Notes under the pieces: generated by a model
The model's database searches: none
The model's input: only the letters and a program-made list of their open reading frames with translations
What the model was told of the DNA's origin: nothing
Source of the DNA: Elusimicrobiota bacterium
GTDB lineage: Bacteria > Elusimicrobiota > Elusimicrobia > UBA1565 > UBA9628
Assembly (NCBI GenBank): GCA_016218575.1
Contig: JACRDN010000017.1
Span: 1 to 64,000 of the forward strand
Length of the DNA stretch: 64,000 nt
Direction: 5' to 3'
In this document: positions 1 to 64,000 of the stretch, one piece after another
Layout of the letters: every line of letters starts with the position of its first letter
Position numbering within the stretch: the stretch's first letter is position 1
Translations under genes and position numbers: made by a program

Positions 1-12
1 CCCTTCGGGGAA

Positions 13-104
13 GCCCGAGCTTGGCCGATTTCTTCGTTGCTCCTCGGTCACATAGCTACCGCTATGCTCCCTCGTCGCGCCTCGAACTCGCCTCAAGCTC
101 GGGC
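13..104. repeat. Long-range inverted repeat in 5' flank
   Basis: An 11-bp perfect inverted repeat (GCCCGAGCTTG at 13-23, CAAGCTCGGGC at 94-104) encloses a smaller one (CATAGC 51-56, GCTATG 61-66). No convincing reading frame runs through the segment. It may be an interspersed repeat or the terminator region of a gene left of the window. No second copy was seen here, so its status is open. Confidence 0.4.
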
Positions 105-140
105 CTCCAAATTGATCATATTATTACTTGACAGGGCCTA

Positions 141-1817
141 ATGCTGAGGTCCCTCCACGTCAAGAATTTCGCGATTATCGAGGAGGCCGCGCTCGAGCTC
201 GGGCCAGGCTTCAATGTCCTCGCCGGCGAGACCGGGGCCGGCAAGTCGATCTTGATCGAGGCCCTGGGATTTCTCCTGGGCGGCCGGGGCAGCGCCTCCT
301 GGCTGCGCTCCGGCGCCTCCAAGCTCGAGGTTTCCGGCGTCTTCGATCGGGAGGATTTCCCCCGGGAGATCCGCGCCCGGTTCAAGCTGGGCGAAGCCCG
401 GGTCAAGGTATCCCGCGAGCTCGACTCCGAGGGCAAGACCCGGGCGCTTCTCAACGCCCAGTCCATCCCGCTTTCTCTTCTCTCCGAGCTCGGGGAGAGG
501 CTCGTGGATTTCCACGGCCAGCATGAGCACCAAACCTTGCTCAAGACCGCGCTCCAGCTCGATCTCCTGGACGGCTACGGCGGCCTCGAGGATTTCCGCC
601 GCGAGGCGGCGGAGATTCACGGGCGCTGGGCGGGCCTTAAGCGCGAGGCCGAGCAATCCCAGATGTCGGACGAGGAGAGAAGGCGGCGCCTGGAGTTCGC
701 CCGCTTCCAGCTCCAGGAGATACAGGAGGCTCGCCTTTCTCCCGGGGAGGAGGAGGAGTTGGAGAAGGCGCTTCCTCTTCTCAAGAACGGGGAAAGGCTC
801 AAGACTTTCGCGGGGGCGGCTTACGAGGTCCTTTACGAGCAGGAAGGAGCGGTCCTGGGCCAGCTGCTCAAGGCCGAGCGATCTTTGGCCGAGCTTGCCA
901 AGATAGATCCCGCCATGAAGCGCCTCCAGGACCTCTTGGAAGGCTCCCGAGTCCAGATAGAGGAGGCGGCCCATGCCTTGGGCGACTACCGCGAAAAGGC
1001 GGACGTGAGCCCCGGGCGCTTGGACGAGGTGCTGAGCCGTCAGGACCTGATTTCTAGGCTCAAGAAGAAATACGGCGCCAGCGTGGCCGAGATCCTGTCC
1101 ACCCAGGAGCGTTTGGCGGCGGAGGCCGCGCGCCTGGAGGGGGGCGAGGCCCGCCAGGAGGAGCTTGCGGCCGAGCTGGGCAAGGCCGAGGCGGAGCTCT
1201 CCCAGATTTGTGAACGCCTGCACAAGGCCCGGCTCAAGGCGGCCAAGAAGCTCGAGAAGGCCCTGGCCGAGGAACTTCAGGCCTTGGGCATGCCCCAGGC
1301 CCGATTTTGCGTGGGCGTGGTGATGGAGGAGGGGCGGTTTTCCAGCCATGGTTCCGACTCCGTGGAGTTTATGCTCGCTCCCAACCCCGGGGAGGCCTCC
1401 AAGCCCCTGCGCTCCAGCGCCTCGGGCGGGGAGCTCTCGCGGGTCATGCTCGCCGTCAAAACCGCGCTCGCCCAAGCCGACCGGGTGCCCATCCTCGTTT
1501 TCGACGAGGTGGACGCCGGCATCGGGGGGACCGTGGCTCGGGCCGTGGGCCAGAAGCTGGCGGGGCTCGGCCGCGGCCGCCAGATATTATGCGTGACGCA
1601 CCTGCCCCAGGTGGCTTGCTTTGCGGCCCGGCACTTTGGGGTCTCCAAGGGTTCGGCCGAGGGGCGCACCTGCGTCCAAGTCCGCCCTCTGGAGGGCTCG
1701 GCCCGGCTTGAGGCCGTCGCCACCATGTTGGGGGGACGGCAGGCTACGGCCGCCAGCCGCCGCCACGCCCAGGAGCTTTTAGACTCGAGCCGACTGGAGG
1801 AAACAACCGGCGTATGA
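141..1817 (+). CDS. recN: DNA repair ATPase RecN
   Basis: This is an SMC-like ATPase that acts in the cytoplasm at DNA double-strand breaks during recombinational repair. At 558 residues it has the usual family length. The N-terminus (LHVKNFAIIEEAALEL) and Walker A (GETGAGKSILIEAL, about residues 28-41) are intact, followed by the RecN-typical VDFHGQHEHQ near residue 120. A long charged coiled-coil centre comes next, then the ABC signature SSASGGELSRVM and Walker B ILVFDEVDAGIGG in the C-terminal third. Its TGA overlaps the gltX ATG (ATGA at 1814-1817), so the two genes are probably translationally coupled. No Shine-Dalgarno is obvious before the ATG. Confidence 0.97.
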   Translation: MLRSLHVKNFAIIEEAALELGPGFNVLAGETGAGKSILIEALGFLLGGRGSASWLRSGASKLEVSGVFDREDFPREIRARFKLGEARVKVSRELDSEGKTRALLNAQSIPLSLLSELGERLVDFHGQHEHQTLLKTALQLDLLDGYGGLEDFRREAAEIHGRWAGLKREAEQSQMSDEERRRRLEFARFQLQEIQEARLSPGEEEELEKALPLLKNGERLKTFAGAAYEVLYEQEGAVLGQLLKAERSLAELAKIDPAMKRLQDLLEGSRVQIEEAAHALGDYREKADVSPGRLDEVLSRQDLISRLKKKYGASVAEILSTQERLAAEAARLEGGEARQEELAAELGKAEAELSQICERLHKARLKAAKKLEKALAEELQALGMPQARFCVGVVMEEGRFSSHGSDSVEFMLAPNPGEASKPLRSSASGGELSRVMLAVKTALAQADRVPILVFDEVDAGIGGTVARAVGQKLAGLGRGRQILCVTHLPQVACFAARHFGVSKGSAEGRTCVQVRPLEGSARLEAVATMLGGRQATAASRRHAQELLDSSRLEETTGV

Positions 1818-3274
1818 TCAGAACTCGCTTCGCTCCCTCTCCAACGGGCTTTCTCCATATTGGAGGAGCCAGGACCACCTTGTTCAACTGGCTTTTCGCG
1901 CGCCGCCATAAAGGCGTCTTCATCCTGCGCATCGAGGACACCGACGAAGTGCGCTCCACGAGTGATTCCGTTACAGCGATTTTGGATTCCATAAAGTGGC
2001 TCGGCCTCGATTGGGATGAAGGGCCCGCCGGTCTCGAGGGGGAGAAAGGCTCCTGCGGCCCCTACTACCAGATGCGGCGCCTGGAAACCTACCAAAAATA
2101 CTTAAAGCAGCTCCTGGATTCGGGCGCTGCCTACCTCTGCTACTGCAGCAAGGAGGACCTTGAGGCCATGCGGCGCCTGGCCGCCCTCGAGAAGCGCCCG
2201 CCCCGCTACGACGGGCGCTGCCGGGGGCTTGCCGAGAAGCAGAAGAGGGAGCACGAAGCCGCCGGGCGCAAGCCCTCCGTGCGCTTTCGCATGCCCGACG
2301 AGGGGGCGACCGTGGTGGACGACCTCATCCGCGGCCAAGTGAGTTTCGAGAACAAGCTCCTGCAGGACTTCGTGATCCAAAAGACCACCGGGGGCCCGAC
2401 CTACAACTTCGCCTGCGTGATCGACGATCATTTGATGGAGATCAGCCACGTGATACGCGGAGACGAGCATCTCTCCAACACCCCCTCCCAGCTCCAGCTC
2501 TACCGGGCTTTGGGGTGGGCGCCTCCGCAGTTTGCCCATCTTTCCATGATCCTGGGCCCGGACGGGGCCAAGCTCTCCAAACGCCATGGGGCGACCTCGG
2601 TCTTGGAGTACAAGCAGCAGGGCTATTTGCCGGCCGCCATGCGCAATTACCTGGCCCTCCTGGGCTGGTCCACCACGGACTCCCAGCAGCTCTTTACGCC
2701 CGAGGAGTTGGTGGCTAAATTCGACCTGGCCGGCTGCCAGAAAAACCCAGCCACCTTCGACCCCGTGAAGCTGACCTGGATGAACGGGGAATACATGAGG
2801 GGGATGCCCGTTTCCGAGCTGTTGAAGGAGGCGGAGCCTTTTCTCAAGGCCGCGGGCCTGCCGGCCGCGGGCGGCCCGAGTCTCGAGAAGGCCGCCGCCC
2901 TCGAGCACGAAAAGTACAAGCTTCTCTCGGAGATTCCCGGGCTCGTGGACTTTTTCTACAAGCCGGTGGAGTTCGCTCCCAGGGCTTTGGATAAAGTGCT
3001 GCGCGCGGAGGGGGTTCGGGGCATCCTCTTGGCCATGGCCGAGGAGTTGGAGCACGCGCCCGAGTTCACCGAGAGGGCCTTGGAGGAAAGGATCCGGCGG
3101 TTCTGCGCGGAGAAGGGGCTCAAGACGGGCCAGGTCTTCCATCCCCTGCGCGCGGCTTGCACGGGCCGCACCGAGGGGCCGACTTTATTCTTGATGCTGG
3201 AGGTCATGGGCCGGGAGACGGTGGTTTCGCGCTTGAAATCAGCCGCCGCCATGCTCTATACTATGCCACTATGA
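1814..3274 (+). CDS. gltX: Glutamate--tRNA ligase
   Basis: This is a class I aminoacyl-tRNA synthetase that charges tRNA-Glu (possibly also tRNA-Gln) in the cytoplasm. The 486 residues match the normal length. The HIGH-type motif appears as PSPTGFLHIGGART near residue 8 and the KMSKS-type motif as AKLSKRHGA near residue 255. The N-terminal Rossmann fold is followed by the usual helical anticodon-binding C-terminus. The gene sits between recN and a DksA-like gene, with 4-nt ATGA overlaps on both sides. Whether it is discriminating or non-discriminating cannot be decided, because no gatCAB or glnS is in the window. Confidence 0.97.
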   Translation: MIRTRFAPSPTGFLHIGGARTTLFNWLFARRHKGVFILRIEDTDEVRSTSDSVTAILDSIKWLGLDWDEGPAGLEGEKGSCGPYYQMRRLETYQKYLKQLLDSGAAYLCYCSKEDLEAMRRLAALEKRPPRYDGRCRGLAEKQKREHEAAGRKPSVRFRMPDEGATVVDDLIRGQVSFENKLLQDFVIQKTTGGPTYNFACVIDDHLMEISHVIRGDEHLSNTPSQLQLYRALGWAPPQFAHLSMILGPDGAKLSKRHGATSVLEYKQQGYLPAAMRNYLALLGWSTTDSQQLFTPEELVAKFDLAGCQKNPATFDPVKLTWMNGEYMRGMPVSELLKEAEPFLKAAGLPAAGGPSLEKAAALEHEKYKLLSEIPGLVDFFYKPVEFAPRALDKVLRAEGVRGILLAMAEELEHAPEFTERALEERIRRFCAEKGLKTGQVFHPLRAACTGRTEGPTLFLMLEVMGRETVVSRLKSAAAMLYTMPL

Positions 3275-3717
3275 AAACAAAAACCATGAAAAAGTCGGCC
3301 AAGCCCGCCGCGGGCAAACTGCGGCTGTCCTCGGTCCGCAAGAAGCTCCTGGCCATGCGAGATGATCTGGTCAAAACCGTGCGCAAGCAGAAGGTTCCGG
3401 AGATCGCCCTGCAGGATAGCGGCGATTCCGTGGACCAGGCCAGCCAATCCATAGAGAAAGAGCTCCTCTTCGAACTTTCCGACAACGAGCGGGTGACCTT
3501 GGACCAGGTGGAGGCAGCCCTGAGGAAGCTCGACAAGGGCAATTATGGGCTTTGCGAGGCCTGCCGCAACCCCATTGCCAAGCCGCGCCTGGACGCGCTG
3601 CCCTTCGCGCGCTACTGCATTTCCTGCCAGAGCAGCATGGAAAGCGCCCCGGAGACGGCCGAGTCCGCCCCTGATTTCCGAAACCTGGCGGATGAACCCG
3701 GCGGCCGAGAGGGCTAA
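3271..3717 (+). CDS. DksA/TraR-family zinc-finger protein
   Basis: This is a 148-residue protein with the C4 zinc finger of the DksA/TraR family: CEAC, 17 residues, then CISC at about residues 97-121. A basic N-terminus and a helical segment (VRKKLLAMRDDLVKTVRKQ) precede it. DksA-type proteins bind the RNA polymerase secondary channel and tune rRNA and stress promoters with ppGpp. Others of this type (YbiI- or YteA-like) are less understood, so no symbol is given. The start at 3271 is chosen because it overlaps the gltX stop as ATGA. An upstream in-frame start at 3157 would lie deep inside gltX. Confidence 0.85.
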   Translation: MKTKTMKKSAKPAAGKLRLSSVRKKLLAMRDDLVKTVRKQKVPEIALQDSGDSVDQASQSIEKELLFELSDNERVTLDQVEAALRKLDKGNYGLCEACRNPIAKPRLDALPFARYCISCQSSMESAPETAESAPDFRNLADEPGGREG

Positions 3718-3726
3718 TCGCCGTTC

Positions 3727-3755
3727 TTGAAATTGTAACACTTCCTCTCTAAACT
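3727..3755 (+). promoter_or_regulatory. Sigma70-type promoter, probably leaderless
   Basis: TTGAAA (3727-3732), a 17-nt spacer and TAAACT (3750-3755) lie so that only nine bases separate the -10 box from the ATG at 3765. The expected start of transcription is at or within a few bases of the start codon, and no Shine-Dalgarno is present. Confidence 0.6.
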
Positions 3756-3764
3756 ACTTATTAG

Positions 3765-5522
3765 ATGCGGTATTTCATCTACAAGAATGAGCAGATTCTG
3801 GGCCCCTTTTCCCCACAGGAAATGGAGCAAGCCGAGGACCTGCGCTCTGAAACCTTGGTCTGCGCCGAGACCGTTTCAGGACGGATGGAGTCGGACTGGA
3901 AATCCATCGAGGAAATCTCTGAGCTCTCGGATCTCAAATTCGCCCGACTCGTGGATTTGACGCCCAAGGAAGGGGAGGAGCCCGGCCTCATGGAAAGGCT
4001 CGAGCTTGAGACCTTCAGCGAGCCTCTGCCGGGGAAGGCTCCCGAGCGCGTCGTGTCCGAGCTGTTCCAAGACGGAAACATCCAGGAGCTATCCCAGGCC
4101 CAGGGCCAGGTTCGCGAGCTGACCGCGCAGATCAAGGCCCTGGAGGGCCGCTTGGCCAAGCTCCAGGCGGAGCGCGCGAGCTTCCAGGCCTCTTCGGCGC
4201 CCTTGGTTCCTCCCTCGGCCGAGGCCAAGCTCAAAAAAGAGATCAAGCTCGAGGCTCCCAAGACTTTCCGCGTCGTCAATAAAGGGCTTCCTTCGGAGAA
4301 GCCTCTTGCCGAGACCCCCGCCCCGGCCGAGGCCAAGCCAAAGAAGGAGATCAAGCTCAAGGCTCCTAAAACTCTTCGGGTTGTCAATAAAGCGCCGGAG
4401 GCCGAGACTCAGCCTCTTTCCATCGAGTCGAAAGCGCCCGAGAGCGAGCCCCCGCCAATTACTTTGAGCGTCGCGCAGCCCATGGGGCCCAACGCCGCAG
4501 CGCAGCCTCCTGCGGAGCTGGCGCCCGAGGCCGAGTCACTGCAGGAGCCGTCCCTCCAGGCGCCTGCGCCTGTGACTTCCATGTTCGCTCCAGAGGAGAC
4601 TCGCGAGCCTTTCCCTTCCACCGCTCCTCCGCTCACGATTTCGGTGTCGGGGGCCGGCCCAGCCATGGGATTCGACCGGCCGCTCACGGTTTCCCCTCCC
4701 GCCGCTCCGCCCCCGGTTCCGGGCATGGCGCCGCCTCCCCTTCCAGAGCCTCAGGAGGTCCTGGCTCGCCTGGCCAAGCCCGTCCCGGCGCCCTCGACGG
4801 CACCGGTTCGGGCGCCGAAGCGCCGCTTTTTCCTGTTTTTGATGGCGGGCCTGAGCCTCTTGGCGGGATTCCTGCTCTGGATGTTCCTTCGCAACTCTCG
4901 GGACTTGAAGCTCCTGGCCAACATGGGCGCCGATCAGAAGCCCCTGGGGGAGCAGCCCCTCGAGACGCAGGCTCCTTTGCCGCAACGGCCCCCGGACAAG
5001 TCGCTGGAGGCGGCCGTGGCCGGTCCCGCGCCGCGGGACTTGGGCGCGGAGGCTTTGAAGCTGGTCAAGGACTATCCCCTGGATGGGGACCGCGGCAGCG
5101 TGGGGCAGTGGCTGCAGTATTCCTTTACCGCAAATCCAGGCGAGGCCAACAAGGAGGAGTGGACCGCGGGGGCCGTGGAGTCCTCGGTCTACCTGGTCCA
5201 GTACCGTGTTCTTCCCGGAGCCCAGGGCAAGCTCAAGGAGCCGATCACTTATCTCTTCGAGGCCGATCTCTCCCGCAAGACGGTCAAGGCCAGCAACCCC
5301 GCGGCCCGGGAGCTTATGGCCGGAATGCCCGCGCCGGCGCCGGTTGTGGCGCCCAAGCCCGCCCCGCGCGCCCGCGCCAAGCCCCGCCGCCAGGCGCGCC
5401 GACCCCAGGCCAAGCGCAGGCAGGGAGCGCCCCAGCTTCCCCTTCCCTCCGACATGGAGCTCCTGCCCCCGGCTTCCGAGGATGGGGTGCCAGCCGACAA
5501 GGACGTCGAGCCCGCGCTTTAG
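3765..5522 (+). CDS. GYF_2-domain, membrane-anchored Pro/Lys-rich protein
   Basis: The role of this 585-residue protein is not recognised. Residues 1-55 (RYFIYKNEQILGPFSPQEM) look like a GYF_2 domain, a fold that binds proline-rich or other peptides. A coiled coil follows near residues 110-145. A Lys/Pro/Ala-rich linker contains a direct repeat: KKEIKLEAPKTFRVVNK recurs as KKEIKLKAPKTLRVVNK about 36 residues later. One transmembrane helix lies near residues 355-375 (FFLFLMAGLSLLAGFLLWMF). The remainder, presumably periplasmic, ends in a strongly basic Arg/Lys/Pro stretch. Similar GYF-plus-one-TM proteins occur in bacterial envelopes, but function is unassigned. Its stop overlaps that of the convergent gene. 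Confidence 0.75.
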   Translation: MRYFIYKNEQILGPFSPQEMEQAEDLRSETLVCAETVSGRMESDWKSIEEISELSDLKFARLVDLTPKEGEEPGLMERLELETFSEPLPGKAPERVVSELFQDGNIQELSQAQGQVRELTAQIKALEGRLAKLQAERASFQASSAPLVPPSAEAKLKKEIKLEAPKTFRVVNKGLPSEKPLAETPAPAEAKPKKEIKLKAPKTLRVVNKAPEAETQPLSIESKAPESEPPPITLSVAQPMGPNAAAQPPAELAPEAESLQEPSLQAPAPVTSMFAPEETREPFPSTAPPLTISVSGAGPAMGFDRPLTVSPPAAPPPVPGMAPPPLPEPQEVLARLAKPVPAPSTAPVRAPKRRFFLFLMAGLSLLAGFLLWMFLRNSRDLKLLANMGADQKPLGEQPLETQAPLPQRPPDKSLEAAVAGPAPRDLGAEALKLVKDYPLDGDRGSVGQWLQYSFTANPGEANKEEWTAGAVESSVYLVQYRVLPGAQGKLKEPITYLFEADLSRKTVKASNPAARELMAGMPAPAPVVAPKPAPRARAKPRRQARRPQAKRRQGAPQLPLPSDMELLPPASEDGVPADKDVEPAL

Positions 5523-6127
5523 GCGAGGGCTTCTTCGATTTTCTCGGCGGCCGCGTCCCAGTTCATGTCCGAGGTGTCGATGCATAGGCGGGGGATCCGG
5601 CTCAAAGACAAGCATTCGAAACGCCGGGCTTGCGATTCAACCAGGGCTTGGAGGGCTTTCTCCCGAGAGCCGAAATAAGAGAGCATCTCCTCCTTCCAAT
5701 CTGAATGGGCGCGCTCGGGCCGATCCAAGGTCCGTTTCTCGATTTCCTTATCAGGAAAATGGAGGAGAACAAGAAGGCAATTCATCGCCGCCAGCGCCGA
5801 ATCCACGTTGCGGTAGAGCCTCCAGTCGGGCATCAAGGCGTAGTAGCTGGGGTGGAATCTCTCGAGAACATACTTGAGCTTCTGGTCGTCCCGCCATGAC
5901 CTGGCCAGTTTTTGCGTCGCCCGGCGCAAAGGGGCGCAGTGCTGTATGTCCGTCAACACCGGCTCCCTGAGCTGGGCCATGAGGTTGTCCGGGAATGTTT
6001 GCTCCTCCCTTAGGACCAGGCCGCCACCCAGCCACCGGACGAAGCCCGGCCTCTTTAGTAGAGCCTCCAGGATGTTGCTTTTTCCGGCGCCGGCGACGCC
6101 CTCGATGATTAAGCCGTTGAGGGTCAT
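5519..6127 (-). CDS. P-loop nucleoside/thymidylate-kinase-like protein
   Basis: This is a 202-residue protein with Walker A IIEGVAGAGKSNILEALL at residues 7-24. It has the general layout of small P-loop kinases (deoxynucleoside or thymidylate kinase-like AAA_33/dNK folds). The middle holds YHPSYYALMPDWRLYRNVDS-like aromatic residues that could line a nucleoside pocket, and later segments are charged and helical. The substrate cannot be read from sequence. It is convergent with the GYF gene (4-nt overlap) and has its own upstream promoter. The ATG at 6127 has no ribosome binding site and lies eight bases from a -10 box. Confidence 0.65.
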   Translation of the reverse strand: MTLNGLIIEGVAGAGKSNILEALLKRPGFVRWLGGGLVLREEQTFPDNLMAQLREPVLTDIQHCAPLRRATQKLARSWRDDQKLKYVLERFHPSYYALMPDWRLYRNVDSALAAMNCLLVLLHFPDKEIEKRTLDRPERAHSDWKEEMLSYFGSREKALQALVESQARRFECLSLSRIPRLCIDTSDMNWDAAAEKIEEALA

Positions 6128-6135
6128 GCCACTGT

Positions 6136-6165
6136 ATTCTACTGCTTCCCTTAAAGGTAGTACAA
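6136..6165 (-). promoter_or_regulatory. Promoter for the P-loop kinase-like gene, probably leaderless
   Basis: On the minus strand TTGTAC (6165-6160), an 18-nt spacer and TAGAAT (6141-6136) precede the ATG by eight bases, the same geometry as other putative leaderless genes in the window. Confidence 0.5.
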
Positions 6166-6256
6166 CCTGCGCCGGCCCGTGTCACTCATTAGAGGTCCCC
6201 GTGTCGATGGGCAAACCTGGCGAGAACTGGTCAATCGGCCAGTTGAGCTGACTATC

Positions 6257-6293
6257 GATAAGCAGGACCGCGGTTACCGCGGTCCTGCTTATC
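6257..6293 (-). terminator. Perfect 17-bp hairpin after the hydrolase gene
   Basis: The arms starting GATAAGCAGGACCGCGG pair perfectly with their complement across a TTA loop. The hairpin lies three bases beyond the hydrolase stop codon. No long U-tract follows on the minus strand, so it may act as a strong stem-loop terminator or an mRNA-stabilising 3' end. Confidence 0.6.
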
Positions 6294-6296
6294 ATT

Positions 6297-7340
6297 TTAA
6301 GAGCCGCGTAAGATGAATTTGCTTACGCCGTCGGCAAATTCTCTCGGCTCCTCCACATAAATGAAATGGCCGCTATTCTCGAACCAGCGCACGGGAATTT
6401 TTAGCGCCTTACTTGTCGCTTCAATGTTGGCCGCTCCGATAATGTTGCTTCGTCGGCCGGCAAAGATCATTCCAGGGATGGTCAAAGGCCGCATGAGCTC
6501 TGAATGAGGAGAATCAACATAATGGTCGTGAACGTACTTTTCCACCACGGAACTTGAATCACAGGCTCTTAGGCCGGATTCATCATCCCATCGTTCATTG
6601 CGCTCCTGACCGGCTGCCGTCGCGTAATGAAGCTGCCTCTGTAGACGGGGGCGCTGAAGTATAGAGTACGCGGTTTTGATCTTCTGGAAGGGGGGAGAAG
6701 TGCTCTTCTCCAGCGCCGTCAGCTTGTCGGCACTTTCAGGGAATTCCGTTGGGCCAATTTTTGCCAAAGTAGCAATCTGGTGGTTCAAAGCGGAGGCAAT
6801 GTCGGCCAGCCCATCAACGAGTATCACCGAGCTGATGTGATCGGGATACCTCTGAATGTATTCCAATGCCAGGAGCGCGCCGAAAGAATGTCCGATAAGG
6901 TTGAGCTGCGTGATTCCTAAATGTTTTCGCAGCCCCTCAATATCATCGATGGTGGGACCAACCCCCAATTTCTCCCGAGGCCCCTCGAACCAGGATCGTC
7001 CGCAACCGCGCTGATCCAAATACACCATGCGCAATCGTGGTTCAAGCAACGCGCCGACGGCCCTCTCGAATGCATACGAATTATACCCAGGACCGCCGTG
7101 CAGATAGATCGTCGCTGGACCATTCGGACTGCCGGAAGCCTTGTACCAAAGGGCGGTCCCGTCTTCGGCAATAAAATAGTCGCCGCCAGCAACGGATTTC
7201 CCACCCGGAGCACCGCATCTGGCCTGTGCCCGCTGCGGTACGACTGTCTTACAGGAAGATAAGCAGAGAGTAAGCCCTGCAAGCGTGAGGATCAAGAATA
7301 TCCGACGCTCGATCATTTCGATGGGAACGAGATTCGACAT
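6297..7340 (-). CDS. Alpha/beta hydrolase lipoprotein, proline-iminopeptidase-like
   Basis: This is a 347-residue protein of the S33 (prolyl aminopeptidase-like) alpha/beta-hydrolase group. The oxyanion motif HGGPGYN and YLDQRGCGRS are near residues 80-115. The nucleophile elbow is GHSFGALLALEY and the C-terminal His lies in NSGHFIYVEEP. The N-terminus (IFLILTLAGLTLCLSSC) is a lipoprotein-type signal with Cys as the likely lipidation site, so the enzyme should be anchored to a membrane. The usual catalytic Asp position (GRYD in relatives) reads AGRRSN here, so the acid residue is displaced or lost. The start may instead be a Met eight codons later. A TATAAT box lies 11 nt before the ATG. Confidence 0.8.
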   Translation of the reverse strand: MSNLVPIEMIERRIFLILTLAGLTLCLSSCKTVVPQRAQARCGAPGGKSVAGGDYFIAEDGTALWYKASGSPNGPATIYLHGGPGYNSYAFERAVGALLEPRLRMVYLDQRGCGRSWFEGPREKLGVGPTIDDIEGLRKHLGITQLNLIGHSFGALLALEYIQRYPDHISSVILVDGLADIASALNHQIATLAKIGPTEFPESADKLTALEKSTSPPFQKIKTAYSILQRPRLQRQLHYATAAGQERNERWDDESGLRACDSSSVVEKYVHDHYVDSPHSELMRPLTIPGMIFAGRRSNIIGAANIEATSKALKIPVRWFENSGHFIYVEEPREFADGVSKFILRGS

Positions 7341-7557
7341 GACTAAAAGCGATTATAGAAAATAGCCGGCTGGCCGGTCTTGCGAGAACTGGCGATGTCG
7401 CCCGAAGCGTCTAAAGCCAGAATTTCTTGCCGACCGACCGTGGGCTGCGAGAACTATCTTGAATTCGGCATTGTGCCAAAGAATAAAGGCCCTTTTCAGT
7501 TCTCGCTTGTGTTTGCCCAGCGCAGGTAGAGGGCAGCCAATCTAGTTCCCGAATCAG

Positions 7558-7597
7558 GTTCCCGGGGGAGTCAGGACGACTCCCCCGGGAACTTTTT
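7558..7597 (+). terminator. Intrinsic terminator without an upstream plus-strand gene
   Basis: A 15-bp perfect stem (GTTCCCGGGGGAGTC and its complement, loop AGGAC) is followed by five T residues at 7593-7597. It points on the plus strand toward the toxin gene. The only gene to its left runs the other way, so it either insulates the TA operon from antisense readthrough or ends an unseen small transcript. Confidence 0.75.
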
Positions 7598-7628
7598 ACC
7601 CCGGCGTTCGGAATGCATCCAGAGGCCC

Positions 7629-7657
7629 TTGACAAAATGTGCCATCCATGGCACACT
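7629..7657 (+). promoter_or_regulatory. Toxin-antitoxin promoter with palindromic operator
   Basis: TTGACA at 7629-7634 is followed by the perfect 8-bp inverted repeat TGTGCCAT-CC-ATGGCACA at 7638-7655. It fills the spacer between -35 and the probable -10 (CACACT, 7652-7657). This is the expected position for an autorepressing antitoxin or toxin-antitoxin complex. Ten bases separate the -10 from the toxin ATG. Confidence 0.65.
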
Positions 7658-7667
7658 GTAAAGCGCC

Positions 7668-7982
7668 ATGAATGAGGCGCGATTCGAGCTTCTTAAGACG
7701 GAAGAGTTCGATGAATGGCACCGGGATCTGGATGAAAAGATGCGTCTCAAGATCGATGCCCGGCTCGATTTGGCCGCTTCCGGAACTTTCTTGCATTCGA
7801 AGCCGCTCGGGGATGGTCTTTTCGAGTTTAAATGGAAAGACGGGACCAGGGTCTATTATTCGCGTACCAAGGTGGGCGACGTCGACGTCATCGCGCTCTT
7901 GGGCGGCGACAAGGCTTCTCAGAAGCAGGACATACCGAAGGCTCGAAGACTGAAAGAGCAGATAGAGGCAGATTATGACTAA
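7668..7982 (+). CDS. RelE/HigB-type addiction module toxin
   Basis: This is a 104-residue toxin of the type II addiction-module killer family (RelE/HigB superfamily, probable ribosome-dependent mRNA interferase). Visible family features are the central SKPLGDGLFEFKWKDGTRVYYSR and ALLGGDKASQKQDIPKA, which match the conserved DGlxElr...RvyY and llLgGdKssQkkDI pattern. The order is toxin first, antitoxin second, as in HigBA-like modules. The two genes overlap by 8 nt. No ribosome binding site is visible. The promoter overlaps an operator palindrome. Confidence 0.88.
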   Translation: MNEARFELLKTEEFDEWHRDLDEKMRLKIDARLDLAASGTFLHSKPLGDGLFEFKWKDGTRVYYSRTKVGDVDVIALLGGDKASQKQDIPKARRLKEQIEADYD

Positions 7983-8283
7983 AACCGCGACGAAACCGAC
8001 CGGCCGAAAGATCAAACTCTTGAAGCATGACACTTCGGTCTCGCTGGGCAAGGTTGACATGGTGTTCAAGACCTTCATGGACTGCTTGACCGAGGGGGAC
8101 GTCGACTCCGCCTGCGAGGTCCTCGCGGCGAGCCTGCGCCATTTGAACAAGAGCGAGCTTGAGAGGCGCTATCACATCCCCCGCCGCACGACCTACAACC
8201 TCCTGGACAAGAAGTGCATGCCCAGCCTGGAGCTTGTTGCCAAGGCGTGCCTGGCGATCAAGCGGGAAGCCGCTCGCAAGTAG
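7975..8283 (+). CDS. HTH antitoxin of the RelE/HigB module
   Basis: This is a 102-residue partner of the upstream toxin. The C-terminal half carries a helix-turn-helix (LNKSELERRYHIPRRTTYNLLDKKCMPSLELVAKACLAI), the usual DNA-binding and toxin-neutralising arrangement of HigA-like antitoxins. The N-terminus is basic and probably flexible. It starts 8 nt before the toxin stop, suggesting coupled translation. A clear intrinsic terminator follows at 8424-8453. The likely operator is the TGTGCCAT palindrome in the promoter. Confidence 0.82.
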   Translation: MTKTATKPTGRKIKLLKHDTSVSLGKVDMVFKTFMDCLTEGDVDSACEVLAASLRHLNKSELERRYHIPRRTTYNLLDKKCMPSLELVAKACLAIKREAARK

Positions 8284-8423
8284 ATTGGAGCGGCGGTTCG
8301 AATAGCGTCCTATTCGGATTCGGCCACATCGTGCGGAGTCGCGATTGAACTTGGAACGAACCTGGTTCTCGCCGTAACCCAAGTTCTGATATTGCCGACG
8401 ACGGGCAGCCAATCTTGTCGTAG

Positions 8424-8453
8424 AAAAAGCCCTCCAACCGGAAGGGCTTTTTT
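8424..8453 (+). terminator. Intrinsic terminator of the toxin-antitoxin operon
   Basis: The stem AAAAAGCCCT(CC) pairs with (GG)A-AGGGCTTTTT around an AACC loop, and the right arm ends in six T residues. It lies 140 bases past the antitoxin stop. Confidence 0.85.
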
Positions 8454-8537
8454 CTTTCATCCCGCCGCCTATCGACTTGGATTCGAACACTAACCTTTCG
8501 GTACACAGCGTATGGGAGACCTGCTGGCCTCCCGGCC

Positions 8538-8566
8538 TTGACAGGACGAGATTTGGCCGTTATCGT
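8538..8566 (+). promoter_or_regulatory. pilB promoter
   Basis: TTGACA (8538-8543), a 17-nt spacer and TATCGT (8561-8566) precede pilB. AGGGA at about 8568-8572 may serve as a weak ribosome binding site for the ATG at 8585. Confidence 0.6.
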
Positions 8567-8584
8567 TAGGGAAGCGGCGCAAAA

Positions 8585-10357
8585 ATGGCCATAAAAGAGT
8601 CAACGAACCCAATAGCTATTTCCAACCGGCTGGGGGAGCTCATGGTGTCCGATGGGCTTCTGACTTACGAGCAGCTCAACGAGTGCCAGGAGGAGCAGAA
8701 GAAGAGCGGGGAGCCCTTGAGCGCGGTGGTGGCCAAGAAGGGGTATTTGACCCCGGAGAAGCTCGTGGAGTTCGTGAGCCAAAAGTGCGGTTTCAAGTTT
8801 ACCCGCCTGACCGATAGGGGGGCCATCAAGAAAGAGATCCTCAAGATCGTCCCCGAGAAGATGATACGCCAGAAGCTGGTCCTGCCCATCGCCGCGGCCG
8901 AGGAAGAGGTGACGGTGGCCATGTGCGACCCCTTGAACGTCATGGCGGTGGACGAGATCAAGATCATGACCGGGTACAAGGTGAACGTCGTCATCACCCC
9001 GGAGTCGGATCTGCGGGAGGCCATAGAGAAGGCTTTCGGGGGGGATTCGGCCAAGAAGGCCTTGGAGGAGATCAAGCAGAAGACGGGCGAGACCGGAGAG
9101 TCGGTCGTCGAGAAGGCCAAGGAGGAGGCGCCCGCCGAGGACGACGACGGAGGGGACTCCATCACCTCCATGAGCAAGGAGGACGAGGTTCCGGTCATAC
9201 AGATCGTGAACCTTCTTCTGGCCCGCGCGGTAAAGGCCAAAGCCTCCGACATCCACATCGAGCCCTACGCCAAGATCCTTCGGGTGCGCTACCGGATGGA
9301 CGGGGTGCTGCACGAGCAGCCCTCGCCGCCGAAGAAATTCTTGAACGCGATCGTCTCCCGCATCAAGATCATGGCCGACCTCGACATCGCCGAGAGGCGC
9401 CGCCCCCAGGACGGGCGCATCAAGGTCAGGGTGGACGATAAGAACGTGGACATCCGGCTTTCGATCTGCCCTTGCGCCACGGGCGAGAAGGTGGTCATGC
9501 GCATCATGGATTCCTCGGCCATGATGCTCGACATCAGCAAGCTCGGCCTCGACCCCGAGAACCACGCCATCTACACCAAGCACATCGAGGACCCCTACGG
9601 GATTATCTTGGTGACGGGCCCGACTGGCTCCGGCAAATCCACCACCCTTTATTCCACCTTGCACACCTTGAACACTCCGGACGTCAACATCATGACCGCC
9701 GAGGACCCGGTGGAGTTCGTCCTGCAGGGGATCAACCAGGTGCACTGCCACGCCGAGATCGGGCTCAACTTCGCGGCGGCCCTGCGCTCCTTCCTGCGTC
9801 AGGACCCGGACATCATCATGGTGGGCGAGATACGAGACCAGGAGACGATCAATATCGCCATCAACGCGGCCTTGACCGGGCACCTGGTGTTCTCCACCTT
9901 GCACACCAACGACGCGCCCGGGGCTGTGACCCGCATCCTCATGATGGGGGTGGATCCCGTCCTCATCTCCTCGGCGCTCACCATGGTGGTGGCCCAGCGC
10001 CTGGTGCGCATGATTTGCCCGGGCTGCAAGGAGTCCTATCAGGTGGACACCCCGTGGCTGGCCACCATGGGGGTTCAGCTCAAGAAATTTCCAGACAGCC
10101 CCAAACTTACCCTCTACCGGGGCAAGGGCTGCGAGAATTGCGCCGGGACGGGCTACCGCGGCCGGATGGGAATTCACGAGGTCCTTGAAATCACGGATAA
10201 CATTCGCGATCTCATCAGCCAGAGGGCCACGGCCATGCGCATCAAGGAAGCCGCCGTCGCCAACGGGATGATCACTCTGTCGGAGTCCGCGGTGCGCAAG
10301 CTCCTGGCGGGCATGACCACGGCCGAGGAAGTCCTGCGCGTCACGGGTTCTCATTAA
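8585..10357 (+). CDS. pilB: Type IV pilus extension ATPase PilB
   Basis: This is a 590-residue hexameric ATPase at the cytoplasmic base of the type IV pilus (or type II secretion) machine that drives pilin polymerisation. An N-terminal MshEN-like domain covers residues 15-150. The secretion ATPase core has Walker A GPTGSGKSTT near 343, an Asp box (AEDPVEF), Walker B (DIIMVGEIRD) and a His box (GHLVFSTLHTND). A zinc-binding pair follows as CPGC...CENC near 479-520, typical of PilB/GspE rather than PilT. It is followed by pilT and pilC. Major pilin and inner-membrane alignment genes are not in the window. Confidence 0.96.
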   Translation: MAIKESTNPIAISNRLGELMVSDGLLTYEQLNECQEEQKKSGEPLSAVVAKKGYLTPEKLVEFVSQKCGFKFTRLTDRGAIKKEILKIVPEKMIRQKLVLPIAAAEEEVTVAMCDPLNVMAVDEIKIMTGYKVNVVITPESDLREAIEKAFGGDSAKKALEEIKQKTGETGESVVEKAKEEAPAEDDDGGDSITSMSKEDEVPVIQIVNLLLARAVKAKASDIHIEPYAKILRVRYRMDGVLHEQPSPPKKFLNAIVSRIKIMADLDIAERRRPQDGRIKVRVDDKNVDIRLSICPCATGEKVVMRIMDSSAMMLDISKLGLDPENHAIYTKHIEDPYGIILVTGPTGSGKSTTLYSTLHTLNTPDVNIMTAEDPVEFVLQGINQVHCHAEIGLNFAAALRSFLRQDPDIIMVGEIRDQETINIAINAALTGHLVFSTLHTNDAPGAVTRILMMGVDPVLISSALTMVVAQRLVRMICPGCKESYQVDTPWLATMGVQLKKFPDSPKLTLYRGKGCENCAGTGYRGRMGIHEVLEITDNIRDLISQRATAMRIKEAAVANGMITLSESAVRKLLAGMTTAEEVLRVTGSH

Positions 10358-10361
10358 GCCG

Positions 10362-10390
10362 TTGACAAGGGGGGGAAGGTGGGCTAACCT
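10362..10390 (+). promoter_or_regulatory. pilT promoter, probably leaderless
   Basis: TTGACA (10362-10367), a 17-nt spacer and TAACCT (10385-10390) end eight bases before the pilT ATG. pilT can thus be transcribed independently of pilB, with a very short or absent 5' leader. Confidence 0.5.
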
Positions 10391-10398
10391 ATGACCTT

Positions 10399-11478
10399 AT
10401 GATATCGATGAGCGAGCTGTTTATGCTGATGCATGAGCGCGGCGCCTCGGACCTGCATTTGACCGTGGGAGCGCCCCCCACCTTGCGCATAGACGGGGAG
10501 CTTCTGCCCACCCCCTTCGAGAAGCTGACCGGGGAGTCGGCCCAGACCATGATTTTCTCGCTTCTGACCGAGGCCCAGAGGCAGAGGTTCGAGGCCACCA
10601 ACGAGCTCGACCTGGCCTTCGGCCTGAAAGGGATCGGGCGCCTGCGCATGAACCTCTACCGCCAGCGCGGCGTGGTGGGCGCGGCCGTGAGGGCGATCCC
10701 CGCCAAGTTTAAAACCTTCGAGGAGCTGGCTCTGCCCAACGTGGTCTACGACATCATGAAAATTCCGAAGGGTCTGGTCCTGGTCACGGGCCCGACGGGT
10801 TCCGGCAAGTCCACCACCTTGGCCAGCATGATCGACTACATCAACGAGCACCGCGGCGGCCATATCGTCACGGTCGAGGACCCGATCGAGTACGTGCATA
10901 CCCACAAGAAGTCCATCGTGAACCAGCGCGAGGTCGGCCAGGACACAGAGACCTTCACCACCGCGCTTAAGTACGTCCTGCGCCAGGACCCAGACGTGAT
11001 CCTCATCGGAGAGCTGAGGGACCTTGACACCATCAGCTCGGCCCTCATGATCGCTGAGACCGGGCACCTGGTATTCGCCACCTTGCATACCACGGACTGC
11101 TCCCAGACCATCAACCGCATCATAGACGTGTTTCCCCAGCACCAGATCGAGCAGGTTCGGGTCCAGCTTTCCTTCGTGCTCCAGTCGGTCTTGAGCCAGC
11201 AGCTCCTGCCCCACGCCTCGGGCACGGGACGGGTGCTGGCCTGCGAGGTGCTGATGGTCACCCCCGCCATCAGGAACCTCGTGCGGGAACAGAAGATCGA
11301 GCAGATACAGCTCTCCATCCAGACCGGGGGCAAATTCGGCATGCAGACCATGAACCAAAGTTTGGCCGAGCTGTACCGCGCCCAGCGCGCCACCTTCCAA
11401 GAGGTGATGCAGCGCTCTCTCGATCCCGAGGATTTGAAGCGCCTGCTCCAGAGGACCATGGCGCCTGCCCAATCGTAA
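10399..11478 (+). CDS. pilT: Type IV pilus retraction ATPase PilT
   Basis: This is a 359-residue hexameric ATPase that powers pilus depolymerisation and twitching. The characteristic N-terminus is seen (LFMLMHERGASDLHLTVGAPP), with Walker A GPTGSGKSTTLASMIDY near residue 133. VEDPIEYVH, Walker B (DVILIGELRD) and AETGHLVFATLHT follow. It lacks the CxxC pair of PilB, as expected. A second in-frame ATG four codons in would also fit. pilC follows after six bases, so they are co-transcribed. Confidence 0.96.
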   Translation: MISMSELFMLMHERGASDLHLTVGAPPTLRIDGELLPTPFEKLTGESAQTMIFSLLTEAQRQRFEATNELDLAFGLKGIGRLRMNLYRQRGVVGAAVRAIPAKFKTFEELALPNVVYDIMKIPKGLVLVTGPTGSGKSTTLASMIDYINEHRGGHIVTVEDPIEYVHTHKKSIVNQREVGQDTETFTTALKYVLRQDPDVILIGELRDLDTISSALMIAETGHLVFATLHTTDCSQTINRIIDVFPQHQIEQVRVQLSFVLQSVLSQQLLPHASGTGRVLACEVLMVTPAIRNLVREQKIEQIQLSIQTGGKFGMQTMNQSLAELYRAQRATFQEVMQRSLDPEDLKRLLQRTMAPAQS

Positions 11479-11484
11479 TTCAAC

Positions 11485-12735
11485 ATGCCCACATTCGCCT
11501 ATAAGGCCAAAAGCGCGGACGGGAACGTCCTAGAGGGGGTGCTCGAGGCCGAGGAGCAGAAAACCGCGACCGAGCGCTTGCGCTCTCAGAAGCTGGTCGT
11601 GCTCGAGATCAGCCAAAAAGGGGGAGGCCCCCTGGGCTTCGTCAAGGAACTGCTCAAGGGCAAGGGCAAGGTCACCTCGAAGGATCTGGTCCTGTTCTCT
11701 CGCCAGCTTTCCACCTTGGTCGGAGCGGGCGTCCCCATCGTCCAGGGCTTGGCCATTCTCGAGTCCCAGGCCGAGAATCCCGCCTTCAAGGAAGCCCTCT
11801 CCGTGGTGCGTTCCGACATTGAAAGCGGGCTGTCCATCTCCGACGCCTTGAAAAAGCATCCGGCCGCGTTTCCCGAGCTCTACACCTCCATGGTCAAGGC
11901 CGGGGAGCTCGGGGGAATCCTCGATACGATTCTCGAGCGCCTGACCGCCTACCTCGAGAATTCCGAGGCTTTGAAGGCCAAGGTCAAATCCGCGATGATG
12001 TACCCCGCGATAGTCCTCAGCATCTGCGCCGCGGTGACGGTGTTCCTCATGACCTTCGTCATCCCAACTTTCAAGACCATTTTCTCGAGCTTCGGCGCCC
12101 AGCTGCCTCTCCCGACCCAGGTCCTCATAGACATCTCGGACTTCATGCGCAGCTATTTCATCGTGATCCTGCTGGCCCCGGTCGCGGGCTACAAGGGCTT
12201 CCTGCGCTTTTACGCCTCGCCCATCGGGCAAAAATGGGTGGACGGTCATGTGCTCAAGGCCCCTATCTTCGGGATCATTCTAAAGAAGGTGGCCGTGGCC
12301 AAGTTCACGCGCACCTTGGGGACTCTGATCAAATCGGGCGTTCCCATCATGCAGGCCTTGGAGACCGTGGCGGGAACCGCCGGGAACGTGGTCGTGGCCG
12401 AGGCCGTCATGTCGGCGCGCGAGTCCATCCGCGAGGGGGGGCACCTGGCCGACCCCTTGAAGAAGTGCGGGCTGTTTCCGAACATGGTGACCTCCATGAT
12501 CGCGGTGGGCGAGGAGACGGGATCGCTCGACATCATGCTGAGCAAGATCGCCGACTTCTACGACATGGAGGTGGACGCCGCGGTGAAGGGCCTTACCTCC
12601 ATGATCGAGCCCATCGTCATCGTCATCATGGGCATCATCATCGGCGCCATCGTCATCGCCATGTTCATGCCCATGTTCGGCCTGGGGGAGCTGGCCGGCA
12701 ACATGGAGGGGGGCTCCGGCGGCTCCGGGCATTAG
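11485..12735 (+). CDS. pilC: Type IV pilus inner-membrane platform protein PilC
   Basis: This is a 416-residue polytopic membrane protein of the PilC/GspF family that couples the PilB and PilT ATPases to pilin assembly. The N-terminal FAYKAKSADGNVLEGVLEA and two tandem GspF domains are clear (LFSRQLSTLVGAGVPIVQGL near residue 75 and KFTRTLGTLIKSGVPIMQAL near 275). They are separated by a hydrophobic hairpin near 170-235. The last membrane segment (PIVIVIMGIIIGAIVIAMFMPMF) is close to the C-terminus. The Gly/Ser-rich tail ends just before a strong hairpin terminator. Confidence 0.95.
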   Translation: MPTFAYKAKSADGNVLEGVLEAEEQKTATERLRSQKLVVLEISQKGGGPLGFVKELLKGKGKVTSKDLVLFSRQLSTLVGAGVPIVQGLAILESQAENPAFKEALSVVRSDIESGLSISDALKKHPAAFPELYTSMVKAGELGGILDTILERLTAYLENSEALKAKVKSAMMYPAIVLSICAAVTVFLMTFVIPTFKTIFSSFGAQLPLPTQVLIDISDFMRSYFIVILLAPVAGYKGFLRFYASPIGQKWVDGHVLKAPIFGIILKKVAVAKFTRTLGTLIKSGVPIMQALETVAGTAGNVVVAEAVMSARESIREGGHLADPLKKCGLFPNMVTSMIAVGEETGSLDIMLSKIADFYDMEVDAAVKGLTSMIEPIVIVIMGIIIGAIVIAMFMPMFGLGELAGNMEGGSGGSGH

Positions 12736-12740
12736 CCGAG

Positions 12741-12774
12741 AAAATCATTTGGCCGTTGGCGGCCAAATGATTTT
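12741..12774 (+). terminator. Terminator after pilC
   Basis: The 15-bp perfect stem AAAATCATTTGGCCG / CGGCCAAATGATTTT has a TTGG loop and ends in TTTT. It begins six bases past the pilC stop. The flanking A and T runs let it work in both directions, though uvrC converges only after another repeat. Confidence 0.8.
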
Positions 12775-12785
12775 CGAAGAAGAAG

Positions 12786-12822
12786 TTATCCACAAAACCT
12801 CGCGGGGAGTTTCTGTGAATAA
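12786..12822. repeat. Dispersed DnaA-box palindrome, copy 1
   Basis: TTATCCACA (12786-12794) and TGTGAATAA (12814-12822) form the ends of a 37-nt inverted repeat. It is the most degenerate of the six copies, with a mismatched centre (ACCTCGCGGGGAGTT). It lies between the pilC terminator and the 3' end of uvrC. Confidence 0.75.
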
Positions 12823-12955
12823 GTCCAAGAGACTGTCGGCTGAACTGCGAAGCACCCGGCTTGAACGAACGCTAGCCGACGGCACCCGCGTCGTCGTGCT
12901 CTATGGGCGTTCCCGCGACGACCTCCGGGAAGCGATCAGCCGGTTTCGTTTATAG
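12815..12955 (+). CDS. Possible small basic protein
   Basis: An open frame of 46 codons could start at GTG 12815. Its product is basic (NKSKRLSAELRSTRLERTLADGTRVVVLYGRSRDDLREAISRF). A longer version from ATG 12749 would begin inside the pilC terminator and read through the palindrome, which is unlikely. The tail of the frame overlaps the 3' end of uvrC by 20 bases on the opposite strand. The composition (ADGTRVVVLYGRS) looks coding-like, but no family is recognised and no ribosome binding site is seen. Confidence 0.3.
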   Translation: MNKSKRLSAELRSTRLERTLADGTRVVVLYGRSRDDLREAISRFRL

Positions 12956-14267
12956 GGTACTCTTCGAACAGCTTCTTGCCGCGCAGCAGGCGATGGTAGG
13001 TTATCCCGAACCGGTGCGCCTCGTCGCGCAGTCTTTGCAGCAACCTTAAGGCGAGTCGGTCCGCCTTGAGGTGGAGAGGGTCCCTTCTCTCCGGAAGAAA
13101 GACTTCTTCCAGCCGCTTGGCGAGCGAAGCCAGGGGAATTTTCGCGCCAAGCTCCTTTAACGCCTGCTCCGCCGCCCCCAACTGGCCCTTGCCGCCGTCA
13201 ATCAGCACGAGGTCCGGGTAGAGCTCTCCGGCCTTCTGCAGGCCCCCATAGCGCCGCCTGACGGCTTCCCGCAGGGACTTGAAGTCGTCTATCCCTTCCG
13301 TTTCCCTGATCTTGAACTTGCGGTAATGCGCGCGGTTGGGCTGGCCGCCCTTAAAGCAAACCATGGAGGCCACGGTCTGCCGCCCCTGGAAATGGGAGAC
13401 GTCGAAGCATTCGACGTGGAAGGGGGGGCGGTCGAGCCCCAAGGCCTGCTGGAGGTCGGTCACGGCCTGGGAGAATACCAGGCTCGTGTCCAGGTCCTCC
13501 TCCTTGATGGCCTGGACGCGCACTCGCTCGCCCATCTGGGAAAGGGCCGCGATGTTGTCGCGCAGTTGCGCGGCCTGCTCGTAATGCAGGCCGCGGGAGG
13601 CGGCCTGCATCTCTCTTTCAAACTGTTCTTTGAGCTCGGCGTATTCTCCTTTGAAGAAGAGGGCCGCCCTTTCGGCGATGGCCTTGTAATTTTCCTGGGA
13701 GATCTTTCCAGCGCAGGGGGCCGGGCACTCGCCTGTATGGTAGTAGAGGCAGGAGTTGATCTTCCTCGGCTCCAGGGTCTTTTTGAGACTGAACTCCCAG
13801 CGGCAGGGGCGCAGCGGAAAAAACTTGTGCTTCCAGAGATAGCGCAAGAGGCTTTTGACCGGTGAGGCCTTGGGGTAGGGGCCGAAGTAGAGCCCGCCGT
13901 CCTTGGCCTTCTTGCGGGTAAAAGTGAGCCTCGGGAAGTCCTCTCCGAGGGAGACCTTGACGTAGGGATAGGACTTGTCGTCCTTCCACATGGAGTTGAA
14001 GAAGGGCATGCGTCCCCGTATGAGGCGTCGTTCCAGGATCAGGGCCTCGCGCTCCGAGGCGCAGGGGATGTAGTCGATTTTCCGGATGAGGGGGGTGAGG
14101 GTCGAGTTTTTCAGGTCCGCCTTGCGGGGATTGAAGTAATGCGCGACCCGCTTGGCCAGATCGTTGGCCTTGCCGATGTAGAGGATCTCCCCGGCCGCGT
14201 CGCGCATGAGATAGACCCCGCAGGCGTGAGGCAGATGGCCGCGTTGAATGGGAGCAGGGCTTCTCAT
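12936..14267 (-). CDS. uvrC: Short UvrC-like excinuclease subunit lacking HhH domain
   Basis: UvrC makes the two incisions in nucleotide excision repair. This 443-residue version has the GIY-YIG nuclease (PHACGVYLMRDAAGEILYIGKA, residues 12-33), the UvrB-binding UVR segment near 205-240, and the RNase-H-like endonuclease (VECFDVSHFQG...LVLIDGGKGQL...DEAHRFGITYHRLLR). It stops at KKLFEEYPINETG. Full-length UvrC (about 600 residues) continues with tandem helix-hairpin-helix motifs that bind DNA, and these are absent. The gene therefore looks C-terminally truncated, next to palindrome copy 1. It may still be a functional short UvrC/Cho-like form. Confidence 0.88.
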   Translation of the reverse strand: MRSPAPIQRGHLPHACGVYLMRDAAGEILYIGKANDLAKRVAHYFNPRKADLKNSTLTPLIRKIDYIPCASEREALILERRLIRGRMPFFNSMWKDDKSYPYVKVSLGEDFPRLTFTRKKAKDGGLYFGPYPKASPVKSLLRYLWKHKFFPLRPCRWEFSLKKTLEPRKINSCLYYHTGECPAPCAGKISQENYKAIAERAALFFKGEYAELKEQFEREMQAASRGLHYEQAAQLRDNIAALSQMGERVRVQAIKEEDLDTSLVFSQAVTDLQQALGLDRPPFHVECFDVSHFQGRQTVASMVCFKGGQPNRAHYRKFKIRETEGIDDFKSLREAVRRRYGGLQKAGELYPDLVLIDGGKGQLGAAEQALKELGAKIPLASLAKRLEEVFLPERRDPLHLKADRLALRLLQRLRDEAHRFGITYHRLLRGKKLFEEYPINETG

Positions 14268-14288
14268 GGAAGTGTTTGCCGTTGATAT

Positions 14289-14300
14289 ATTTTATAAAAT
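14289..14300. promoter_or_regulatory. Divergent AT-rich promoter core
   Basis: The 12-bp perfect palindrome ATTTTATAAAAT offers a TATAAA -10 box on both strands. It lies 9 nt before the chlorite-dismutase-like ATG (plus) and about 23 nt before the uvrC ATG (minus). No good -35 match accompanies either. Confidence 0.4.
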
Positions 14301-14307
14301 AAATCTT

Positions 14308-15048
14308 ATGACCACCCAGGACCTTCCCGACCTGCGCGAGCGGGGCGGGGCCAAGAACGGCCAGCCTCAATTCCTGGACCGGCGGCTTTTCATGCAGCTC
14401 CAGGCGTTTACCGGCTGCCGGGATTCAAGGCCGCTGGTCCGCGCCGTTTCCGAGTCCGGTCTGGAGGCGGTATGCTACGAGGACGTCAATGATCCGAGCG
14501 GGGTGGGCGTGCTGGCCATGAGCGAAGAGCCGGAGCTCTTTCTCACGACCTGGAGACAGCTTCTCAACCGCGAGCCGTTCTCGGGCCTCTCCCACAAGCC
14601 GGAGCTCGCCATGCTCGGCCGCACCTATTCTTTGGGCTACGAGCCCAACCTGGAGAATTGGCTCATCGGCAAGCCGCGGCGCACGGTTCTGGATCCGGAC
14701 TGGCCGTGGGCCTTGTGGTATCCCTTGAGGAGGACCGGGGCTTTCTCGCGCCTGTCCCATCAGGAGCAGGGGCAGATCTTAAGGGAGCACGGGATCATCG
14801 GGCGCTCCTTCGGCGACGCGGGCTTCGGCCGGGACATCCGCCTGGCCTCCATGGGCTTGGACAAGAACGACAACGATTTCACGATCGGCCTGGTCGGCCG
14901 GGAGCTCTTCCCTCTCTCGGCCTTGGTCCAGGCCATGCGCGCCACGGTCCAGACCTCGACCTACATCCAGGCCATGGGCCCCTTCTTCGTGGGGCGGGCC
15001 GTTTGGCAGTCTGAGCTCAAGCCCGAGCACAAGGAGGCCCGGCCGTGA
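14308..15048 (+). CDS. Chlorite-dismutase-superfamily heme protein (HemQ-like)
   Basis: This is a 246-residue member of the Cld/HemQ superfamily. The C-terminal half shows the typical order WYPLRRTGAFSRLSHQEQ, then LREHGIIGRSF with the His that ligates heme in HemQ proteins. IRLASMGLDKNDNDFTIGLV and LVQAMRATVQTSTYIQAMGPFFVGR follow. HemQ-type enzymes decarboxylate coproheme in heme synthesis, while true chlorite dismutases detoxify chlorite. The sequence alone does not choose, and the distal Arg cannot be placed securely. The ATG at 14308 is preferred over an upstream frame that overlaps uvrC. The gene heads a four-gene operon. Confidence 0.75.
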   Translation: MTTQDLPDLRERGGAKNGQPQFLDRRLFMQLQAFTGCRDSRPLVRAVSESGLEAVCYEDVNDPSGVGVLAMSEEPELFLTTWRQLLNREPFSGLSHKPELAMLGRTYSLGYEPNLENWLIGKPRRTVLDPDWPWALWYPLRRTGAFSRLSHQEQGQILREHGIIGRSFGDAGFGRDIRLASMGLDKNDNDFTIGLVGRELFPLSALVQAMRATVQTSTYIQAMGPFFVGRAVWQSELKPEHKEARP

Positions 15049-15452
15049 CCGAGCCGAAGAAGGTCTTCAAAGTCCGCATGTCCGAGCGCTGCTTTCGCTT
15101 CAAGCCCGACGCCTTGGGCTCCCACGCCCCGCCCCGGCCGGGGGTCTACGAGTTCGTGACCTTCGAGAACGGCAGCGCCGTCGTCCTGTATGTCGGCCTG
15201 GCGCTGGACAAAGGCGTTTCCCAGGCCTTGGGCGAGCACATGATGGGCCAGGCCGCCCCGGCGGCGGCCGAGCTCTTCGCCGTCGCCAAGGACATATATT
15301 TCGACTACGTGGCCGAGGCCGATATCGAGTCCCTCGAGGATTTAAAGGACATCGCCGCGGTCCTCTCGGCCAAGCACCGCCCGCGCTTCAACCCCCAGCC
15401 CCTGCCCGGGACGGGGCGCTACGCCGCCGTCGAGATCGAAGAAGTCGAGTGA
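15045..15452 (+). CDS. Degenerate GIY-YIG-like small protein
   Basis: This is a 135-residue protein starting at GTG 15045, overlapping the previous stop as GTGA. The segment PPRPGVYEFVTFENGSAVVLYVGLALDKG resembles the GVY...YVG signature of GIY-YIG folds. The later RHRPRFN-like segment (AKHRPRFNPQPLPG) also recalls UvrC-type GIY-YIG ends, but several catalytic residues are not obvious. A nuclease role is therefore uncertain. It is translationally coupled to the heme-protein gene before and the DUF420 gene after it. Confidence 0.6.
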   Translation: MTEPKKVFKVRMSERCFRFKPDALGSHAPPRPGVYEFVTFENGSAVVLYVGLALDKGVSQALGEHMMGQAAPAAAELFAVAKDIYFDYVAEADIESLEDLKDIAAVLSAKHRPRFNPQPLPGTGRYAAVEIEEVE

Positions 15453-15868
15453 GGCTCTCCGCACTTCCCGGGCTCAACGCCTGCTTGAACGCGGGCTCGG
15501 CCGTTCTCCTGTTGCTCGGCTGGTATTTCATCCGAGCCCGCAAAGTCGAGGCCCATCGCCTCTGCATGCTGGCGGCTTTGGCCTGCTCTACTTTCTTCTT
15601 GTCGAGCTATCTCTACTACCACGCCCATGTCGGATCGGTTCCCTTTCATGGTCAAGGCATGCTCCGAAAGCTTTATTTCACGATCCTCGTCAGCCACACG
15701 ATACTCGCCGCCGTCATCGTCCCCATGATCCTGCGCGCCCTTTACCTCGCCCTCAAGGGGCGATTCGTCGAGCATTCCCGGTGGGCCAAGAGAGTCCTGC
15801 CCCTTTGGCTCTACGTCTCGGTGACCGGGGTCGTGATCTACCTGATGTTGTACCGATTGCAGGCATGA
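15449..15868 (+). CDS. DUF420 membrane protein (CtaM-like)
   Basis: This is a 139-residue protein with four predicted membrane helices: AVLLLLGWYFI, LCMLAALACSTFFLSSYLYY, YFTILVSHTILAAVIVPMILRALYLAL and VLPLWLYVSVTGVVIYLMLY. It carries the conserved His residues of DUF420 (EAHR, YYHAHVGS, VSHT). In Firmicutes a DUF420 protein (CtaM) is needed for heme-copper oxidase maturation. A link with heme also fits the HemQ-like gene two positions upstream. It starts at GTG in a GTGA overlap and ends in an ATGA overlap with the next gene. Confidence 0.8.
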   Translation: MRLSALPGLNACLNAGSAVLLLLGWYFIRARKVEAHRLCMLAALACSTFFLSSYLYYHAHVGSVPFHGQGMLRKLYFTILVSHTILAAVIVPMILRALYLALKGRFVEHSRWAKRVLPLWLYVSVTGVVIYLMLYRLQA

Positions 15869-16398
15869 TTGAATTACAAGCGTTTGGCCCGGCTGATTTC
15901 AGCAGATTGATCGGCTGGATCGACTCATACCGTGAATTGATCCAATGGAGCGGAGGAGGATTCGAGTATCCTCTGACCGAATCGCAGCTCGAAAGATATT
16001 TATGCCGAGTTAATGAGCGGAATTCACCCGCCCAGGTCTTCAAGGCTGTCGTCAGGGAGTCCAATGACGCGGTTGGGCATGTCGAGTTGGGGCGGATTGA
16101 CCGCGAGCAGGGGACAGCCAGAATCGGCAGGGTTCTCATCGGCAAGCCGTATAGAGGCCAAGGGTATGGATCAAAAATGCTGGCGACTCTATTGTCGCTC
16201 GGGTTCAAGGAATATGGCTTGCGCCGTATTGAATTAGGGGTTTACGATTTCAATGCCGGCGCGATTCGGTGCTATGAGAAGGCAGGGTTTGTCCGGGAAG
16301 GGCTTCGGCGAAAGCAGCGAAGGGCCGGAGAAGAATTTTGGAATTTAATGGATATGGCAATCCTCAAGGAGGAATGGGCGATCCGGGCCAGCGGCTAA
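15865..16398 (+). CDS. GNAT-family N-acetyltransferase (RimJ-like)
   Basis: This is a 177-residue acetyltransferase. The GNAT core is clear. VGHVELGRIDREQGTARIGRVLIGKPYRGQGYGSKML contains the acetyl-CoA P-loop (RGQGYG), and the later IELGVYDFNAGAIRCYEKAGFVREGLRR is the usual C-terminal signature. The acceptor is unknown; RimJ/RimL relatives acetylate protein N-termini or small molecules. The start at 15865 is an ATGA overlap with DUF420. Palindrome copy 2 begins two bases past the stop. Confidence 0.85.
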   Translation: MIELQAFGPADFSRLIGWIDSYRELIQWSGGGFEYPLTESQLERYLCRVNERNSPAQVFKAVVRESNDAVGHVELGRIDREQGTARIGRVLIGKPYRGQGYGSKMLATLLSLGFKEYGLRRIELGVYDFNAGAIRCYEKAGFVREGLRRKQRRAGEEFWNLMDMAILKEEWAIRASG

Positions 16399-16400
16399 AG

Positions 16401-16437
16401 TTATTCACAAAACTTCGCCGCGAAGTTCTGTGAACAA
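16401..16437. repeat. Dispersed DnaA-box palindrome, copy 2
   Basis: TTATTCACA (16401-16409) and TGTGAACAA (16429-16437) flank the self-complementary core AACTTCGCCGCGAAGTT. The element sits exactly between two convergent genes, directly after one stop codon. Confidence 0.85.
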
Positions 16438-16445
16438 GTCCGATC

Positions 16446-18419
16446 TTAACGAGAGAGGGCTTTTAGGATCAGAAAAACTGTCGTGGCCGAGAGCTTGGCC
16501 TTTTGCTTTTCGGCGGGCTTGTCCTTGAGCTGTCTCTCCAAGGCGTGGAAAAACCCCGGCAAAAGTTTCGCCATTTCCTCGGCGGCCTCGCCGGCCAAGG
16601 TGGCGTTGGGGCCGTAGAGCAGATATTGAAAATGGCTGAAAACAAGGTTCCAGCCGGGCTGGGGGTCCCTAACGCCCTGCTCAAATATCGAGGAGTCGAG
16701 GATATGCATATCCGCGCTTAGAAGCTGTATGAGGCGGCCCTTAGTAAATAGGGGCAAGATGGCTTCGATGAGGCTGTTGGTCTGATGCTCGAACATCCGG
16801 ACGTCGGCCGGTTCCCGGGAAAAACGCTCCCGCTCCACCCGAAGAGCCAAAAGGAGGGGCAGGGCCTGATTGTCCAGGAGGTATCGGTCCATATCCTCCA
16901 GAGATTCCACGGCTTTGTTCCTGGCGAGGAATTTAGCGGGGTCGTTGCGCGTCTCCTCCAGGAACCATTCCAGCTCATCGAGCCTGCGTGTCAGGGAATC
17001 TCTCTCCGTCTCCGGCGCTGAATTCAGCCAGGACAGGCTCAGGCGCTTGACCGTCGAGAAATGCGCGCGGACCTGGGAGAGAGTTCCCGGCCGGGCCCGC
17101 GCCAGTTCGATTTCTTCCATGGTCAGGATCGGTTCGGGCTCCGGCTCCTCTGGTTCTGGTAAAGAAAATGGGTCTTTGGCGCCGGGAACATGAGGTCTCT
17201 GCGCGATTTTCTCCTGTTTTTGAATGAGAGCGTATTGCTTCTTGATTCTCTCGCGGATGCTGTCCTCCAAAAGACTTTCTACCCGAGACAGGAGGAAATC
17301 CAGGTCCCGGGCGTTTCTTGCGAGGGCGGCGGGGTCGTCGAGCTCGAGGCGGTCATAAAGACTGTGATACGCCAATATCTGCTCGGCCCTCTTATTGGCC
17401 GCTTCGGCGGCGGCGGCCCTGTTGAGGCTCAGCCAATCCGAGCTGGGTGCAGTGTCCGCCAATAGAACGTCCAGAATATTTTGATCTCGAGGCGTCAACC
17501 GAGGCAAAACGGGCTGAAGTTGGGCCGAACTCCAGGGAGGCTGCAGGGGGTTGGGGTTGCTCTCGCGGATATCCCAGTGGCGAACCGCGCCCTGGTCGCC
17601 GCGGGCGAGCAGGTATTTCCCGTCCGGGCTCAAGGAGACGCGTTCCAGGCGGCCTGGGACCGAAAGTTGGGTATCGGCGACCTGGATCGTTCCGTTGGGC
17701 TCGACCGTGACGAGCCCCTCTCCGGAGTGGGCGTTTACGTTGATCCCGTCCTCGGCGCTGTAGATAAGGCTGTAATGGGCGAACTCCTCCTTCAAGTGCC
17801 TGTCAATCAATTCTCGCAGGCCGGCTCGGCGCGAGGCGGAGAGCCCCTCTAGGAGGCTGGAGTAGGCGCTCCAAAGTCCGGGACCGTAGATTTCGGCAAG
17901 AACTTCGGCGCGCGCCCGGATTGCCTTCAGTTGAAACCGCATTATATCCAGTTCCGCCGCGTCGGCGCTTGGCACGGCCCCGAGGGTCTGCTCGACCGCC
18001 TCGCGAAATCGCGCCTCCACGTCATCCCGGCCCTTCAGAAGAGCCTTTCTCGCGTCCTTGAGAATCGCGCGCTTGTCGGCCAGAGGAGCCTCGGGGTCGG
18101 CCAGGACGTCCAACCGGGTCTTGTCCAGCTCCAGGTGCCTCAGGAAGGGGGCCAGGGCCTTGGAGGTCTCGAGATCCTCGGTATTAATTCGGGCCAGGAA
18201 CCCCAGATCGGGAAATTCCGCCAGGAACCAGCTGTTATACGGCAGGCGCAAGCGCTCGGCCAGTCGCTCGGCCATGAAGCGCGGCCGGGCCGTCGGAAGG
18301 GAGAACATGACTGCCTGGTTTACCCGGGATAACGTCAAGCGAGGTGCTGCGCCCGCGGCCACGACGGCGCCCTGGCCGGCCAGGGCGCATAAAACGGCGG
18401 CGAGCACCAGATTTCTCAT
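16446..18419 (-). CDS. Exported protein of unknown function with WD40-like blade
   Basis: This 657-residue protein begins with a signal peptide (NLVLAAVLCALAGQGAVVAAGA). The body is mostly charged and helical. One WD40-like blade (LERVSLSPDGKYLLARGDQGAVRHWD) lies near residues 255-285, and a Pro/Glu-rich linker (SLPEPEEPEPEP) near 440. No enzyme motif was recognised. It is transcribed divergently from the 2441-residue AAA+/VWA gene, sharing a 163-bp intergenic region. That protein also has blades with the same FSPDxxxL...VxxWD pattern, so the two may work together. The -10-like CATACT lies seven bases before the ATG. Confidence 0.6.
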   Translation of the reverse strand: MRNLVLAAVLCALAGQGAVVAAGAAPRLTLSRVNQAVMFSLPTARPRFMAERLAERLRLPYNSWFLAEFPDLGFLARINTEDLETSKALAPFLRHLELDKTRLDVLADPEAPLADKRAILKDARKALLKGRDDVEARFREAVEQTLGAVPSADAAELDIMRFQLKAIRARAEVLAEIYGPGLWSAYSSLLEGLSASRRAGLRELIDRHLKEEFAHYSLIYSAEDGINVNAHSGEGLVTVEPNGTIQVADTQLSVPGRLERVSLSPDGKYLLARGDQGAVRHWDIRESNPNPLQPPWSSAQLQPVLPRLTPRDQNILDVLLADTAPSSDWLSLNRAAAAEAANKRAEQILAYHSLYDRLELDDPAALARNARDLDFLLSRVESLLEDSIRERIKKQYALIQKQEKIAQRPHVPGAKDPFSLPEPEEPEPEPILTMEEIELARARPGTLSQVRAHFSTVKRLSLSWLNSAPETERDSLTRRLDELEWFLEETRNDPAKFLARNKAVESLEDMDRYLLDNQALPLLLALRVERERFSREPADVRMFEHQTNSLIEAILPLFTKGRLIQLLSADMHILDSSIFEQGVRDPQPGWNLVFSHFQYLLYGPNATLAGEAAEEMAKLLPGFFHALERQLKDKPAEKQKAKLSATTVFLILKALSR

Positions 18420-18487
18420 AATGAATAGTATGCCCAGTGCGAGGCCTCTGCGCGAGGGTCTTACGGGGCAAAGAAGGGGTGGGTCTT

Positions 18488-18548
18488 TAGGGCCTGGGGA
18501 ATAGGTCTTTTATCGATTTTAAGGGAGTCCCAAGGACCTATAAGGCCC
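18488..18548 (+). promoter_or_regulatory. GGCCC motif region upstream of the giant AAA+/VWA gene
   Basis: Two related motifs lie here: TAGGGCCTGGGGAATAGGTC (18488-18507, inverted orientation) and AGGACCTATAAGGCCC (18533-18548). The GGCCC of the second ends 34 nt before the GTG start, where a -35 element would be for a near-leaderless mRNA. Close relatives occur before 44747 and 63095. No ordinary TTGACA box is present. Confidence 0.5.
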
Positions 18549-18582
18549 CTCAGGGCTTATTGTTAACATAACCGGCGCCCCG

Positions 18583-21500
18583 GTGAAGAAGCTCATCTCC
18601 TGCCTCATTTCAGTCGCCCTCATCACCGCCGGCTTTCCGTGGACGGCTTTGGCCGAAGGCGGGGTCAAGGCGGTCCCCTCGCCGCTTCCGGCGCCGATAT
18701 TCGGCATGGCTCAAGCCCCCGGCCGGAGGATTATGCCGATTAGTGCGGGCGCGCGCATAGTCCGGGACAAATTGCTGGGCCGGCGGGGCTCAAAAGACGT
18801 GTTCTCGATACGGTTCCGTCCGGACGTCGATGCGGCCGACCGCCTCAGCGGCCGGGAATGGGAGGTCTGGCTCGCGGAACGAAACCTTTACGAGGTTGCC
18901 GGCGGCGAGGGATGGGCCTTGATCGGGGTATCGGAGGGGGGGCGAGTTCTGCGCAAGAACGTCGTCCCGGCCGTGGCGCGCGCGGTTCTGGAGATGGCGA
19001 GGCAGCCCTTCGTCCACGAATTGGAAGTCCACCCTCAGGTGTACCGGCGCATCCATTCCTCGGTGGAGCGGGCGCTCATGGGGGAAACGACCGGGACGAA
19101 TTCCAGCGCCGAGAAAGAGAGCGCCGCCGCGAGAGAGGTTTTCGGACGGAGTTGGGGGGCTTCTTTCCGTTATTTGGGTATCACGGCTCTTGGAGCCGTG
19201 CCGGGCGCTTCGCTGTGGAAAGCCGACGCCAATAATTCCTCGAGCCGGGGCGCGATCCTTCCATCTGCTTGGAACCAGTCCGAGGAAACGGTCGATACCG
19301 TCCTTGCCGAGCCCCGCGGCCAGCAGTTCAAGATGATGAAATTCAGTCCGGATAGCCTCCGCTTGATCACGGTCAACGAGTGGGGTACTGTTCACATATG
19401 GGACACCGGAACCGGGCGCCTTCTAAAGAGCATCCGCTCTCTCGAGTACATCCCATCCCCCGGCAATCAACTTGCGCACGAAACGCCGCGCCAATTTTTC
19501 CTGGATGGACAGACCATCACGATCAGGCCTTGGGGTTACTATTTTCGTAAGGGAAACCGCATTCCCACGGCCTTGGTCGTCAATTGGGGAGGGAATGATA
19601 TTTCAGTTAATGGGGACAAGCTTCAAACCGAGAGTCCGGACGGCCGTTTCAAGGCCTATACCGCCGGGCTCTTGGCGAGCCCCGAGCTTGTTCTGCGCGG
19701 CCCGCGGCCGGCTGTGATCGGTCCAGCCGCTAAAAATGCTCTTGAGGCGGCGGTCTCCGAAGAACTTTCCGCTCCCGCGCAGAGGCTCGAGCCGGGGAGG
19801 GAAGGCGGAGCGTGGGCGCATTTCGGGTCCATGTGGGGGCTTTTGAGCCGGGCTGCGCCGTTTCTGTGGCTTTTCGGCTTGGGTCTTATGGGCCTCTTGG
19901 AGCATTTCTTCGCGCCCGGAAGCGGCCTGGTCCTGGGCGCGGCCATGATCCCGCCGCCCCTTGGCCGAAAGCTGTTTTGGGACGCTCGTCAGGACGATAC
20001 AATCGAGGTTTTGGAGGACTTAGAGCAGCTCGGCTTCGAGGATGGGGCCTTGCCCGAAGTGGCCAAGGCCATCGGGGCATTCTACGCCGAGATCCGCAAG
20101 GACGAGAACAAGCCCCGCGGCAAGGACGGCCGCAAGGAGGCGTTCAACCAGAGGGATATTTCCAGGGCTTGGGCTGCGGCCTTCGCCCTGCAGTACCGCC
20201 AGCTCCGGGTCGTGGCGCCGAACCGCCGCTTGGCCGCTTTCGCGGCGTTTTACCGGGCCTTGGAATTCGCCTACGGGGCGGGCTTGGAATACGATCCCGC
20301 CGATAATGACCCGAACAACGGGGACCGCAAGGCCTTCGAGAAGGTTTTAGCCGATCCCAAAAACGGGGTTCTCCGCGCGCTGGCCCGGGGCCTCAAACTG
20401 AAAGTTCCCGCTGCGGCGAAAGGCCGGCCGGCCCCGGGCCTCGAGTCGTTCATAGACGGCGTTATTCAAGCCCAGGATGCGCGGCTTTCTCTTCAGGTGC
20501 TGTCGGAAAGGGCCGACAAGGTCCCTCTGCCGGAGACGCTCATGCCGGGCCAGGCCCCTCCCCTCTTGGAGCCGAGCGGGGCCGCGCTCCGGAGCTTCGA
20601 GGATATGAAGGCGCAATTCGTGACTGAAGTGGATCGCGGCGGGCAGAGAGTCCGAATCGAGAGCGCTTGGAGTGTTTTACGCCATATTACGACGGCCGTG
20701 AGGCTCAACCTGCCCGCGCTTGCGGTGGGGCCTACCGGAACCGGAAAAAGCGCCGCGATCAAATGGCTGGCCGCGGTCATGGGCGTGCCTCATTTGGCCG
20801 TAGCCATGAAACCCTCGAGCGGCAAGGACGAGCTTATGGGCTCGATCAACATCACCCCCAAGGGCCTGGCCTGGCAGTGGGGCTACCTCGTCAAGGCCAT
20901 CGCCAACGGGGACTGGGTCACCTTGGAGGAGGTCAATCTCGCTCCTACCGAGGTTCTTGAGTTTCTCAACGAGTTCTTGAACTCCGGCTTCGTGCGCCTG
21001 ACCCAATACCTCGACCCCGAGACTCTGGAGCATGTCCTGCCTCGCGAGCTTTATGAATCGTTGAAAGAAAACGGATTCATCCTCAAGCCGCATCCCCGGT
21101 TCAGGCTGTTTATGACCATGAACCCGGCCTCCTACGCGGCGCGCAACAAGCTGGCCCAGACCTTGACCAATCGCTCCGTCCAGCTGTGGGTGCCGGATTA
21201 TTCGCCCGTGGAAATCCGGTATATGCTGGAGGCCCGCTTCGGCATCGAACCCGGGCTGGCCCTGACGTTGGTCGAGTCGATCTATGAGCCGCTTAAGAAT
21301 ATGGTCCGGAGCGGCAGGCTGGGCAAGGGCTGGAAGGACAGGTATGAATTCAACCTCAGGACCTTGCTGAGGGTGACCGGCTTGTATAAGGAAAATCTGG
21401 AGCTTTACGCGCAGGCGCACCCCGAGAAACCCATGGACGAGCGCACGGAGCGCCTGCTTATGGCCCGGGCCCTGTGGGAAGGTATTGGAGTGACGATGCG

Positions 21501-24500
21501 CGGGGACGTGGACCGCAAGGTGCTGTGGACGCTTTTCAATGTGGCTTTGGGGCTCAAGAAGAAGTATGGCATCACGCAAGAGGAGGTTCTGCCTCGGGTA
21601 CGGGCTATACGGCTCGATCGAAAGAGGCGCGAGATCGTCTTCGACGACGCCCTTCTGCCCTTGCGCCTGCCCCTGCGGCCGGGAGGGGCCTTCGTGCCTC
21701 CTGAGGACTTCGACTTGCCGCCTACCCAGCAGACCCTTAACCACATCTATTGGTACGCGCGCCGGATGCTCCGCGGCCAGAACAGGCTCTCGGTGGGCGA
21801 GACCTCGGCCGGAAAGACCACCATGGTCCAATATATCCACCGCATCCGGCACGCCGCCCTCTTCTACACCAACCTGTCTTCGGACAGCGCGGACTCCGAT
21901 ATCGGGGGCGGCTATGAGCCAGACCCCGGGAGTCCCGGCGAGTTTCGCTTCGCCCATGGGCTTCTCAAGCGCGCGGGGGAGGAATACGGCGGCGAGGGAT
22001 CCACCTTGGCCATAGACGAGTTCAACTTCAACGCCTTGGTCGAATACTTCAACACGGCCATGGACGACGGCTATATCGTTACCCCCGTCGGGAAGGTGAA
22101 GCTCGGGCCTCAGACCTCTATTGACGCGCTCATGAACCCCCCTAGCTCCCAGGGGCGCAGTATGCTGAGCCCGGCCCTGCGCGGCCGCTTTTGGGAGATA
22201 TGGATAGAGGAGCCGGATCAGAAAGAGGCCACCTTGCGGGCCGGCTACGTTCTCCGGAAGTTCATGAAAATCCTGGGCGTCGCCGCGTTGTTTGTGGGAG
22301 GCGCTCTCCTGCTCGGCCCCACCGGGGCTTTGGCCTCGACTCCAGTCGCAGCCGTAGCGCAAGGGACGGCGCCGGTTTTCGGGATCGCGGCTTCCCTGGC
22401 CTTGGCGGCCGTTTTAAATTGGAGAAAAGACTTCTGGAGCCGCATTGGCGTTCATAGCCGGCTCCGGGCAAGGTTTTTGGGGCCGCGAGACGCCAACATC
22501 ATCGATATTTATGTCGACTGGGCTGACGTTGGCCGGCTGGTCAAGGCCTGCGCTTCGCTGGGACTGGAGCTCGAAGTTCCCGAGCGCAGAGAGTGTGGCC
22601 ACTGCGTCGCCAAGGGCTCGGGATCGGCCGAGGCTCTGGCCGCGGGAGTCCTGAAATTGGCCGGGAGGGACTTCATTGAAAGAATCGAGGTCCATCAGGC
22701 CGTTTACAACCGGGTCTCCGCCATGATGGCCGGGGAAAGGTCCGTGGTCGTTTCCAAGGAATTGGAGAATCGAGGGGCAATGCCCGATCCTCAATCGTCC
22801 GGCACGGCCCGCGAGGCGTTCGGCAACGCATGGGGTTTCATGGCCGGGCTTGGACTCAGGACAGGCGTTGATCGGAGAGTGTTTCATAGCCTAGAGTTGT
22901 CCGATCCTTTGACGATCCAGGTCGGCGACGAGGGATCCCTGCTGGCTCTGCACCCGAGCCGAGACCTCGCGGCTACCGTTGGGGAAGTGCCCGACGATTC
23001 GTCCAGCAGGGACAACCATGTTTCCCTATGGGACAGCCGGACGGGCGCCAGAATTAAGACGCTGGACATCGCGGAAAAGAAGTCCATCAATGATATCCAT
23101 TCCCTCGGTTTTAGCCCGGACGGCGGCATTCTAGCCGTGGCCGTCCGCAGCGGATGGCGATGGATCGTCAGGCTTTGGAATACCCGGACTTGGAAGCCCT
23201 TGCGCCGGTTCATTGGCATCCGGGCGTTTGCCTTCAGCCCCGATTCCAAGGCGCTTTTTCTTGTTGGGAATAAGCAAATGCGCTTGGTCGAGAGCGGGTC
23301 TTGGAGAACCATATGGTCCGGGCGGGCTCGGGCCAGCACCTTCGAGTGGGCCGACAGGCGCCGACCCGCCTTTAGTCCGGACGGGAAGCGTATCGCCTTG
23401 AAGCTTAAAGACGAGGTGATTCATCTCCTGGATTCGGCCACGGGCCGATGGATCGCGTCGCCGGCGCCGCCGGGCAAGGAGAATTTGTTCCGGCAGCAAA
23501 ATCTCTCGGGCTTCCAGTATTCTCCCGATGGAAGGACGGCGGCGGCTATCCTATACGGAAACTGGCTTCTGGTGGGCGATGCCCAGACCGGGCGGAAGCG
23601 GAAAAGCTTTCTGCCTCCCTTCAGGAGATCTTTCGATTCCCTGGCCTGGCATCCCGACGGGCGTCTCTTGGTCGCGGTCCCCTCGAAAGACGCAGGCCCG
23701 CTGATATTTCGGGTTGGAACCTGGCAGGTCGAAGAAAAGCTGCCCGTACAAAACGGCCCTAGTGCTGCCGCTTTCAGCGGCGATGGAAGGAGGCTGGCTA
23801 TTAAGGCGGGTGGGGAGCTCACGATTTGGCGGATGCAGAACGAAGCGGACCGGGCCGCCATGGTGGAGGGGGAGTTGATCCATGGGGCCGAGAGGACTGT
23901 TTCGGGAGGGGGTCTAGGCACGGCCCGGGACGTGTTCGCAAGCGCCTGGAGCGCTGCCGTTGGCGGCTTATGGCGCATCACCATCGGCATGGCCGAGAGC
24001 GCGAGCTCCGCGGTGTCCGGCGCAACCGTGGAGGACCTTCTCAGGGAGAGCCGGGTGCCGCGCGGGAAATGGGCCGAGGTCAAGCGCAAGCTCGCCGAAG
24101 TTTGGGATATCTTGTCCGCCTTGGGCGTGGCCTTCGGCGGGCAGCGCGCGCTTCAATTCCGGATCGGGCAGTGGTGGGAAACCAATCTGGACGAGGGAAT
24201 CATTTTTATTCCCTTAAAGGAGATTCTCAAGCATCTCGATAATCTCAAGGTCCTGATCGGCGCCATCCTGCACGAGGCCGGTCATGTTTTCTACACGCGC
24301 CTGCACAAGCTGGCCGAGTACATGCCTTTTTTGCAAGCGACCGGAGCGCCGGAGGCCGTGCACACCCTTTTCAACGTCTTGGATGACATGTACTTGGAGC
24401 ACGCCGAGTCCCAACGTCTGCCCGGGGCCCCCGAGTATTTGGAGTCCCTGCACGCGGCTTATCGTCCGGATTTGTTCCGCGGGGATCTGGGGCTTGCCAA

Positions 24501-25908
24501 GGAGCTTAAGGGCAAGCCCATGGGAAATAGCCAAGAGGACCAGGTCAAGGCTCTCTTCCCGCACGAGGAATATCTGGACGCTCTGCGCTCTTTCTGGATG
24601 ACGCGGCAATTCCCCGCGCAGTATGTCAACCCCGAGGTCGCGCGGGCGGTGCAAGCCACGGCCGGTTCCGTTGAGTCCATCCTGGACCTGCTTCCCGAAG
24701 CGCCGACGCCGAGCGAGGCCGAGCTCTTGGAGTTGTCGCGCAGGCGCTTTGACCTCATTAGGGAAAAGATCGCGCCGCGGTATTTGGAGCTCATCGAGCT
24801 CAGCCGCCGGCGACTCGAGGAGGAAAGCTTGGGAAATCCCGATCAAATCATTGGTCAGCGCGCCGAAAGGATCGCGGAGAAGCTCGCGCCCAGCCATGGC
24901 CACGAAGGGCACGGGCCCCGGGAAGGGGCCGCCGCCAAGCCTCGGGGACAGCGTTCCGCGCCTTTGGGAAAACCCGAGTCTTCGCGCCGGTCGGGACGCC
25001 CGGCCGGCGCAAGGCCCATAGGAAAAAGGGCCGTGCGAGATATAATCAATCGCCACGAGGATGTCATGGCGCTCGTTCGGCCGGGCAATTTCTACGAGCA
25101 GTCCTTGTCCAGGATATTCCACCTCATCGACGGCTTCGTGGGCCGCATCGACAACCTCTTCGCCAAGAACAGCAAGCCCGGGTGGGAGGGTTTTTTCTCA
25201 AAATCGCCGGGCCGGGTCAATATCAGGCGCTTCATGGCGGGCAGGGCGAGGGGTTGGCGCAATAAGGGCGATTTCAAGTTCTGGGAGCGCCGGAGGCTTC
25301 CGACGAAGCGCGACTACAAAGCCCGGATACTGATCGACCTCTCCGGCTCCATGGGCGGCTCCAAGCTCGAGCGCACCCTCGACCTCGTGGCCTGGATGAT
25401 GGAGTCCTACGAAAGGCTCGGGATTGATTACAGCATCATGGGTTTCGCGGACGACGTCTACCTCTTCAAGGACTTCGCCGGAAGCCCAGAGCAGGTTCAG
25501 CCTCTTAGCTCCGATGAAAAAGAGAGTATCTTCGCCAAGGTCCGCGCCGCCGGCAAAGGCGGCACCAACGATGTGGGGGGGGTGCTGGCGGCCCTCCAGG
25601 GCGACGAGGAGAAGGGTTTCTCGAGCCTCGAGGACCAGGACGTGGAGTTCCGGTCCTTGGTCGTCGTGACCGATGGCGAGGGCAACGGCAAGAATTCCGA
25701 CCAAATGGGCGCGGCCTTGGCTCAGGCCGCTGAGAAGCGGGTCAGCGTCATCGGGATCGGGATCGGTGAGGGCATGTCTTACGTCAAGGAGCGCTACCCG
25801 GGCGCGCATGTTTTGGAGCCGGATATGGAACACATGACCGACGCGGTTTCGGGGGCCTTCGAGCGGGAACTCGAGAGGAGCTTCGAGGTTGGGGTGCCGG
25901 TGCGTTAG
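18583..25908 (+). CDS. Giant exported AAA+ / WD40 / metallopeptidase-like / VWA protein
   Basis: This 2441-residue single chain starts at GTG with a signal peptide (KLISCLISVALITAGFPWTALA). Module I (about 70-200) is followed by a WD40-like blade and a hydrophobic segment (425-452). AAA+ module 1 has GPTGTGKS at 716-723, LEEVN at 781-785 and MTMNP near 844-848. AAA+ module 2 has GETSAGKTT at 1072-1080 and IDEFN near 1144-1148. Membrane segments lie near 1229-1251 and 1263-1281. A second copy of module I (1290-1425), six or seven WD40-like blades (1440-1755), HEAGH (1897-1901) with LDDMYLEHAE (1933-1942), and a C-terminal VWA domain with MIDAS DLSGS (2252-2256), T2328 and D2364 follow. MoxR/VWA and CobS/CobT pairs are the nearest architecture known to me, normally on separate genes. 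Function is unknown. Confidence 0.8.
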   Translation: MKKLISCLISVALITAGFPWTALAEGGVKAVPSPLPAPIFGMAQAPGRRIMPISAGARIVRDKLLGRRGSKDVFSIRFRPDVDAADRLSGREWEVWLAERNLYEVAGGEGWALIGVSEGGRVLRKNVVPAVARAVLEMARQPFVHELEVHPQVYRRIHSSVERALMGETTGTNSSAEKESAAAREVFGRSWGASFRYLGITALGAVPGASLWKADANNSSSRGAILPSAWNQSEETVDTVLAEPRGQQFKMMKFSPDSLRLITVNEWGTVHIWDTGTGRLLKSIRSLEYIPSPGNQLAHETPRQFFLDGQTITIRPWGYYFRKGNRIPTALVVNWGGNDISVNGDKLQTESPDGRFKAYTAGLLASPELVLRGPRPAVIGPAAKNALEAAVSEELSAPAQRLEPGREGGAWAHFGSMWGLLSRAAPFLWLFGLGLMGLLEHFFAPGSGLVLGAAMIPPPLGRKLFWDARQDDTIEVLEDLEQLGFEDGALPEVAKAIGAFYAEIRKDENKPRGKDGRKEAFNQRDISRAWAAAFALQYRQLRVVAPNRRLAAFAAFYRALEFAYGAGLEYDPADNDPNNGDRKAFEKVLADPKNGVLRALARGLKLKVPAAAKGRPAPGLESFIDGVIQAQDARLSLQVLSERADKVPLPETLMPGQAPPLLEPSGAALRSFEDMKAQFVTEVDRGGQRVRIESAWSVLRHITTAVRLNLPALAVGPTGTGKSAAIKWLAAVMGVPHLAVAMKPSSGKDELMGSINITPKGLAWQWGYLVKAIANGDWVTLEEVNLAPTEVLEFLNEFLNSGFVRLTQYLDPETLEHVLPRELYESLKENGFILKPHPRFRLFMTMNPASYAARNKLAQTLTNRSVQLWVPDYSPVEIRYMLEARFGIEPGLALTLVESIYEPLKNMVRSGRLGKGWKDRYEFNLRTLLRVTGLYKENLELYAQAHPEKPMDERTERLLMARALWEGIGVTMRGDVDRKVLWTLFNVALGLKKKYGITQEEVLPRVRAIRLDRKRREIVFDDALLPLRLPLRPGGAFVPPEDFDLPPTQQTLNHIYWYARRMLRGQNRLSVGETSAGKTTMVQYIHRIRHAALFYTNLSSDSADSDIGGGYEPDPGSPGEFRFAHGLLKRAGEEYGGEGSTLAIDEFNFNALVEYFNTAMDDGYIVTPVGKVKLGPQTSIDALMNPPSSQGRSMLSPALRGRFWEIWIEEPDQKEATLRAGYVLRKFMKILGVAALFVGGALLLGPTGALASTPVAAVAQGTAPVFGIAASLALAAVLNWRKDFWSRIGVHSRLRARFLGPRDANIIDIYVDWADVGRLVKACASLGLELEVPERRECGHCVAKGSGSAEALAAGVLKLAGRDFIERIEVHQAVYNRVSAMMAGERSVVVSKELENRGAMPDPQSSGTAREAFGNAWGFMAGLGLRTGVDRRVFHSLELSDPLTIQVGDEGSLLALHPSRDLAATVGEVPDDSSSRDNHVSLWDSRTGARIKTLDIAEKKSINDIHSLGFSPDGGILAVAVRSGWRWIVRLWNTRTWKPLRRFIGIRAFAFSPDSKALFLVGNKQMRLVESGSWRTIWSGRARASTFEWADRRRPAFSPDGKRIALKLKDEVIHLLDSATGRWIASPAPPGKENLFRQQNLSGFQYSPDGRTAAAILYGNWLLVGDAQTGRKRKSFLPPFRRSFDSLAWHPDGRLLVAVPSKDAGPLIFRVGTWQVEEKLPVQNGPSAAAFSGDGRRLAIKAGGELTIWRMQNEADRAAMVEGELIHGAERTVSGGGLGTARDVFASAWSAAVGGLWRITIGMAESASSAVSGATVEDLLRESRVPRGKWAEVKRKLAEVWDILSALGVAFGGQRALQFRIGQWWETNLDEGIIFIPLKEILKHLDNLKVLIGAILHEAGHVFYTRLHKLAEYMPFLQATGAPEAVHTLFNVLDDMYLEHAESQRLPGAPEYLESLHAAYRPDLFRGDLGLAKELKGKPMGNSQEDQVKALFPHEEYLDALRSFWMTRQFPAQYVNPEVARAVQATAGSVESILDLLPEAPTPSEAELLELSRRRFDLIREKIAPRYLELIELSRRRLEEESLGNPDQIIGQRAERIAEKLAPSHGHEGHGPREGAAAKPRGQRSAPLGKPESSRRSGRPAGARPIGKRAVRDIINRHEDVMALVRPGNFYEQSLSRIFHLIDGFVGRIDNLFAKNSKPGWEGFFSKSPGRVNIRRFMAGRARGWRNKGDFKFWERRRLPTKRDYKARILIDLSGSMGGSKLERTLDLVAWMMESYERLGIDYSIMGFADDVYLFKDFAGSPEQVQPLSSDEKESIFAKVRAAGKGGTNDVGGVLAALQGDEEKGFSSLEDQDVEFRSLVVVTDGEGNGKNSDQMGAALAQAAEKRVSVIGIGIGEGMSYVKERYPGAHVLEPDMEHMTDAVSGAFERELERSFEVGVPVR

Positions 25909-25917
25909 CGCCGCGTC

Positions 25918-26241
25918 CTAGACGTTAAAGGACGTCCCGCAGGAGCAGGTGGTCTTGGCGTGGGGGTTGCGGATCTCAAAGCCCGACTTCATCAAGGTCT
26001 CCACCCAATCCACCTCGGAGCCGCCGATGAAGAAGTCCGAGCGGGGGTCCACCACGGCCTTGGCGCCGTGGCCCTCGAATACGATATCGTCCGGATCGGC
26101 TTGGCCGGTGATCTCGAATTCGTAACTCATCCCCGAGCAGCCCCCGGCTCCCACGCGCACGCGCAGGATGGGTTGGGTCTTGCCCTGGCTCTTGGCCAAG
26201 GCCTGGACCTTTTGGGCCGCCTTGGGGGTGAGCGAGATCAT
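25918..26241 (-). CDS. A-type iron-sulfur carrier (IscA/ErpA-like), copy 2
   Basis: This is a 107-residue HesB/IscA-family protein that delivers Fe-S clusters to apo-proteins. The three conserved cysteines are visible as GGCSGMSYEFE and the C-terminal CSCGTSF. The length is typical. Its ATG overlaps the stop of the homologous gene upstream (TGATG), so the two form a tandem operon. Which is ErpA-like and which IscA-like cannot be settled by eye. Confidence 0.9.
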   Translation of the reverse strand: MISLTPKAAQKVQALAKSQGKTQPILRVRVGAGGCSGMSYEFEITGQADPDDIVFEGHGAKAVVDPRSDFFIGGSEVDWVETLMKSGFEIRNPHAKTTCSCGTSFNV

Positions 26242-26567
26242 CAGTCGAACTTCTTGGACTTGCCGCAGCCGCAGGAGCCCTTTTCCTGGGGGTTCTTGAT
26301 CTTAAAGCCCGAACTCATGGCGTCCTCGCTGTAATCAATGACGGCCTGCTCGAGGAAGGGGAGGCTGTTGTTGTCTAGCAGAACCTCGAAGCCCGGCTGA
26401 ACCAGCACGATGTCCTGGGGCTTCTTGTCGTCGAATCCCATGCTGTACTCGTAGCCGGCGCAGCCCGAGGGCTTGAGGGTCACGCGCAGACCCTTGCCTT
26501 TCGAGCTTTCGTCGCTCTGGAGGAAGGACTGGATTTTTTCAACGGCCTTGGGGGTTAAAGTGAGCAT
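26241..26567 (-). CDS. A-type iron-sulfur carrier (IscA/ErpA-like), copy 1
   Basis: This 108-residue HesB/IscA-family protein has cysteines in SGCAGYEYSMGF and CGCGKSKKF. The start at 26567 (MLTLTPKAVEKIQ) is chosen because it matches the start of its neighbour (MISLTPKAAQKVQ) and lies five bases from a TTGACA/TATACT promoter. An upstream in-frame start would read through that promoter. Tandem divergent carriers suggest specialised client proteins, for example those of the nearby Mrp protein, but this is inference. Confidence 0.9.
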   Translation of the reverse strand: MLTLTPKAVEKIQSFLQSDESSKGKGLRVTLKPSGCAGYEYSMGFDDKKPQDIVLVQPGFEVLLDNNSLPFLEQAVIDYSEDAMSSGFKIKNPQEKGSCGCGKSKKFD

Positions 26568-26572
26568 GAGAT

Positions 26573-26602
26573 AGTATACCTTCCGTCGAGAATGCGTGTC
26601 AA
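26573..26602 (-). promoter_or_regulatory. Leaderless-type promoter of the Fe-S carrier operon
   Basis: On the minus strand TTGACA (26602-26597), an 18-nt spacer and TATACT (26578-26573) precede the ATG by only five bases. Transcription would begin at the start codon itself. This is the strongest match to a sigma70 consensus in the window. Confidence 0.7.
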
Positions 26603-26680
26603 TTGGACGTTGGGGTGACAAAAAGTGACTAATGCTCTCTTGTTGTTGTCCCTGGACCGGTCTATATAAGAAGAAGGCAT

Positions 26681-28611
26681 ATGAGAACAGCAATTTTTAT
26701 GGCATTGCTGGGATCGGGCTGGGCTGCTCGGGCCCAGGAGTCGACTCCTTTCGAGTATTTACAAGAGGAAGCGCAGGTCGTTTCCGCTTCCCGCCATTCT
26801 CCCCAGCCGGTGAGCCGGGCTCCGGCCACGGTTTACGTGGTCACGGCCCAGCAGATCCGGGCTTCGGGTGCGCAGACCATTTGGGACGCCCTCAGGGCCG
26901 TGCCCGGGGTGGACGTCATGGCCACCAGGACCTCCCAGGGCGAGGTCGGCTCCGCGGCCTCAATAAAGCCTTGAGCAACCGGACCTTGGTGCTCCTGGAC
27001 GGCAAGACCGTGCTCAACGGCTATTTCGATTTCGCGGTCTGGGAGGAGATCCCGGTCACTTTGGAGGAGATAGACCGCATCGAGGTGGTGGAGGGGGCCG
27101 TGTCCGCGCTGTACGGGGCCAACGCCTTGGGCGGGGTGATCAACATCATTACCAAAAGCCCGCGGCAGATAGAGGGGGGGGCCGTTTCCTACGGGTTCGG
27201 GGGGCGCTCCACTCAAATCGGGAGCGCGCTTTACGGAAGGGAGAAGGGAAACTGGGCCTATAAATTCGGGGCGGGCTGGCGGAGCACGAACCGCTTCGAG
27301 GATGCCGGGGCTTTGGCCTCCCAGACGGGGAAATTCCACGCCTGGGTCGGGCGCAGGCTCCTCGAGGACGGGGAATGGAGCGCGTCCGGGGGGATTTCCG
27401 AGATCAAGACCCAGGTCACCACGGGAAACAACGGCACCGCGGTGGGAGCGGGTCCCACGGGATTTGCCAGAACCGACTTGAGGGTCAGGGACTCGCGGGC
27501 TCGTTTCTTTTGGAATCGCAGCCGCCTCGAGGCGCGGGATTTCGCCGCTCTCCAGAGCCCCAACATGGACTATGACACCTATGATTTGACCCTCGACCGG
27601 GTCTTCGATCTGCCCTTCGCCCACTCCCTGGTGGCGGGGGGCGGCTATCGCAAGAACACTCTGCGGTCCAGGATTTTCCAGCCGGGCCTCTTGGAGCAGG
27701 ATCTTTGGGCCCTATTTCTCGAGGATCAATGGGAGGCCGGCGAGAACTGGACCGCGGTCGCCAGCGCCCGGCTCGACCGGCATCCCCTGGCTCCGCTCAA
27801 CTTCTCGCCGCGGGGAAGCTTAATCTACAGCCGTTCGTCCCGGCACGTTTTTCGATTCTCGGCGGGAACCTCGTTTCGTAACCCGACTTTGCTCGAGAAC
27901 TACTTGAATCTCGTGCGCAGCGATCCCAGCACCACGGCCCCGTTCACGACCCAGGAAACGACCTTGTCGGGCAGCCCGAACCTTAATTCCGAGAGGATCG
28001 CCTTGTTCGAGCTGTCCCACGCCGGCGCTTTCGAGCGAGTTAAGACCCGGGTCGCGGCCTTCCACTACCGCCTGGCCGACGTCATAGCCACCACCCCGGC
28101 CGCGGTCACCTGCGGCTTGGCCTGCTTTCCGACTCTCAAGGTCAATACTTCCTTCGCCAATCAAGGCCAGACCAAAGCTTGGGGCGGGGAAGCCGGGGTC
28201 GAGGCGCTTTTGGCGCGCCATTGGAAGGGGCTGGCCAACTATTCCTACCAGAGCCTGACCGACGACCGGACGGCCCTGGCCTTGAGCGCGCCGAGGCATA
28301 AGCTCAACTCAGGCTTGGAGTATGGCTCCGGAGGGTTTCTCTTCAATCTCCGGGCCCATTGGGTGGACAAAACCTTCTGGAACCGCAACAGGAGCGGCAC
28401 CGCCGTGGAATACGCCAAGGTTCCCGATTACCTTCTCTTGAACGCGAACGCCTCGTATTCTTTCCGGGGCTGGGAGGCTTCCGTTGGCGTCTTCAATCTC
28501 TTGAACCGGGATCATTACGAGATCCTTCCCAGGCAAAGCGCCCTTCTGCCCGGCCAGGGGGGGGAAATCATCCGCTCGCTCTGGACGGCGGGCCTCTCGC
28601 ACCGATTTTGA
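26681..28611 (+). pseudogene. TonB-dependent outer-membrane receptor, frameshifted
   Basis: The first frame (26681 onward) encodes a signal peptide (IFMALLGSGWAARAQ) and a plug domain: EEAQVVSASRHSPQP, APATVYVVTAQQIRASGAQTIWDAL and GVDVMATRTSQGEVG. It then goes out of frame at about 26951 and ends at 26974. The +1-shifted frame continues exactly where relatives do: RGLNKALSNRTLVLLDGKTV, VEGAVSALYGANALGGVINIITK, and a beta-barrel ending in the aromatic WTAGLSHRF. One missing base after GGC (26950) would restore a receptor of about 643 residues. It may be a real mutation or a sequence error. BtuB/FepA-like receptors import metal chelates or cobalamin. The next ATG overlaps the stop by one base. 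Confidence 0.85.
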
Positions 28612-29486
28612 TGAATACGACATGGTTGGCTCTGCTCTCGGGCTTCTGCTGCCTCATGGCGGGCCGCTCCGCCGGTTCGCAGGAGGTCTCCGCGGTCCTA
28701 AGCTCCGACTCCTCCTATTACCGGGAAGCCCTCGCGGGCTTTCAAGAGGCCTTCGCAGAGCCCGTGGCCGCGGTCAAGCTGGACCAGCGCAGGCTCTCCC
28801 TGTCTTCCATCGCCCCCGCCGTGGTGGTGGCTTTCGGCTCCAAGGCGGCCTTGGCGGCGAGCGCGACCCGCGCGGCGATGGTTTTCTGCATGTCGCTGGG
28901 CGCCGAGATTCCGGAAAGATATTGGGGCCCGACCGTGAACATCCCCTCCCTGCCCGCACCCGCGGCGACCTTGGCCAAGCTCAAGGAGATACAGCCTCGG
29001 ATGACGACTTTGGCGGCGGTTTGGGCCTCCAAGGCCTACGAGGACGACGCTCGGCGCATGCGCCTCTTGGGCGCTCGGATGGGCGTCTCGGTCCTGCTCG
29101 TGCGCCTGCACGGTCCGGAGGCGGCCCCGGACGCCTTGAGGTCCCTGCGGGGCCGGGCCCAGGCCTTGTGGCTGTTCCCGGATCCCAAAGCCATCAACGC
29201 GCAAAGCTTCGAGGTGTTCAAGAGCTACTCCTGGGCTAACCGCGTCCCGCTTTATGCCGCGTCCCCGGGCTTGGCGGAAAGGGGGGCCACGGCCTCGCTG
29301 GCGGCCGGCTACAATGAAATCGGCAGGACCGCGGCGCGCGCCGCGCGCGAGATACTGGATGGGAAGTTCGTATCGGCCAAGATATATCCGGAGCGGACGG
29401 AGGTCACGATCAATTCCGCGGCGGCGAGGAATTGCGGCCTGGAGATTCCCAAGCAGGCCCTGGCCGAGGCCAAGGTGCTGCCGTGA
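28611..29486 (+). CDS. Periplasmic substrate-binding protein, DUF534/ABC type
   Basis: This 291-residue exported protein (signal WLALLSGFCCLMAGRSAGS) has the two-lobed pattern of ABC-type substrate-binding proteins of the YtrB/DUF534 kind: SDSSYYREALAGFQEAF, VVVAFGSKAALAAS, LKEIQPRMTTLAAVWASK, QALWLFPDPKAINAQSFEVF and ASLAAGYNEIGRTAA. No permease or ATPase follows. Instead it lies between a TonB receptor and a sensor kinase, all overlapping by a few bases, so it may present ligand to the kinase rather than to a transporter. That coupling is inference. Confidence 0.75.
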   Translation: MNTTWLALLSGFCCLMAGRSAGSQEVSAVLSSDSSYYREALAGFQEAFAEPVAAVKLDQRRLSLSSIAPAVVVAFGSKAALAASATRAAMVFCMSLGAEIPERYWGPTVNIPSLPAPAATLAKLKEIQPRMTTLAAVWASKAYEDDARRMRLLGARMGVSVLLVRLHGPEAAPDALRSLRGRAQALWLFPDPKAINAQSFEVFKSYSWANRVPLYAASPGLAERGATASLAAGYNEIGRTAARAAREILDGKFVSAKIYPERTEVTINSAAARNCGLEIPKQALAEAKVLP

Positions 29487-30976
29487 GCCTGCGCTCCAAG
29501 ATGGTCCTGCTCTTTCTCCCGCTTTTCTTGTTCTGCGCGGGGCTCCTGCTTTGGCTGAGCCACCGCGCGGTCCACCAGGCCCTCCTCAAGGAGGTGAAGG
29601 CCAGGGGCTTGTGGAAGCTCGAAGCCATGGCCGCCGCGACCGCGGCGGGATTCAGGGACCGCGACGAGCAGAAGCTCCTGCCCGGCCTTCAATCGGGTCA
29701 GGAAACGGCCGGCGGGGCCTACGCCATGGCCCTGGACCCATCCGGCCTCGTCTTGGCGCACACCAACGTCATCGAGAAGGGCAGGCGCTGGCGGGATGCG
29801 GAGGCCTCTCGGGTCCTGGCCAGCGACCGGCCTGTTTTCAGAGTGACTCAACTCGACGGCGCGCCCGTCCTGGACATTTCCTTCCCGGTTTGGGCCCGGC
29901 CCAAGGCTCAAGGGGAGGAGGAGTTCCTGTTCTCTCCCGGTCCCGCGGCGCGCGGCTCCAAGCTTGGAATTCTGCGCATGGGGATTGCGTTGAAGGAGAC
30001 GCTCGGCACGGAGGCGCGGATATTCCGACGGATTTTGGGCATAGCGCTGGGGACGGGAATCCTGTTCCTGGGGATGAGCTTGCTCCTGCTGCGGCGGATA
30101 CTTCGGCCCATCCGCCTCATGAGCCAGGCCACGGCCAAGATCGGCCGCCGCGAGTATGAAGTCGAGGTGCCGGTCGACTCCTCGGACGAGTTGGGCGCCC
30201 TGGCCAGGAATTTCAATTCCATGAGCCGGGCACTGGCCCAGAGCACGGTTTCCCGGGAGGAGCTTGAGAGGAAGATGGCGGAGCTGGCGCGCTCCAACTC
30301 CGACCTCGAGCAGTTCGCCTACGTCGCCTCCCACGACCTGCAGGAGCCCCTGCGCAAGGTCGCCAGCTACGCCGAGCTCCTGGCCCGGCGCCATCGAGGC
30401 CGCCTCGACCCGGAAGCGGATAAATTCATAGATTATATCCTGGGCGGCGTGGCGCGCATGCGCGCCTTGATCGTCGATTTGCTCACATACTCCAGGGCGG
30501 GCCGGCTCGAGCGCGGTTTCTCGCGCGTGGACACGGGGGTCGTCCTCAATGGGGTGCTGGAAAACCTGGAGGCCACGATACGGGAATCCGGGGCCGAAAT
30601 CTCGCACGGGCCGCTTCCCAGCGTGGCGGCCGACTCCGTGGAAATGACCCAGCTTTTCGGAAACCTCGTCGGCAACGCGATCAAGTTCCGGGGCCCAAGC
30701 CCGCCCCGGGTCCGCGTGGAGTGCGAGGCGAGGGCGCAAGAGTGGCTGTTTTCCGTGCGCGACAACGGCATCGGGATAGACCCCCGCTACGCCGAGCAGA
30801 TATTCGTGATCTTCAAGCGGCTCCACGCGCGCTCCGAGTACCCCGGGACGGGGATCGGGCTGGCTCTCGCCAAGAAAATCGTGGAGAGGGCGGGAGGCAG
30901 GATTTGGGTCGAGTCCCAACTCGGACGCGGGAGCGTGTTTTATTTCACTTGGCCGATGGAGGGCGCAGATGACTGA
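29483..30976 (+). CDS. Membrane sensor histidine kinase
   Basis: This 497-residue two-component kinase starts at GTG 29483 in a GTGA overlap with the binding-protein gene. A first TM (residues 8-28), a periplasmic sensor region of about 150 residues and a second TM ([20 protein letters not shown]) are followed by HAMP. HisKA comes next with the phospho-accepting His in [16 protein letters not shown]. HATPase_c has N box [12 protein letters not shown]1 [17 protein letters not shown] and G2 [12 protein letters not shown]. The HisKA type resembles phytochrome-related kinases. It overlaps the response regulator gene by 8 nt, so they form a cognate pair. Confidence 0.93.
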
Positions 30977-31400
30977 AAAAATCGCGGAGATCCTGCTCGT
31001 CGAGGACGACGAGGGGGACGTGGACCTCATCAAGGAGGCCTTGAAGGAAAGCAAGCTCCACATCCGCCTGAACGTGGTGGACGACGGAGAGAAGGCCATG
31101 GCCTGCCTGCGCCGCCAGGGGGAGTACTCGGGGATATCTCGCCCAGACCTCATCCTGCTGGACTTGAACCTTCCCAAGAAGGACGGGCGCGAGGTTCTGC
31201 GCGAGCTGAAAGGGGACTCGGCCTTGAGGTGCATCCCCGTGGTGGTCTTGACCACCTCGGACGCCGACACGGACGTGCGCAACGTCTACGACCTCGGGGC
31301 CAACTGCTACGTCACCAAGCCAGTGGGATTTGCGCAGTTCTCCAGAATCGTGCAGGCCATCGAGGACTTTTGGTTCACCGTGGTGAAGCTTCCGACATGA
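30969..31400 (+). CDS. Single-domain response regulator (Rcp1-like)
   Basis: This 143-residue CheY-like receiver has no output domain. The acidic pair ([12 protein letters not shown]), phosphorylated Asp in [12 protein letters not shown], Thr (VVLTTSD) and Lys ([11 protein letters not shown]) are intact. The [11 protein letters not shown] and [18 protein letters not shown] signature is that of Rcp1-type regulators, which pair with phytochrome-like kinases. As it cannot bind DNA, its output must be a protein partner. It is the last gene of the receptor/binding protein/kinase cluster. Confidence 0.93.
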
Positions 31401-31408
31401 GGCGGTAA

Positions 31409-31561
31409 AACAAAACTGACGGTCGGAGGCGCGCTCATGCCGGAGAGTTCGTCCGCGAGGATATCCATCACGTCCACTCGGGCAAGCACGGCGCCAAGAA
31501 CCCCAGGCCGGCCATTGCCGCAGCGCCGCCAGGGGTCATCTTCTTTCACGCGTCGGGCTAG
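31409..31561 (+). pseudogene. Remnant of a small DUF6496-like protein
   Basis: A 50-codon open stretch without a start codon contains EFVREDIHHVHSGKHGAKN followed by PRPAIAAAP. It resembles the core of short DUF6496-type proteins (EFKxGKLHSGxKxGxxVKNRKQAIAIA). The stop codon TAG is at 31559. Similarity was judged by eye over about 30 residues only. Confidence 0.3.
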
Positions 31562-31574
31562 GCCAGAAGACCAG

Positions 31575-31611
31575 TTATCCACAGGACTTCGCAGCGAAGT
31601 CCTGTGGATAT
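31575..31611. repeat. Dispersed DnaA-box palindrome, copy 3
   Basis: TTATCCACA (31575-31583) and TGTGGATAT (31603-31611) flank GGACTTCGC-A-GCGAAGTCC. Apart from the last base and a one-base centre, the inverted repeat is perfect. Confidence 0.9.
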
Positions 31612-31774
31612 CTTCTCGGGGGCGGCGAGAGCAATGGAGGTCTTGTGACGGCTTTGCTCCCGAATTGTCGCGGGAGACTTGCTTCCCAAATTCCGCCAAA
31701 AGCTGTATCATATAGACAATCCAGGGGCCGCCGCCCCTCCAATTCCCTGTTTCTTGTTATGGAGAGAGAAAACG

Positions 31775-33960
<2,186 letters not shown>

Positions 33961-33961
<1 letters not shown>

Positions 33962-35043
33962 TGCCGACCAAGGAAGAGGTCCTTAAAGCCCTCAGCGCCT
34001 GCCAGGAGCCGGAACTCGGCAAGGACATTGTGTCCTTGGGCATGGTGCAGAATATCGCCATCGAGGGCGGCAAGGTCTCCTTTGACTATGTCCTCACCAC
34101 ACCGGCCTGCCCATTGAAGGGCATGATGGAGCTCGAGGCCAAGGAGGCCGTGAGAAAGATCCCTGGGGTGAGGGAAGTGGCCGTCCGCATGACCGCGAGC
34201 GTGAAGAAAGACCCGCGCCTCGAAAACGTGATCCCTCCCGGGGTGCGCAACATCATCGCGGTGGGAAGCGGCAAGGGGGGCGTGGGAAAGTCCACCGTGG
34301 CCTGCAATTTGGCGGTGGGGCTGGTCCGCGAGGGCGCCAAGGTCGGGCTCCTCGACGCCGACATCTACGGCCCGAACCAGCCCCAGATGTTCGGGATCAC
34401 CGGCTATGAGCCCCAGGCCAATTCCCGGAACAAGCTCGAGCCCCCGGCGGGGCACGGGGTCAAGGTGATGTCCATGGGATTCTTGATGGATGCCGACGCT
34501 CCGGTCATTTGGCGGGGCCCCATGCTCCACGGGGCCATTACCCAGTTCCTGAAGGACGTCGAGTGGGGGGATCTCGATTACCTGGTGGTGGACCTGCCCC
34601 CCGGCACCGGAGACGTGCAAATCACCTTGTCGCAGTCGGTGCCTCTTATGGGTGCGGTGATCGTGACCACGCCCCAGAGCATCGCCTTGTCCGACGTTAG
34701 GAAGGCCGCGGCCATGTTCACCAAGCTCCGCGTTCCCCTTTTGGGCGTGGTTGAGAATATGGGGGAGTTTTCCTGCCCGCACTGCAGGAAGATCAGCCGC
34801 ATTTTCTCCTCGGGCGGCGCCCAGGCCTTGGCCGAGAAGTACGAGATTCCCGTGCTGGGCAGCATTCCCCTGGATCCCCTGGTCTGCGAGACCGGAGAGA
34901 TCGGCAAGCCCGTGGCCGTCTCTCATCCGGACTCGGCCCCGGCCAGGGCCTTCCAGGAGCTCGCCCAGCAGGTGGCGGCCCGCGTCAGCGTCCAGGCCGC
35001 CAAGCACAAGAATTTGGAGATCAAGTTAACATCGGCGCATTAG
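33961..35043 (+). CDS. mrp: Mrp/ApbC P-loop ATPase, Fe-S cluster carrier
   Basis: This 360-residue protein has an N-terminal MIP18/PaaD-like domain (EVLKALSACQEPELGKDIVSLGMVQNI, residues 5-90) fused to a NBP35/ApbC ATPase. The deviant Walker A GKGGVGKSTVACNLAV lies near residue 102. LLDADIYGPNQPQMFG, VDLPPGTGDVQITLSQ and the cluster-binding FSCPHCRK near 272 are intact. Such proteins bind and transfer a bridging 4Fe-4S cluster between monomers. It follows glutamine synthetase with a 1-nt overlap, and the peroxiredoxin gene lies 15 nt further. Confidence 0.95.
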
Positions 35044-35058
35044 GAGGAGGAGAGCACA

Positions 35059-35544
35059 ATGACGACAGCCACGGCCAATAAAGAGACGACCCCCATCGCG
35101 GCCGGAACCCCCGCTCCGGACTTTACCTTGCCGGACCAGGACAAGAAGGATTTCAGGCTCTCCGACCACCTCGGCAAGAAGTCCGTCGCTCTTTTCTTCT
35201 ATCCCTTGGACTGGAGCCCGACCTGCAGCAAGGAGAACGCCTGCTTTACCCAGGACCTCTCGCGCTTTGGCCAATACGCCGAGGTGGCCGCGATCTCGGT
35301 GGACTCGGTCTGGTCTCACAAGGCCTGGGCCGAGAAGCTGGGCCTCAAGCACCGGATGCTGGCCGACATGCACCGCGGCGTCATCAAGGCCTACGGCCTT
35401 TACCACCCCGGGGCCAACATCAGCCAGCGCGCCACCGTCCTCATTGGCAAGGACGGCAAGGTCGCCTGGGTGAAGGTCGAGCCCGACATCACCAAGGAGC
35501 GCGATTACGCCGAGGTCGAGGCGCAGTTAAAGAAGCTGGCCTGA
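35059..35544 (+). CDS. Peroxiredoxin (AhpC/TSA, 1-Cys or atypical)
   Basis: This 161-residue thiol peroxidase has the pattern TPAPDFTLPDQDKKDFRLSD, then LFFYPLDWSPTCSKENACF. The peroxidatic Cys is in the PxxxTxxC-type site (SPTCSKE), with a second Cys five residues later. VAAISVDSVWSHKAWAEKLGL and the C-terminal RATVLIGKDGKVAWVKVEPD complete the fold. No C-terminal resolving Cys of the 2-Cys class is visible. The ribosome binding site AGGAGGAGAG is among the best in the window. Repeat-rich DNA follows the stop. Confidence 0.92.
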   Translation: MTTATANKETTPIAAGTPAPDFTLPDQDKKDFRLSDHLGKKSVALFFYPLDWSPTCSKENACFTQDLSRFGQYAEVAAISVDSVWSHKAWAEKLGLKHRMLADMHRGVIKAYGLYHPGANISQRATVLIGKDGKVAWVKVEPDITKERDYAEVEAQLKKLA

Positions 35545-35596
35545 CCAGTGCTCTGCGAAGCCAAGGCCCGTCGCCTGACGGTGGAGCACTCCTATC

Positions 35597-35727
35597 CCCT
35601 GGGAAACGGGCAGGGCTTGGTCCAGACCAACACCTAGGTCTTAAGCGCAAGAGCTGCCCCGGGGCGATTGTTTTAAAAGTTATCCACAGAACTTCGCGGC
35701 GAAGTTCTGTGGATAACTTTGCCGTGG
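35597..35727 (+). repeat. 131-bp direct repeat, left copy
   Basis: The segment runs from CCCTGGGAAACGGGCAG to GCCGTGG. It matches 37378-37506 over its whole length, with scattered changes and small gaps. The DnaA-box palindrome is its right third. The two copies flank the FMN glutamate-synthase-like gene in the same orientation. Confidence 0.85.
35676..35720. repeat. Dispersed DnaA-box palindrome, copy 4 (perfect)
   Basis: This is the best copy: a 45-nt perfect inverted repeat with 21-bp arms (AAAGTTATCCACAGAACTTCG and its complement) around CGG. The 37-nt core is 35680-35716, with TTATCCACA and TGTGGATAA as ends. Confidence 0.95.
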
Positions 35728-35831
35728 CGTCATTATCTGCTTGTTTTTCCGGTTCGCGGGTTGTTCGCCGGGATCGTGTAGCCCGCGGGCAGCTGTGGGC
35801 TCCCATACCACAGTTGGGGCAATCAGTCCTC

Positions 35832-35860
35832 TTGACTCTATGCGGCGCAGGGCTCATACT
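35832..35860 (+). promoter_or_regulatory. Promoter of the glutamate-synthase-like gene, probably leaderless
   Basis: TTGACT (35832-35837), a 17-nt spacer and CATACT (35855-35860) end eight bases before the ATG at 35869. No ribosome binding site is present. Confidence 0.6.
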
Positions 35861-35868
35861 AGACGGGC

Positions 35869-37368
35869 ATGGTGATCGTCTGGATGACTGTCGCCGCGGG
35901 CCTGATAGCGCTTCTTGTCCACGACCGCTGCTTTTCCAAGGACAACATCCTGCGCAACTTCCCGGTGATCGGGCGCTTGCGCTACTGGCTCATCGAACTG
36001 GGGCCGGAACTGCGGCAGTACATCGTGGCGGGCAACCGCGAGGAGGCGCCGTTTAATCGGGAGGAGCGGGACTGGATCTACAGGTCCGCGCGCGGGGAGA
36101 ACAACTACTGCGGCTTCGGCACAGACGACCAGATCTACGGGATCGGCTATCCCATCATCAAGCACGCGGTGTTCCCGCATGGCGAGGAAAGTTTCACCGC
36201 CTCCATCCATGACAAACTCCACGACATCCCCTGCGCCAAGGTTCTGGGGGAGGAACACCGCAGGGCCAAGGCCTGGAGGCCTGCCTCCATCGTGAACATC
36301 TCGGCCATGAGTTTCGGCTCTCTCGGAGCCAAGGCGGTCGAGGCCTTGAACCGCGGCGCCAAGCTGGCCGGTTGTTACCATAATACGGGGGAGGGGGGGT
36401 TGTCCCCCTATCACCGGCACGGCGGGGACGTGATCTACCAGCTCGGCACAGGCTACTTTGGAGCCCGGGATATGGAGGGGCGCTTCTCCATGGACCGGCT
36501 CCTGGAAACCGTGAGCGGCTATCCATTCGTGCGCGGCGTCGAGATCAAGCTATCGCAGGGGGCCAAGCCGGGCAAGGGCGGGGTCCTGCCAGGTCGCAAG
36601 GTAACGGCCGAGATCGCGGGCATCCGGGGGGTTCGGGCCGGTGCTGACTGCGTGAGCCCGAACTCTCACCGCGAGTTCGGCGACGTGCGCTCCATGATCG
36701 CGTTCATCGAACGCGTCGCGGACGCGACCGGCCTGCCCGTGGGAATAAAATCAGCGATCGGGCATCTCGGCTTCTGGAGGGAGCTCGCGGCCGCGATGCG
36801 CGGGTGCGGCCAGGGACCGGATTGGATCACCATTGATGGGGGCGAGGGCGGGACTGGAGCGGCTCCGCTCACCTTCGCTGATCATGTTTCCTTGCCGTTC
36901 AAGTTGGGGATGACACGCGTCTACCAGATTTTTTTGGAGGAGGGCATGGCGGAGCGCATGGTCTGGATCGGGAGCGGGAAGCTGGGATTCCCCGACCGGG
37001 CCATAGTAGCCTTCTGCCTGGGCTGCGACATGGTCAACATCGCCCGCGAGGCCATGCTCGCGATCGGCTGCATTCAGGCGCAGAAGTGCCACACCGACCG
37101 CTGCCCCACCGGAGTCGCCACCCAGAGCCCCTACCTTCAGAGGGGGCTTCTTCCAGAGCTTCAGGCCCAGCGTTTCGCGCGCTTCTGCCAATCCTTGCGC
37201 AACGAGATCATGGCGGTCACCCACGCCTGCGGCTATGAGCACCCCGCCCAGTTTACCGCCGAGGACGTGGAGATCAGCTCCGGGCCCGGCCTGTTTAAGG
37301 CCTTGCGGGAAATCTACGGTTACACGCCGGCCCGCTCCTGGAGCGGCATCCCGGGCTGGAGCGAGTAG
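35869..37368 (+). CDS. FMN-binding glutamate-synthase-family protein
   Basis: This 499-residue protein equals the central FMN domain of glutamate synthase plus an N-terminal membrane helix (VIVWMTVAAGLIALLVHD). Conserved stretches are NISAMSFGSLGAKAVEALNRGAKLAGCYHNTGEGG, KLSQGAKPGKGGVLPG, TIDGGEGGTGAAPLTFADHV and the 3Fe-4S cysteines CIQAQKCHTDRCPTG. The glutamine amidotransferase and FAD subunits are missing. Such stand-alone proteins are often annotated as glutamate synthase, but their substrate and electron donor are unproven. It is flanked by two copies of a 130-bp direct repeat. Confidence 0.88.
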   Translation: MVIVWMTVAAGLIALLVHDRCFSKDNILRNFPVIGRLRYWLIELGPELRQYIVAGNREEAPFNREERDWIYRSARGENNYCGFGTDDQIYGIGYPIIKHAVFPHGEESFTASIHDKLHDIPCAKVLGEEHRRAKAWRPASIVNISAMSFGSLGAKAVEALNRGAKLAGCYHNTGEGGLSPYHRHGGDVIYQLGTGYFGARDMEGRFSMDRLLETVSGYPFVRGVEIKLSQGAKPGKGGVLPGRKVTAEIAGIRGVRAGADCVSPNSHREFGDVRSMIAFIERVADATGLPVGIKSAIGHLGFWRELAAAMRGCGQGPDWITIDGGEGGTGAAPLTFADHVSLPFKLGMTRVYQIFLEEGMAERMVWIGSGKLGFPDRAIVAFCLGCDMVNIAREAMLAIGCIQAQKCHTDRCPTGVATQSPYLQRGLLPELQAQRFARFCQSLRNEIMAVTHACGYEHPAQFTAEDVEISSGPGLFKALREIYGYTPARSWSGIPGWSE

Positions 37369-37377
37369 CGGGAAATA

Positions 37378-37506
37378 CCCTGGGAAACGGGCAGGCCTTG
37401 GTCCAGAAGCACCTACGGCTTGAGCGCGGGCGCGGCCCCGGGGCGATTGCTTTAAAAGTTATCCACAGAACTTCGCGGCGAAGTCCTGTGGACAACGCTG
37501 CCGTGG
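37378..37506 (+). repeat. 130-bp direct repeat, right copy
   Basis: This is the partner of 35597-35727. It starts nine bases after the stop of the glutamate-synthase-like gene and contains palindrome copy 5. Confidence 0.85.
37459..37495. repeat. Dispersed DnaA-box palindrome, copy 5
   Basis: TTATCCACA (37459-37467) and TGTGGACAA (37487-37495) flank GAACTTCG-CGG-CGAAGTCC. It has two mismatches relative to perfect symmetry. It separates two convergent genes. Confidence 0.9.
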
Positions 37507-37520
37507 TTCCTAAAGACGAG

Positions 37521-38492
37521 TTATAACGGTCTCACCGGAAGACAAAGTTCACATCGAAAGACGCCTCTCTTGGCGTTGACGTGGCAGTCTCCGGCGTACA
37601 ACTCGAAGCATGGTCGGTTGTCCGGTTGAAACCCCGTGCCGGGAAGGGCGTTGCGAAAGGTGCTGTTCCAGGCGCTCACGATATCCCGCGAGGTCCCAAC
37701 AAATTCGGCGATGACGTACTTGCCGCCGGGAATATCGGTGACATTGACCACCGCGTCCCCGGCGAAGTCCCGGGGGACGACGACACAGGCATCATAGCGG
37801 CATTTTTCCGCCGTCGTCACCTGCGGGTCGTCATGTGATATCCCGATTTTAAGGCTGTCGTCCAATGATATCCCATGCGCGCTCATCCACTTCTCCATTC
37901 TATTCCATGTCTCGGGGATTCCGTGCGGCCCGTACGGACCAACGTTGCGCATGTATGCGACATGGTATCGCGGCAGTTCTTTGATTTTGGTCGTCATGGT
38001 CATTGCCTCCCGAGGTTCCCGCCATCGCGCTCTGGCGTATCTGGGGTTAGAATGACATTTGCCCCGGCGCCGCGCTTTGCCGCGGCTGCGGAGTTGTTTG
38101 CCGAAATTGCGATATTCTTTCCAGCGTTCGGCGCCTCCATTTCGCCATTCAGTCGCATTCATGCCGAAATAAGCCTTGAATGCCCTGGCGAAGGTGGCCG
38201 CTCCGGAAAAGCCGCAGTTGAGCGCGACTTCGAGGATGCTGGGCCCCGAACGTTTGAGAGCGCTGCCCGCCCTTTCCATTCGAAGTCTCTGGACATACTC
38301 GAACAAGTTCTCGTTGGTGAGCGATTTGAAGACACGATGAAAATGAAAGGGGGAGAAATAGGCGACTCTCGCAAGCTGATCAAGCGCGAGATCCTCCGAG
38401 AGGTGTTCGTTGATGTAGTCGATCACCTGATTGACTCGGCGTTCGTACTCTAATCGATTGCGGAGTGCGGAAGATTCTCTGGTTGGCGTCAC
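37521..38492 (-). CDS. AraC-family regulator with GyrI-like C-terminal domain
   Basis: This is a 323-residue transcription factor. The N-terminal AraC-type double HTH is clear (VNQVIDYINEHLSEDLALDQLARVAYFSPFHFHRVFKS, then LEVALNCGFSGAATFARAFKAYFGMNATEWR). A linker leads to a GyrI/SbmC-like effector-binding domain of about 155 residues (IKELPRYHVAYMRNVGPYG...YVIAEFVGTSRDIVSAWNSTF). This Rob-like layout usually senses small amphipathic or toxic molecules. The GTG at 38492 is preferred. A longer frame begins with sequence that shows no domain and crosses the divergent promoter region. Confidence 0.85.
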   Translation of the reverse strand: MTPTRESSALRNRLEYERRVNQVIDYINEHLSEDLALDQLARVAYFSPFHFHRVFKSLTNENLFEYVQRLRMERAGSALKRSGPSILEVALNCGFSGAATFARAFKAYFGMNATEWRNGGAERWKEYRNFGKQLRSRGKARRRGKCHSNPRYARARWREPREAMTMTTKIKELPRYHVAYMRNVGPYGPHGIPETWNRMEKWMSAHGISLDDSLKIGISHDDPQVTTAEKCRYDACVVVPRDFAGDAVVNVTDIPGGKYVIAEFVGTSRDIVSAWNSTFRNALPGTGFQPDNRPCFELYAGDCHVNAKRGVFRCELCLPVRPL

Positions 38493-38555
38493 GTGCTTTT
38501 CCCGGAGAACGATTGTATCACTTCGATTTTGATAAAATCCAAATCGCACTTTAAC

Positions 38556-39296
38556 ATGGATAATCCCAACGCGGGCTATACTCTCCTTCAGGCGCAAAAG
38601 GGAGTTTATTATGCCATCCCGCGCGACCGGGACCGAGTACCCGAGCCTTCCGAGTTCAGGCGCGAGGTCGAGGACGTCCTGGCGCGCTGCGCCGGACTCA
38701 AGGAGGGCAAGATTCATCTGCGCGTGGACAAGAAGGCGCGGGAACTCTCAGCTGAACTTGAAGCCAAAGGCTTCAAGTTCAGCAACGAGAGGGTCGAGTA
38801 TCATCTCTCTGTTTCGGAATGGCCGGGGGAGGTCGGCACTCCCCTCTCCTGGACGACGGCCAGCGTGGACGGCGCGTTAAGACTCGAGCAGGCCGCGGAG
38901 CTTCTGGGCCGGGCGGGGCAGGGAGACCCGGATTGGTCGCCTGAGGACGATCCGCTCCAGCTTCTCAAGTCGTACCTTGCCGAGGGGGGGCTCTACGGAG
39001 GCCTGAACGCGGTCCAGGTCGGGCTGGTGGACGGCAGGCCCGCCGGGGTCGTGGTCGCCCAAGCCAATCCCGCGACCGGCTGGTGCCGCATCACTTACAT
39101 GGGGCTTCTGCCGGAATTCCGCGGCCGCGGCCTCGGACGCTGGCTGCACCGCCATGGATTTGCCATGATGAAAGGGCAGGGAGGCAAGCAGTACCATGGC
39201 GGCACCGTCTCCACCAACGCCGCCATGATTCGGCTGTTCCTCTCGCAGGGCTGCCAGGAGAGCCGCAGGATGGAGGAATGGATTCGAGAGTTCTGA
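38556..39296 (+). CDS. GNAT-family acetyltransferase
   Basis: This 246-residue protein has a C-terminal GNAT domain: PAGVVVAQANPATGWCRITYMGLLPEFRGRGLGRWLHRHG with the acetyl-CoA loop RGRGLG. STNAAMIRLFLSQGCQESRRMEEW follows. The N-terminal 110 residues are not recognised and may be a second, degenerate GNAT half. The ATG at 38556 is preferred over the GTG at 38493, which would overlap the divergent AraC gene start. It ends 19 bases inside the next gene. Confidence 0.75.
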   Translation: MDNPNAGYTLLQAQKGVYYAIPRDRDRVPEPSEFRREVEDVLARCAGLKEGKIHLRVDKKARELSAELEAKGFKFSNERVEYHLSVSEWPGEVGTPLSWTTASVDGALRLEQAAELLGRAGQGDPDWSPEDDPLQLLKSYLAEGGLYGGLNAVQVGLVDGRPAGVVVAQANPATGWCRITYMGLLPEFRGRGLGRWLHRHGFAMMKGQGGKQYHGGTVSTNAAMIRLFLSQGCQESRRMEEWIREF

Positions 39297-41050
39297 AGCT
39301 GGCGCCTTTGGCTTTGCTGACCGTCATGCCCGCTCATTCAACCGAAAAAAGATTGTCCACTCGGGCCGAGCAAACCCAATGGGTGGAGACCGGCCGCTAC
39401 GAGGAAGTCGTTCGCCTCTGCCGAGGCTTCGAGCAGCACTACCCCAAGAAAGTCCGCTGCCTGCGCTTCGGCACCACCCCCGAGGGCCGGCCCATGCTGG
39501 CTTTGGCGGCTTCCGAGGACGGGCGCCTGGACCCGAAATCCAACCGGACTAGGAAACGCCCCGTCCTGCTATTTCAAGGAGGGATCCACTCGGGAGAAAT
39601 AGACGGCAAGGATGCCGGGTTTCTGCTCTTGCGCCGGCTCTTGAATGGGGAGGTTTTGCCCAGAATTCTTAGGAAGGTCACCTTGGTTTTTGTCCCGATT
39701 TTCAACATAGACGGGCACGAGCGCTTCGGTCCCAACAACCGCCCCAACCAGATCGGCCCCAAGGAAATGGGCTGGCGGACCACGGCCGAAAACCTCAACT
39801 TGAACCGGGACTACATGAAGGCGGACGCGCCCGAAATGCGGGCCATGCTCAAGCTCTTGGGGGAATGGGACCCGATCCTCTACGCGGATCTGCACGTGAC
39901 CGACGGGGCCGACTTCCAGCACGACGTCGCGGTTCTGATAGAGCCTTCCTTGTCCGGCCCCGAGCCCCTGCGCCGGGCCGGGCGGGAGCTCAGCGCCGAG
40001 CTCATGCGGATGCTCTCAGCCCAGGGGCACAAGCCCCTTTCTTTTTATCCGACCTTCATCGAGGGCGATAATCCGGCCTCCGGGATCGCCTTGAGCGTGA
40101 TGCCCCCGCGCTTCTCCCATGCTTACTGGGCCCTGCGCGGCCGGATCGGGGTCCTGGTGGAGACCCATTCCTGGAAGGACTATGAGACGAGGGTGAGGGC
40201 CACCTATGACGTGATGCTGGATTTGCTGGAGCTGGCGGGGCGACAGGGGCCTTCTTGGCTTGCGACTGCGCGCAAGGCCGATGAAGAGGCGAGCTTGTTG
40301 CGCGGCCGGGAACTCGTCCTGGAGTATGCCCCGACCGGGAGCTCCCGGACCATCGAGTTTTTGGGCTACGAGTACGAGCGCAAACCCTCCGAGATATCCG
40401 GCAAGACCTGGATCATCTACGACCCCAAGAAGCCCCAGGTCTGGAGAATTCCGCTTTTCGACGCGTTGAAGCCTTCCTTGACCGTGAAGGCTCCCGGAGG
40501 AGGCTACGTGGTTCCCCCGGCCTATGCCGGATGGATTTCCGCGATTTTGGAGGCCCATGGGATTTCTTACAGAACGATAAAACAAAAATCTCCACCTCCA
40601 GGGCAGGTTGAAGTGTTTCGAGCCCCGGAGGTTCACTTCGCCAAGGAAAGCTTCGAGGGGCGGTGGCCGGTTTCAGTGAAAGGCGAGTGGAAGGCCGAGC
40701 AGCGCTCAATCCCGGAGGGCTCGCTTTATATCCCCGTCTCGCAGCCCAAGGCCGCTCTTGTCCTGCATCTCCTGGAGCCCACGGCCCCGGACTCTTTTCT
40801 CAGCTGGGGCTTCTTCAACCCTATTTTCGAGCGCAAGGAATACATGGACGACTACGTGCTCGAGAAAGAGGCCCGCCTCATGCTGGAGAAAAACCCCGCC
40901 CTCAAGAGAGAGTTCGAGGGTAGGCTTGCCCGGGACCCTGATTTCGCCAAGAGCCCCGCCGAGCGCCTCGATTTTTTCTACCGGAGGCACCCGGCCTGGG
41001 ACGAGCGCTTGAGCCTCTATCCGGTCTACCGCTGGCAGACAGGGCAGTAG
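39278..41050 (+). CDS. Exported M14-family zinc carboxypeptidase
   Basis: This 590-residue peptidase has a signal peptide (VLKLAPLALLTVMPAHS) and an N-terminal M14 catalytic domain. The HxxE zinc pair is in GGIHSGEIDGKD, FVPIFNIDGHERFG follows, and NLNRDYMKADAPEMRAML is the substrate-binding Asn-Arg region. The third ligand His is in YADLHVTDGADFQHD, and the catalytic Glu probably lies in GVLVETHSWKDYETR. The C-terminal 250 residues have no recognised fold. It probably trims peptides in the periplasm. The start has a GGAGGA ribosome binding site inside the preceding gene. The 3' end overlaps mutM by 25 bases on the opposite strand. Confidence 0.85.
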   Translation: MDSRVLKLAPLALLTVMPAHSTEKRLSTRAEQTQWVETGRYEEVVRLCRGFEQHYPKKVRCLRFGTTPEGRPMLALAASEDGRLDPKSNRTRKRPVLLFQGGIHSGEIDGKDAGFLLLRRLLNGEVLPRILRKVTLVFVPIFNIDGHERFGPNNRPNQIGPKEMGWRTTAENLNLNRDYMKADAPEMRAMLKLLGEWDPILYADLHVTDGADFQHDVAVLIEPSLSGPEPLRRAGRELSAELMRMLSAQGHKPLSFYPTFIEGDNPASGIALSVMPPRFSHAYWALRGRIGVLVETHSWKDYETRVRATYDVMLDLLELAGRQGPSWLATARKADEEASLLRGRELVLEYAPTGSSRTIEFLGYEYERKPSEISGKTWIIYDPKKPQVWRIPLFDALKPSLTVKAPGGGYVVPPAYAGWISAILEAHGISYRTIKQKSPPPGQVEVFRAPEVHFAKESFEGRWPVSVKGEWKAEQRSIPEGSLYIPVSQPKAALVLHLLEPTAPDSFLSWGFFNPIFERKEYMDDYVLEKEARLMLEKNPALKREFEGRLARDPDFAKSPAERLDFFYRRHPAWDERLSLYPVYRWQTGQ

Positions 41051-41805
41051 AGGCTGGTGCGCCCGGCCAAAGGGCGGCGAGTGGCCTTCAGGGCGTGCCC
41101 GCAACGCCCGATCTTGCGGCCGTACACCGAGACGATTTCCTGGGCCCGGCCGGGATTTCCCAAGGGATTGAGATAGGCCTCGTCCTCGAGGGTGCTGCCG
41201 CCGAGCTCCACGGCTCGGGAGAGGATTTCCTTGATCGCTCGGCACAGGCTCTCGAGCCGCGCCAGGCTTAACGCCCCGCCCGGCTTCATGGGGCGGATGC
41301 CGGCCGCGTAAAGGGCCTCCGTCGCGTAAATATTCCCGATGCCGGCGACCAGGGCCTGGTCCATGAGAAGGGCCTTGATCGGAGCTCTGCGGCCCTTGAG
41401 GGCTCGGCGCAGGTAGCGCGCGTCGAAAGCCCCGCTCAAGGGCTCTGGGCCCAGCTCCGGCAGGGAGCAGCCTACACGGCCGAAGCGTCTGGCGTCGTGG
41501 AAATTGACCATATGCTCGCCCACCGCCAGCCGAAAGCGAAGATGGGGGCCGGCACCCCCCAGGACCAGTCGTCCGGACATTCCCAAGTGGAGGGAAAGGG
41601 TTTTCCCGCCCGACAGCTTGAGGAGGAGGTACTTGCCGCGCCTCTCCACCGCTTCCACGGTCCTGCCAACGAGGCCCTGGAGCGCGGCCGCCGGAGGCGG
41701 GCGGTAGAAGGTGGGCCGGCCCACGGCGTAGGACGCGACCGTCTTGCCCTTGATGCGTTCCTCGAGAATCCTGCGGACGGTTTCGATCTCGGGCAGCTCC
41801 GGCAT
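41026..41805 (-). CDS. mutM: Formamidopyrimidine-DNA glycosylase MutM (Fpg)
   Basis: This 259-residue base-excision repair enzyme removes 8-oxoguanine and Fapy lesions. The catalytic N-terminal PELPE with the following Glu, the beta-hairpin Lys (RRGKYLLLKL), the strand HLGMSGRL and the H2TH segment (LLMDQALVAGIGNIYATEALYAAGIRP) are intact. The C-terminal zinc finger is unusual. The last pair CPVCQR is present, but the first pair reads GRKIGRCGHAL with a single Cys, where relatives have CxxCG. His may substitute. It follows the transporter gene by three bases. Confidence 0.93.
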   Translation of the reverse strand: MPELPEIETVRRILEERIKGKTVASYAVGRPTFYRPPPAAALQGLVGRTVEAVERRGKYLLLKLSGGKTLSLHLGMSGRLVLGGAGPHLRFRLAVGEHMVNFHDARRFGRVGCSLPELGPEPLSGAFDARYLRRALKGRRAPIKALLMDQALVAGIGNIYATEALYAAGIRPMKPGGALSLARLESLCRAIKEILSRAVELGGSTLEDEAYLNPLGNPGRAQEIVSVYGRKIGRCGHALKATRRPLAGRTSLYCPVCQR

Positions 41806-41808
41806 GGA

Positions 41809-42552
41809 TCAACGGGCGTTCCGGTAGAGGGTGTAGAGCCCGAGGAGGAAGCTCAGCAGTCCCGTGGCAAAGCAGAGGCTCGTTTGGGCCGCGTTCCACC
41901 AGCGGGCCAGGTGGAATAGGGAAAGCTCCATGAGGGCGCTTAAGAGCAGCATCCCGATCAAGGTCCCAAGGCTAAAGACCACGAGATAAAGAAAGGCCCA
42001 TGTAGGCGAGGCGATGGCGGCCAAGGCCAGGAGGGCCACGGCCGCGCTGCCGGCTAGGCCGTGCATGAGCCCGACCAAGGCCGAGCGCCAGGCGGCATTT
42101 TTCCCCGCTCCCGCCCAGGCCTTGAGCCAGCCCGGCTCGTGGAGATGGGAGTGCCTTTCGGGGTGCGGGCCTGGACTCGAAATTTCCATGAATTGATGGC
42201 TGTGCTCGGGGTCCTCGTGGTCGTGGGGATGGCTGTGGGTCTTGACCCCCAAAGAGCTTAGCCGGTAGCCCGCCATGTTGAGAAGCCCGAGCCCCGTCAG
42301 CATGATCCCTACTGCCGACTCGAGAACGCGCTCGGCGCCTGCCTGGGAGCGGGCCTTGAAGGCGATGATCACGGCCCCGGCCGAGAGGACGGTGAGCATG
42401 TGCCCCAGGCCCCAGAAGGCTCCGAGAACCCAGGCCGTTCCCTTGTCCCTGTTTCTGGCCACCAAAGTCGAGACGGCCACCACGTGGTCGGGGTCCGTGG
42501 AATGGCGCAGGCCGAGCAGAAAGCCGAAGCTGAGTAGTGATAAGAATTTCAT
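41809..42552 (-). CDS. NicO/UreH-type nickel-cobalt transporter-like membrane protein
   Basis: This 247-residue protein has six or so membrane helices. The first helix ends in LRHSTDPDHVVAVST, the HX4DH signature of nickel/cobalt permeases. A cytoplasmic or periplasmic His-rich loop (KTHSHPHDHEDPEHSHQ, later HPERHSHLHEPG) sits between the two halves. The second half repeats the pattern as ALVGLMHGLAGSAA. This supports divalent metal binding and transport, but export cannot be told from import. It lies downstream of DsbA-like and TlpA-like genes and upstream of mutM on the same strand. Confidence 0.82.
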   Translation of the reverse strand: MKFLSLLSFGFLLGLRHSTDPDHVVAVSTLVARNRDKGTAWVLGAFWGLGHMLTVLSAGAVIIAFKARSQAGAERVLESAVGIMLTGLGLLNMAGYRLSSLGVKTHSHPHDHEDPEHSHQFMEISSPGPHPERHSHLHEPGWLKAWAGAGKNAAWRSALVGLMHGLAGSAAVALLALAAIASPTWAFLYLVVFSLGTLIGMLLLSALMELSLFHLARWWNAAQTSLCFATGLLSFLLGLYTLYRNAR

Positions 42553-42605
42553 GGGGAGGAAATGTTCCTAATTTTTTCCTCGATTAGACCGGGCGGCGCG
42601 GCTTT

Positions 42606-43379
42606 CTAGGGCTTGCCCTCGAGCTTCTTGATGATCTCATCGAAATGCTCGACCGGATAGGCCCCTCGGACAGGGACGCCGTTCAAAAGATAGCCCGGGG
42701 TGCCGGTGAAACCGAATTTCTTGGCTTCCTGCACATCGGCCTCGATGCGGTCCTTGACCGCCTGGCTCTTGGCGTCCTGGCGCAGCTTCTCGACGTCCAA
42801 GCCCATGGCCTTGGCGGTTTCCTCGTAGAAAGGCCCGCCGAGCTTGTCCTGGTTTTGGAAGAGCTTGTCGTGGAACTCCCAGGCCTTGTCCGGGGATTGC
42901 AGGGCTACGGCCTCCATGTGCTGTGCGGCGAGCATGGCCTCGGGATGCATGGCCAGCGGCAGTTGCTTGAAGACGACTCGCATCTTGGAGCCGTATTTTT
43001 CGCGCAAAGTCTCCACGTTCTTGAAGCCCCGGCCGCAGAAGGGGCACTGGAAATCGGAGTATTCCACGAGGGTGTACTTGGCCTTTTTGCTCCCGCGGAC
43101 ATGGGCGGCCTTGCCGATTTCCGGCTTCTTCGGGTTCTTGAAGGACTCCTCGAACTCCCTTTTCTCGGCTTCCTCCTCCTCTTTCTGCCGGCGGACCTGC
43201 TCCTCCTGGGCCGCTTGAGCCACGATCTCGAGGAACTCCTTCTTATGGCTGCGCAGCACCCCTAGGACGATGTCGGGATTGTCGGAGATGACCTTCTCGA
43301 CCTCGGCCCGCGACGGCGCGGCCGGGGCCCAGGAAGGGAAGAATATCGCGAGGGCCGCCAGCAGTATGGAAAATTTCAT
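42606..43379 (-). CDS. DsbA-family periplasmic thiol oxidoreductase
   Basis: This 257-residue protein has a signal peptide (FSILLAALAIFFPSWAPA), a charged coiled-coil-like spacer (residues 20-85) and a thioredoxin_4/DsbA-like domain. The active site CPFC is in EYSDFQCPFCGRGF, and the cis-Pro is in FGFTGTPGYLLNG. It probably forms or isomerises disulfides, or reduces metal-binding thiols, in the periplasm. The start at 43379 has AGGAG seven bases before it. An upstream frame adds non-signal sequence. TlpA-like gene 43402-43917 lies just upstream in the same unit. Confidence 0.88.
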   Translation of the reverse strand: MKFSILLAALAIFFPSWAPAAPSRAEVEKVISDNPDIVLGVLRSHKKEFLEIVAQAAQEEQVRRQKEEEEAEKREFEESFKNPKKPEIGKAAHVRGSKKAKYTLVEYSDFQCPFCGRGFKNVETLREKYGSKMRVVFKQLPLAMHPEAMLAAQHMEAVALQSPDKAWEFHDKLFQNQDKLGGPFYEETAKAMGLDVEKLRQDAKSQAVKDRIEADVQEAKKFGFTGTPGYLLNGVPVRGAYPVEHFDEIIKKLEGKP

Positions 43380-43401
43380 TCGAGTCTCCTGGAAGTGTGC
43401 G

Positions 43402-43917
43402 CTAATTATCCAATTGTCTGATAATATCATTTTCGAGAGTCATAGGATCAAAAGCCCCGACGTAGCGGCGCGCGATGCGCCCCTTGCGGTCTATCAGGTA
43501 GCTCGTGGGCAGGCCCAAGACTTGGTAGGCTTTTGCGGTCTTTTCATCCGACAGCAGGACCGGAAAACTGAGGTTGGACTGAGCCACAAAGCCCATCACC
43601 GCACGGCCTTCCCGATCCATGGACGCGGCGGCCACGGTGAACCCCTTGGGGAGGTAGCGTCGATGCAAAGCCTCTAGGAGAGGCATTTCTTCCCGGCAGG
43701 AATCGCACCAGGTGGCCCAGAAGGTCAAAAGCACGACCTTGCCCCGCAGTCGGGACAGGGGAATCATCCCGCCGCCCAGAAGAGGGAGCGCGAAGGCCGG
43801 GGCTTGCGCCCCGGGCGAGATCGGGGGGAGAGTCGAGGCGCGCTGCGCCCGCCAAGCCACCGCCAGAAGAGCCAGTATCCCGATAGCCGTAAAAAAAGTC
43901 TTGCGAGGATCTTTCAT
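43402..43917 (-). CDS. TlpA/ResA-like membrane-anchored thioredoxin
   Basis: This 171-residue protein has an N-terminal membrane anchor (TFFTAIGILALLAVAW) and a thioredoxin-like domain with active site WCDSC in LLTFWATWCDSCREEMPLLEAL. It ends with YLIDRKGRIARRYVG. TlpA/ResA proteins deliver electrons to periplasmic disulfides in cytochrome c and oxidase assembly. The start at 43917 is chosen to place the anchor at the N-terminus. A hairpin (43933-43962) and a nine-codon Cys peptide lie between it and tetR, suggesting attenuation. Confidence 0.87.
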   Translation of the reverse strand: MKDPRKTFFTAIGILALLAVAWRAQRASTLPPISPGAQAPAFALPLLGGGMIPLSRLRGKVVLLTFWATWCDSCREEMPLLEALHRRYLPKGFTVAAASMDREGRAVMGFVAQSNLSFPVLLSDEKTAKAYQVLGLPTSYLIDRKGRIARRYVGAFDPMTLENDIIRQLDN

Positions 43918-43932
43918 GAATAAATAAGAAGG

Positions 43933-43962
43933 CCCAGGCGCCGCCTCAAGGCGGCGCCTGGG
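43933..43962 (-). terminator. GC-rich hairpin between tetR and the TlpA-like gene
   Basis: A 14-bp perfect stem (CCCAGGCGCCGCCT with its complement, two-base loop) is followed on the minus strand by CCTTCTTATTTATT. It can end the tetR transcript, or act as an attenuator between the Cys peptide (43974-44003) and the thiol oxidoreductase genes. Confidence 0.7.
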
Positions 43963-43973
43963 TTTGCGTCGGT

Positions 43974-44003
43974 CTAGCACCCGCAGGGTGTCTTTGGTCC
44001 CAT
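43974..44003 (-). CDS. Nine-residue peptide MGPKTPCGC, possible Cys leader peptide
   Basis: An ATG seven bases after a strong GGAGGA ribosome binding site, which overlaps the end of tetR, opens a 9-codon frame reading MGPKTPCGC and then TAG. Eleven bases later a 14-bp GC-rich hairpin begins, and the next genes encode Cys-active thioredoxin-fold proteins. Two Cys codons in nine residues next to a terminator look like a leader peptide for transcription attenuation. A metal-binding or processed peptide is the alternative. No homologue is recalled, and the call rests on position alone. Confidence 0.45.
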   Translation of the reverse strand: MGPKTPCGC

Positions 44004-44007
44004 GGTA

Positions 44008-44616
44008 TTATCCTCCGTGCTTTTTCTTTTGCTGCTCGATCAGCGCGCAGGCGAGCTTGCCCACGCGCGAAAACACGCCGGGGTCCCGCCTGGTCCTGGC
44101 GAGCATAATGGCCCCCTCGTAAAGCGAGATGATGGCCTCGGCCGAGGCGGTCGGGTTGAGGCTGGCCTCAAACTCGCCGCGGGCTTTGGCCAGGCGCAGG
44201 CATTGCGCAAAATGGCGGCTCCATTCCTCGAAAAAGAGCCCGGCGCGCTCTCGGAAGGAGTCGTTGATGTCGCTCATCTCGAGGGCGATGTTTCCCACGA
44301 AGCACCCGGCCCTGCAGCCGTTGCCGCTGAAAAGCTTGCGGGCTTCCTTAAATAGGCAATCCACGGCGGCCACGGGCTCGCGTCCCCGGCAGCCGTTCTC
44401 TATGCGCCGCTGCCGGTAGTCCGCGATCTTGGCGTCGAGCACGGCTAGCCCCAGTTCCTCCTTGGAGCCGTAGTGATGGAAGAGGTTGGCCTTGGTCATC
44501 CGGCAAGCCTTGGCGATGTCGTCCAGGGAAGTCGCGCGGTATCCGCGCAGATGAATGAGGTGCTCCGCCTGGTCGATAATCCTGTCGCGAACCCTCAAGT
44601 CTGGTTTTCGTCCCAT
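44008..44616 (-). CDS. TetR/AcrR-family transcriptional repressor
   Basis: This 202-residue regulator has the N-terminal HTH RDRIIDQAEHLIHLRGYRATSLDDIAKACRMTKANLFHHYGSKEELGLAVL at residues 12-62, followed by a helical ligand domain containing three cysteines in GNGCRAGCFVG and CRGRE. The start at 44616 (MGRKPDLRV) is preferred because an operator-like palindrome lies immediately upstream, inside the longer frame. It is the first gene of the tetR, Cys peptide, tlpA-like, dsbA-like, nicO-like unit and is divergent from the retroelement target gene. Confidence 0.88.
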   Translation of the reverse strand: MGRKPDLRVRDRIIDQAEHLIHLRGYRATSLDDIAKACRMTKANLFHHYGSKEELGLAVLDAKIADYRQRRIENGCRGREPVAAVDCLFKEARKLFSGNGCRAGCFVGNIALEMSDINDSFRERAGLFFEEWSRHFAQCLRLAKARGEFEASLNPTASAEAIISLYEGAIMLARTRRDPGVFSRVGKLACALIEQQKKKHGG

Positions 44617-44621
44617 TTTTA

Positions 44622-44641
44622 TTAACCTATCGGTCGGTAAG
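44622..44641. promoter_or_regulatory. Probable TetR operator
   Basis: TTAACCTATCGGTCGGTAAG reads on the minus strand as CTTACCGACCGATAGGTTAA. It is an imperfect palindrome with the ACCGACCG core typical of AcrR/TetR-family operators, placed five bases upstream of the tetR start. Autorepression is likely. Confidence 0.55.
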
Positions 44642-44672
44642 TAAATTACCACATTCCCGGAGATTTGTCAAC

Positions 44673-44740
44673 TAGGACCAATGGCCCAGTTTTGGCCGAC
44701 CCATTAGGCCCAGGCTTTTTTTAAAAGCTTCCTGCAAACT
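44673..44740 (+). promoter_or_regulatory. GGCCC motif region and -10 of the retroelement target
   Basis: TAGGACCAATGGCCCAG (44673-44689) and a second copy around GACCCATTAGGCCCAGG (44697-44713) precede CAAACT (44735-44740), a plausible -10 six bases before the ATG at 44747. The second GGCCC ends 35 nt before the start codon. Confidence 0.5.
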
Positions 44741-44746
44741 GCTTAT

Positions 44747-46819
44747 ATGAGGGTCCTTATCCCGGCGGTTTGGCTGTTCTTGCAGCCTTGCCTGTCTTCG
44801 GCCGTAAACGGGCGGTCGCCGCTGCCTCAGGGGGCGAGGCGCCCGACGCGCGATTTGCAGGCAACGCCGGCGGCCGCTTTGCCCGCTTCTGTCGTGCCTT
44901 CAGGGCAGAATCCGGTTCTCCATGTTCTGGCTCAAGGGCGCCCGGCCCGCTTGGCCTTTCAAACCGTTTTGGCCATGGCGGGTCTTGGATCCATCGATGC
45001 CAAACTCCATGCCGCCTATGCCGGCGCCAAGGCTCCTGACGCGGCGGACGCGGAGGCGGTTGCGCCCGCCGCAGCGCCTGTTGCCGCGCCGAGGAATATA
45101 TCCCCTTTAAGCCCTGGAAGAACGCTGCCCAGGGGTTATGATGTCGAGGCTCTTCACGCCGCAGGAGGCATGGCTCGGGTTTACCGGGTTCGCCATGTTC
45201 CATCCAACACCATCTGGGCTCTCAAGGAGCTCAACCCTTCTTCCGCTCAGTCCCAGGAAGAAAAAGGCCAATTTAGAAACGAATACGATTTGCTTGAGGG
45301 TTTAAATCACCCCAATCTGCCCCGGGTGAAGGAATCTTTTGAGCATGAGGGAAGGCTTTATATCGTTGAGGAATTCATCCAGGGCGAGACTTTGGAAAAG
45401 CGCTTGGAGGCGGGCCCCATGAGTTGGCGCGAGGCGGCTCAAATGGCCATCCCCTTGCTCAAGGTTCTGCACTATATCCATAGCAAGGGCATCGTTTACC
45501 GGGATATTAAGCCCAGCAATATCATGTTCCGCGAGGATGGAAGCCTGGTCCTCGTTGATTTTGGCGCGGCCCGCCGCTACAGCGCGGACCCTGCCAAGAC
45601 TCATGACACCATAGTCCTGGGAACCCCGGGGTTCGCTTCCCCGGAACAGCACGGTAAACAGCAGACCGACCGCCGTTCGGACATTTACAGTGCTGGGGTC
45701 TTGCTGCACCACGCGGCGACGGGACGGGACCCTAACGACAAGCCTTTCATTTTCGAGGATCCCCATGACATCGCCCCCGGCATTGATCCGGTTTTCAGTC
45801 AGGCGGTCATGAGGGCTTTGAAATTGGATCGGGAGAGCCGCTTTTCCACCGCCAAGGATATGCGCTGGGCCCTGGAGGCGGCGCTTGCCGCCAAGTCCGT
45901 CCCAGCCGCGGTGTCGGTCTCCATTCCGAGGCAGAATGCGCCGCAAGGGAGAATTCCCGCCGTCCCTCCACCGCTGCAAGCCGCTTTGAAGCCCGAGGAC
46001 GTCTTTGACGAGAGCCAAGTTGGGAGAGCAGGGCGGTTTGTCGCGATCGCACCCGGCGAGTTCATGATGGGAAGCCCGGGATCGGAGAATGGCCGCTTTT
46101 CTGACGAGGATCTTCATGCGGTGAAGCTCACTAAAGCCTTTGAAATGCAAGCCACTCCAGTGACCCAGCGGCAGTGGGTGGCGGTTATGGGCGGCAACCC
46201 GGCGTACTTTAAAGGAAGGCAACATTCCGATGGCGACCACATGATTCTCAATGGAGAGGAAGTCAACGCCGATCATCCCGTGGAGCAAGTTTCATGGGAA
46301 GATGCTCGGGAATTTATCAGGCGCCTCAACGCGATGCAAAGCCAGTATGCCTACAGGCTTCCCACCGAATCGGAGTGGGAGTACGCGGCTCGGGCGGGAA
46401 CCGAAGGGTCTTATTGGTTTTCGTCAGGTTTGCTGGATAAGCACGCCTGGCACGACGGAAATTCCGGGAAGCGCACTCATGCCGTGGGTCATCCCGACCA
46501 CTTCACCCCTCAGGGTCTGGGCGACATGTTGGGCCATGTTTGGGAATGGGTGGAGGATTTCTACGCCCCCTATCAGTTAGGCTTCGGGCTGGATTGGAAA
46601 GGTTGGTTGAATCAAGGGATCAGCCTATCCATAAAATTGTTGCCAAGCAGGCTTTTGAATATTGATCCCATAGGCTCCCCTACGGGCTCGTTCCGCGTCA
46701 TCCGTGGCGGGTCCTGGAGCTACGACGCCAGTTACCTGCGGTCCGCCTACCGCTACCTCGGCGGCCCGGGCGGCCGCTGGGACGATGTCGGGTTCCGCCT
46801 TGTGAGGTCAATCCGTTGA
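44747..46819 (+). CDS. DGR target: exported Ser/Thr kinase fused to variable FGE/C-type-lectin domain
   Basis: This 690-residue protein is the diversified product of the retroelement. An N-terminal signal-like segment (LIPAVWLFLQPCLSSAV) and an Ala/Pro-rich linker lead to a eukaryotic-like kinase at residues 130-390: glycine loop HAAGGMARVYRV, Lys in WALKELN, catalytic YRDIKPSNIMF (Asp 253), DFG in VLVDFGAARR (Asp 271) and GFASPEQ. Residues 425-690 are a formylglycine-generating-enzyme-like domain (FVAIAPGEFMMGSPGSENG, TPVTQRQWVAVMG, YRLPTESEWEYAAR, DMLGHVWEWVEDF, FRVIRGGSWS). The variable repeat is the last 42 codons and includes six Tyr/Phe at TR Asn positions. All kinase catalytic residues look intact. 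Confidence 0.9.
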   Translation: MRVLIPAVWLFLQPCLSSAVNGRSPLPQGARRPTRDLQATPAAALPASVVPSGQNPVLHVLAQGRPARLAFQTVLAMAGLGSIDAKLHAAYAGAKAPDAADAEAVAPAAAPVAAPRNISPLSPGRTLPRGYDVEALHAAGGMARVYRVRHVPSNTIWALKELNPSSAQSQEEKGQFRNEYDLLEGLNHPNLPRVKESFEHEGRLYIVEEFIQGETLEKRLEAGPMSWREAAQMAIPLLKVLHYIHSKGIVYRDIKPSNIMFREDGSLVLVDFGAARRYSADPAKTHDTIVLGTPGFASPEQHGKQQTDRRSDIYSAGVLLHHAATGRDPNDKPFIFEDPHDIAPGIDPVFSQAVMRALKLDRESRFSTAKDMRWALEAALAAKSVPAAVSVSIPRQNAPQGRIPAVPPPLQAALKPEDVFDESQVGRAGRFVAIAPGEFMMGSPGSENGRFSDEDLHAVKLTKAFEMQATPVTQRQWVAVMGGNPAYFKGRQHSDGDHMILNGEEVNADHPVEQVSWEDAREFIRRLNAMQSQYAYRLPTESEWEYAARAGTEGSYWFSSGLLDKHAWHDGNSGKRTHAVGHPDHFTPQGLGDMLGHVWEWVEDFYAPYQLGFGLDWKGWLNQGISLSIKLLPSRLLNIDPIGSPTGSFRVIRGGSWSYDASYLRSAYRYLGGPGGRWDDVGFRLVRSIR
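46681..46806 (+). repeat. DGR variable repeat (VR)
   Basis: These 126 nt at the 3' end of the target gene align without gaps to the template repeat 48827-48952. Fourteen positions differ; thirteen of them are A in the template, and the other is G to T in an AGG/AGT codon. The last 20 nt (GTCGGGTTCCGCCTTGTGAG) are identical and serve as the likely initiation-of-mutagenic-homology region. Confidence 0.97.
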
Positions 46820-46875
46820 CTTTTGGATCCTTGAACGCTTGGCGCTTGGCCGGAATAGATGTGAACTCCTTGCGC

Positions 46876-46894
46876 AGCCGCCAGGACCGCCCGC
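46876..46894 (+). other. Hairpin downstream of the variable repeat
   Basis: ACCGCCC-GCAAA-GGGCGGT is a 7-bp perfect stem 70 nt past the VR. In the Bordetella phage retroelement a hairpin or cruciform just after VR aids retargeting. This one is further away and in GC-rich DNA, so the role is only suggested. Confidence 0.4.
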
Positions 46895-46952
46895 AAAGGG
46901 CGGTTGGGCGGCGGAGCGGCGGGGCGTGGAATTAGAAAGACGGGAGAGGAAA

Positions 46953-47588
46953 ATGAAGCTTAAGGTATTTACGCTGCGCCTAAATTCAGGAACTGGCAGG
47001 TTCGATGAAAGCGGCCTGGACGAGTTCCAGTTGGGCAAGGATGTGATCGAGGCGACGGAGCATTTCATTGTCCATGAGAGAGCTCCGACGTTGATCTTGG
47101 TTGTGCGTTACCGCGAGGTGGCGGAGAACCTGCGCGCCTCGTCAGAGGCGCCGCGCAAGGATTGGCGCGGTGAACTCGACCCCGCGGGACAGCGAATCTA
47201 CGATGAGATGCGGCTGTGGCGAGGCCGCACGGCCAAGCGCGAAGGCATGCCGCCTTACCTTATCCTCAACAACCGCGAACTGGCCGAGTTGGCAATGAAA
47301 CGGCCGGTGTCGCTCGCGCAATTGCGCGAGATCAATGGAATCGGCGAGGCGAAATCGCAGAGATGGGGCGAGGAGATGCTGGCCGTGCTGGCAAAGCTGG
47401 GCGCTGCGGCAGCCGGCAGCGAGGTAGAAAACCTCGTCGAAAATCGGGGGGGGGGGGGGGTAATCCTTCGTGGCTTCTGTCGATTTACCGCTTTTCATCC
47501 ATTGGGAGAAGACCCTCAAGGATATCCTCTTGCGTACCGAAAAATTCCCCAAGCGCGTCCGCTTCACCATTTCTTCGCGCATCGATAA
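46953..47588 (+). CDS. HRDC-domain accessory protein of the DGR
   Basis: This 211-residue protein has an N-terminal region of beta-type segments (KLKVFTLRLNSGTGRFDESGLDEFQLGKDVIEATEHFIVHERAP, about residues 1-60). An HRDC domain follows (AGQRIYDEMRLWRGRTAKREGMPPYLILNNRELAELAMKRPVSLAQLREINGIGEAKSQRWGEEML, about 75-150). HRDC proteins are known DGR accessory factors and probably bind nucleic acid. A strong ribosome binding site (GGGAGAGGA) supports the start at 46953. After the domain the frame crosses a 15-G run and continues 42 codons overlapping avd. With 14 G the protein would stop at once (TAA at 47461), which is probably the natural end. Confidence 0.75.
   Translation: MKLKVFTLRLNSGTGRFDESGLDEFQLGKDVIEATEHFIVHERAPTLILVVRYREVAENLRASSEAPRKDWRGELDPAGQRIYDEMRLWRGRTAKREGMPPYLILNNRELAELAMKRPVSLAQLREINGIGEAKSQRWGEEMLAVLAKLGAAAAGSEVENLVENRGGGGVILRGFCRFTAFHPLGEDPQGYPLAYRKIPQARPLHHFFAHR
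47446..47460 (+). repeat. Poly-G(15) tract at the HRDC/avd junction
   Basis: Fifteen consecutive G residues lie ten bases before the GTG start of the avd gene. Length changes of one base would alter the end of the HRDC protein (stop, or two alternative tails) and shift the G-rich run relative to the avd start codon. Confidence 0.9.
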
Positions 47589-47814
47589 TCTGACGCTCGA
47601 CATCCTAGAGAAAATCATCGAGGCGCGCTACAGCAAGGATAAGACAGCGGCATTATCGCAAGCTAGCATCGCGCTGGAGAAGCTCAGGGTCCTCCTGAGG
47701 GTCAGCCATGAAGAACGCTATCTCGACCGCCGCGGCTTCGAGCATGTTTCGCGCCACATTGATGAAGCGGGACGGATGTTGGGCGGTTGGATGCGCAGCC
47801 GCAATCTCCCATGA
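47470..47814 (+). CDS. avd: Accessory variability determinant (Avd-like four-helix bundle)
   Basis: This 114-residue basic, all-helical protein (PLFIHWEKTLKDILLRTEKFPKRVRFTISSRIDNLTLDILEKIIEARYSKDKTAALSQASIALEKLRVLLRVSHEERYL) matches the Avd/four-helix-bundle family that works with DGR reverse transcriptases. Avd forms a pentameric barrel that binds the RT and template RNA in Bordetella phage BPP-1. The FPKxxRFTxSxRI pattern is typical. It starts at GTG 47470, just past the poly-G run, and ends in an ATGA overlap with the RT gene. Confidence 0.9.
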   Translation: MASVDLPLFIHWEKTLKDILLRTEKFPKRVRFTISSRIDNLTLDILEKIIEARYSKDKTAALSQASIALEKLRVLLRVSHEERYLDRRGFEHVSRHIDEAGRMLGGWMRSRNLP

Positions 47815-49013
47815 AACGAGAGGGCCATCTCTTCGGGCGCGTGGCGGACTTTCATTCGCTTTGCGCGGCGGTCAGGCGCGCCGCTCGCGGCAAGGGTTCA
47901 TCTCATTCAGCGGCGGAGTTTGTCTTTGGCATGGAGCGCGAGGTTCTGAAGCTTCAGCGGGAGATATTGGACGGCAGTTATAGGCCAAGGCCCTACAGGA
48001 CCTTCTACATATCCGACCCCAAGCCCAGGACGATCTCGGCCGCGGATTTCAGGGATCGGGTGGCGCATCACTCCCTCTGCGCGGTTCTGGAACCTCTTTT
48101 TGAGCGTGTCGCGATCTTCGATAGCTACGCCTGCCGTCTAGGCAAGGGTTCTCACGCGGCCGCGCGGAGGGCTCAGGCCTTCGGTCGGCGCTTCGGCCGA
48201 TTCCTCAAGCTCGATATCCGCAAATTCTTCGAGACGGCGGACCATGAAGTCTTGAAAATCGGTTTGAGGCGTTTGGTCAAGGATGCCAAGCTTCTTGAGC
48301 TGACCAGCCGCATCATCGACCATGGCGCGCCAGGCTCGGCGCCGGGCAAGGGGCTTCCAATAGGGAATCTGACGAGCCAGCATTTTGCGAACTTTTATCT
48401 TGCGTCTCTCGACCATTTTATAAAGGAAAAGCTTCGCGTACCTGGCTACCTGCGTTATATGGACGATTTCCTGCTGTTCGCGGATTCGAAGCGGTTCCTG
48501 AGCGAGGGGCGCCAGAGCATTCAGGAATTTGTGGGCAATGACCTCAAGCTCAGCATCAAATCAGAGGCGACCGTCCATGCCCCGGTCTCTGAGGGCATTC
48601 CCTTTCTGGGCTTGCGAATCTGGCCGCGGCTTGTCCGTCTGGATGGGTCAAACAAGCGGAGATTGATAAGCGCGTTGCGCGCGGGGACCAAAAGCCTTAC
48701 CAGCGGCGAACTGGAGGAGGATTTGGTTTCGTCTCTTAGGAGCCGCTTGGGCCATGCCGAACATGCGGACACGCTCAATTTCAGGCGTTCGCTTGGAGAG
48801 TTATGCGAATCTAGGTCGGGGAGCAATACAGGCTCGAACCGCGTCATCCGTGGCGGGTCCTGGAGCAACGACGCCAGGAACCTGCGGTCCGCCAACCGCA
48901 ACAACGACGGCCCGGGCGACCGCTGGAACAATGTCGGGTTCCGCCTTGTGAGCTCACGCCCAACGGCCGGATGCCTCGCGTCCACGGATGCAAGGCCAGC
49001 GCCCAGGACATGA
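47811..49013 (+). CDS. DGR reverse transcriptase
   Basis: This 400-residue RT uses the template-repeat RNA to make A-mutagenised cDNA. It has RT motifs in order: LKLDIRKFFETADHEVL, the DGR-specific IGNLTSQHFANFYL (IGxxxSQ in place of the QGxxxSP of other RTs), the active site RYMDDFLLFAD (residues 216-219), and FLGLRIWPR. The ATG at 47811 overlaps the avd stop. The last 60 codons read through the template repeat in the same frame as the target protein. The RT therefore carries a C-terminal copy of the variable region (SNRVIRGGSWSNDARNLRSA) and then a short tail. Confidence 0.95.
   Translation: MKREGHLFGRVADFHSLCAAVRRAARGKGSSHSAAEFVFGMEREVLKLQREILDGSYRPRPYRTFYISDPKPRTISAADFRDRVAHHSLCAVLEPLFERVAIFDSYACRLGKGSHAAARRAQAFGRRFGRFLKLDIRKFFETADHEVLKIGLRRLVKDAKLLELTSRIIDHGAPGSAPGKGLPIGNLTSQHFANFYLASLDHFIKEKLRVPGYLRYMDDFLLFADSKRFLSEGRQSIQEFVGNDLKLSIKSEATVHAPVSEGIPFLGLRIWPRLVRLDGSNKRRLISALRAGTKSLTSGELEEDLVSSLRSRLGHAEHADTLNFRRSLGELCESRSGSNTGSNRVIRGGSWSNDARNLRSANRNNDGPGDRWNNVGFRLVSSRPTAGCLASTDARPAPRT
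48827..48952 (+). repeat. DGR template repeat (TR)
   Basis: This 126-nt repeat contains 25 adenines, with seven AAC codons and one AAT, the codon type preferred in templates because A changes give many residues without stops. It lies inside the 3' end of the RT gene. Thirteen of the 25 A positions are changed in the VR, against one of 101 non-A positions. Confidence 0.97.
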
Positions 49014-49095
49014 CCAAAGTTCCCTGACCTGCGCCGTCCCACGGACTTTCGGGGCGGACAAAGAGAAGAAGCGCGCCGCGCCTGCTGGTAGGGCT

Positions 49096-50217
49096 TCAGG
49101 GCCTCGAACGCCGGCGCGGCGCCTTCTTTCGCTTTCGGGGATTCCCAGGCGCCACCCCGATGCCGGCCTCGACATGGGACAGGTCATAGAGCCCACCGCG
49201 AGCTATCTTGAGGCCGCGCATGGGATCCTTCTTGAACCACAGGGGGGTGTCCAGATCCACGAAATCAAAGCTCCCGATCCCGGCCGCCAGATGGGCCGAG
49301 CAGGTCATGGCCAGAGACGACTCGACCATCCCGCCGATCATGAGCCCCAGGCCCGCGGCCCTGCAGATGAGGGCGACGTCCCAGGCCTCGAGAAGCCCGC
49401 ACTTCATGAGCTTGATGTTGACCACCTGGGCCGAGCGGAGCTTGGCCATTTTGGCCGCGTCCGCGCGGCCGGCCACCGACTCGTCGGCCGCCACCGGGAT
49501 CTTGGTGAAGCGGTGCACCTCGGAGAGACCCTGCCAATCGTCCCTTTGGGCCGGTTGTTCGTAAAGGACGGGGATGATTCCCCGGCGCTTGAGCTGGCGC
49601 GCCAAGGCGATGGCCTCTTTGGGCTCGTAGCCGCAGTTGGCGTCCAGCATGAGGCGGAGTTTCTTGCCGGCTTTTGTGACGGCCAGCACCCGCTCCAAGT
49701 CCTCGTCCACGTCCCGTCCCACCTTGATCTTGATGGTGCGGACTCCCATTTTCACGATGCGCCGCGCCGCGGCCTCGGCCGAGGCGGGGGAGCCCATGGT
49801 CACCGTGACATCGGAGAAGATCTTCGCCCCCGCGGAGCCGAACAAGGCCCTCAGGGGAATCCTCCGGCTCCTGGCCCAGGCGTCGAGAAGCGCCATGGAC
49901 GCGGCGGCCTTGGCGGGGCCTCGCGCGGGCCCCAGCCTATGGTCGAGCTCTTGCAGGAGGGGCCGCCAAGCGGAAAGGCTTTTCCCGACCAAGAAGCCCT
50001 TTTGCTTGCGCAATAGCGCCAGGGTCGCGGCCTGGCCGTCGCGCTTGGAGTCGGCGGGCGGGGCCGCCTCGCCGTAGCCCCGGGTTCCGTCGGCCAAAGC
50101 GGCCGAGACCAGGACGTTGCGCACTTCGGTCTTGGTCCCGGTCGCGATCTCGAAGGGCTCATTCATGGCCGCGTCGAGGGGCTCGGCCGTGAAGTCGGCG
50201 ATGCGCAAGTTATCCAC
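49096..50217 (-). CDS. L-Ala-D/L-Glu epimerase (dipeptide epimerase)
   Basis: This 373-residue enolase-superfamily enzyme is predicted to epimerise dipeptides from murein recycling. Active-site positions are present: the KxK pair (TIKIKVGRD), metal ligands in LMLDANCGY, LYEQPA and AADESVAG, and the second catalytic Lys in VNIKLMKCGL. The C-terminal VDLDTPLWFKKDPMRGL is family-typical. The predicted GTG start at 50217 lies inside palindrome copy 6. Homology begins at LRIADFTAEPLD, so a TTG at 50208 is an equally good start. Confidence 0.88.
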   Translation of the reverse strand: MDNLRIADFTAEPLDAAMNEPFEIATGTKTEVRNVLVSAALADGTRGYGEAAPPADSKRDGQAATLALLRKQKGFLVGKSLSAWRPLLQELDHRLGPARGPAKAAASMALLDAWARSRRIPLRALFGSAGAKIFSDVTVTMGSPASAEAAARRIVKMGVRTIKIKVGRDVDEDLERVLAVTKAGKKLRLMLDANCGYEPKEAIALARQLKRRGIIPVLYEQPAQRDDWQGLSEVHRFTKIPVAADESVAGRADAAKMAKLRSAQVVNIKLMKCGLLEAWDVALICRAAGLGLMIGGMVESSLAMTCSAHLAAGIGSFDFVDLDTPLWFKKDPMRGLKIARGGLYDLSHVEAGIGVAPGNPRKRKKAPRRRSRP

Positions 50218-50246
50218 AAAACTTCGCCGCGAAGTTCCGTGGATAA
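50210..50246. repeat. Dispersed DnaA-box palindrome, copy 6
   Basis: TTATCCACA (50210-50218) and CGTGGATAA (50238-50246) flank AAACTTCGCCGCGAAGTTC. It covers the 5' end of the epimerase gene, which may have adopted a start codon within it. Confidence 0.9.
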
Positions 50247-50294
50247 CTAAGGAAACTCATCAGCCGATTGTATATAAATCCCGGCGGTGAATGC

Positions 50295-51149
50295 TTAACG
50301 CGGGGATTTCTTGGTGAGCACTATCTCGACCAAGGTCGAGAGCATCTCGGCCCGGTCCACCAGGCCTTCCTTCTGGTAGACGGAGATGAGGTTCCTCATC
50401 ATGCGCACGAGGATCTCGCGCGTCGGGCAGGGCCTCAGGAATTCCTCGCGGAATTCGTAGCCGCTTCTGACCAGCATCCGGCGCACCTCGTTGACGTCGA
50501 GGAGTTTGCCGTGATGGAATGTATCTATATAGCAGGTGTAGGAGCCGGGGTTGAAGGCCACCAAAAAATGGCCCGGGGTGCCCACCCCGTAGACCGGCAG
50601 GCGCAGCCTGTGCGCCAACAGGATGTACAGCACCGACAGGCTGATGGGAATGCCCCTTCGAGTCTCGATCACGCGGTTTAAGTACGAGTTGTCGGGGTCG
50701 TAGTACCGGGTCTCGTTGCCGGCAAACCCCATGGCCTGGAAGACATGGAGGTTCAGGCGCTGGAAGGCCACGGCCTCGTCCGCGTCCGTGGGGAGCGAGT
50801 CCTCGAGCTCCGTAGCCACGCGATCAAACCATGAGCCGTACACCGCGGGGTCGAGGCCGGGGTAGCCGAAGCGGGCGATCAGGAGCGCGCCCTTTTCCAG
50901 GCTGGGCTTGGGCGAGACCGAGAGCCGCAGGAAGGCCTCACGCAGATTCTTGAAGCGGACCTGGCGGGCCAGGCTCTCGGCCTTGGCCGCGATCTCTGAG
51001 CCCGATTTGAGCCTCAGCTCCTCGAGATAGGGAATGATCGGTTCGCCGATCATGAGGATCTGCCGGCAGACCAGATCGAGGCTCGCGGCGTCATCCTCGT
51101 CCAGGAGGAGCACGAGGCTGCGCAGTTCGCTCTCGGAAGGGATCGCCAT
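50295..51149 (-). CDS. SirB1-type transglutaminase-like protein
   Basis: This 284-residue protein contains the SirB1/transglutaminase-like core. DPDNSYLNRVIETRRGIPISLSVLYILLAHRLRLPVYGVGTPGHFLVAFN is the long conserved block (residues 155-205), with IDTFHHGKLLDVNEVRRML after it. The usual transglutaminase Cys is replaced by Ser in PISLSVL, as is common in this family, so enzymatic activity is doubtful. Some members act near translation or methylation genes, but no role is certain. The start at 51149 (MAIPSESELRSLV) leaves a clean divergent region. The upstream in-frame extension overlaps XdhC. Confidence 0.82.
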   Translation of the reverse strand: MAIPSESELRSLVLLLDEDDAASLDLVCRQILMIGEPIIPYLEELRLKSGSEIAAKAESLARQVRFKNLREAFLRLSVSPKPSLEKGALLIARFGYPGLDPAVYGSWFDRVATELEDSLPTDADEAVAFQRLNLHVFQAMGFAGNETRYYDPDNSYLNRVIETRRGIPISLSVLYILLAHRLRLPVYGVGTPGHFLVAFNPGSYTCYIDTFHHGKLLDVNEVRRMLVRSGYEFREEFLRPCPTREILVRMMRNLISVYQKEGLVDRAEMLSTLVEIVLTKKSPR

Positions 51150-51240
51150 AGGGGCTTTCGCGGACGGCCCACGAGATTTTACCCCTTGCAATTTGAAATT
51201 TCCAGGGCTAAATACTGGGCATGGCTTCGAGGCTTCGGTC

Positions 51241-52413
51241 ATGAACAGCATCCGTCCGGGGGAACTCCTGGAGCTTGTCGAGATCATGGAGGACCTCATA
51301 GTCGGGGACTCCAGGCCCGCTGCCCTGGCCACCGTGGTTTCCTTGGACGGCTCGGTTTACAGCCGGGCAGGAGCCATGGCCGTTCTGGTTGCTGGGCCGG
51401 CCGAGCGCTCGGGCGTTATTCCCGCGTTCGAGCTCAGCGCTCCTTGGAGGCGGGCCTGCGAGGAACTCTTCGCGGGCTCTGGGTCCCGCCTATCGAGCTT
51501 CGAGACTGCCGAGGACGATCCCATACTCGGCTTCGGGCTCGGGGCTCCGGGGCGCCTGGAGGTGTTCTTTGAGCCCATCAACTTTAAACTTCTCGAGCCT
51601 TTGCGCAGGATCCGAGAGATTATCCTGCGCGACCAGGGCTTGGTCTGCGTCTTGCGCGTGGAGGGCGGGCGCGTCGGGCAAAGGGTTCTTTACAGCCCCA
51701 ACCATCCGAGCGTTAGGGAATGCTACCGGGAGACGAGCCCGGAGCTGGTGGAAAGCGCGTCGTCGGGGGGAACCGAACGGGATTTTCTATGCCCCATCCG
51801 GCCGATGGGGAAGGTCCTGATTTTCGGCTCGGGCCGGGACGCGGCCAAGCTTTCCCGGCATCTCTCCGGCCTGGGCTTCAGCGTGTACGCGGCCGATCCC
51901 CGGCCCGGCCGTCTCGGAACCGAGGAGTGGGGGTCGCGCCGATTCGCCTTGATCGAGGGCGGCTGGGAGCAGATGCGCCGGGCCGCGGTTCCCGATGAGG
52001 AAACATCGATCGTGGTCATGACCCATTCCTACGCCCTGGATTTGGAGACGCTTCAGGGAGCTCTCAAGAGCCCGGCTTCCTACGTGGGGCTTATCGGTCC
52101 GGCGCGGAGGACCCGAAAGATCCTGGCGGAGCTTTCGGTCCTGGAGGTCTTGCCCCGCCCCGGGATTCTTTTCGCCCCGGCCGGCCTCGACCTCGGCGCC
52201 GAGACCCCCGAGGAGACGGCCTTGAGCGTGGCCTCCGAGATTTTAGCTGTCCGCTCGGGCCGCGGAGGCCGCAGCATTTCGGGCCGCGGTCGGGACTTGG
52301 CGACCATGACGGGCCGCAGGGCCCGAAGCCAGGTGCCGCGCGGCCGCGTCGCCCGCATGGCGGCCCAGGAGCTCGAGCTTCCCTTTATTCCCCCGCAACG
52401 GCGCGGCTTCTGA
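51241..52413 (+). CDS. XdhC/CoxI-family protein
   Basis: This 390-residue protein has an N-terminal XdhC_CoxI region (RPAALATVVSLDGSVYSRAGAMAVL, ERSGVIPAFELSAPWRRACEEL) and a C-terminal Rossmann domain (MGKVLIFGSGRDAAKLSRHLSGLGFSVYAADPRPG, then VMTHSYALDLETLQGAL and SYVGLIGPARRTRKIL). XdhC proteins insert sulfurated molybdenum cofactor into xanthine-dehydrogenase-type enzymes. No such enzyme is in the window. The usual GCI/CGG Cys in the N-terminal motif reads GVIPAFE, so cofactor handling may differ. The C-terminal 60 residues are Arg-rich. A seven-codon frame (51221-51244) overlaps its ATG. Confidence 0.82.
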   Translation: MNSIRPGELLELVEIMEDLIVGDSRPAALATVVSLDGSVYSRAGAMAVLVAGPAERSGVIPAFELSAPWRRACEELFAGSGSRLSSFETAEDDPILGFGLGAPGRLEVFFEPINFKLLEPLRRIREIILRDQGLVCVLRVEGGRVGQRVLYSPNHPSVRECYRETSPELVESASSGGTERDFLCPIRPMGKVLIFGSGRDAAKLSRHLSGLGFSVYAADPRPGRLGTEEWGSRRFALIEGGWEQMRRAAVPDEETSIVVMTHSYALDLETLQGALKSPASYVGLIGPARRTRKILAELSVLEVLPRPGILFAPAGLDLGAETPEETALSVASEILAVRSGRGGRSISGRGRDLATMTGRRARSQVPRGRVARMAAQELELPFIPPQRRGF

Positions 52414-53689
52414 GTTCCTCCAGGCTTAAGAGGCGCTCCTCGCCGGTTTTCAAGTCCTTGACCTTGACCTGGCCCCCTGCGGCCTCCTCCGGCCCGATGA
52501 TCACGGCGAGCTTGGCGTGCCGGGCGTCGGCGTACTTGAATTGGGCCTTGAGCTTTCCCGTTCCGGCGTAAAGGTCCGTTTCCCAGCCCGCGGCGCGCAG
52601 CTTCCGCGCGGCCGCGATGGATAGGGAGCGCAGCTCCTTCGAGAACACGGTCACGCAGGCGTCCGGGCCGGGAGGAGCTTGGCTCTCGGAGGATTCCTCC
52701 AGGAGAAGCATGAGGCGCTCAAAGCCTAAACTTCCCCCACAGGCCGGCACCGGCGCGCCGCCGAATTTCTCGGTCAGCCGGTCGTAGCGGCCGCCCCCTC
52801 CCAACGAGCCCGAAAGACCGGGCAGCCTGAACTCGAACACGGTGCCCGTGTAATAGTCGAGTCCGCGGGCCAGGCTCGGGGAGATCTTGACGCAGCCTGG
52901 CTCCAGGAGCCCGGCCAGGGTTTTTTGTATTTCCAGGAGGCGCGCCAAGGCCGCGGCGTCGGCCGCGCGGAGCCGGTCCAAATCGGGCTGATCCGACATC
53001 AAGGCGGACTCCAGGGTCCGGACCGGCGCGGCCCCGACCAGGGGCGCGAGTTCCGCCAGGACCTCCTCCCGCTCGACCTTGTCGAGCTTGTCCAACAGCA
53101 CGCAGACCTGTCCCGCCTTTTCTTGGGGCACCTGGGCCTGGGCCAGGACCGCGTGAAGCAGCGACCTGTCGTTGATGATCACCGCGGGCTGGGGAATTTT
53201 AAGGGCCAGGAAGGCGCTTGAAATGGCGTGGATGACCTCGACCTCGCAGAGGAGACTCTCCGAGCCGATGATGTCGGCGTCGCATTGGTAGAATTCCCGG
53301 TAGCGTCCCTTCTGGGCCCTTTCGGCGCGCCAGACCGGCCCGATCTGGAAGGCCTTGAAGGGCCGGGGAAGCTGGCCTGCGTAGCGGCTGTAGAACCTGG
53401 CCAGGGGCAAGGTCAGATCGAAGCGCAGCCCCAGATCGGCGAGCTCGCCTCCTTCCAGGGACTCGGCGAGCTTCTCCCCGCGCTTCAAGATCTTGAAGAT
53501 GAGCTTCTCGTTCTCCCCCGCGCCCTTGCCCATGAGCACCTCGAGGCTTTCCACCGCGGGGGTTGCGATGGGCATGAAGCCGAAGGAGCGGTAGACCTTG
53601 GAGATCGCGGCCGCGGCCCCGGCGCGGCGCAGGCAGGAGTCCGGGAGGCAGTCCCGAAAGCCGGAGGGGGGAGTGACGGAGAGTCCCAT
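52385..53689 (-). CDS. hisS: Histidine--tRNA ligase
   Basis: This 434-residue class II synthetase charges tRNA-His in the cytoplasm. Class II motifs 1-3 and the His-specific loops are visible: GFRDCLPDSCLRR, RFDLTLPLARFYS, GPVWRAERAQKGRYREFYQCDADIIG, GLDYYTGTVFEF, GGGRYDRLTEKFG and GFERLMLLLE. The C-terminal anticodon-binding domain ends in GGQVKVKDLKTGEE. It converges on the XdhC gene with a 29-base overlap and is divergent from addB. Confidence 0.97.
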   Translation of the reverse strand: MGLSVTPPSGFRDCLPDSCLRRAGAAAAISKVYRSFGFMPIATPAVESLEVLMGKGAGENEKLIFKILKRGEKLAESLEGGELADLGLRFDLTLPLARFYSRYAGQLPRPFKAFQIGPVWRAERAQKGRYREFYQCDADIIGSESLLCEVEVIHAISSAFLALKIPQPAVIINDRSLLHAVLAQAQVPQEKAGQVCVLLDKLDKVEREEVLAELAPLVGAAPVRTLESALMSDQPDLDRLRAADAAALARLLEIQKTLAGLLEPGCVKISPSLARGLDYYTGTVFEFRLPGLSGSLGGGGRYDRLTEKFGGAPVPACGGSLGFERLMLLLEESSESQAPPGPDACVTVFSKELRSLSIAAARKLRAAGWETDLYAGTGKLKAQFKYADARHAKLAVIIGPEEAAGGQVKVKDLKTGEERLLSLEELRSRAVAGE

Positions 53690-53730
53690 GGTAATTAGAA
53701 GTCCGACACCATTATAAAATAAAATAGGTC

Positions 53731-56700
53731 ATGGCGCTCACCGTAAAATACGGCCCTTTCCATCCCCATCTCGAGCGCGCCTTCGTCGAGAAGCTCGCCC
53801 GCCTCAAGGCCGAGAGCCCTTGGGCGCCGGTGGCCGTGGTAGCGCCCTCGCGGAGGATGGTGGGCAGACTCGAGAGGCTGGCGGCCGTGGAAGGGGGGCA
53901 AAGCCTTCTCAACGTCCATTTCCACACCTTCTTCAGCCTGGCCCAGCGCCTCCTCGAGGAGGGCGAGCCCTCGCCCAAGGCTTGGATCGGCGATTCCGCC
54001 TTCCTCGACAAGACCCTCGACCAGCTCCTCGAACAGCGCCCTGAGCTGGGGGCCCTGTTCATGGGAGTCGCGCGGCCCAAGGCCCTGGCCAAAGTGCTGC
54101 GGGCGAGCCTCAAGGACTTGATGGACGCCGGGGTCTCGGCGCATGCTCTGGCGGAGCACTTCGCGGGGGAGCTGGGCCTGCCCCCAGCCGAGAAGGAGAG
54201 ACTTTGGGCTCTCTTGCGCCTGGCCGAGGCTTATGAAAAGCGATTGGAGGAGCTTGGCCTCCTCGCCTCTTCAGGCCTCACGCGCCTGGCCGCCGAGCGG
54301 GCGGAGGGCTCGCGGTACTTGGCGGGCTTCAAGGAAATCCTGTATTACGGGTTCTACGACTTGACCGGGCTCCAGCTCGAATTTTTCGAGGCGGTCACGG
54401 CCGCGCATCCCTGCGTCCTGTTTTTTCCTTACGAGCGGGCTCGTCCCGCCTACAAATTCGCCCAGTCCTTCTTCGAGGAAAAGCTTTTGCGCCACGAGGT
54501 AGAAGAGCTCTCCCTCTCACCGGGCCAAACGGAAGGCCCGGCACTACAGGTCATCAACGCTTCCGGGGCCCGCGACGAGGTCTGGGCCTGCGCCAAGGAA
54601 ATCCTGCGCCTGGTGGAGAACGAGGGCTACCGCTACGAGGACATAGGCGTGGCCGCCCGGACCTTGGCCCCCTATCGCATTCAGATCATGGAGGTTTTCG
54701 GCGAGAACGCCATCCCCTACGATTGGGATCCCGGCGAGCCTCTCCTGCGCCATCCCATCGCCAAGAAGGCCTTGAATCTGCTCGTCTTGGCGGAGCGGGA
54801 TTTCCCGGCCCCCATGGTCGAGGATCTGTTCTGCTCTCCTTATTTCCAGTCCCCCCGGGGCTCGGGGCCGAGAACCCCCGGACGCTGGAGGGAGCTTGTC
54901 GGGCGCCTCGGGATTCGCTCCGGCTGGCTGCAATGGGAAGGCAAGCTCACCGGGCCCTTGCCCGAGGACTCGGAGAAGCTCCGCCCGGAACGCGAGGCCC
55001 TCTGGTCCTGGCTTTCCGGCTTGAGGCGGGAGCTATCCGCGCCGGCCGGGTCTTGGGGGGAGCTCGCGCGGTCTTCCCGCGCTGTCCTCGAGCGGCACCT
55101 GGGGCTTGCCGCCCAGCCCCAAGGCCCCGAGGCCGAGGCCTGGGACGGGGTCCTCCAGGCCCTCGAATCCATGGCGGCCTTCGATTCCCTAGGTCTGCCC
55201 GCGCGCCGGGCGGATTTCCTAGAAGTTCTCGAGGCCAAACTCAAGGCGGCCTCCTTGGCCTCTAGCCCCGGCTGCCGAGGGGTGCGCGTGCGCGACGCCA
55301 TGGAGGCCCGAGGCGACGGGTTCAAGATCCTCTTCATGATCGGCCTCAAGGAGAAGCTCTTCCCGCGTCCGGTTATCGAGGATCCCCTCTTGCGCGACTC
55401 CGCCCGGGCCGCCCTGCGCCATCCCGCCGGCTACTGGATTTCCCGCAAATTGGCCGGGCACGAGGAGGAGAAACTCTTGTTCCACCTTCTCGTCTCCTCG
55501 GCTCGGGAAAGGCTTTACGCCGTGTACCCGCGCTCCGACGAGGCCGGCAAGGCAGAGATCGCCTCCTTGTACTTGCGCGAGCTGTGCCGCGCCCGGGGCG
55601 CGGATTTGTCGGACGAGCGCGTCAACCGGAGGATTTCCCGCCAGCCGGCCGAAAAACTGCGCTCCTGCGAGCCCCAGCTTTTGTCTCCCAAGGAATTCTC
55701 GCTGCGCGCCGGCCTCGAAGGGGGCCTTCCCCCCTGCGAGGCCTTGGGCCTGGCGGGCTTCGATGGAGAGCTTCTCCGGGAATCCTTCGCGTCGCTCGGG
55801 CCCCTCTCGTCCTGGGGGGGCCTCGGCCCCCGGGACGGCTTGTCGGGCCCGCCCGCGGGCTATTTGAGGAGCCTGCGCGAGAAGGGAATCTCCCCGAGCG
55901 CCCTGGAGAGCTTCGCCCGGTGTCCCTTCCAATTCTTCGCCGACCGTGTGCTGGAGCTGGGCCGGGATGAATCTCCCTCGGAGAAGGGGGAATTCGCGGC
56001 TTGGGCCCGGGGCAGAATCTACCACGGGGCCCTCGAGCGCTTCTACAAGAATATCCGTGTTGAGGAAGGTCTGGATTGGGTTCCCCGTCTTGAGAAGGTC
56101 GTGGAGGAGGTCTTCTCTGAGTACGGCTGGAAAGAGCTCGGCATCTACCCGGTGCTCTGGCTCTCGGTCAAGCGAGGGGTTTTGTCCCGCCTGAGCGACT
56201 TCATCGCCTGGGATTTGGCGCAAATGCGCGAGTCGGGCCTGAGTCCAGCCTGGCTCGAGAAAAGCCTCTCGGCCCCTTGCCCGGGGGAGCTGCCCGAGGG
56301 CCTTTCCGGGCTTCGCCTGCGCGGGATCGTGGACCGGCTGGACCTCGACGAGACCGGCCGTCGCTTCCGGGTGGTGGATTACAAGACGCGCCTTGCCTCC
56401 AAGCTCAAGATCGCCGGCCTTGTGGCCAAGGGCGAGATGTATCAGCTTCCCATTTACGCCGAGCTCGCCCAGGCCGAGCTCGGGGCCGAGGCGCGGATGA
56501 TCTCGGCCTGCCTGATCCCGCTGGAGGCCTCCGGCAAGGGGGGCAAGGCCCAGCGCGAACATGTCTACGAGGGGGGTGAGTGGGAGCGCGACCGCCTTTC
56601 TTTCCTGGCGCTGCTCCGCGAGAGGCTTGCGGAAATTTCCCAGGGGCGCTTCCCTATCCGGCCCGATGACGGGGAATTCGGCCATTGCCGCTATTGCGAT

Positions 56701-56784
56701 TTCTCGGCCCTCTGCCGGAAGAGCCACGGCCCCACCCGCCGGCGCGCGCATGCGGCCGAAAGCCGGACCGGGGGGAAAGAATGA
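53731..56784 (+). CDS. addB: AddB-like helicase/nuclease subunit
   Basis: This 1017-residue partner of AddA acts in double-strand break end resection. The N-terminus (VKYGPFHPHLERAFVEKLA...VAVVAPSRRMVGRLERL) is helicase-like but lacks the Walker A seen in Firmicutes AddB, as in many other phyla. The C-terminal PD-(D/E)XK nuclease is intact: ALERF, GLRLRGIVDRLDLDETG, VVDYKTR and QLPIYAELAQ. Cys ligands of the 4Fe-4S staple are in SFARCPFQFFADRVLE and FGHCRYCDFSALCRKS. A TATAAA box lies 12 nt before the ATG. Its stop overlaps the addA ATG. Confidence 0.9.
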   Translation: MALTVKYGPFHPHLERAFVEKLARLKAESPWAPVAVVAPSRRMVGRLERLAAVEGGQSLLNVHFHTFFSLAQRLLEEGEPSPKAWIGDSAFLDKTLDQLLEQRPELGALFMGVARPKALAKVLRASLKDLMDAGVSAHALAEHFAGELGLPPAEKERLWALLRLAEAYEKRLEELGLLASSGLTRLAAERAEGSRYLAGFKEILYYGFYDLTGLQLEFFEAVTAAHPCVLFFPYERARPAYKFAQSFFEEKLLRHEVEELSLSPGQTEGPALQVINASGARDEVWACAKEILRLVENEGYRYEDIGVAARTLAPYRIQIMEVFGENAIPYDWDPGEPLLRHPIAKKALNLLVLAERDFPAPMVEDLFCSPYFQSPRGSGPRTPGRWRELVGRLGIRSGWLQWEGKLTGPLPEDSEKLRPEREALWSWLSGLRRELSAPAGSWGELARSSRAVLERHLGLAAQPQGPEAEAWDGVLQALESMAAFDSLGLPARRADFLEVLEAKLKAASLASSPGCRGVRVRDAMEARGDGFKILFMIGLKEKLFPRPVIEDPLLRDSARAALRHPAGYWISRKLAGHEEEKLLFHLLVSSARERLYAVYPRSDEAGKAEIASLYLRELCRARGADLSDERVNRRISRQPAEKLRSCEPQLLSPKEFSLRAGLEGGLPPCEALGLAGFDGELLRESFASLGPLSSWGGLGPRDGLSGPPAGYLRSLREKGISPSALESFARCPFQFFADRVLELGRDESPSEKGEFAAWARGRIYHGALERFYKNIRVEEGLDWVPRLEKVVEEVFSEYGWKELGIYPVLWLSVKRGVLSRLSDFIAWDLAQMRESGLSPAWLEKSLSAPCPGELPEGLSGLRLRGIVDRLDLDETGRRFRVVDYKTRLASKLKIAGLVAKGEMYQLPIYAELAQAELGAEARMISACLIPLEASGKGGKAQREHVYEGGEWERDRLSFLALLRERLAEISQGRFPIRPDDGEFGHCRYCDFSALCRKSHGPTRRRAHAAESRTGGKE

Positions 56785-59700
56785 GCGGGCCTTTGCCGAT
56801 GGACGCGGCCGACAGGAGCCGGGCCCTCGAGGCCCTCGGTTCCAACCTCGTGGTGGAGGCGGGAGCCGGCACGGGAAAGACCACGCTTCTCATCGGCCGG
56901 ATCCTGGCGCTTCTCGAGGGGAGGCCGGATCGGGAGGCCCTGCCCATGGACTCGCTCGTGGTCCTCACTTTCACGGAGAAAGCGGCGGGCGAGCTCAAGT
57001 GGCGGCTGGCCGATGAGCTGTCCAAGATCGCGGCGGCCGGCGCGCCGGCCTGGGCCCAAAAGGCCCTGGAGGAGCTCGAGAAGGCCCAGATCGGCACGAT
57101 TCATTCCTTCGCCGCGCACTTGCTGAGGCTTTATCCGGTGGAGGCGGGGGTGGACCCCGATTTCACGGTGGACGAGGGGGACTTCTTCGACGAGCTCTTC
57201 GAGGCGGAATGGTCCCGCTGGCTCGACCGCGAGCTGGGCGAGGCCGCGCCTAGGCCGCAGGCCTGGCTAGACATATTGGCGCTGGCCTCGCTGGAGGATT
57301 TGGAGATTCTCGCCCGGGAGCTGTCCTCGGAAGGCCTGGACTTAAGTCTTGTCGGCAAGCCCCAGAAAAGGGTGGCCGCCTGGCTCGAGGAGGCGGCCGA
57401 GGCCTTGTCGGGGATGGCGTCGCGAAATCCCCTGCCCCATCGCTCCTCCAAGATCGCGGAATCCTTGGGGGATCTGACCGGGCGCTTGAGGGCCTTGGCC
57501 GAGGCCCACCGCGGCCCGAGTCCCGCCGCGCTTAAGCCGCCGGACTCTCGTCCCCTAGGCAAGTCCGCCTGGCCCAAGAATTGGGATCACGCAGGGCAAG
57601 CCCTCTACGAGCGGGCCCGCAAGATCGCGGAGAGGACTTCCCCCCAGGAGGAGGCTTTGGTCCGCCGGGCCTGCGCCTTGGTCGAGCCTTTCGCCTCGGC
57701 CTTGCGCCGCGAATACCGCAGGCGAGGCTTTATCTCCTTCGACGGCCTCCTGCGCTGGGCCCGGGATCTCGTACGCGACCGCCTCCCGGTCCGCGAGGAG
57801 CTTAAAAAACGCTACAAAGCCCTTCTCATAGACGAGTTCCAGGACACCGATCCCCTGCAGGGGGAGATACTGCTCTTCCTCGCCGAGGCGGAGGGCCGGG
57901 CCGCGCGGCGCTGGGAGGACGTGGAGCTGGGCCCGGGCCGGCTCTTCGTGGTGGGGGACCCCAAACAGTCCATCTACCGCTTCCGCGGGGCCGACATCGC
58001 GGCCTACCAGCGCTTTACCGAGCGCGTCCTAAGCGGTCCTATGGCCCTCTCCTGCGATTTGCAGGCCAACTTCCGCAGCGATCTGGGGCTCCTTGAGCCG
58101 GTCAACGCGATTTTCGAGCGCATCATGCGCTACGAGCCGGGCCTCCAGCCTCCGTACAAGAAGCTTTCCGCGGCCAAGAAGCCCGGGCCGGCGGCCGCCG
58201 CCGGCCCGGGCTTGGAGCTGATCTGCGTCGCGGCGGCCGATGGACGGGATAAGGAGCTCGCGGCCGAGGCCGTCCAGCGCCGGGAGGCGGAATGGATGGC
58301 GGACTGGATCATGGAGAGCCGCGGGCACGGGCGCCGGTACAGGGACGTGGCGATACTTCTGCGCAGCGCAGCACCCCTCGAGGTCCTCCTCGACGTTTTC
58401 AAGGGCAAGAACATCCCCTACGCCGTCGAGTTCGAGAAATATTTTTACGGCACGCAGGAGATCTGCGATTTCCTGAATCTCCTGCGCGTCCTGGACAACC
58501 CCGAGGACCGCGTCTCCCTGGCCGGGCTCCTGCGCTCCGCGCTGGGAGGGCTTGAGGACCGGGAGCTCTACGAGCTCGCTCGAGCGGGGGGGCTCTCCTA
58601 CCTCAAGGACCCTCCCGCCAGCCTCGAGCGCTCCCGCGGGCGCCTGGGCCGGCTGTTTAAGCAGCTGCGCGATCTCAGGAGCCAGGTCGGCCGCCGGCCC
58701 TTGTCCGAGTTCGTGCCCCTGGTCCTAGAGAAGACCTTCCTTCTCGAGCTGGCCTCCAGGGCCTACCACGGCCAACAGACGGTCTCCAACCTCCTCAAGA
58801 TATCTCGCCTGGCCTCCTCGGCCAACGAGGAGCGCGCCATGACGCTCCGGGAATTCATCGAGCTCTTGGGCCGGCACGTCCATGATTTGCGCAAGGAGGG
58901 GGAAAGCCCGCTTGCCGACGAGTCCTTCGACGCGGTGCGCCTCATGAGCATCCACAAGTCCAAGGGCTTGGAGTTCCCCGTGGTGTTCCTGGCCAACGCC
59001 TCCGGCGCGCCGGGAGGCCAAAGCAAGCGCGCGCTTTCCCTAACGGATTGGAGTGCCGCCGTGGTCGGCCTGCGCCTGCCCAAGCTCAAGGCCGCGGACG
59101 CTTCCATGGCCTGGCTCGAGGTCCAAGAGGACATCCGGCAGGAGCACGAGGCCCTGCGCCTGCTGTACGTGGCTCTCACCCGGGCCAAGGAGAAGCTGTT
59201 CATCCTGGGCAAGGTCAAGCCTTCCGGCAAGTCGCTCTCCGAGATCCTGGCCAGGGCCGGGGCCTGGCCTTCAGAGGCCGGTGAGGACGAGGCACCAGCT
59301 CCAAGCCTCGGCTTGCCGGTGCGCTGGATCAGGGCTGAGACGGACGGCGCGGCATCCAGCCCGGAACGAGCCATGCTCTCGCCTGGCCTGTCTCCGACCA
59401 ACTTCCCAAGCAAGACGGACGCCGATTCATGGGCCGCGGCCTGGGCCGAGCGAAAGATCCGGCGCAGCCAAGCTCGGAGCCTGCCCTGGACGCTGAGCCC
59501 CTCGAAGCTCCCGCGCAATGAGGAATCCGGCTACGCGTCGCCGAACCCTTTGCCCAGCGGTCCGGCGATCGGGACGGCGGCCCTCCTGGGGCGGATCTGC
59601 CATAAGGTTTTAGAACAGTGGGATTTTCGCGGCTCGGGCCCCCCGCTTGAGGAGCTTGTCGCCAAGACCACGCTGGCCGTCGGCCGCGGGTCTCCGGGCC

Positions 59701-60035
59701 GCCACTTCAAGGCCTTGGGCCGCGAGGCCCATGGGATTTTGTCGGCCTTCATGGGATCCGACGCCGCCCGGGAACTGGCCCGGGCCGAGATACTGGGGAG
59801 GGAGATTCCGTTCGTCTATGCCCAGGAAGGCGCCGTCGTGCGCGGGGTCATGGACCTGGTCTACCGCCTGGGCGGCGAGGTCGTGGTCGTTGATTATAAA
59901 ACCGAGCGCGCGGCCCCGGGTAGGGAAGCCGCCCTCTCCCTCAAGTACGAACGCCAGGGCGCGGCTTACCGCGCGGCCGTGGAGAAAGCCCTGGGTGTTA
60001 AGGCCCGGTTCCGGCTTATTCCTCTGCGGCTTTGA
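56781..60035 (+). CDS. addA: AddA-like UvrD-family helicase/nuclease
   Basis: This 1084-residue SF1A helicase with a C-terminal nuclease is the motor of AddAB. Helicase motifs are in order: GAGTGKTTLLIGR (I), VVLTFTEKAAGELKWR (Ia), LLIDEFQDTDPLQGEIL (II), FVVGDPKQSIYRFRGADI (III), LQANFRSDLGLL (IV), MSIHKSKGLEFPVVFLANAS (V) and LLYVALTRAKEKLFILG (VI). The nuclease domain carries GVMDLVYRLGGEVVVVDYKTE near residue 1030. The start at 56781 is an ATGA overlap with addB. The 3' end overlaps the convergent gene by 20 bases. Confidence 0.93.
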   Translation: MSGPLPMDAADRSRALEALGSNLVVEAGAGTGKTTLLIGRILALLEGRPDREALPMDSLVVLTFTEKAAGELKWRLADELSKIAAAGAPAWAQKALEELEKAQIGTIHSFAAHLLRLYPVEAGVDPDFTVDEGDFFDELFEAEWSRWLDRELGEAAPRPQAWLDILALASLEDLEILARELSSEGLDLSLVGKPQKRVAAWLEEAAEALSGMASRNPLPHRSSKIAESLGDLTGRLRALAEAHRGPSPAALKPPDSRPLGKSAWPKNWDHAGQALYERARKIAERTSPQEEALVRRACALVEPFASALRREYRRRGFISFDGLLRWARDLVRDRLPVREELKKRYKALLIDEFQDTDPLQGEILLFLAEAEGRAARRWEDVELGPGRLFVVGDPKQSIYRFRGADIAAYQRFTERVLSGPMALSCDLQANFRSDLGLLEPVNAIFERIMRYEPGLQPPYKKLSAAKKPGPAAAAGPGLELICVAAADGRDKELAAEAVQRREAEWMADWIMESRGHGRRYRDVAILLRSAAPLEVLLDVFKGKNIPYAVEFEKYFYGTQEICDFLNLLRVLDNPEDRVSLAGLLRSALGGLEDRELYELARAGGLSYLKDPPASLERSRGRLGRLFKQLRDLRSQVGRRPLSEFVPLVLEKTFLLELASRAYHGQQTVSNLLKISRLASSANEERAMTLREFIELLGRHVHDLRKEGESPLADESFDAVRLMSIHKSKGLEFPVVFLANASGAPGGQSKRALSLTDWSAAVVGLRLPKLKAADASMAWLEVQEDIRQEHEALRLLYVALTRAKEKLFILGKVKPSGKSLSEILARAGAWPSEAGEDEAPAPSLGLPVRWIRAETDGAASSPERAMLSPGLSPTNFPSKTDADSWAAAWAERKIRRSQARSLPWTLSPSKLPRNEESGYASPNPLPSGPAIGTAALLGRICHKVLEQWDFRGSGPPLEELVAKTTLAVGRGSPGRHFKALGREAHGILSAFMGSDAARELARAEILGREIPFVYAQEGAVVRGVMDLVYRLGGEVVVVDYKTERAAPGREAALSLKYERQGAAYRAAVEKALGVKARFRLIPLRL

Positions 60036-60816
60036 CAATCGGGGAGACAAGGCTGAGCAAGAAGGCCAGGGCCGCGATGTTCACGAAAAGGCCCCAAAGA
60101 GCTATCCTGCGCGCGAAGGTTCCTTTTTCGAAAGCGGCCAAAGACTCGGCCAGCCAGTGGTAGTAACGCTGAGCCATCTTCTCGATGGCTGCGCTCCTAC
60201 AGCCTAGGCGGTAAAGGTCCAGATTCCCAAGTCGGCCGGATTCCAGGCTTTCGCGCACTTTCCGGGCGTGACTAGAAATCCCTTCAAGAGATTCAAGCTG
60301 AGGTTTTTTTTCTCCCGTCAAAAGCCAACGGAAGGTGCCGAGAAAGGAGCGCGCGATCGCGGCATTGTCACAAAGGGCGGCATGGCCTATGGGATTGGCC
60401 CCCAGGCGGCGTAGCTCGCCCAAAACCGTCTGGTGAGCGCAGAACCACATTTTTCGGCATGTCGCCACGGTGAAGACTCTCTTGCCCCGGAGAAGACCTC
60501 CATCGCGTCCTTTGAGGAAGCCTTGGACGGGCAGAGACGGGGCCAAGTGCCACGGTTGGAAGCCGAGCACGACGAGATCGGCCTCTTGCAGCAGAGAGGG
60601 CTCCTCAAGGCTCGCGGCAGGCGGTTGCTTCAGGAGGCAGGCGGGGAACACGTCCAGAAAATCGAAGAATTTCCAAGGAAAGGGGTATTCTTGCGAGGTC
60701 CGGATCGGCAGCCAACGGACCTCCCAACCATCCTGCCAGGCTCGAGCGAATGCCTCGAGAGCCTTTCGTGTTCGGCCGCTTTGCGAATAGTAGACGAAAG
60801 CGATCTTGGGCGCCAT
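60016..60816 (-). CDS. Flavodoxin-like protein, dialkylresorcinol-condensing DarA-like
   Basis: This 266-residue protein has a flavodoxin-type N-terminus (KIAFVYYSQSGRTRKALEAF, residues 4-23) and the segments LVVLGFQPWHLAPSLPVQGFL and GKRVFTVATCRKMWF. A C-terminal membrane helix (IALWGLFVNIAALAFLLSLVSPI) follows. The layout recalls DarA-like proteins that condense two acyl chains with a ketosynthase (DarB) to form dialkylresorcinols or flexirubin-type pigments. A ketosynthase III gene lies directly upstream, which supports this. The match was made from memory of the family and needs a search. Confidence 0.6.
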   Translation of the reverse strand: MAPKIAFVYYSQSGRTRKALEAFARAWQDGWEVRWLPIRTSQEYPFPWKFFDFLDVFPACLLKQPPAASLEEPSLLQEADLVVLGFQPWHLAPSLPVQGFLKGRDGGLLRGKRVFTVATCRKMWFCAHQTVLGELRRLGANPIGHAALCDNAAIARSFLGTFRWLLTGEKKPQLESLEGISSHARKVRESLESGRLGNLDLYRLGCRSAAIEKMAQRYYHWLAESLAAFEKGTFARRIALWGLFVNIAALAFLLSLVSPIVKAAEE

Positions 60817-60836
60817 GGACGAGGGGCGTTTTTATT

Positions 60837-62042
60837 TTAATGGCCTACGACCGTCAAAAGGAAGAAGCTCATGGAAAACCTGGCGCTTTCGGGCACGAAA
60901 CACAGGATTTTCTGGCCCGGCCTAAGCTTTCCGCTTGCGGCCAGCTCCTCCAACATGATGAAAATGGCCGCGGAGCCGGTGTTCCCGGTCGTCTCCAGGT
61001 TTGTGAAGGTCTTGCCCGAGAAATCCAGCCCGCTGGCTGCCGCCTCGGCCAGGACTTTGTCCATGAAGTAATAGGAGGAGACGTGGGGGCAAAACCAGTC
61101 TATTTGCGGGTTCAGGAGCTCGTATTTTATGGCGCAGTCCCTTAGGGCCTCTCCAAACGTCTTGATGATGTATTTGTCTAGAAGCTTGGCGTCTTGGCGC
61201 AGGATCAGGCATTCGGCCAAATCCTCAGCGTCGCCGGGGGGCAGATGCCCCTTGTATCCCAGGAACCCCTCCTCGTCCTTGATTGCTCCGCAGTACATGC
61301 ATGGCTCGTAAAGATGGGCGTAAGACCAGAGGTCCACGAATTCTATCTTGAAGGAGAGCCCTTCTCCCCGCCCCGGCCGGCCCTGGATCAAGAAAGCGCC
61401 CGCCCCGTCGGAAAGCATCCAGCGCAGGAATATGCCGTCGAAGCTATGTGCCGGATTGCGTTCCAGGAGATCCGCATCGGGGTTCGGGAAGCGTTTGGCG
61501 AATATGTTCGCGCAGAGGCTGGCCGATGCGTTCTCGGAGGCCGTCACCAGGGCGTTGCGGCGCAGCCCCCCGCGCACGGCCATCCAAGCGTACTTCAAGG
61601 CCGTCACGCCCGCGCAGCAGGCTCCCGAGGTGGCCGCGATTTCAAGGGTCGGGAGTTCCATCTCGGCCTGCACCATGGCCGCCTGGTTCGGGATCAACTG
61701 GTCCGGGCCGGTGGTGGCGCAGCAGAGCAGCTCGACTTCCTCCTGGCCCAGGCCCGCCTCGGACAAGGCCGCCTTTCCCGCCGCTGCCGCCAACTGGGCG
61801 TTGGTGTGGGTGGGCCGCCCCGTCCCGGGGTCCAAGGCGTAATGCCGCTGCTTGATTCCGTTTCGGCTCAAGACGATGTCCCTTACCCGGCTGTCGCGGG
61901 AATTGAGGGTCCCCAGATAGTTCTCAAGTTCATGGTTATGGACGGGCTTGTTGGGAAGGAATTTCCCGATTCCAGTGATGTAAGCCTCTTGGAAGGTCTT
62001 TAACCCTTCAATCGCGCTATTCTCCAGGATGGCGTTTCTCAT
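60837..62042 (-). CDS. Beta-ketoacyl-ACP synthase III-like (DarB-like)
   Basis: This 401-residue thiolase-fold enzyme starts YITGIGKFLPNKPVHNHELENYLG. The catalytic Cys is in AATSGACCAGVTALKYA, the His in CPHVSSYYFMDK and the Asn in NLETTGNTGSAAIFIML, completing the Cys-His-Asn triad of KAS III enzymes. LLCCATTGPDQLIPNQAAMVQ is also typical. Its insertion with AHLYEPCMYCGAIKDEEG is unusual. With the neighbouring DarA-like protein and SDR it may build a resorcinol or polyene lipid, with loading by unknown acyl carriers. Confidence 0.82.
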   Translation of the reverse strand: MRNAILENSAIEGLKTFQEAYITGIGKFLPNKPVHNHELENYLGTLNSRDSRVRDIVLSRNGIKQRHYALDPGTGRPTHTNAQLAAAAGKAALSEAGLGQEEVELLCCATTGPDQLIPNQAAMVQAEMELPTLEIAATSGACCAGVTALKYAWMAVRGGLRRNALVTASENASASLCANIFAKRFPNPDADLLERNPAHSFDGIFLRWMLSDGAGAFLIQGRPGRGEGLSFKIEFVDLWSYAHLYEPCMYCGAIKDEEGFLGYKGHLPPGDAEDLAECLILRQDAKLLDKYIIKTFGEALRDCAIKYELLNPQIDWFCPHVSSYYFMDKVLAEAAASGLDFSGKTFTNLETTGNTGSAAIFIMLEELAASGKLRPGQKILCFVPESARFSMSFFLLTVVGH

Positions 62043-62875
62043 ATTCTTGCGTCCTCCGCTCCGAGCAGTTTCCTCTCCTGGCTCCGGTGAAGGCCGGCCA
62101 GGGCGCGGGTGGTAAGGCCGGGCATGAGCCTCATGAGGCCCGCCAAGACCCGCCCGTGGCGGGTGATGACGGCCTCTTCCTTGCCCTTCCTGAGGGCGTC
62201 CAGGATCTCCGCCACCGCGACCTTGGTCTTGACCCTCAAGAACTGCGTTTCGGGAAACTTGAGGCCCTTGTCCACTCGCGCGCCCAAGACCGCGTTCTTG
62301 CGCACGTCGCTGACCACCATGCCCGGGGAAATCAAGGCCACGCGCACGCCGCAGGGGCGCAGCTCTTCCCTCAAGGATTGGGCCAGGCCGCGCAGGGAGA
62401 ACTTGCTCATGGAATAGGCGCTAAGTCCCGGCCTTCCGATGTAGCCTCCCACGCTCCCGATGATGGCGAGCTGCCCGCGGCTTTTCTTGAGCGCGTCGAG
62501 GCTGGCGTAGATCGTCCTCAGCACGCCGAAGACGTTGGTGTCGAATTGCCTGCGGAAATCCTCCAGGTCGCATTCCTCTAACTTCCCGTACACCCCGAAG
62601 CCCGCGTTGGCCACGACGGTGTCTATCCTCCCGAAAAGCTTTAGGCCCTGGGCGACGCAGGCCTCGAGCTCCTCCCGGCGCGTCACGTCGCAACGCGCGA
62701 CCTCGCAGCGGCTAGGGCCGACGGAGTTTATCTCGGACTTGAGCTCCTCGAGGGCCTTGAGGTTTCGCGCTCCCAATAGGAGGAGGGCGCCCTGGCGGGA
62801 GAGCTGGAGCGCCATCTCCCTGCCGATTCCCGAGGAAGCTCCCGTGATGAAGAAGACCTTGCCGCGGAAGGCCAT
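62039..62875 (-). CDS. Short-chain dehydrogenase/reductase
   Basis: This 278-residue Rossmann-fold oxidoreductase has the cofactor motif TGASSGIG (residues 11-18), the NAG motif in VVANAGFGVYG, catalytic Ser in AIIGSVGGYIG, and YSMSK as the YxxxK pair. DVTRREELEACV lies at the adenine-ring strand. NADP preference is suggested by Arg in GARNLKAL. The substrate is unknown, but its ATGA overlap with the ketosynthase III gene points to ketone reduction in the same lipid pathway. It is the first gene of the minus-strand unit in this window. Confidence 0.9.
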   Translation of the reverse strand: MAFRGKVFFITGASSGIGREMALQLSRQGALLLLGARNLKALEELKSEINSVGPSRCEVARCDVTRREELEACVAQGLKLFGRIDTVVANAGFGVYGKLEECDLEDFRRQFDTNVFGVLRTIYASLDALKKSRGQLAIIGSVGGYIGRPGLSAYSMSKFSLRGLAQSLREELRPCGVRVALISPGMVVSDVRKNAVLGARVDKGLKFPETQFLRVKTKVAVAEILDALRKGKEEAVITRHGRVLAGLMRLMPGLTTRALAGLHRSQERKLLGAEDARI

Positions 62876-63005
62876 GTCAGATTGCCGTGAGAAGCATCTA
62901 ATTTTCCTTAAACACCGCAGCCATTTTCCAAAAATCCACTCCGCCTGTTATGAGACTAAAGGCCTAACACACGATTGACAAAAGTCCTACATAAGCATGG
63001 GGCGC

Positions 63006-63086
63006 AGGTCCTAGGGCAACTGGGTTTAAAGATCCCCAGCTTCTAGGCCCTATGGCCCAGGGGATGGGGCGGGAGATTTTTATAGC
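63006..63086 (+). promoter_or_regulatory. GGCCC motif region upstream of 63095
   Basis: AGGTCCTAGGGC (63006-63017) and TAGGCCCTATGGCCCAG (63044-63060) precede the -10-like TATAGC (63081-63086), which ends eight bases before the GTG start. The second motif matches TAGGACCAATGGCCCAG upstream of 44747 at 15 of 17 positions. GGCCC ends 36 nt before the start codon. Confidence 0.5.
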
Positions 63087-63094
63087 ATCGGAAG

Positions 63095-63841
63095 GTGCCT
63101 GAGGAACCTCCCAAGCCGCCTTACGACTTTCTAATTTCCCATCTCATGCTGATTTATTTAGTTGACGCCGAGAAATTGCAGGCCTGGGTCTCGCGCGTGT
63201 CCGGGAACAAGTATCGCGTGCTGCGCGTTCCTTTCTGGGGACGGGGATTGTTGGTCGTGTTCATCGCGCGCTATTTGGGGGGGTATTCGGTCGGGTCGCG
63301 GATGTCTTTGCCTCGATTCCAGGAAGCGGCCTACCTTCCGGTGGTTTTCCATCGGGCCCGTTGGGGCCTTCATTTCGCGGACATTCAAGTCAACCACGAA
63401 ATCCCCTTGCGGGCGTGGCATCGCTATTTTGGCTATCCCAAGGAGATCGCCGAGGTTTCCTACGGCGACGAAACGGCCCGGATCCGTGCCGAGATCAGCC
63501 GCGCGGGCGAGCCGCTTCTGAGCCTGGAGGCGCGCAAAAGCGATGGTTTCGGAGGCAGAATCGCGGCGATTCTCGTGGTTTCAATCTACCGGGCCCTGGA
63601 CCTGGGGCTAGGCCTTGGCCGCGCCTACTTTTTTAAGGAAGGGCGACTGCGCAGAGCTCCCTTGCGCGTGAGGCCCCGCTTGAGCCGGGTGTCCGGGGTG
63701 ACGATTGAATCCGCGGAGTTCTCCCTCCTGAGGCGATGGGGAATTCTTATCGGCAGCGATGCGCTAAGGCCCCTTGTGGCCGCGCATTCCTCCGAGTCCA
63801 AGATGAGCATTTTGCCGGCGGCCGACCTCGGCCCGTTCTAA
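63095..63841 (+). CDS. Acetoacetate-decarboxylase-superfamily protein
   Basis: This 248-residue protein has a central region ([59 protein letters not shown]) that resembles the acetoacetate decarboxylase fold. It includes the GYPKEIA segment that follows the catalytic region in that family. The enzyme Lys that forms the Schiff base is not securely placed, so this may be a non-decarboxylating homologue. The GTG at 63095 is tentative; an internal Met near residue 18 is possible. It overlaps the ABC ATPase gene by one base. Confidence 0.55.
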
Positions 63842-64000
63842 TGGCCGCCATTCTCGAGGATGTCTCAAAAACCTTCGCCCTGGGCGGCTCGTCCATCCGG
63901 GCTCTGAAAAAAATCAATCTAAAGGTCGAGAGAGGAGAATTCTTGGCCTTGGTGGGCCCCTCCGGGAGCGGAAAAACGACCTTGCTGAACATCCTGGGCT
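63841..64000 (+). CDS. ABC transporter ATPase (LolD/MacB-like), truncated by window end
   Basis: Only the first 53 codons are visible: [51 protein letters not shown], with Walker [10 protein letters not shown]. The spacing from the N-terminus and [27 protein letters not shown] are those of the LolD/MacB/FtsE group, which drive lipoprotein release or efflux from the inner membrane. The ATG overlaps the previous stop (TAATG), so the two genes are coupled. The rest lies beyond the window. Confidence 0.85.

Follow-up and report, generated by a model that had tools for sequence, protein, structure and literature searches.

In the 64,000-nucleotide stretch of Elusimicrobiota DNA analyzed here (the window), a single gene combines an HExxH site and a VWA domain with two AAA+ modules and WD40 blades, all behind a signal-peptide-like N terminus. 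What kind of machine could such a chain form, and on which side of the membrane would it work? Elusimicrobiota and Omnitrophota are known for huge, poorly characterized proteins (PMC11573180), and Kaur et al. place dynein-midasin, MoxR, YifB, and the chelatases in one clade in which vWA partners are frequent (PMC7159879). The initial annotation had called the architecture undescribed, and our search of open-licence papers likewise returned no description of such a fused form, nor any of midasin-like chains in bacteria.

An intact reading frame encodes a natural fusion

The chain is encoded by one open frame of 2441 codons with a GTG start (positions 18583 to 25908, plus strand). The frame contains no interrupting stop and zero N bases, shows coding-type GC by codon position from end to end, and is carried on a 310,862-base contig of a 2.8-Mb genome that is 97% complete. 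The initial annotation had asked in advance whether homologs are split into separate genes and the chain is an assembly fusion. Split relatives do exist in two genomes (G042 and G029), but the AAA and VWA halves lie in one frame in G056, G017, and G038. (G042 corresponds to JACQPK010000228 and G056 to JACQPE010000190, both public Elusimicrobia MAGs; G000 denotes the genome of the window.) The clean frame and the fused forms in three other genomes rule out an assembly join. The 2441-residue chain is a genuine, intact, natural fusion.

Motifs and Pfam agree with the initial annotation on the content of this chain, Pfam matching AAA_5 twice, WD40 blades, and VWA. All of its parts lie on the plus strand. 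The chain opens with a signal-peptide-like sequence at residues 1 to 25 (VKKLISCLISVALITAGFPWTALA, followed by E; positions 18583 to 18657). The N-terminal module that follows (residues 26 to 350; positions 18658 to 19632) contains a paralogous part and then a WD40 blade at residues 252 to 274; its first ~200 residues and residues 1225 to 1420 are diverged copies of one another (BLASTP of piece against piece, E 1e-8). The corresponding internal module (residues 1283 to 1420; positions 22429 to 22842) is followed by the WD40 blades recognized by Pfam (residues 1450 to 1760; positions 22930 to 23862). Hydrophobic stretches were found where the initial annotation had placed a signal peptide and membrane-like segments: at residues 4 to 24 (signal-like), at 424 to 461 (weak; positions 19852 to 19965), preceding the AAA unit, and at 1230 to 1280 (positions 22270 to 22422), where a signal-peptide-like segment and a second hydrophobic segment form a hairpin.

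The gene neighbors in the window are a mixture of housekeeping and type IV pilus genes and offer no functional clue. The divergently placed neighbor (positions 16446 to 18419, minus strand) encodes 657 residues with a signal-like start, one cysteine, and, by eye, a WD40-like blade; it matched no Pfam family.

Sequence and predicted fold place the AAA modules with midasin and dynein

The AAA unit consists of a helical N-terminal part (residues 464 to 690; positions 19972 to 20652), AAA1 with its lid (residues 691 to 1035; positions 20653 to 21687), and AAA2 (residues 1036 to 1228; positions 21688 to 22266). The initial annotation had suggested a MoxR-type identity for these modules and a DUF2201/CobT-like identity elsewhere in the chain. 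The profiles rule out MoxR and DUF2201: neither the window nor the families listed for the other members include AAA_3 (MoxR), which the genome's own MoxR genes do match; DUF2201 was not listed; and CobT_C reached 18.2 bits in the window, below its cut-off of 21. The best match of the AAA modules was midasin.

An AAA profile built from six members and compared with the PDB matched midasin with an E value of 1.9e-132, CbbQ/NorQ with 8e-14, and dynein with 7e-9. Because several midasin modules sum into the first of these scores, we compared single AAA modules separately. AAA1 alone scored 65 bits with one midasin module (i-E 3.6e-17), and its best CbbQ match scored 36. For AAA2 alone, midasin was the sole match up to an E value of 0.01; that match was built up mainly from numerous small ones, of which the strongest had 26.5 bits. 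An ordinary MoxR from this genome, used as a control, matched a MoxR-like structure with 362 bits and midasin with 58. The midasin lid of Pfam, AAA_lid_7, was matched in four of seven members (best E 3.6e-13) and reached 18.2 bits in the window, below the cut-off of 22.7. The CbbQ_C lid, in contrast to NorQ/NorD, was not listed for the window, where AAA_5 is present; it was matched weakly in G011.

An AlphaFold model of both AAA modules, made with seven sequences, had a pLDDT of 77 and a pTM of 0.76. It superposes on the Rea1 ring (Z 22.8, 4.2 Å, 528 residues) across two AAA modules and on two modules of dynein at once (Z 22.5), and Foldseek ranked dynein first. We therefore predict that AAA1 and AAA2 are neighbors in the plane of a single ring, and a six-module ring would probably comprise three chains. 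Taken together, sequence, the lid of some relatives, and the modeled fold indicate that the modules are of the midasin/dynein type, with midasin the closest.

The two modules differ in their active sites. Walker A reads GPTGTGKS in AAA1 (residues 716 to 723) and GETSAGKT in AAA2 (residues 1072 to 1079), and Walker B reads WVTLEE (residues 778 to 783) and LAIDE (residues 1142 to 1146, with DE at 1145 and 1146), respectively. Walker A of AAA2 is intact (GKT), and its Walker B carries DE, in all members. In AAA1, Walker B is LEE or FEE in all seven; the P loop is normal in the window and degenerate in G017 (GTEKS) and G038 (ATEKS). AAA modules of dynein and midasin also differ among themselves. 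These residues suggest one working and one regulatory ATP site per chain.

The VWA domain resembles the MIDAS domain of midasin

The C-terminal part of the chain contains a helical HExxH domain (residues 1803 to 2075; positions 23989 to 24807), a low-complexity linker (residues 2076 to 2165; positions 24808 to 25077), and a MIDAS-type VWA domain with an N-terminal extension (residues 2167 to 2441; positions 25081 to 25905). In the HExxH domain, HEAGH occupies residues 1897 to 1901, DD residues 1934 and 1935, and PH residues 1993 and 1994. The HExxH motif, one D of a [DE]D pair some 37 residues further on, and the PH motif are invariant in six of six members, and more distant proteins of the phylum retain HExxH together with EDPRVN. 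Three further proteins (in G062, G048, and G245) have HELFE at the HExxH position and may have lost the metal site. No solved structure was matched by the sequence of this domain.

The MIDAS residues of the VWA domain are D2252-x-S-x-S, T2328, and D2364, and Pfam analysis of the C-terminal half of six members returned VWA, VWA_CoxE, and a weak CobT_C match. With a structure model of this half, which is of modest confidence (pLDDT 68), the top Foldseek matches were NorD (9qhd_G, 1.4e-8) and the MIDAS domain of MDN1. VIA-align gave Z scores of 23.3 to 24.4 to crystal structures of the Rea1/MDN1 MIDAS domain (2.0 to 2.4 Å over 200 to 210 residues in the three best alignments, pre-VWA extension included), compared with 17 to 18 to NorD and 16 to 18 to generic or unrelated VWA domains. 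As judged from the model, the C-terminal VWA domain best matches the midasin MIDAS domain. The initial annotation had described the Walker and MIDAS residues as intact; this stands for both Walker A motifs, the AAA2 Walker B, and MIDAS, the exception being AAA1, with LEE instead of DE.

Fused and split forms occur in a few Elusimicrobiota

Strong matches to the AAA profile, indicating the tandem-AAA form, were found in 6 of 341 Elusimicrobiota genomes, in addition to one partial Omnitrophota relative; the HExxH-VWA profile matched in 18 of the 341, several of these matches being distant. An alignment-based search of genome contigs returned six records, from five Elusimicrobia MAGs and one Omnitrophota, and a search of genome contigs with a single protein as the query gave no match. 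Viral contigs yielded weak single-AAA matches only, and plasmids AAA fragments only. The tandem-AAA fused chain is confined to a few groundwater Elusimicrobiota that make up a rare group. The Omnitrophota relative (QNCL01000079) has, by eye, HEAT-like repeats ahead of its two AAA modules and a normal cysteine content.

In G042, an AAA gene of 835 codons with a good ribosome-binding site overlaps the HExxH-VWA gene by GTGA, and each has a signal-like start. The AAA and VWA genes of G029 are split and overlap likewise. The hydrophobic segments of the window chain at residues 424 and 1230 coincide with the signal-like starts of the two G042 genes, and thus the fused gene looks like earlier secreted-type genes joined with their signals retained.

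Other arrangements also occur. G011 has one AAA module and a separate, overlapping HExxH-VWA frame, and in G009 one AAA module is fused to HExxH-VWA. A single chain of G062 carries WD40 blades and a MIDAS motif besides three AAA_5 stretches. A chain of 3841 residues in G024 (L106, positions 615 to 12140, minus strand) combines several AAA-like stretches, WD40 arrays, a transglutaminase-like domain, and a C-terminal VWA-like region with a MIDAS motif. We also observed a 6143-residue open reading frame in G216 (L107, positions 600 to 19031) with a signal-like start, AAA-like stretches, two HExxH motifs, and an internal MIDAS motif. The chain of G017 (L041/L033, positions 5098 to 19998) remains open past 4967 residues and has, after its VWA domain, repeats of membrane-segment and helical modules. 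G056 (L032) and G223 (L064) contain a repeat unit made of a basic motif, a signal-like segment with A-x-A, a short loop, a second hydrophobic segment, and a WD40 array.

Hairpin charge and cysteine content bear on the compartment of the chain

The initial annotation had proposed that the AAA part lies in the cytoplasm between membrane segments. The combined density of K and R in the 12 hairpins examined, taken from the chains of the window, G056, and G223, was 0.256 ahead of the first hydrophobic segment and 0.222 behind the second, with 0.005 in the loop between them. Both flanks are positive, and by the positive-inside rule both would be cytoplasmic, which would also solve the supply of ATP. 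On the other hand, signal-like N termini, judged by eye and a simple rule rather than by SignalP, are present on eight of the eight AAA-containing chains with a visible start (G000, G042, G017, G038, G029, G011, G024, and G216). The two G042 proteins have no clear second hydrophobic segment and so would be exported under that reading.

Cysteine content provided a further indication. The window chain has 3 cysteines in 2416 residues, with none in the AAA unit and none in the HExxH-VWA half. For calibration we used 464 kb of the same genome, with rough gene calls and a rough signal rule. In pooled proteins of at least 200 residues, cysteine made up 1.31% where neither signal nor membrane segment was present and 0.70% where a signal was the only membrane segment; signal-free membrane proteins were not depleted (1.14%). 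A stricter split predicts about 30 cysteines for a cytosolic protein as long as this chain (the Poisson probability of 3 or fewer is 4e-10) and about 13 for one bearing a signal. Among equally cysteine-poor long proteins, many show signal-like starts by eye. Elusimicrobiota relatives have 0 to 0.4% cysteine and the Omnitrophota relative 0.98%, values to be read with the caveat that an ordinary 329-residue MoxR of the same genome also has 0 cysteines. The hairpin charges are consistent with the proposed topology, and the split relatives' signal-like starts and the cysteine depletion argue against it; it is possible rather than established.

Other predicted ATP-using enzymes of this genome show similar starts. 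Ten kb past the window, a Lon-like protease (G000:C17:73355-76561; L108:9355-12561) combines an AAA module and Lon_C (6e-37) with a signal-like start, a P/A-rich leader, and a hairpin built as in the window chain, and it has 1 cysteine in 1068 residues; a canonical Lon is encoded on another contig. Matches to the ABC1/UbiB-like kinase family with signal-like starts, mostly cysteine-poor, are encoded at window positions 44747 to 46819, at G000:C17:67852-69963, and at G000:C19:142764-147694. A search of this genome for a TLC-type ATP/ADP carrier, which had no positive control, gave no match. Either these bacteria consume ATP beyond the cytoplasm, or their signal-like starts serve something besides export.

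Alternative topologies and origins of the chain

Three readings of the signal-like segments have to be weighed. If these segments are the first halves of hairpins, the AAA, WD40, HExxH, and VWA parts would all face the cytoplasm, where ATP is ordinarily available, and membrane proteins would be the clients, as for NorQD, which is proposed to act on membrane-bound cNOR (PMC13036017). The charged hairpin flanks favor this arrangement, which we rate a little short of even. It fits poorly with the split relatives, whose signal-like starts have no clear second segment, and with a cysteine count a tenth of the roughly 30 expected for cytosolic proteins of this genome, a depletion not seen in its membrane proteins without signal peptides. 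If instead the N-terminal signal directs export of the AAA and VWA parts through the inner membrane, the uniform signal-like N termini and the cysteine depletion across Elusimicrobiota members would be explained, and the signal-bearing Lon-like protease beside a canonical Lon and the signal-bearing ABC1-like kinases would be further cases. ATP would then have to come from, say, a nucleotide transporter or the cytosol of prey or host; the periplasm is not expected to hold ATP, the search without a positive control gave no TLC-type carrier, and the hairpin flanks are positive on both sides. We regard this export as possible but doubtful. The chain might also be a polyprotein, in which signal peptidase cleaves internal A-x-A sites to release separate AAA and HExxH-VWA subunits like those of split G042. 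An [AGSTV]xA site lies just past the first hydrophobic segment in 11 of 12 hairpins and past the second in 2 of 12, and the internal segment at residue 1230 falls at the signal-like start of the second G042 gene. The same pattern would be expected, however, if the signal peptides were mere relics of fusion, and the window segment preceding AAA1 lacks the site; we think such processing rather unlikely.

Kaur et al. describe a beta-propeller vWA system (PMC7159879), and the chain shares AAA, vWA, and beta-propeller domains and membrane proximity with these MoxR-vWA-beta-propeller ternary systems, considered conflict systems (Kaur et al. 2020). One of seven members also matches bpMoxR (3e-10). 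In the published systems, however, the components are separate genes, the propeller is C-terminal to the vWA domain, a bpMoxR domain is present, and the third component is variable. In the window, bpMoxR is not listed, the propeller is N-terminal to the VWA domain, and no third component or effector is adjacent. PADLOC returned nothing of weight, its single weak match (E 0.0085) giving no ground for a defense system. That the chain is a fused form of these ternary systems is very improbable.

Discussion

We consider it somewhat probable that the chain is an Elusimicrobiota midasin-type AAA+ remodeling machine tied to the cell envelope. Its domain identity, natural fusion, motif conservation, and signal-like N termini are established here. 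In such a machine, the two AAA modules would be adjacent, as in midasin and dynein, and three chains would complete the six-module ring. AAA2 is equipped with the residues for ATP hydrolysis, and AAA1, with its LEE Walker B, would probably be a slow or regulatory site. By analogy with midasin and NorQD, the C-terminal VWA domain might dock on the ring and grip a client by way of its MIDAS metal, and ATP-driven motion would then exert a pull or a twist on that client. Metal binding and either cleavage or sensing of the client would fall to the HExxH domain, the WD40 blades would be docking surfaces, and the signal-like segments would anchor the chain at the inner membrane. In NorQD, a VWA finger lies in the ring pore and a twisting mechanism has been proposed (PMC13036017); we take this system, by analogy, as the best model of action. 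Counting against a machine of this kind are its mere two AAA modules, the absence of a long helical linker and of a ribosome-assembly context, and the small number of members. An exported chain would also need a source of ATP, a further point against this explanation.

Among known systems, midasin (Rea1/Mdn1) is similar in AAA sequence and fold, in the AAA lid of some members, in carrying several AAA modules and a MIDAS-type VWA domain in one chain, and in placing that domain at the C terminus after a low-complexity stretch. The window chain differs in having two AAA modules instead of six, in its HExxH domain, WD40 blades, and signal-like segments, in being bacterial, and in having neither a long helical linker nor a known ribosome link. 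Two adjacent AAA modules also superpose on the dynein motor (Z about 22), but the chain has two modules only and no microtubule-binding stalk. The NorQ/NorD and CobS/CobT pairs likewise partner an AAA_5-class ATPase with a VWA protein; the NorD VWA domain is a top Foldseek match, and some relatives in the phylum likewise have AAA and HExxH-VWA in different genes. To our knowledge, the described pairs are encoded by separate genes, have one AAA module in each chain, and lack a signal peptide. What is new here is a small fused midasin-like AAA-VWA machine with an HExxH domain and signal-like segments, whose suggested mechanism is drawn from its relatives.

A broader idea, that Elusimicrobiota export ATP-driven machines (midasin-type AAA-VWA chains, the Lon-like protease, and ABC1-like kinases) that act outside their own cytoplasm, strikes us as unlikely. 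If true, such machines would need ATP there, for example in a periplasm fed by some carrier or in the interior of a prey or host cell. Signal-like starts on AAA+ machines pose the question of whether these bacteria use ATP extracytoplasmically or the signals provide a novel mode of membrane anchoring.

Midasin, a motor of ribosome assembly, and dynein are both known from eukaryotic cells. The chains found here form a graded series in bacteria, from one AAA module with a separate VWA frame (G011), through one AAA module fused to VWA (G009) and two AAA modules with a separate VWA gene (G042 and G029), to two fused AAA modules (the window, G056, G017, and G038) and longer chains with more AAA modules and VWA (G062 and G024). 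This series makes the transition from a homohexamer to a single-chain ring testable.

Follow-up and report, generated by a model that had tools for sequence, protein, structure and literature searches.

The gene at 44747..46819 on the forward strand of the window (the whole 64,000-nucleotide stretch analysed) is an open reading frame for a 690-residue protein, P0001, whose domains were assigned with Pfam and NCBIfam and which stands at the head of a one-strand DGR cassette ordered target-HRDC-Avd-RT. An HRDC-domain accessory gene (46953..47588, forward strand, its conserved part stopping at about 47432) is followed on the same strand by avd, the DGR accessory variability determinant (47470..47814; NF033474, E=4.2e-28, above the cut-off), and by a DGR reverse transcriptase (RT; 47811..48830; RVT_1, E=3.5e-13) with the motifs IGNLTSQ and YMDD. 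Homologues of this RT sit in DGRs. The RT reading frame stays open across the template repeat (TR; 48827..48956, forward strand, with many AAC codons) as far as 49013.

Direct comparison of the TR with the variable repeat (VR; 46681..46810, forward strand) gives 88% identity. Over 46690-46810, 12 of the 24 TR adenines are changed as against 2 of the 97 other bases (Fisher p=1.7e-8). The adenine positions alter residues 649, 659, 663, 668, 670-672, 676, 679 and 680 of P0001, and the one non-adenine change in its VR falls at residue 662. A strict TR/VR filter that counts flanks missed some pairs, including this one, which is clear when the two repeats are compared directly. With an RT beside the target, an adenine-specific TR/VR pair, Avd and HRDC, 44747-46819 is, on this sequence evidence, a genuine DGR target, as the earlier note had held. 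No second VR for this TR was found elsewhere in the 2.82-Mb genome. Viral relatives were found neither for P0001 in IMG/VR nor for the HRDC protein, and scans for sigma-70 promoters and terminators gave nothing exceeding chance.

P0001 consists of a signal-peptide-like (SP-like) N-terminus, a Hanks-type Ser/Thr kinase and an FGE-type C-type-lectin domain. The kinase domain, residues 125-389 (45119..45913, forward strand), is delimited by the NCBIfam PknB match; Pfam Pkinase covers residues 140-330 (E=4.7e-43). The Lys, Glu, HRD Asp, Asn and DFG Asp that mark a Hanks-type Ser/Thr kinase are all there, as K160 (WALKEL), E179 (RNEYDLL), D253 and N258 (YRDIKPSN) and D271 (LVDFG), so that the Lys, HRD-type and DFG residues had rightly been called intact; in the Gly-rich loop (AAGGMARVY) Ala replaces the first Gly. 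The nearest solved structures are PknB-type kinases. An AlphaFold2 model of the whole protein (17-row alignment, mean pLDDT 61) is good in the kinase N-lobe and poor in the C-lobe and FGE domain; compared with solved structures it matches the PknB fold (TMt 0.72, for a low-confidence model), and because the model is weak it is taken as fold support only.

The FGE-type domain with its C-type-lectin fold (residues 430-687; 46034..46807, forward strand) was assigned from Pfam, PDB match and cysteine count. It matches FGE-sulfatase (PF03781, E=7.6e-40), and among PDB sequences it best matches 2y3c, a DGR variable protein of Treponema denticola (E=1.4e-21). The C-terminal FGE/CLec domain ends in the VR (residues 646-688), as in DGR variable proteins of the FGE subtype of CLec, and the variable FGE/C-type-lectin domain of the first description is confirmed. 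There is no cysteine in the domain and the catalytic Cys pair of formylglycine-generating enzyme is absent. Because these active-site cysteines are missing, FGE enzyme activity was ruled out, and this part of P0001 is a predicted binding module rather than a formylglycine-generating enzyme.

The N-terminus reads MR-VLIPAVWLFL-QPCLSSA/VNG, the slash marking a possible cleavage site. Residues 1-19 (44747..44803, forward strand), with VLIPAVWLFL as h-region and cleavage at SSA/V, form a signal-peptide-like segment by a crude rule that accepts 1.6% of positions internal to genes of the window too, and it is by this rule that the signal-like hydrophobic start was upheld. The hydrophobic stretch, with a KD19 of 1.5, is both short and interrupted, and the arginines R23, R31, R32 and R35 come directly after it. 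Taking a 19-residue Kyte-Doolittle mean (KD19) of at least 1.6 to denote a membrane helix, no helix-like segment was found past the N-terminus (residues 22-690), the maximum being 1.36 in the kinase C-lobe; the earlier statement that there is no clear second membrane helix is thereby borne out. The helix between kinase and FGE that makes a transmembrane receptor kinase is absent, and the two domains are therefore placed on one side of the membrane. The term receptor kinase, which the earlier note had used for P0001, was accordingly dropped, since without a helix ligand binding outside cannot reach a kinase inside.

The mature chain of about 672 residues has 0 cysteines against 9.9 expected (P about 5e-5), the expectation being derived from cytosolic-type genes of the window. 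The FGE domains nearest to that of P0001 nearly all follow either a helix or an SP-like start; their cysteine number is even in most cases, P0001 having none. Given the SP-like start, the exported FGE relatives, the zero cysteine count and four kinase relatives of like layout, P0001 is likely to be exported. The arginines R23, R31, R32 and R35 weigh against export, being unusual for Sec-cleaved signals, and they favour an N-out/C-in orientation if the segment remains as an anchor. Possible downstream starts are a GTG at codon 50 and an ATG at codon 77, and translation may begin at either. ATP is normally not expected outside the cell; of the two parts of the earlier remark on this, export is judged likely from the features just given, and the puzzle of the ATP source stands if P0001 is indeed exported.

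The four kinase relatives are L023 from the same genome and L026, L027 and L028 from a related genome (G001), all with an SP-like start and no second helix. Read from the sequences, a clear N-in charge bias is present in three of these five subfamily kinases. The kinase domain is free of cysteine in 5/5 subfamily members versus 7/56 other kinases (Fisher p=1.3e-4), a comparison between five related sequences and 56 best hits, the latter not being a random sample. A membrane helix precedes the kinase in about 51 of those 56, which puts their kinase inside; the signal-less relatives of the P0001 kinase type, L311 and L312, are cytosolic. On the subfamily profile the five seeds score 343-424 bits, seed rows matching their own profile by construction, and the next sequence among 336 genomes scores 233, so the exported-looking kinase group is small.

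No true orthologue of P0001 carrying a VR was found, and the SP-kinase-FGE order is common to P0001 and one paralogue only, L023. Loss of kinase residues, which had been thought telling if it occurred in orthologues, is seen in part: the catalytic residues are retained in P0001 and L026 and mostly in L027 (DLG), but the L023 kinase is partly degraded, with DGG and a degenerate Gly loop, although its SP and the succession of kinase and FGE are preserved. This second SP-kinase-FGE fusion adjoins an exported sulfatase-like gene (4348-6249 and 1958-3349 in G000:C3). The L027 kinase is preceded by a different exported N-terminal module, which in L294 has its own SP and is followed by later helices; among 57 relatives this module (L027 residues 1-421; L293-L296) was found only in P0001's own genome and G001.

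Protein identities lead us to place the genome in the phylum Elusimicrobiota. GltX of the window is 70% identical in 'Elusimicrobia bacterium NC_groundwater_1678_Pr3_B-0.1um_69_20' (L092), a value lying between those of a same-family genome (77%) and a same-class genome (61%), with 39-45% in genomes from other phyla; a second long protein is in agreement, at 52% in that bacterium and 50% in the same-family genome. We searched 341 genomes of the phylum with Avd and 235 genomes of the class with the window RT, and found eight DGRs across seven genomes, that of the window and seven with RTs 69-76% identical. The HRDC-Avd-RT order is constant across all eight. Their targets vary ahead of the FGE domain: SP-FGE at L105 and L108, a short N-terminal hydrophobic segment and FGE at L109, SP-PKD-FGE at L110, and zinc ribbon, helices and FGE at L104; the target at L111 is cut by a contig end. 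The seventh, L106 (G044:C124, 4105-8325), is a 1406-residue protein of the order TPR-kinase-WD40-helix (983-1001)-FGE with a clear VR/TR pair (25/31 adenines changed, 3 other changes). A kinase-FGE fusion beside another DGR RT, for which the earlier note had suggested looking, thus exists together with its TR/VR pair, and its layout is a predicted straightforward receptor kinase, with the kinase inside and the variable lectin outside.

A further DGR target in the same genome as L106, L103 (G044:C139, 8603-10918), has the order SP-caspase-FGE, with 23/32 adenines and 4 other bases changed between VR and TR; its caspase-like domain scores for PADLOC caspase (E=2.9e-12) and has GHG and DACFSG. 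From the kinase target of L106 and the caspase target of L103 it follows that the phylum has more than once joined the variable FGE domain to a signalling or effector domain. P0001 is, by its predicted topology, the kinase version of the phylum's FGE targets without a membrane crossing. Elsewhere, the RT reading frame at L288 (G016:C28, 4464-6323) is 619 residues long, about 300 of which are additional sequence N-terminal to the RT domain.

Kinase-lectin DGR targets are already known. Cyanobacterial DGR variable proteins with an N-terminal Ser/Thr kinase and a C-terminal CLec are mostly predicted to be cytosolic (Vallota-Eastman 2020, PMC7517822). P0001 resembles them in architecture, which alone was compared, having an N-terminal Hanks kinase and a DGR-diversified C-type-lectin C-terminus, and caspase versions of DGR targets occur in cyanobacteria and Elusimicrobiota alike; P0001 differs in its signal-like start, its lack of helix and cysteine, its phylum and its HRDC-Avd-RT cassette. 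The TvpA DGR of Treponema denticola (2y3c; PMC4891356) shares with the window the FGE-type variable domain and the HRDC accessory gene, and its targets are exported (PMC4891356), but TvpA has a lipoprotein signal and no kinase, whereas P0001 has a kinase and no lipobox was seen in it. In Planctomycetota every STK kinase domain is predicted to be cytoplasmic, which we count against an exported kinase; the single-pass STKs with periplasmic FGE found there (PMC11032199) and the L106 protein join kinase and FGE in one chain as P0001 does, but with a helix between the domains and the kinase in the cytosol.

A chlamydial kinase with a C-terminal DUF323/NirV domain of FGE type has the same order of an N-terminal kinase and a C-terminal FGE-type domain, but in contrast to P0001 its description contains no DGR target status (PMC1262709). 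The DGR of Prosthecochloris aestuarii pPAES01 (L310) repeats the FGE target-HRDC-Avd-RT order of the window, with an RT 54% identical, but its target is FGE-only and it has no homopolymer between HRDC and avd. DGR targets often carry a signal peptide or an N-terminal helix (PMC8144416). Our literature search found no DGR target that is an SP-bearing kinase without a crossing helix, and it is in this combination of an SP-like start and no crossing helix that P0001 is new.

From established DGR knowledge, the TR RNA would be copied by RT and Avd, with HRDC presumably assisting, and the cDNA would replace the VR to give new lectin surfaces. This one-target DGR would rewrite about a dozen FGE/lectin residues (646-680) of P0001. 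The protein would be secreted via Sec by its N-terminal signal, and kinase and variable lectin would leave together, as a single chain, for the periplasm, the surface or the medium. There the variable domain would pick a binding partner, and the tethered kinase would phosphorylate the captured partner, or itself, where it met ATP, which might be released from lysed neighbours or be found inside a contacted cell. On balance we lean towards such an exported P0001, in which the DGR-varied lectin selects the partner and the kinase phosphorylates that partner or itself. Its weakest step is the phosphorylation where ATP is met, which even given export is doubtful.

Alternatively, P0001 could be cytosolic or anchored in the inner membrane, either with residues 1-19 as an uncleaved N-out/C-in anchor or through a downstream start, the lectin sensing an intracellular or invader ligand and activating the kinase. 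We consider this rather unlikely: the arginine-rich flank C-terminal of the hydrophobic segment, an ordinary ATP supply, the mostly cytosolic kinase-CLec targets of cyanobacteria (PMC7517822) and the cytosolic nearest SP-less kinases would all suit it, but the near FGE relatives are exported, the cysteine count is zero, and SP-like starts occur in 5/5 of the kinase subfamily, three with clear N-in charge bias. An exported P0001 might also have a kinase domain that carries out no phosphotransfer and serves passively, as a structural or nucleotide-binding scaffold on which the lectin is displayed. The lack of ATP outside is in keeping with this, as are the DLG of L027 and above all L023, which lost its DFG and Gly loop yet retains its SP and domain order; P0001, however, and L026 likewise, retain all catalytic residues except the first loop Gly, and we judge a passive kinase to be quite improbable. 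Last, a receptor kinase whose membrane crossing had gone undetected, kinase inside and FGE outside, would have counterparts at the sibling DGR of L106, with its helix at 983-1001, and in Planctomycetota (PMC11032199), but residues 22-690 of P0001 hold no helix-like segment, and we give this reading hardly any weight.

Were the kinase of an exported P0001 to work outside, it would break with the rule by which a bacterial Hanks kinase is active in places supplied with ATP, and programmed hypermutation would be choosing an enzyme's partner. Were P0001 cytosolic, the cyanobacterial pattern of DGR-tuned kinases would extend to Elusimicrobiota. In both cases, the sibling DGRs, with their receptor-kinase and exported caspase layouts, have the variable lectin end paired with varied signalling and effector domains in this lineage.

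We examined the junction of HRDC and avd, where a G15 homopolymer (47446..47460, forward strand) was noted by counting runs in the genome. It is the longest of three G/C runs of at least 11 in its own genome, and in G015 the sole G/C run of at least 11 sits at the same junction. Six of the eight sibling DGRs have a junction tract (G15 in the window, G13, G11, G11, C13 and a GA repeat) and two have none; the sibling tracts lie at 8374 in L104, 2677 in L105, 8959 in L106 and 8347 in L109, and before 1903 in L108. In 835 kb of lineage sequence, 5/6 G/C runs of at least 10 are at the HRDC-avd junction, the sixth immediately preceding the L109 target gene. In 7/8 DGRs the avd frame contains a stop codon 6 or 9 bases upstream of the avd start. 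HRDC terminates at this stop in three (L104, L108 and L111), and in four others (the window, L105, L106 and L109) its frame is shifted and extends 70-118 bases into avd, the HRDC frame of the window continuing past the G tract into avd out of frame. The HRDC frame overlaps avd in Prosthecochloris too, without any tract.

Slippage in the junction tract may couple or uncouple Avd-RT translation, a possible phase-variable control of hypermutation, for which our literature search found no paper tying DGRs to such tracts; the same appearance would result from a stretched Shine-Dalgarno site or from a tract length wrongly assembled. Because the tract is slippable, an on/off switch of a hypermutable kinase can be envisaged. 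The full picture, an active kinase, secreted or at the surface, whose targets are rewritten by the DGR in an antibody-like, hypermutable manner, possibly with the G tract as its switch, is unlikely in our estimation. One more rare poly-C/G run of the same genome lies within an 870-residue response-regulator/histidine-kinase-like reading frame (L372, at about 1920; G000:C19:432919).
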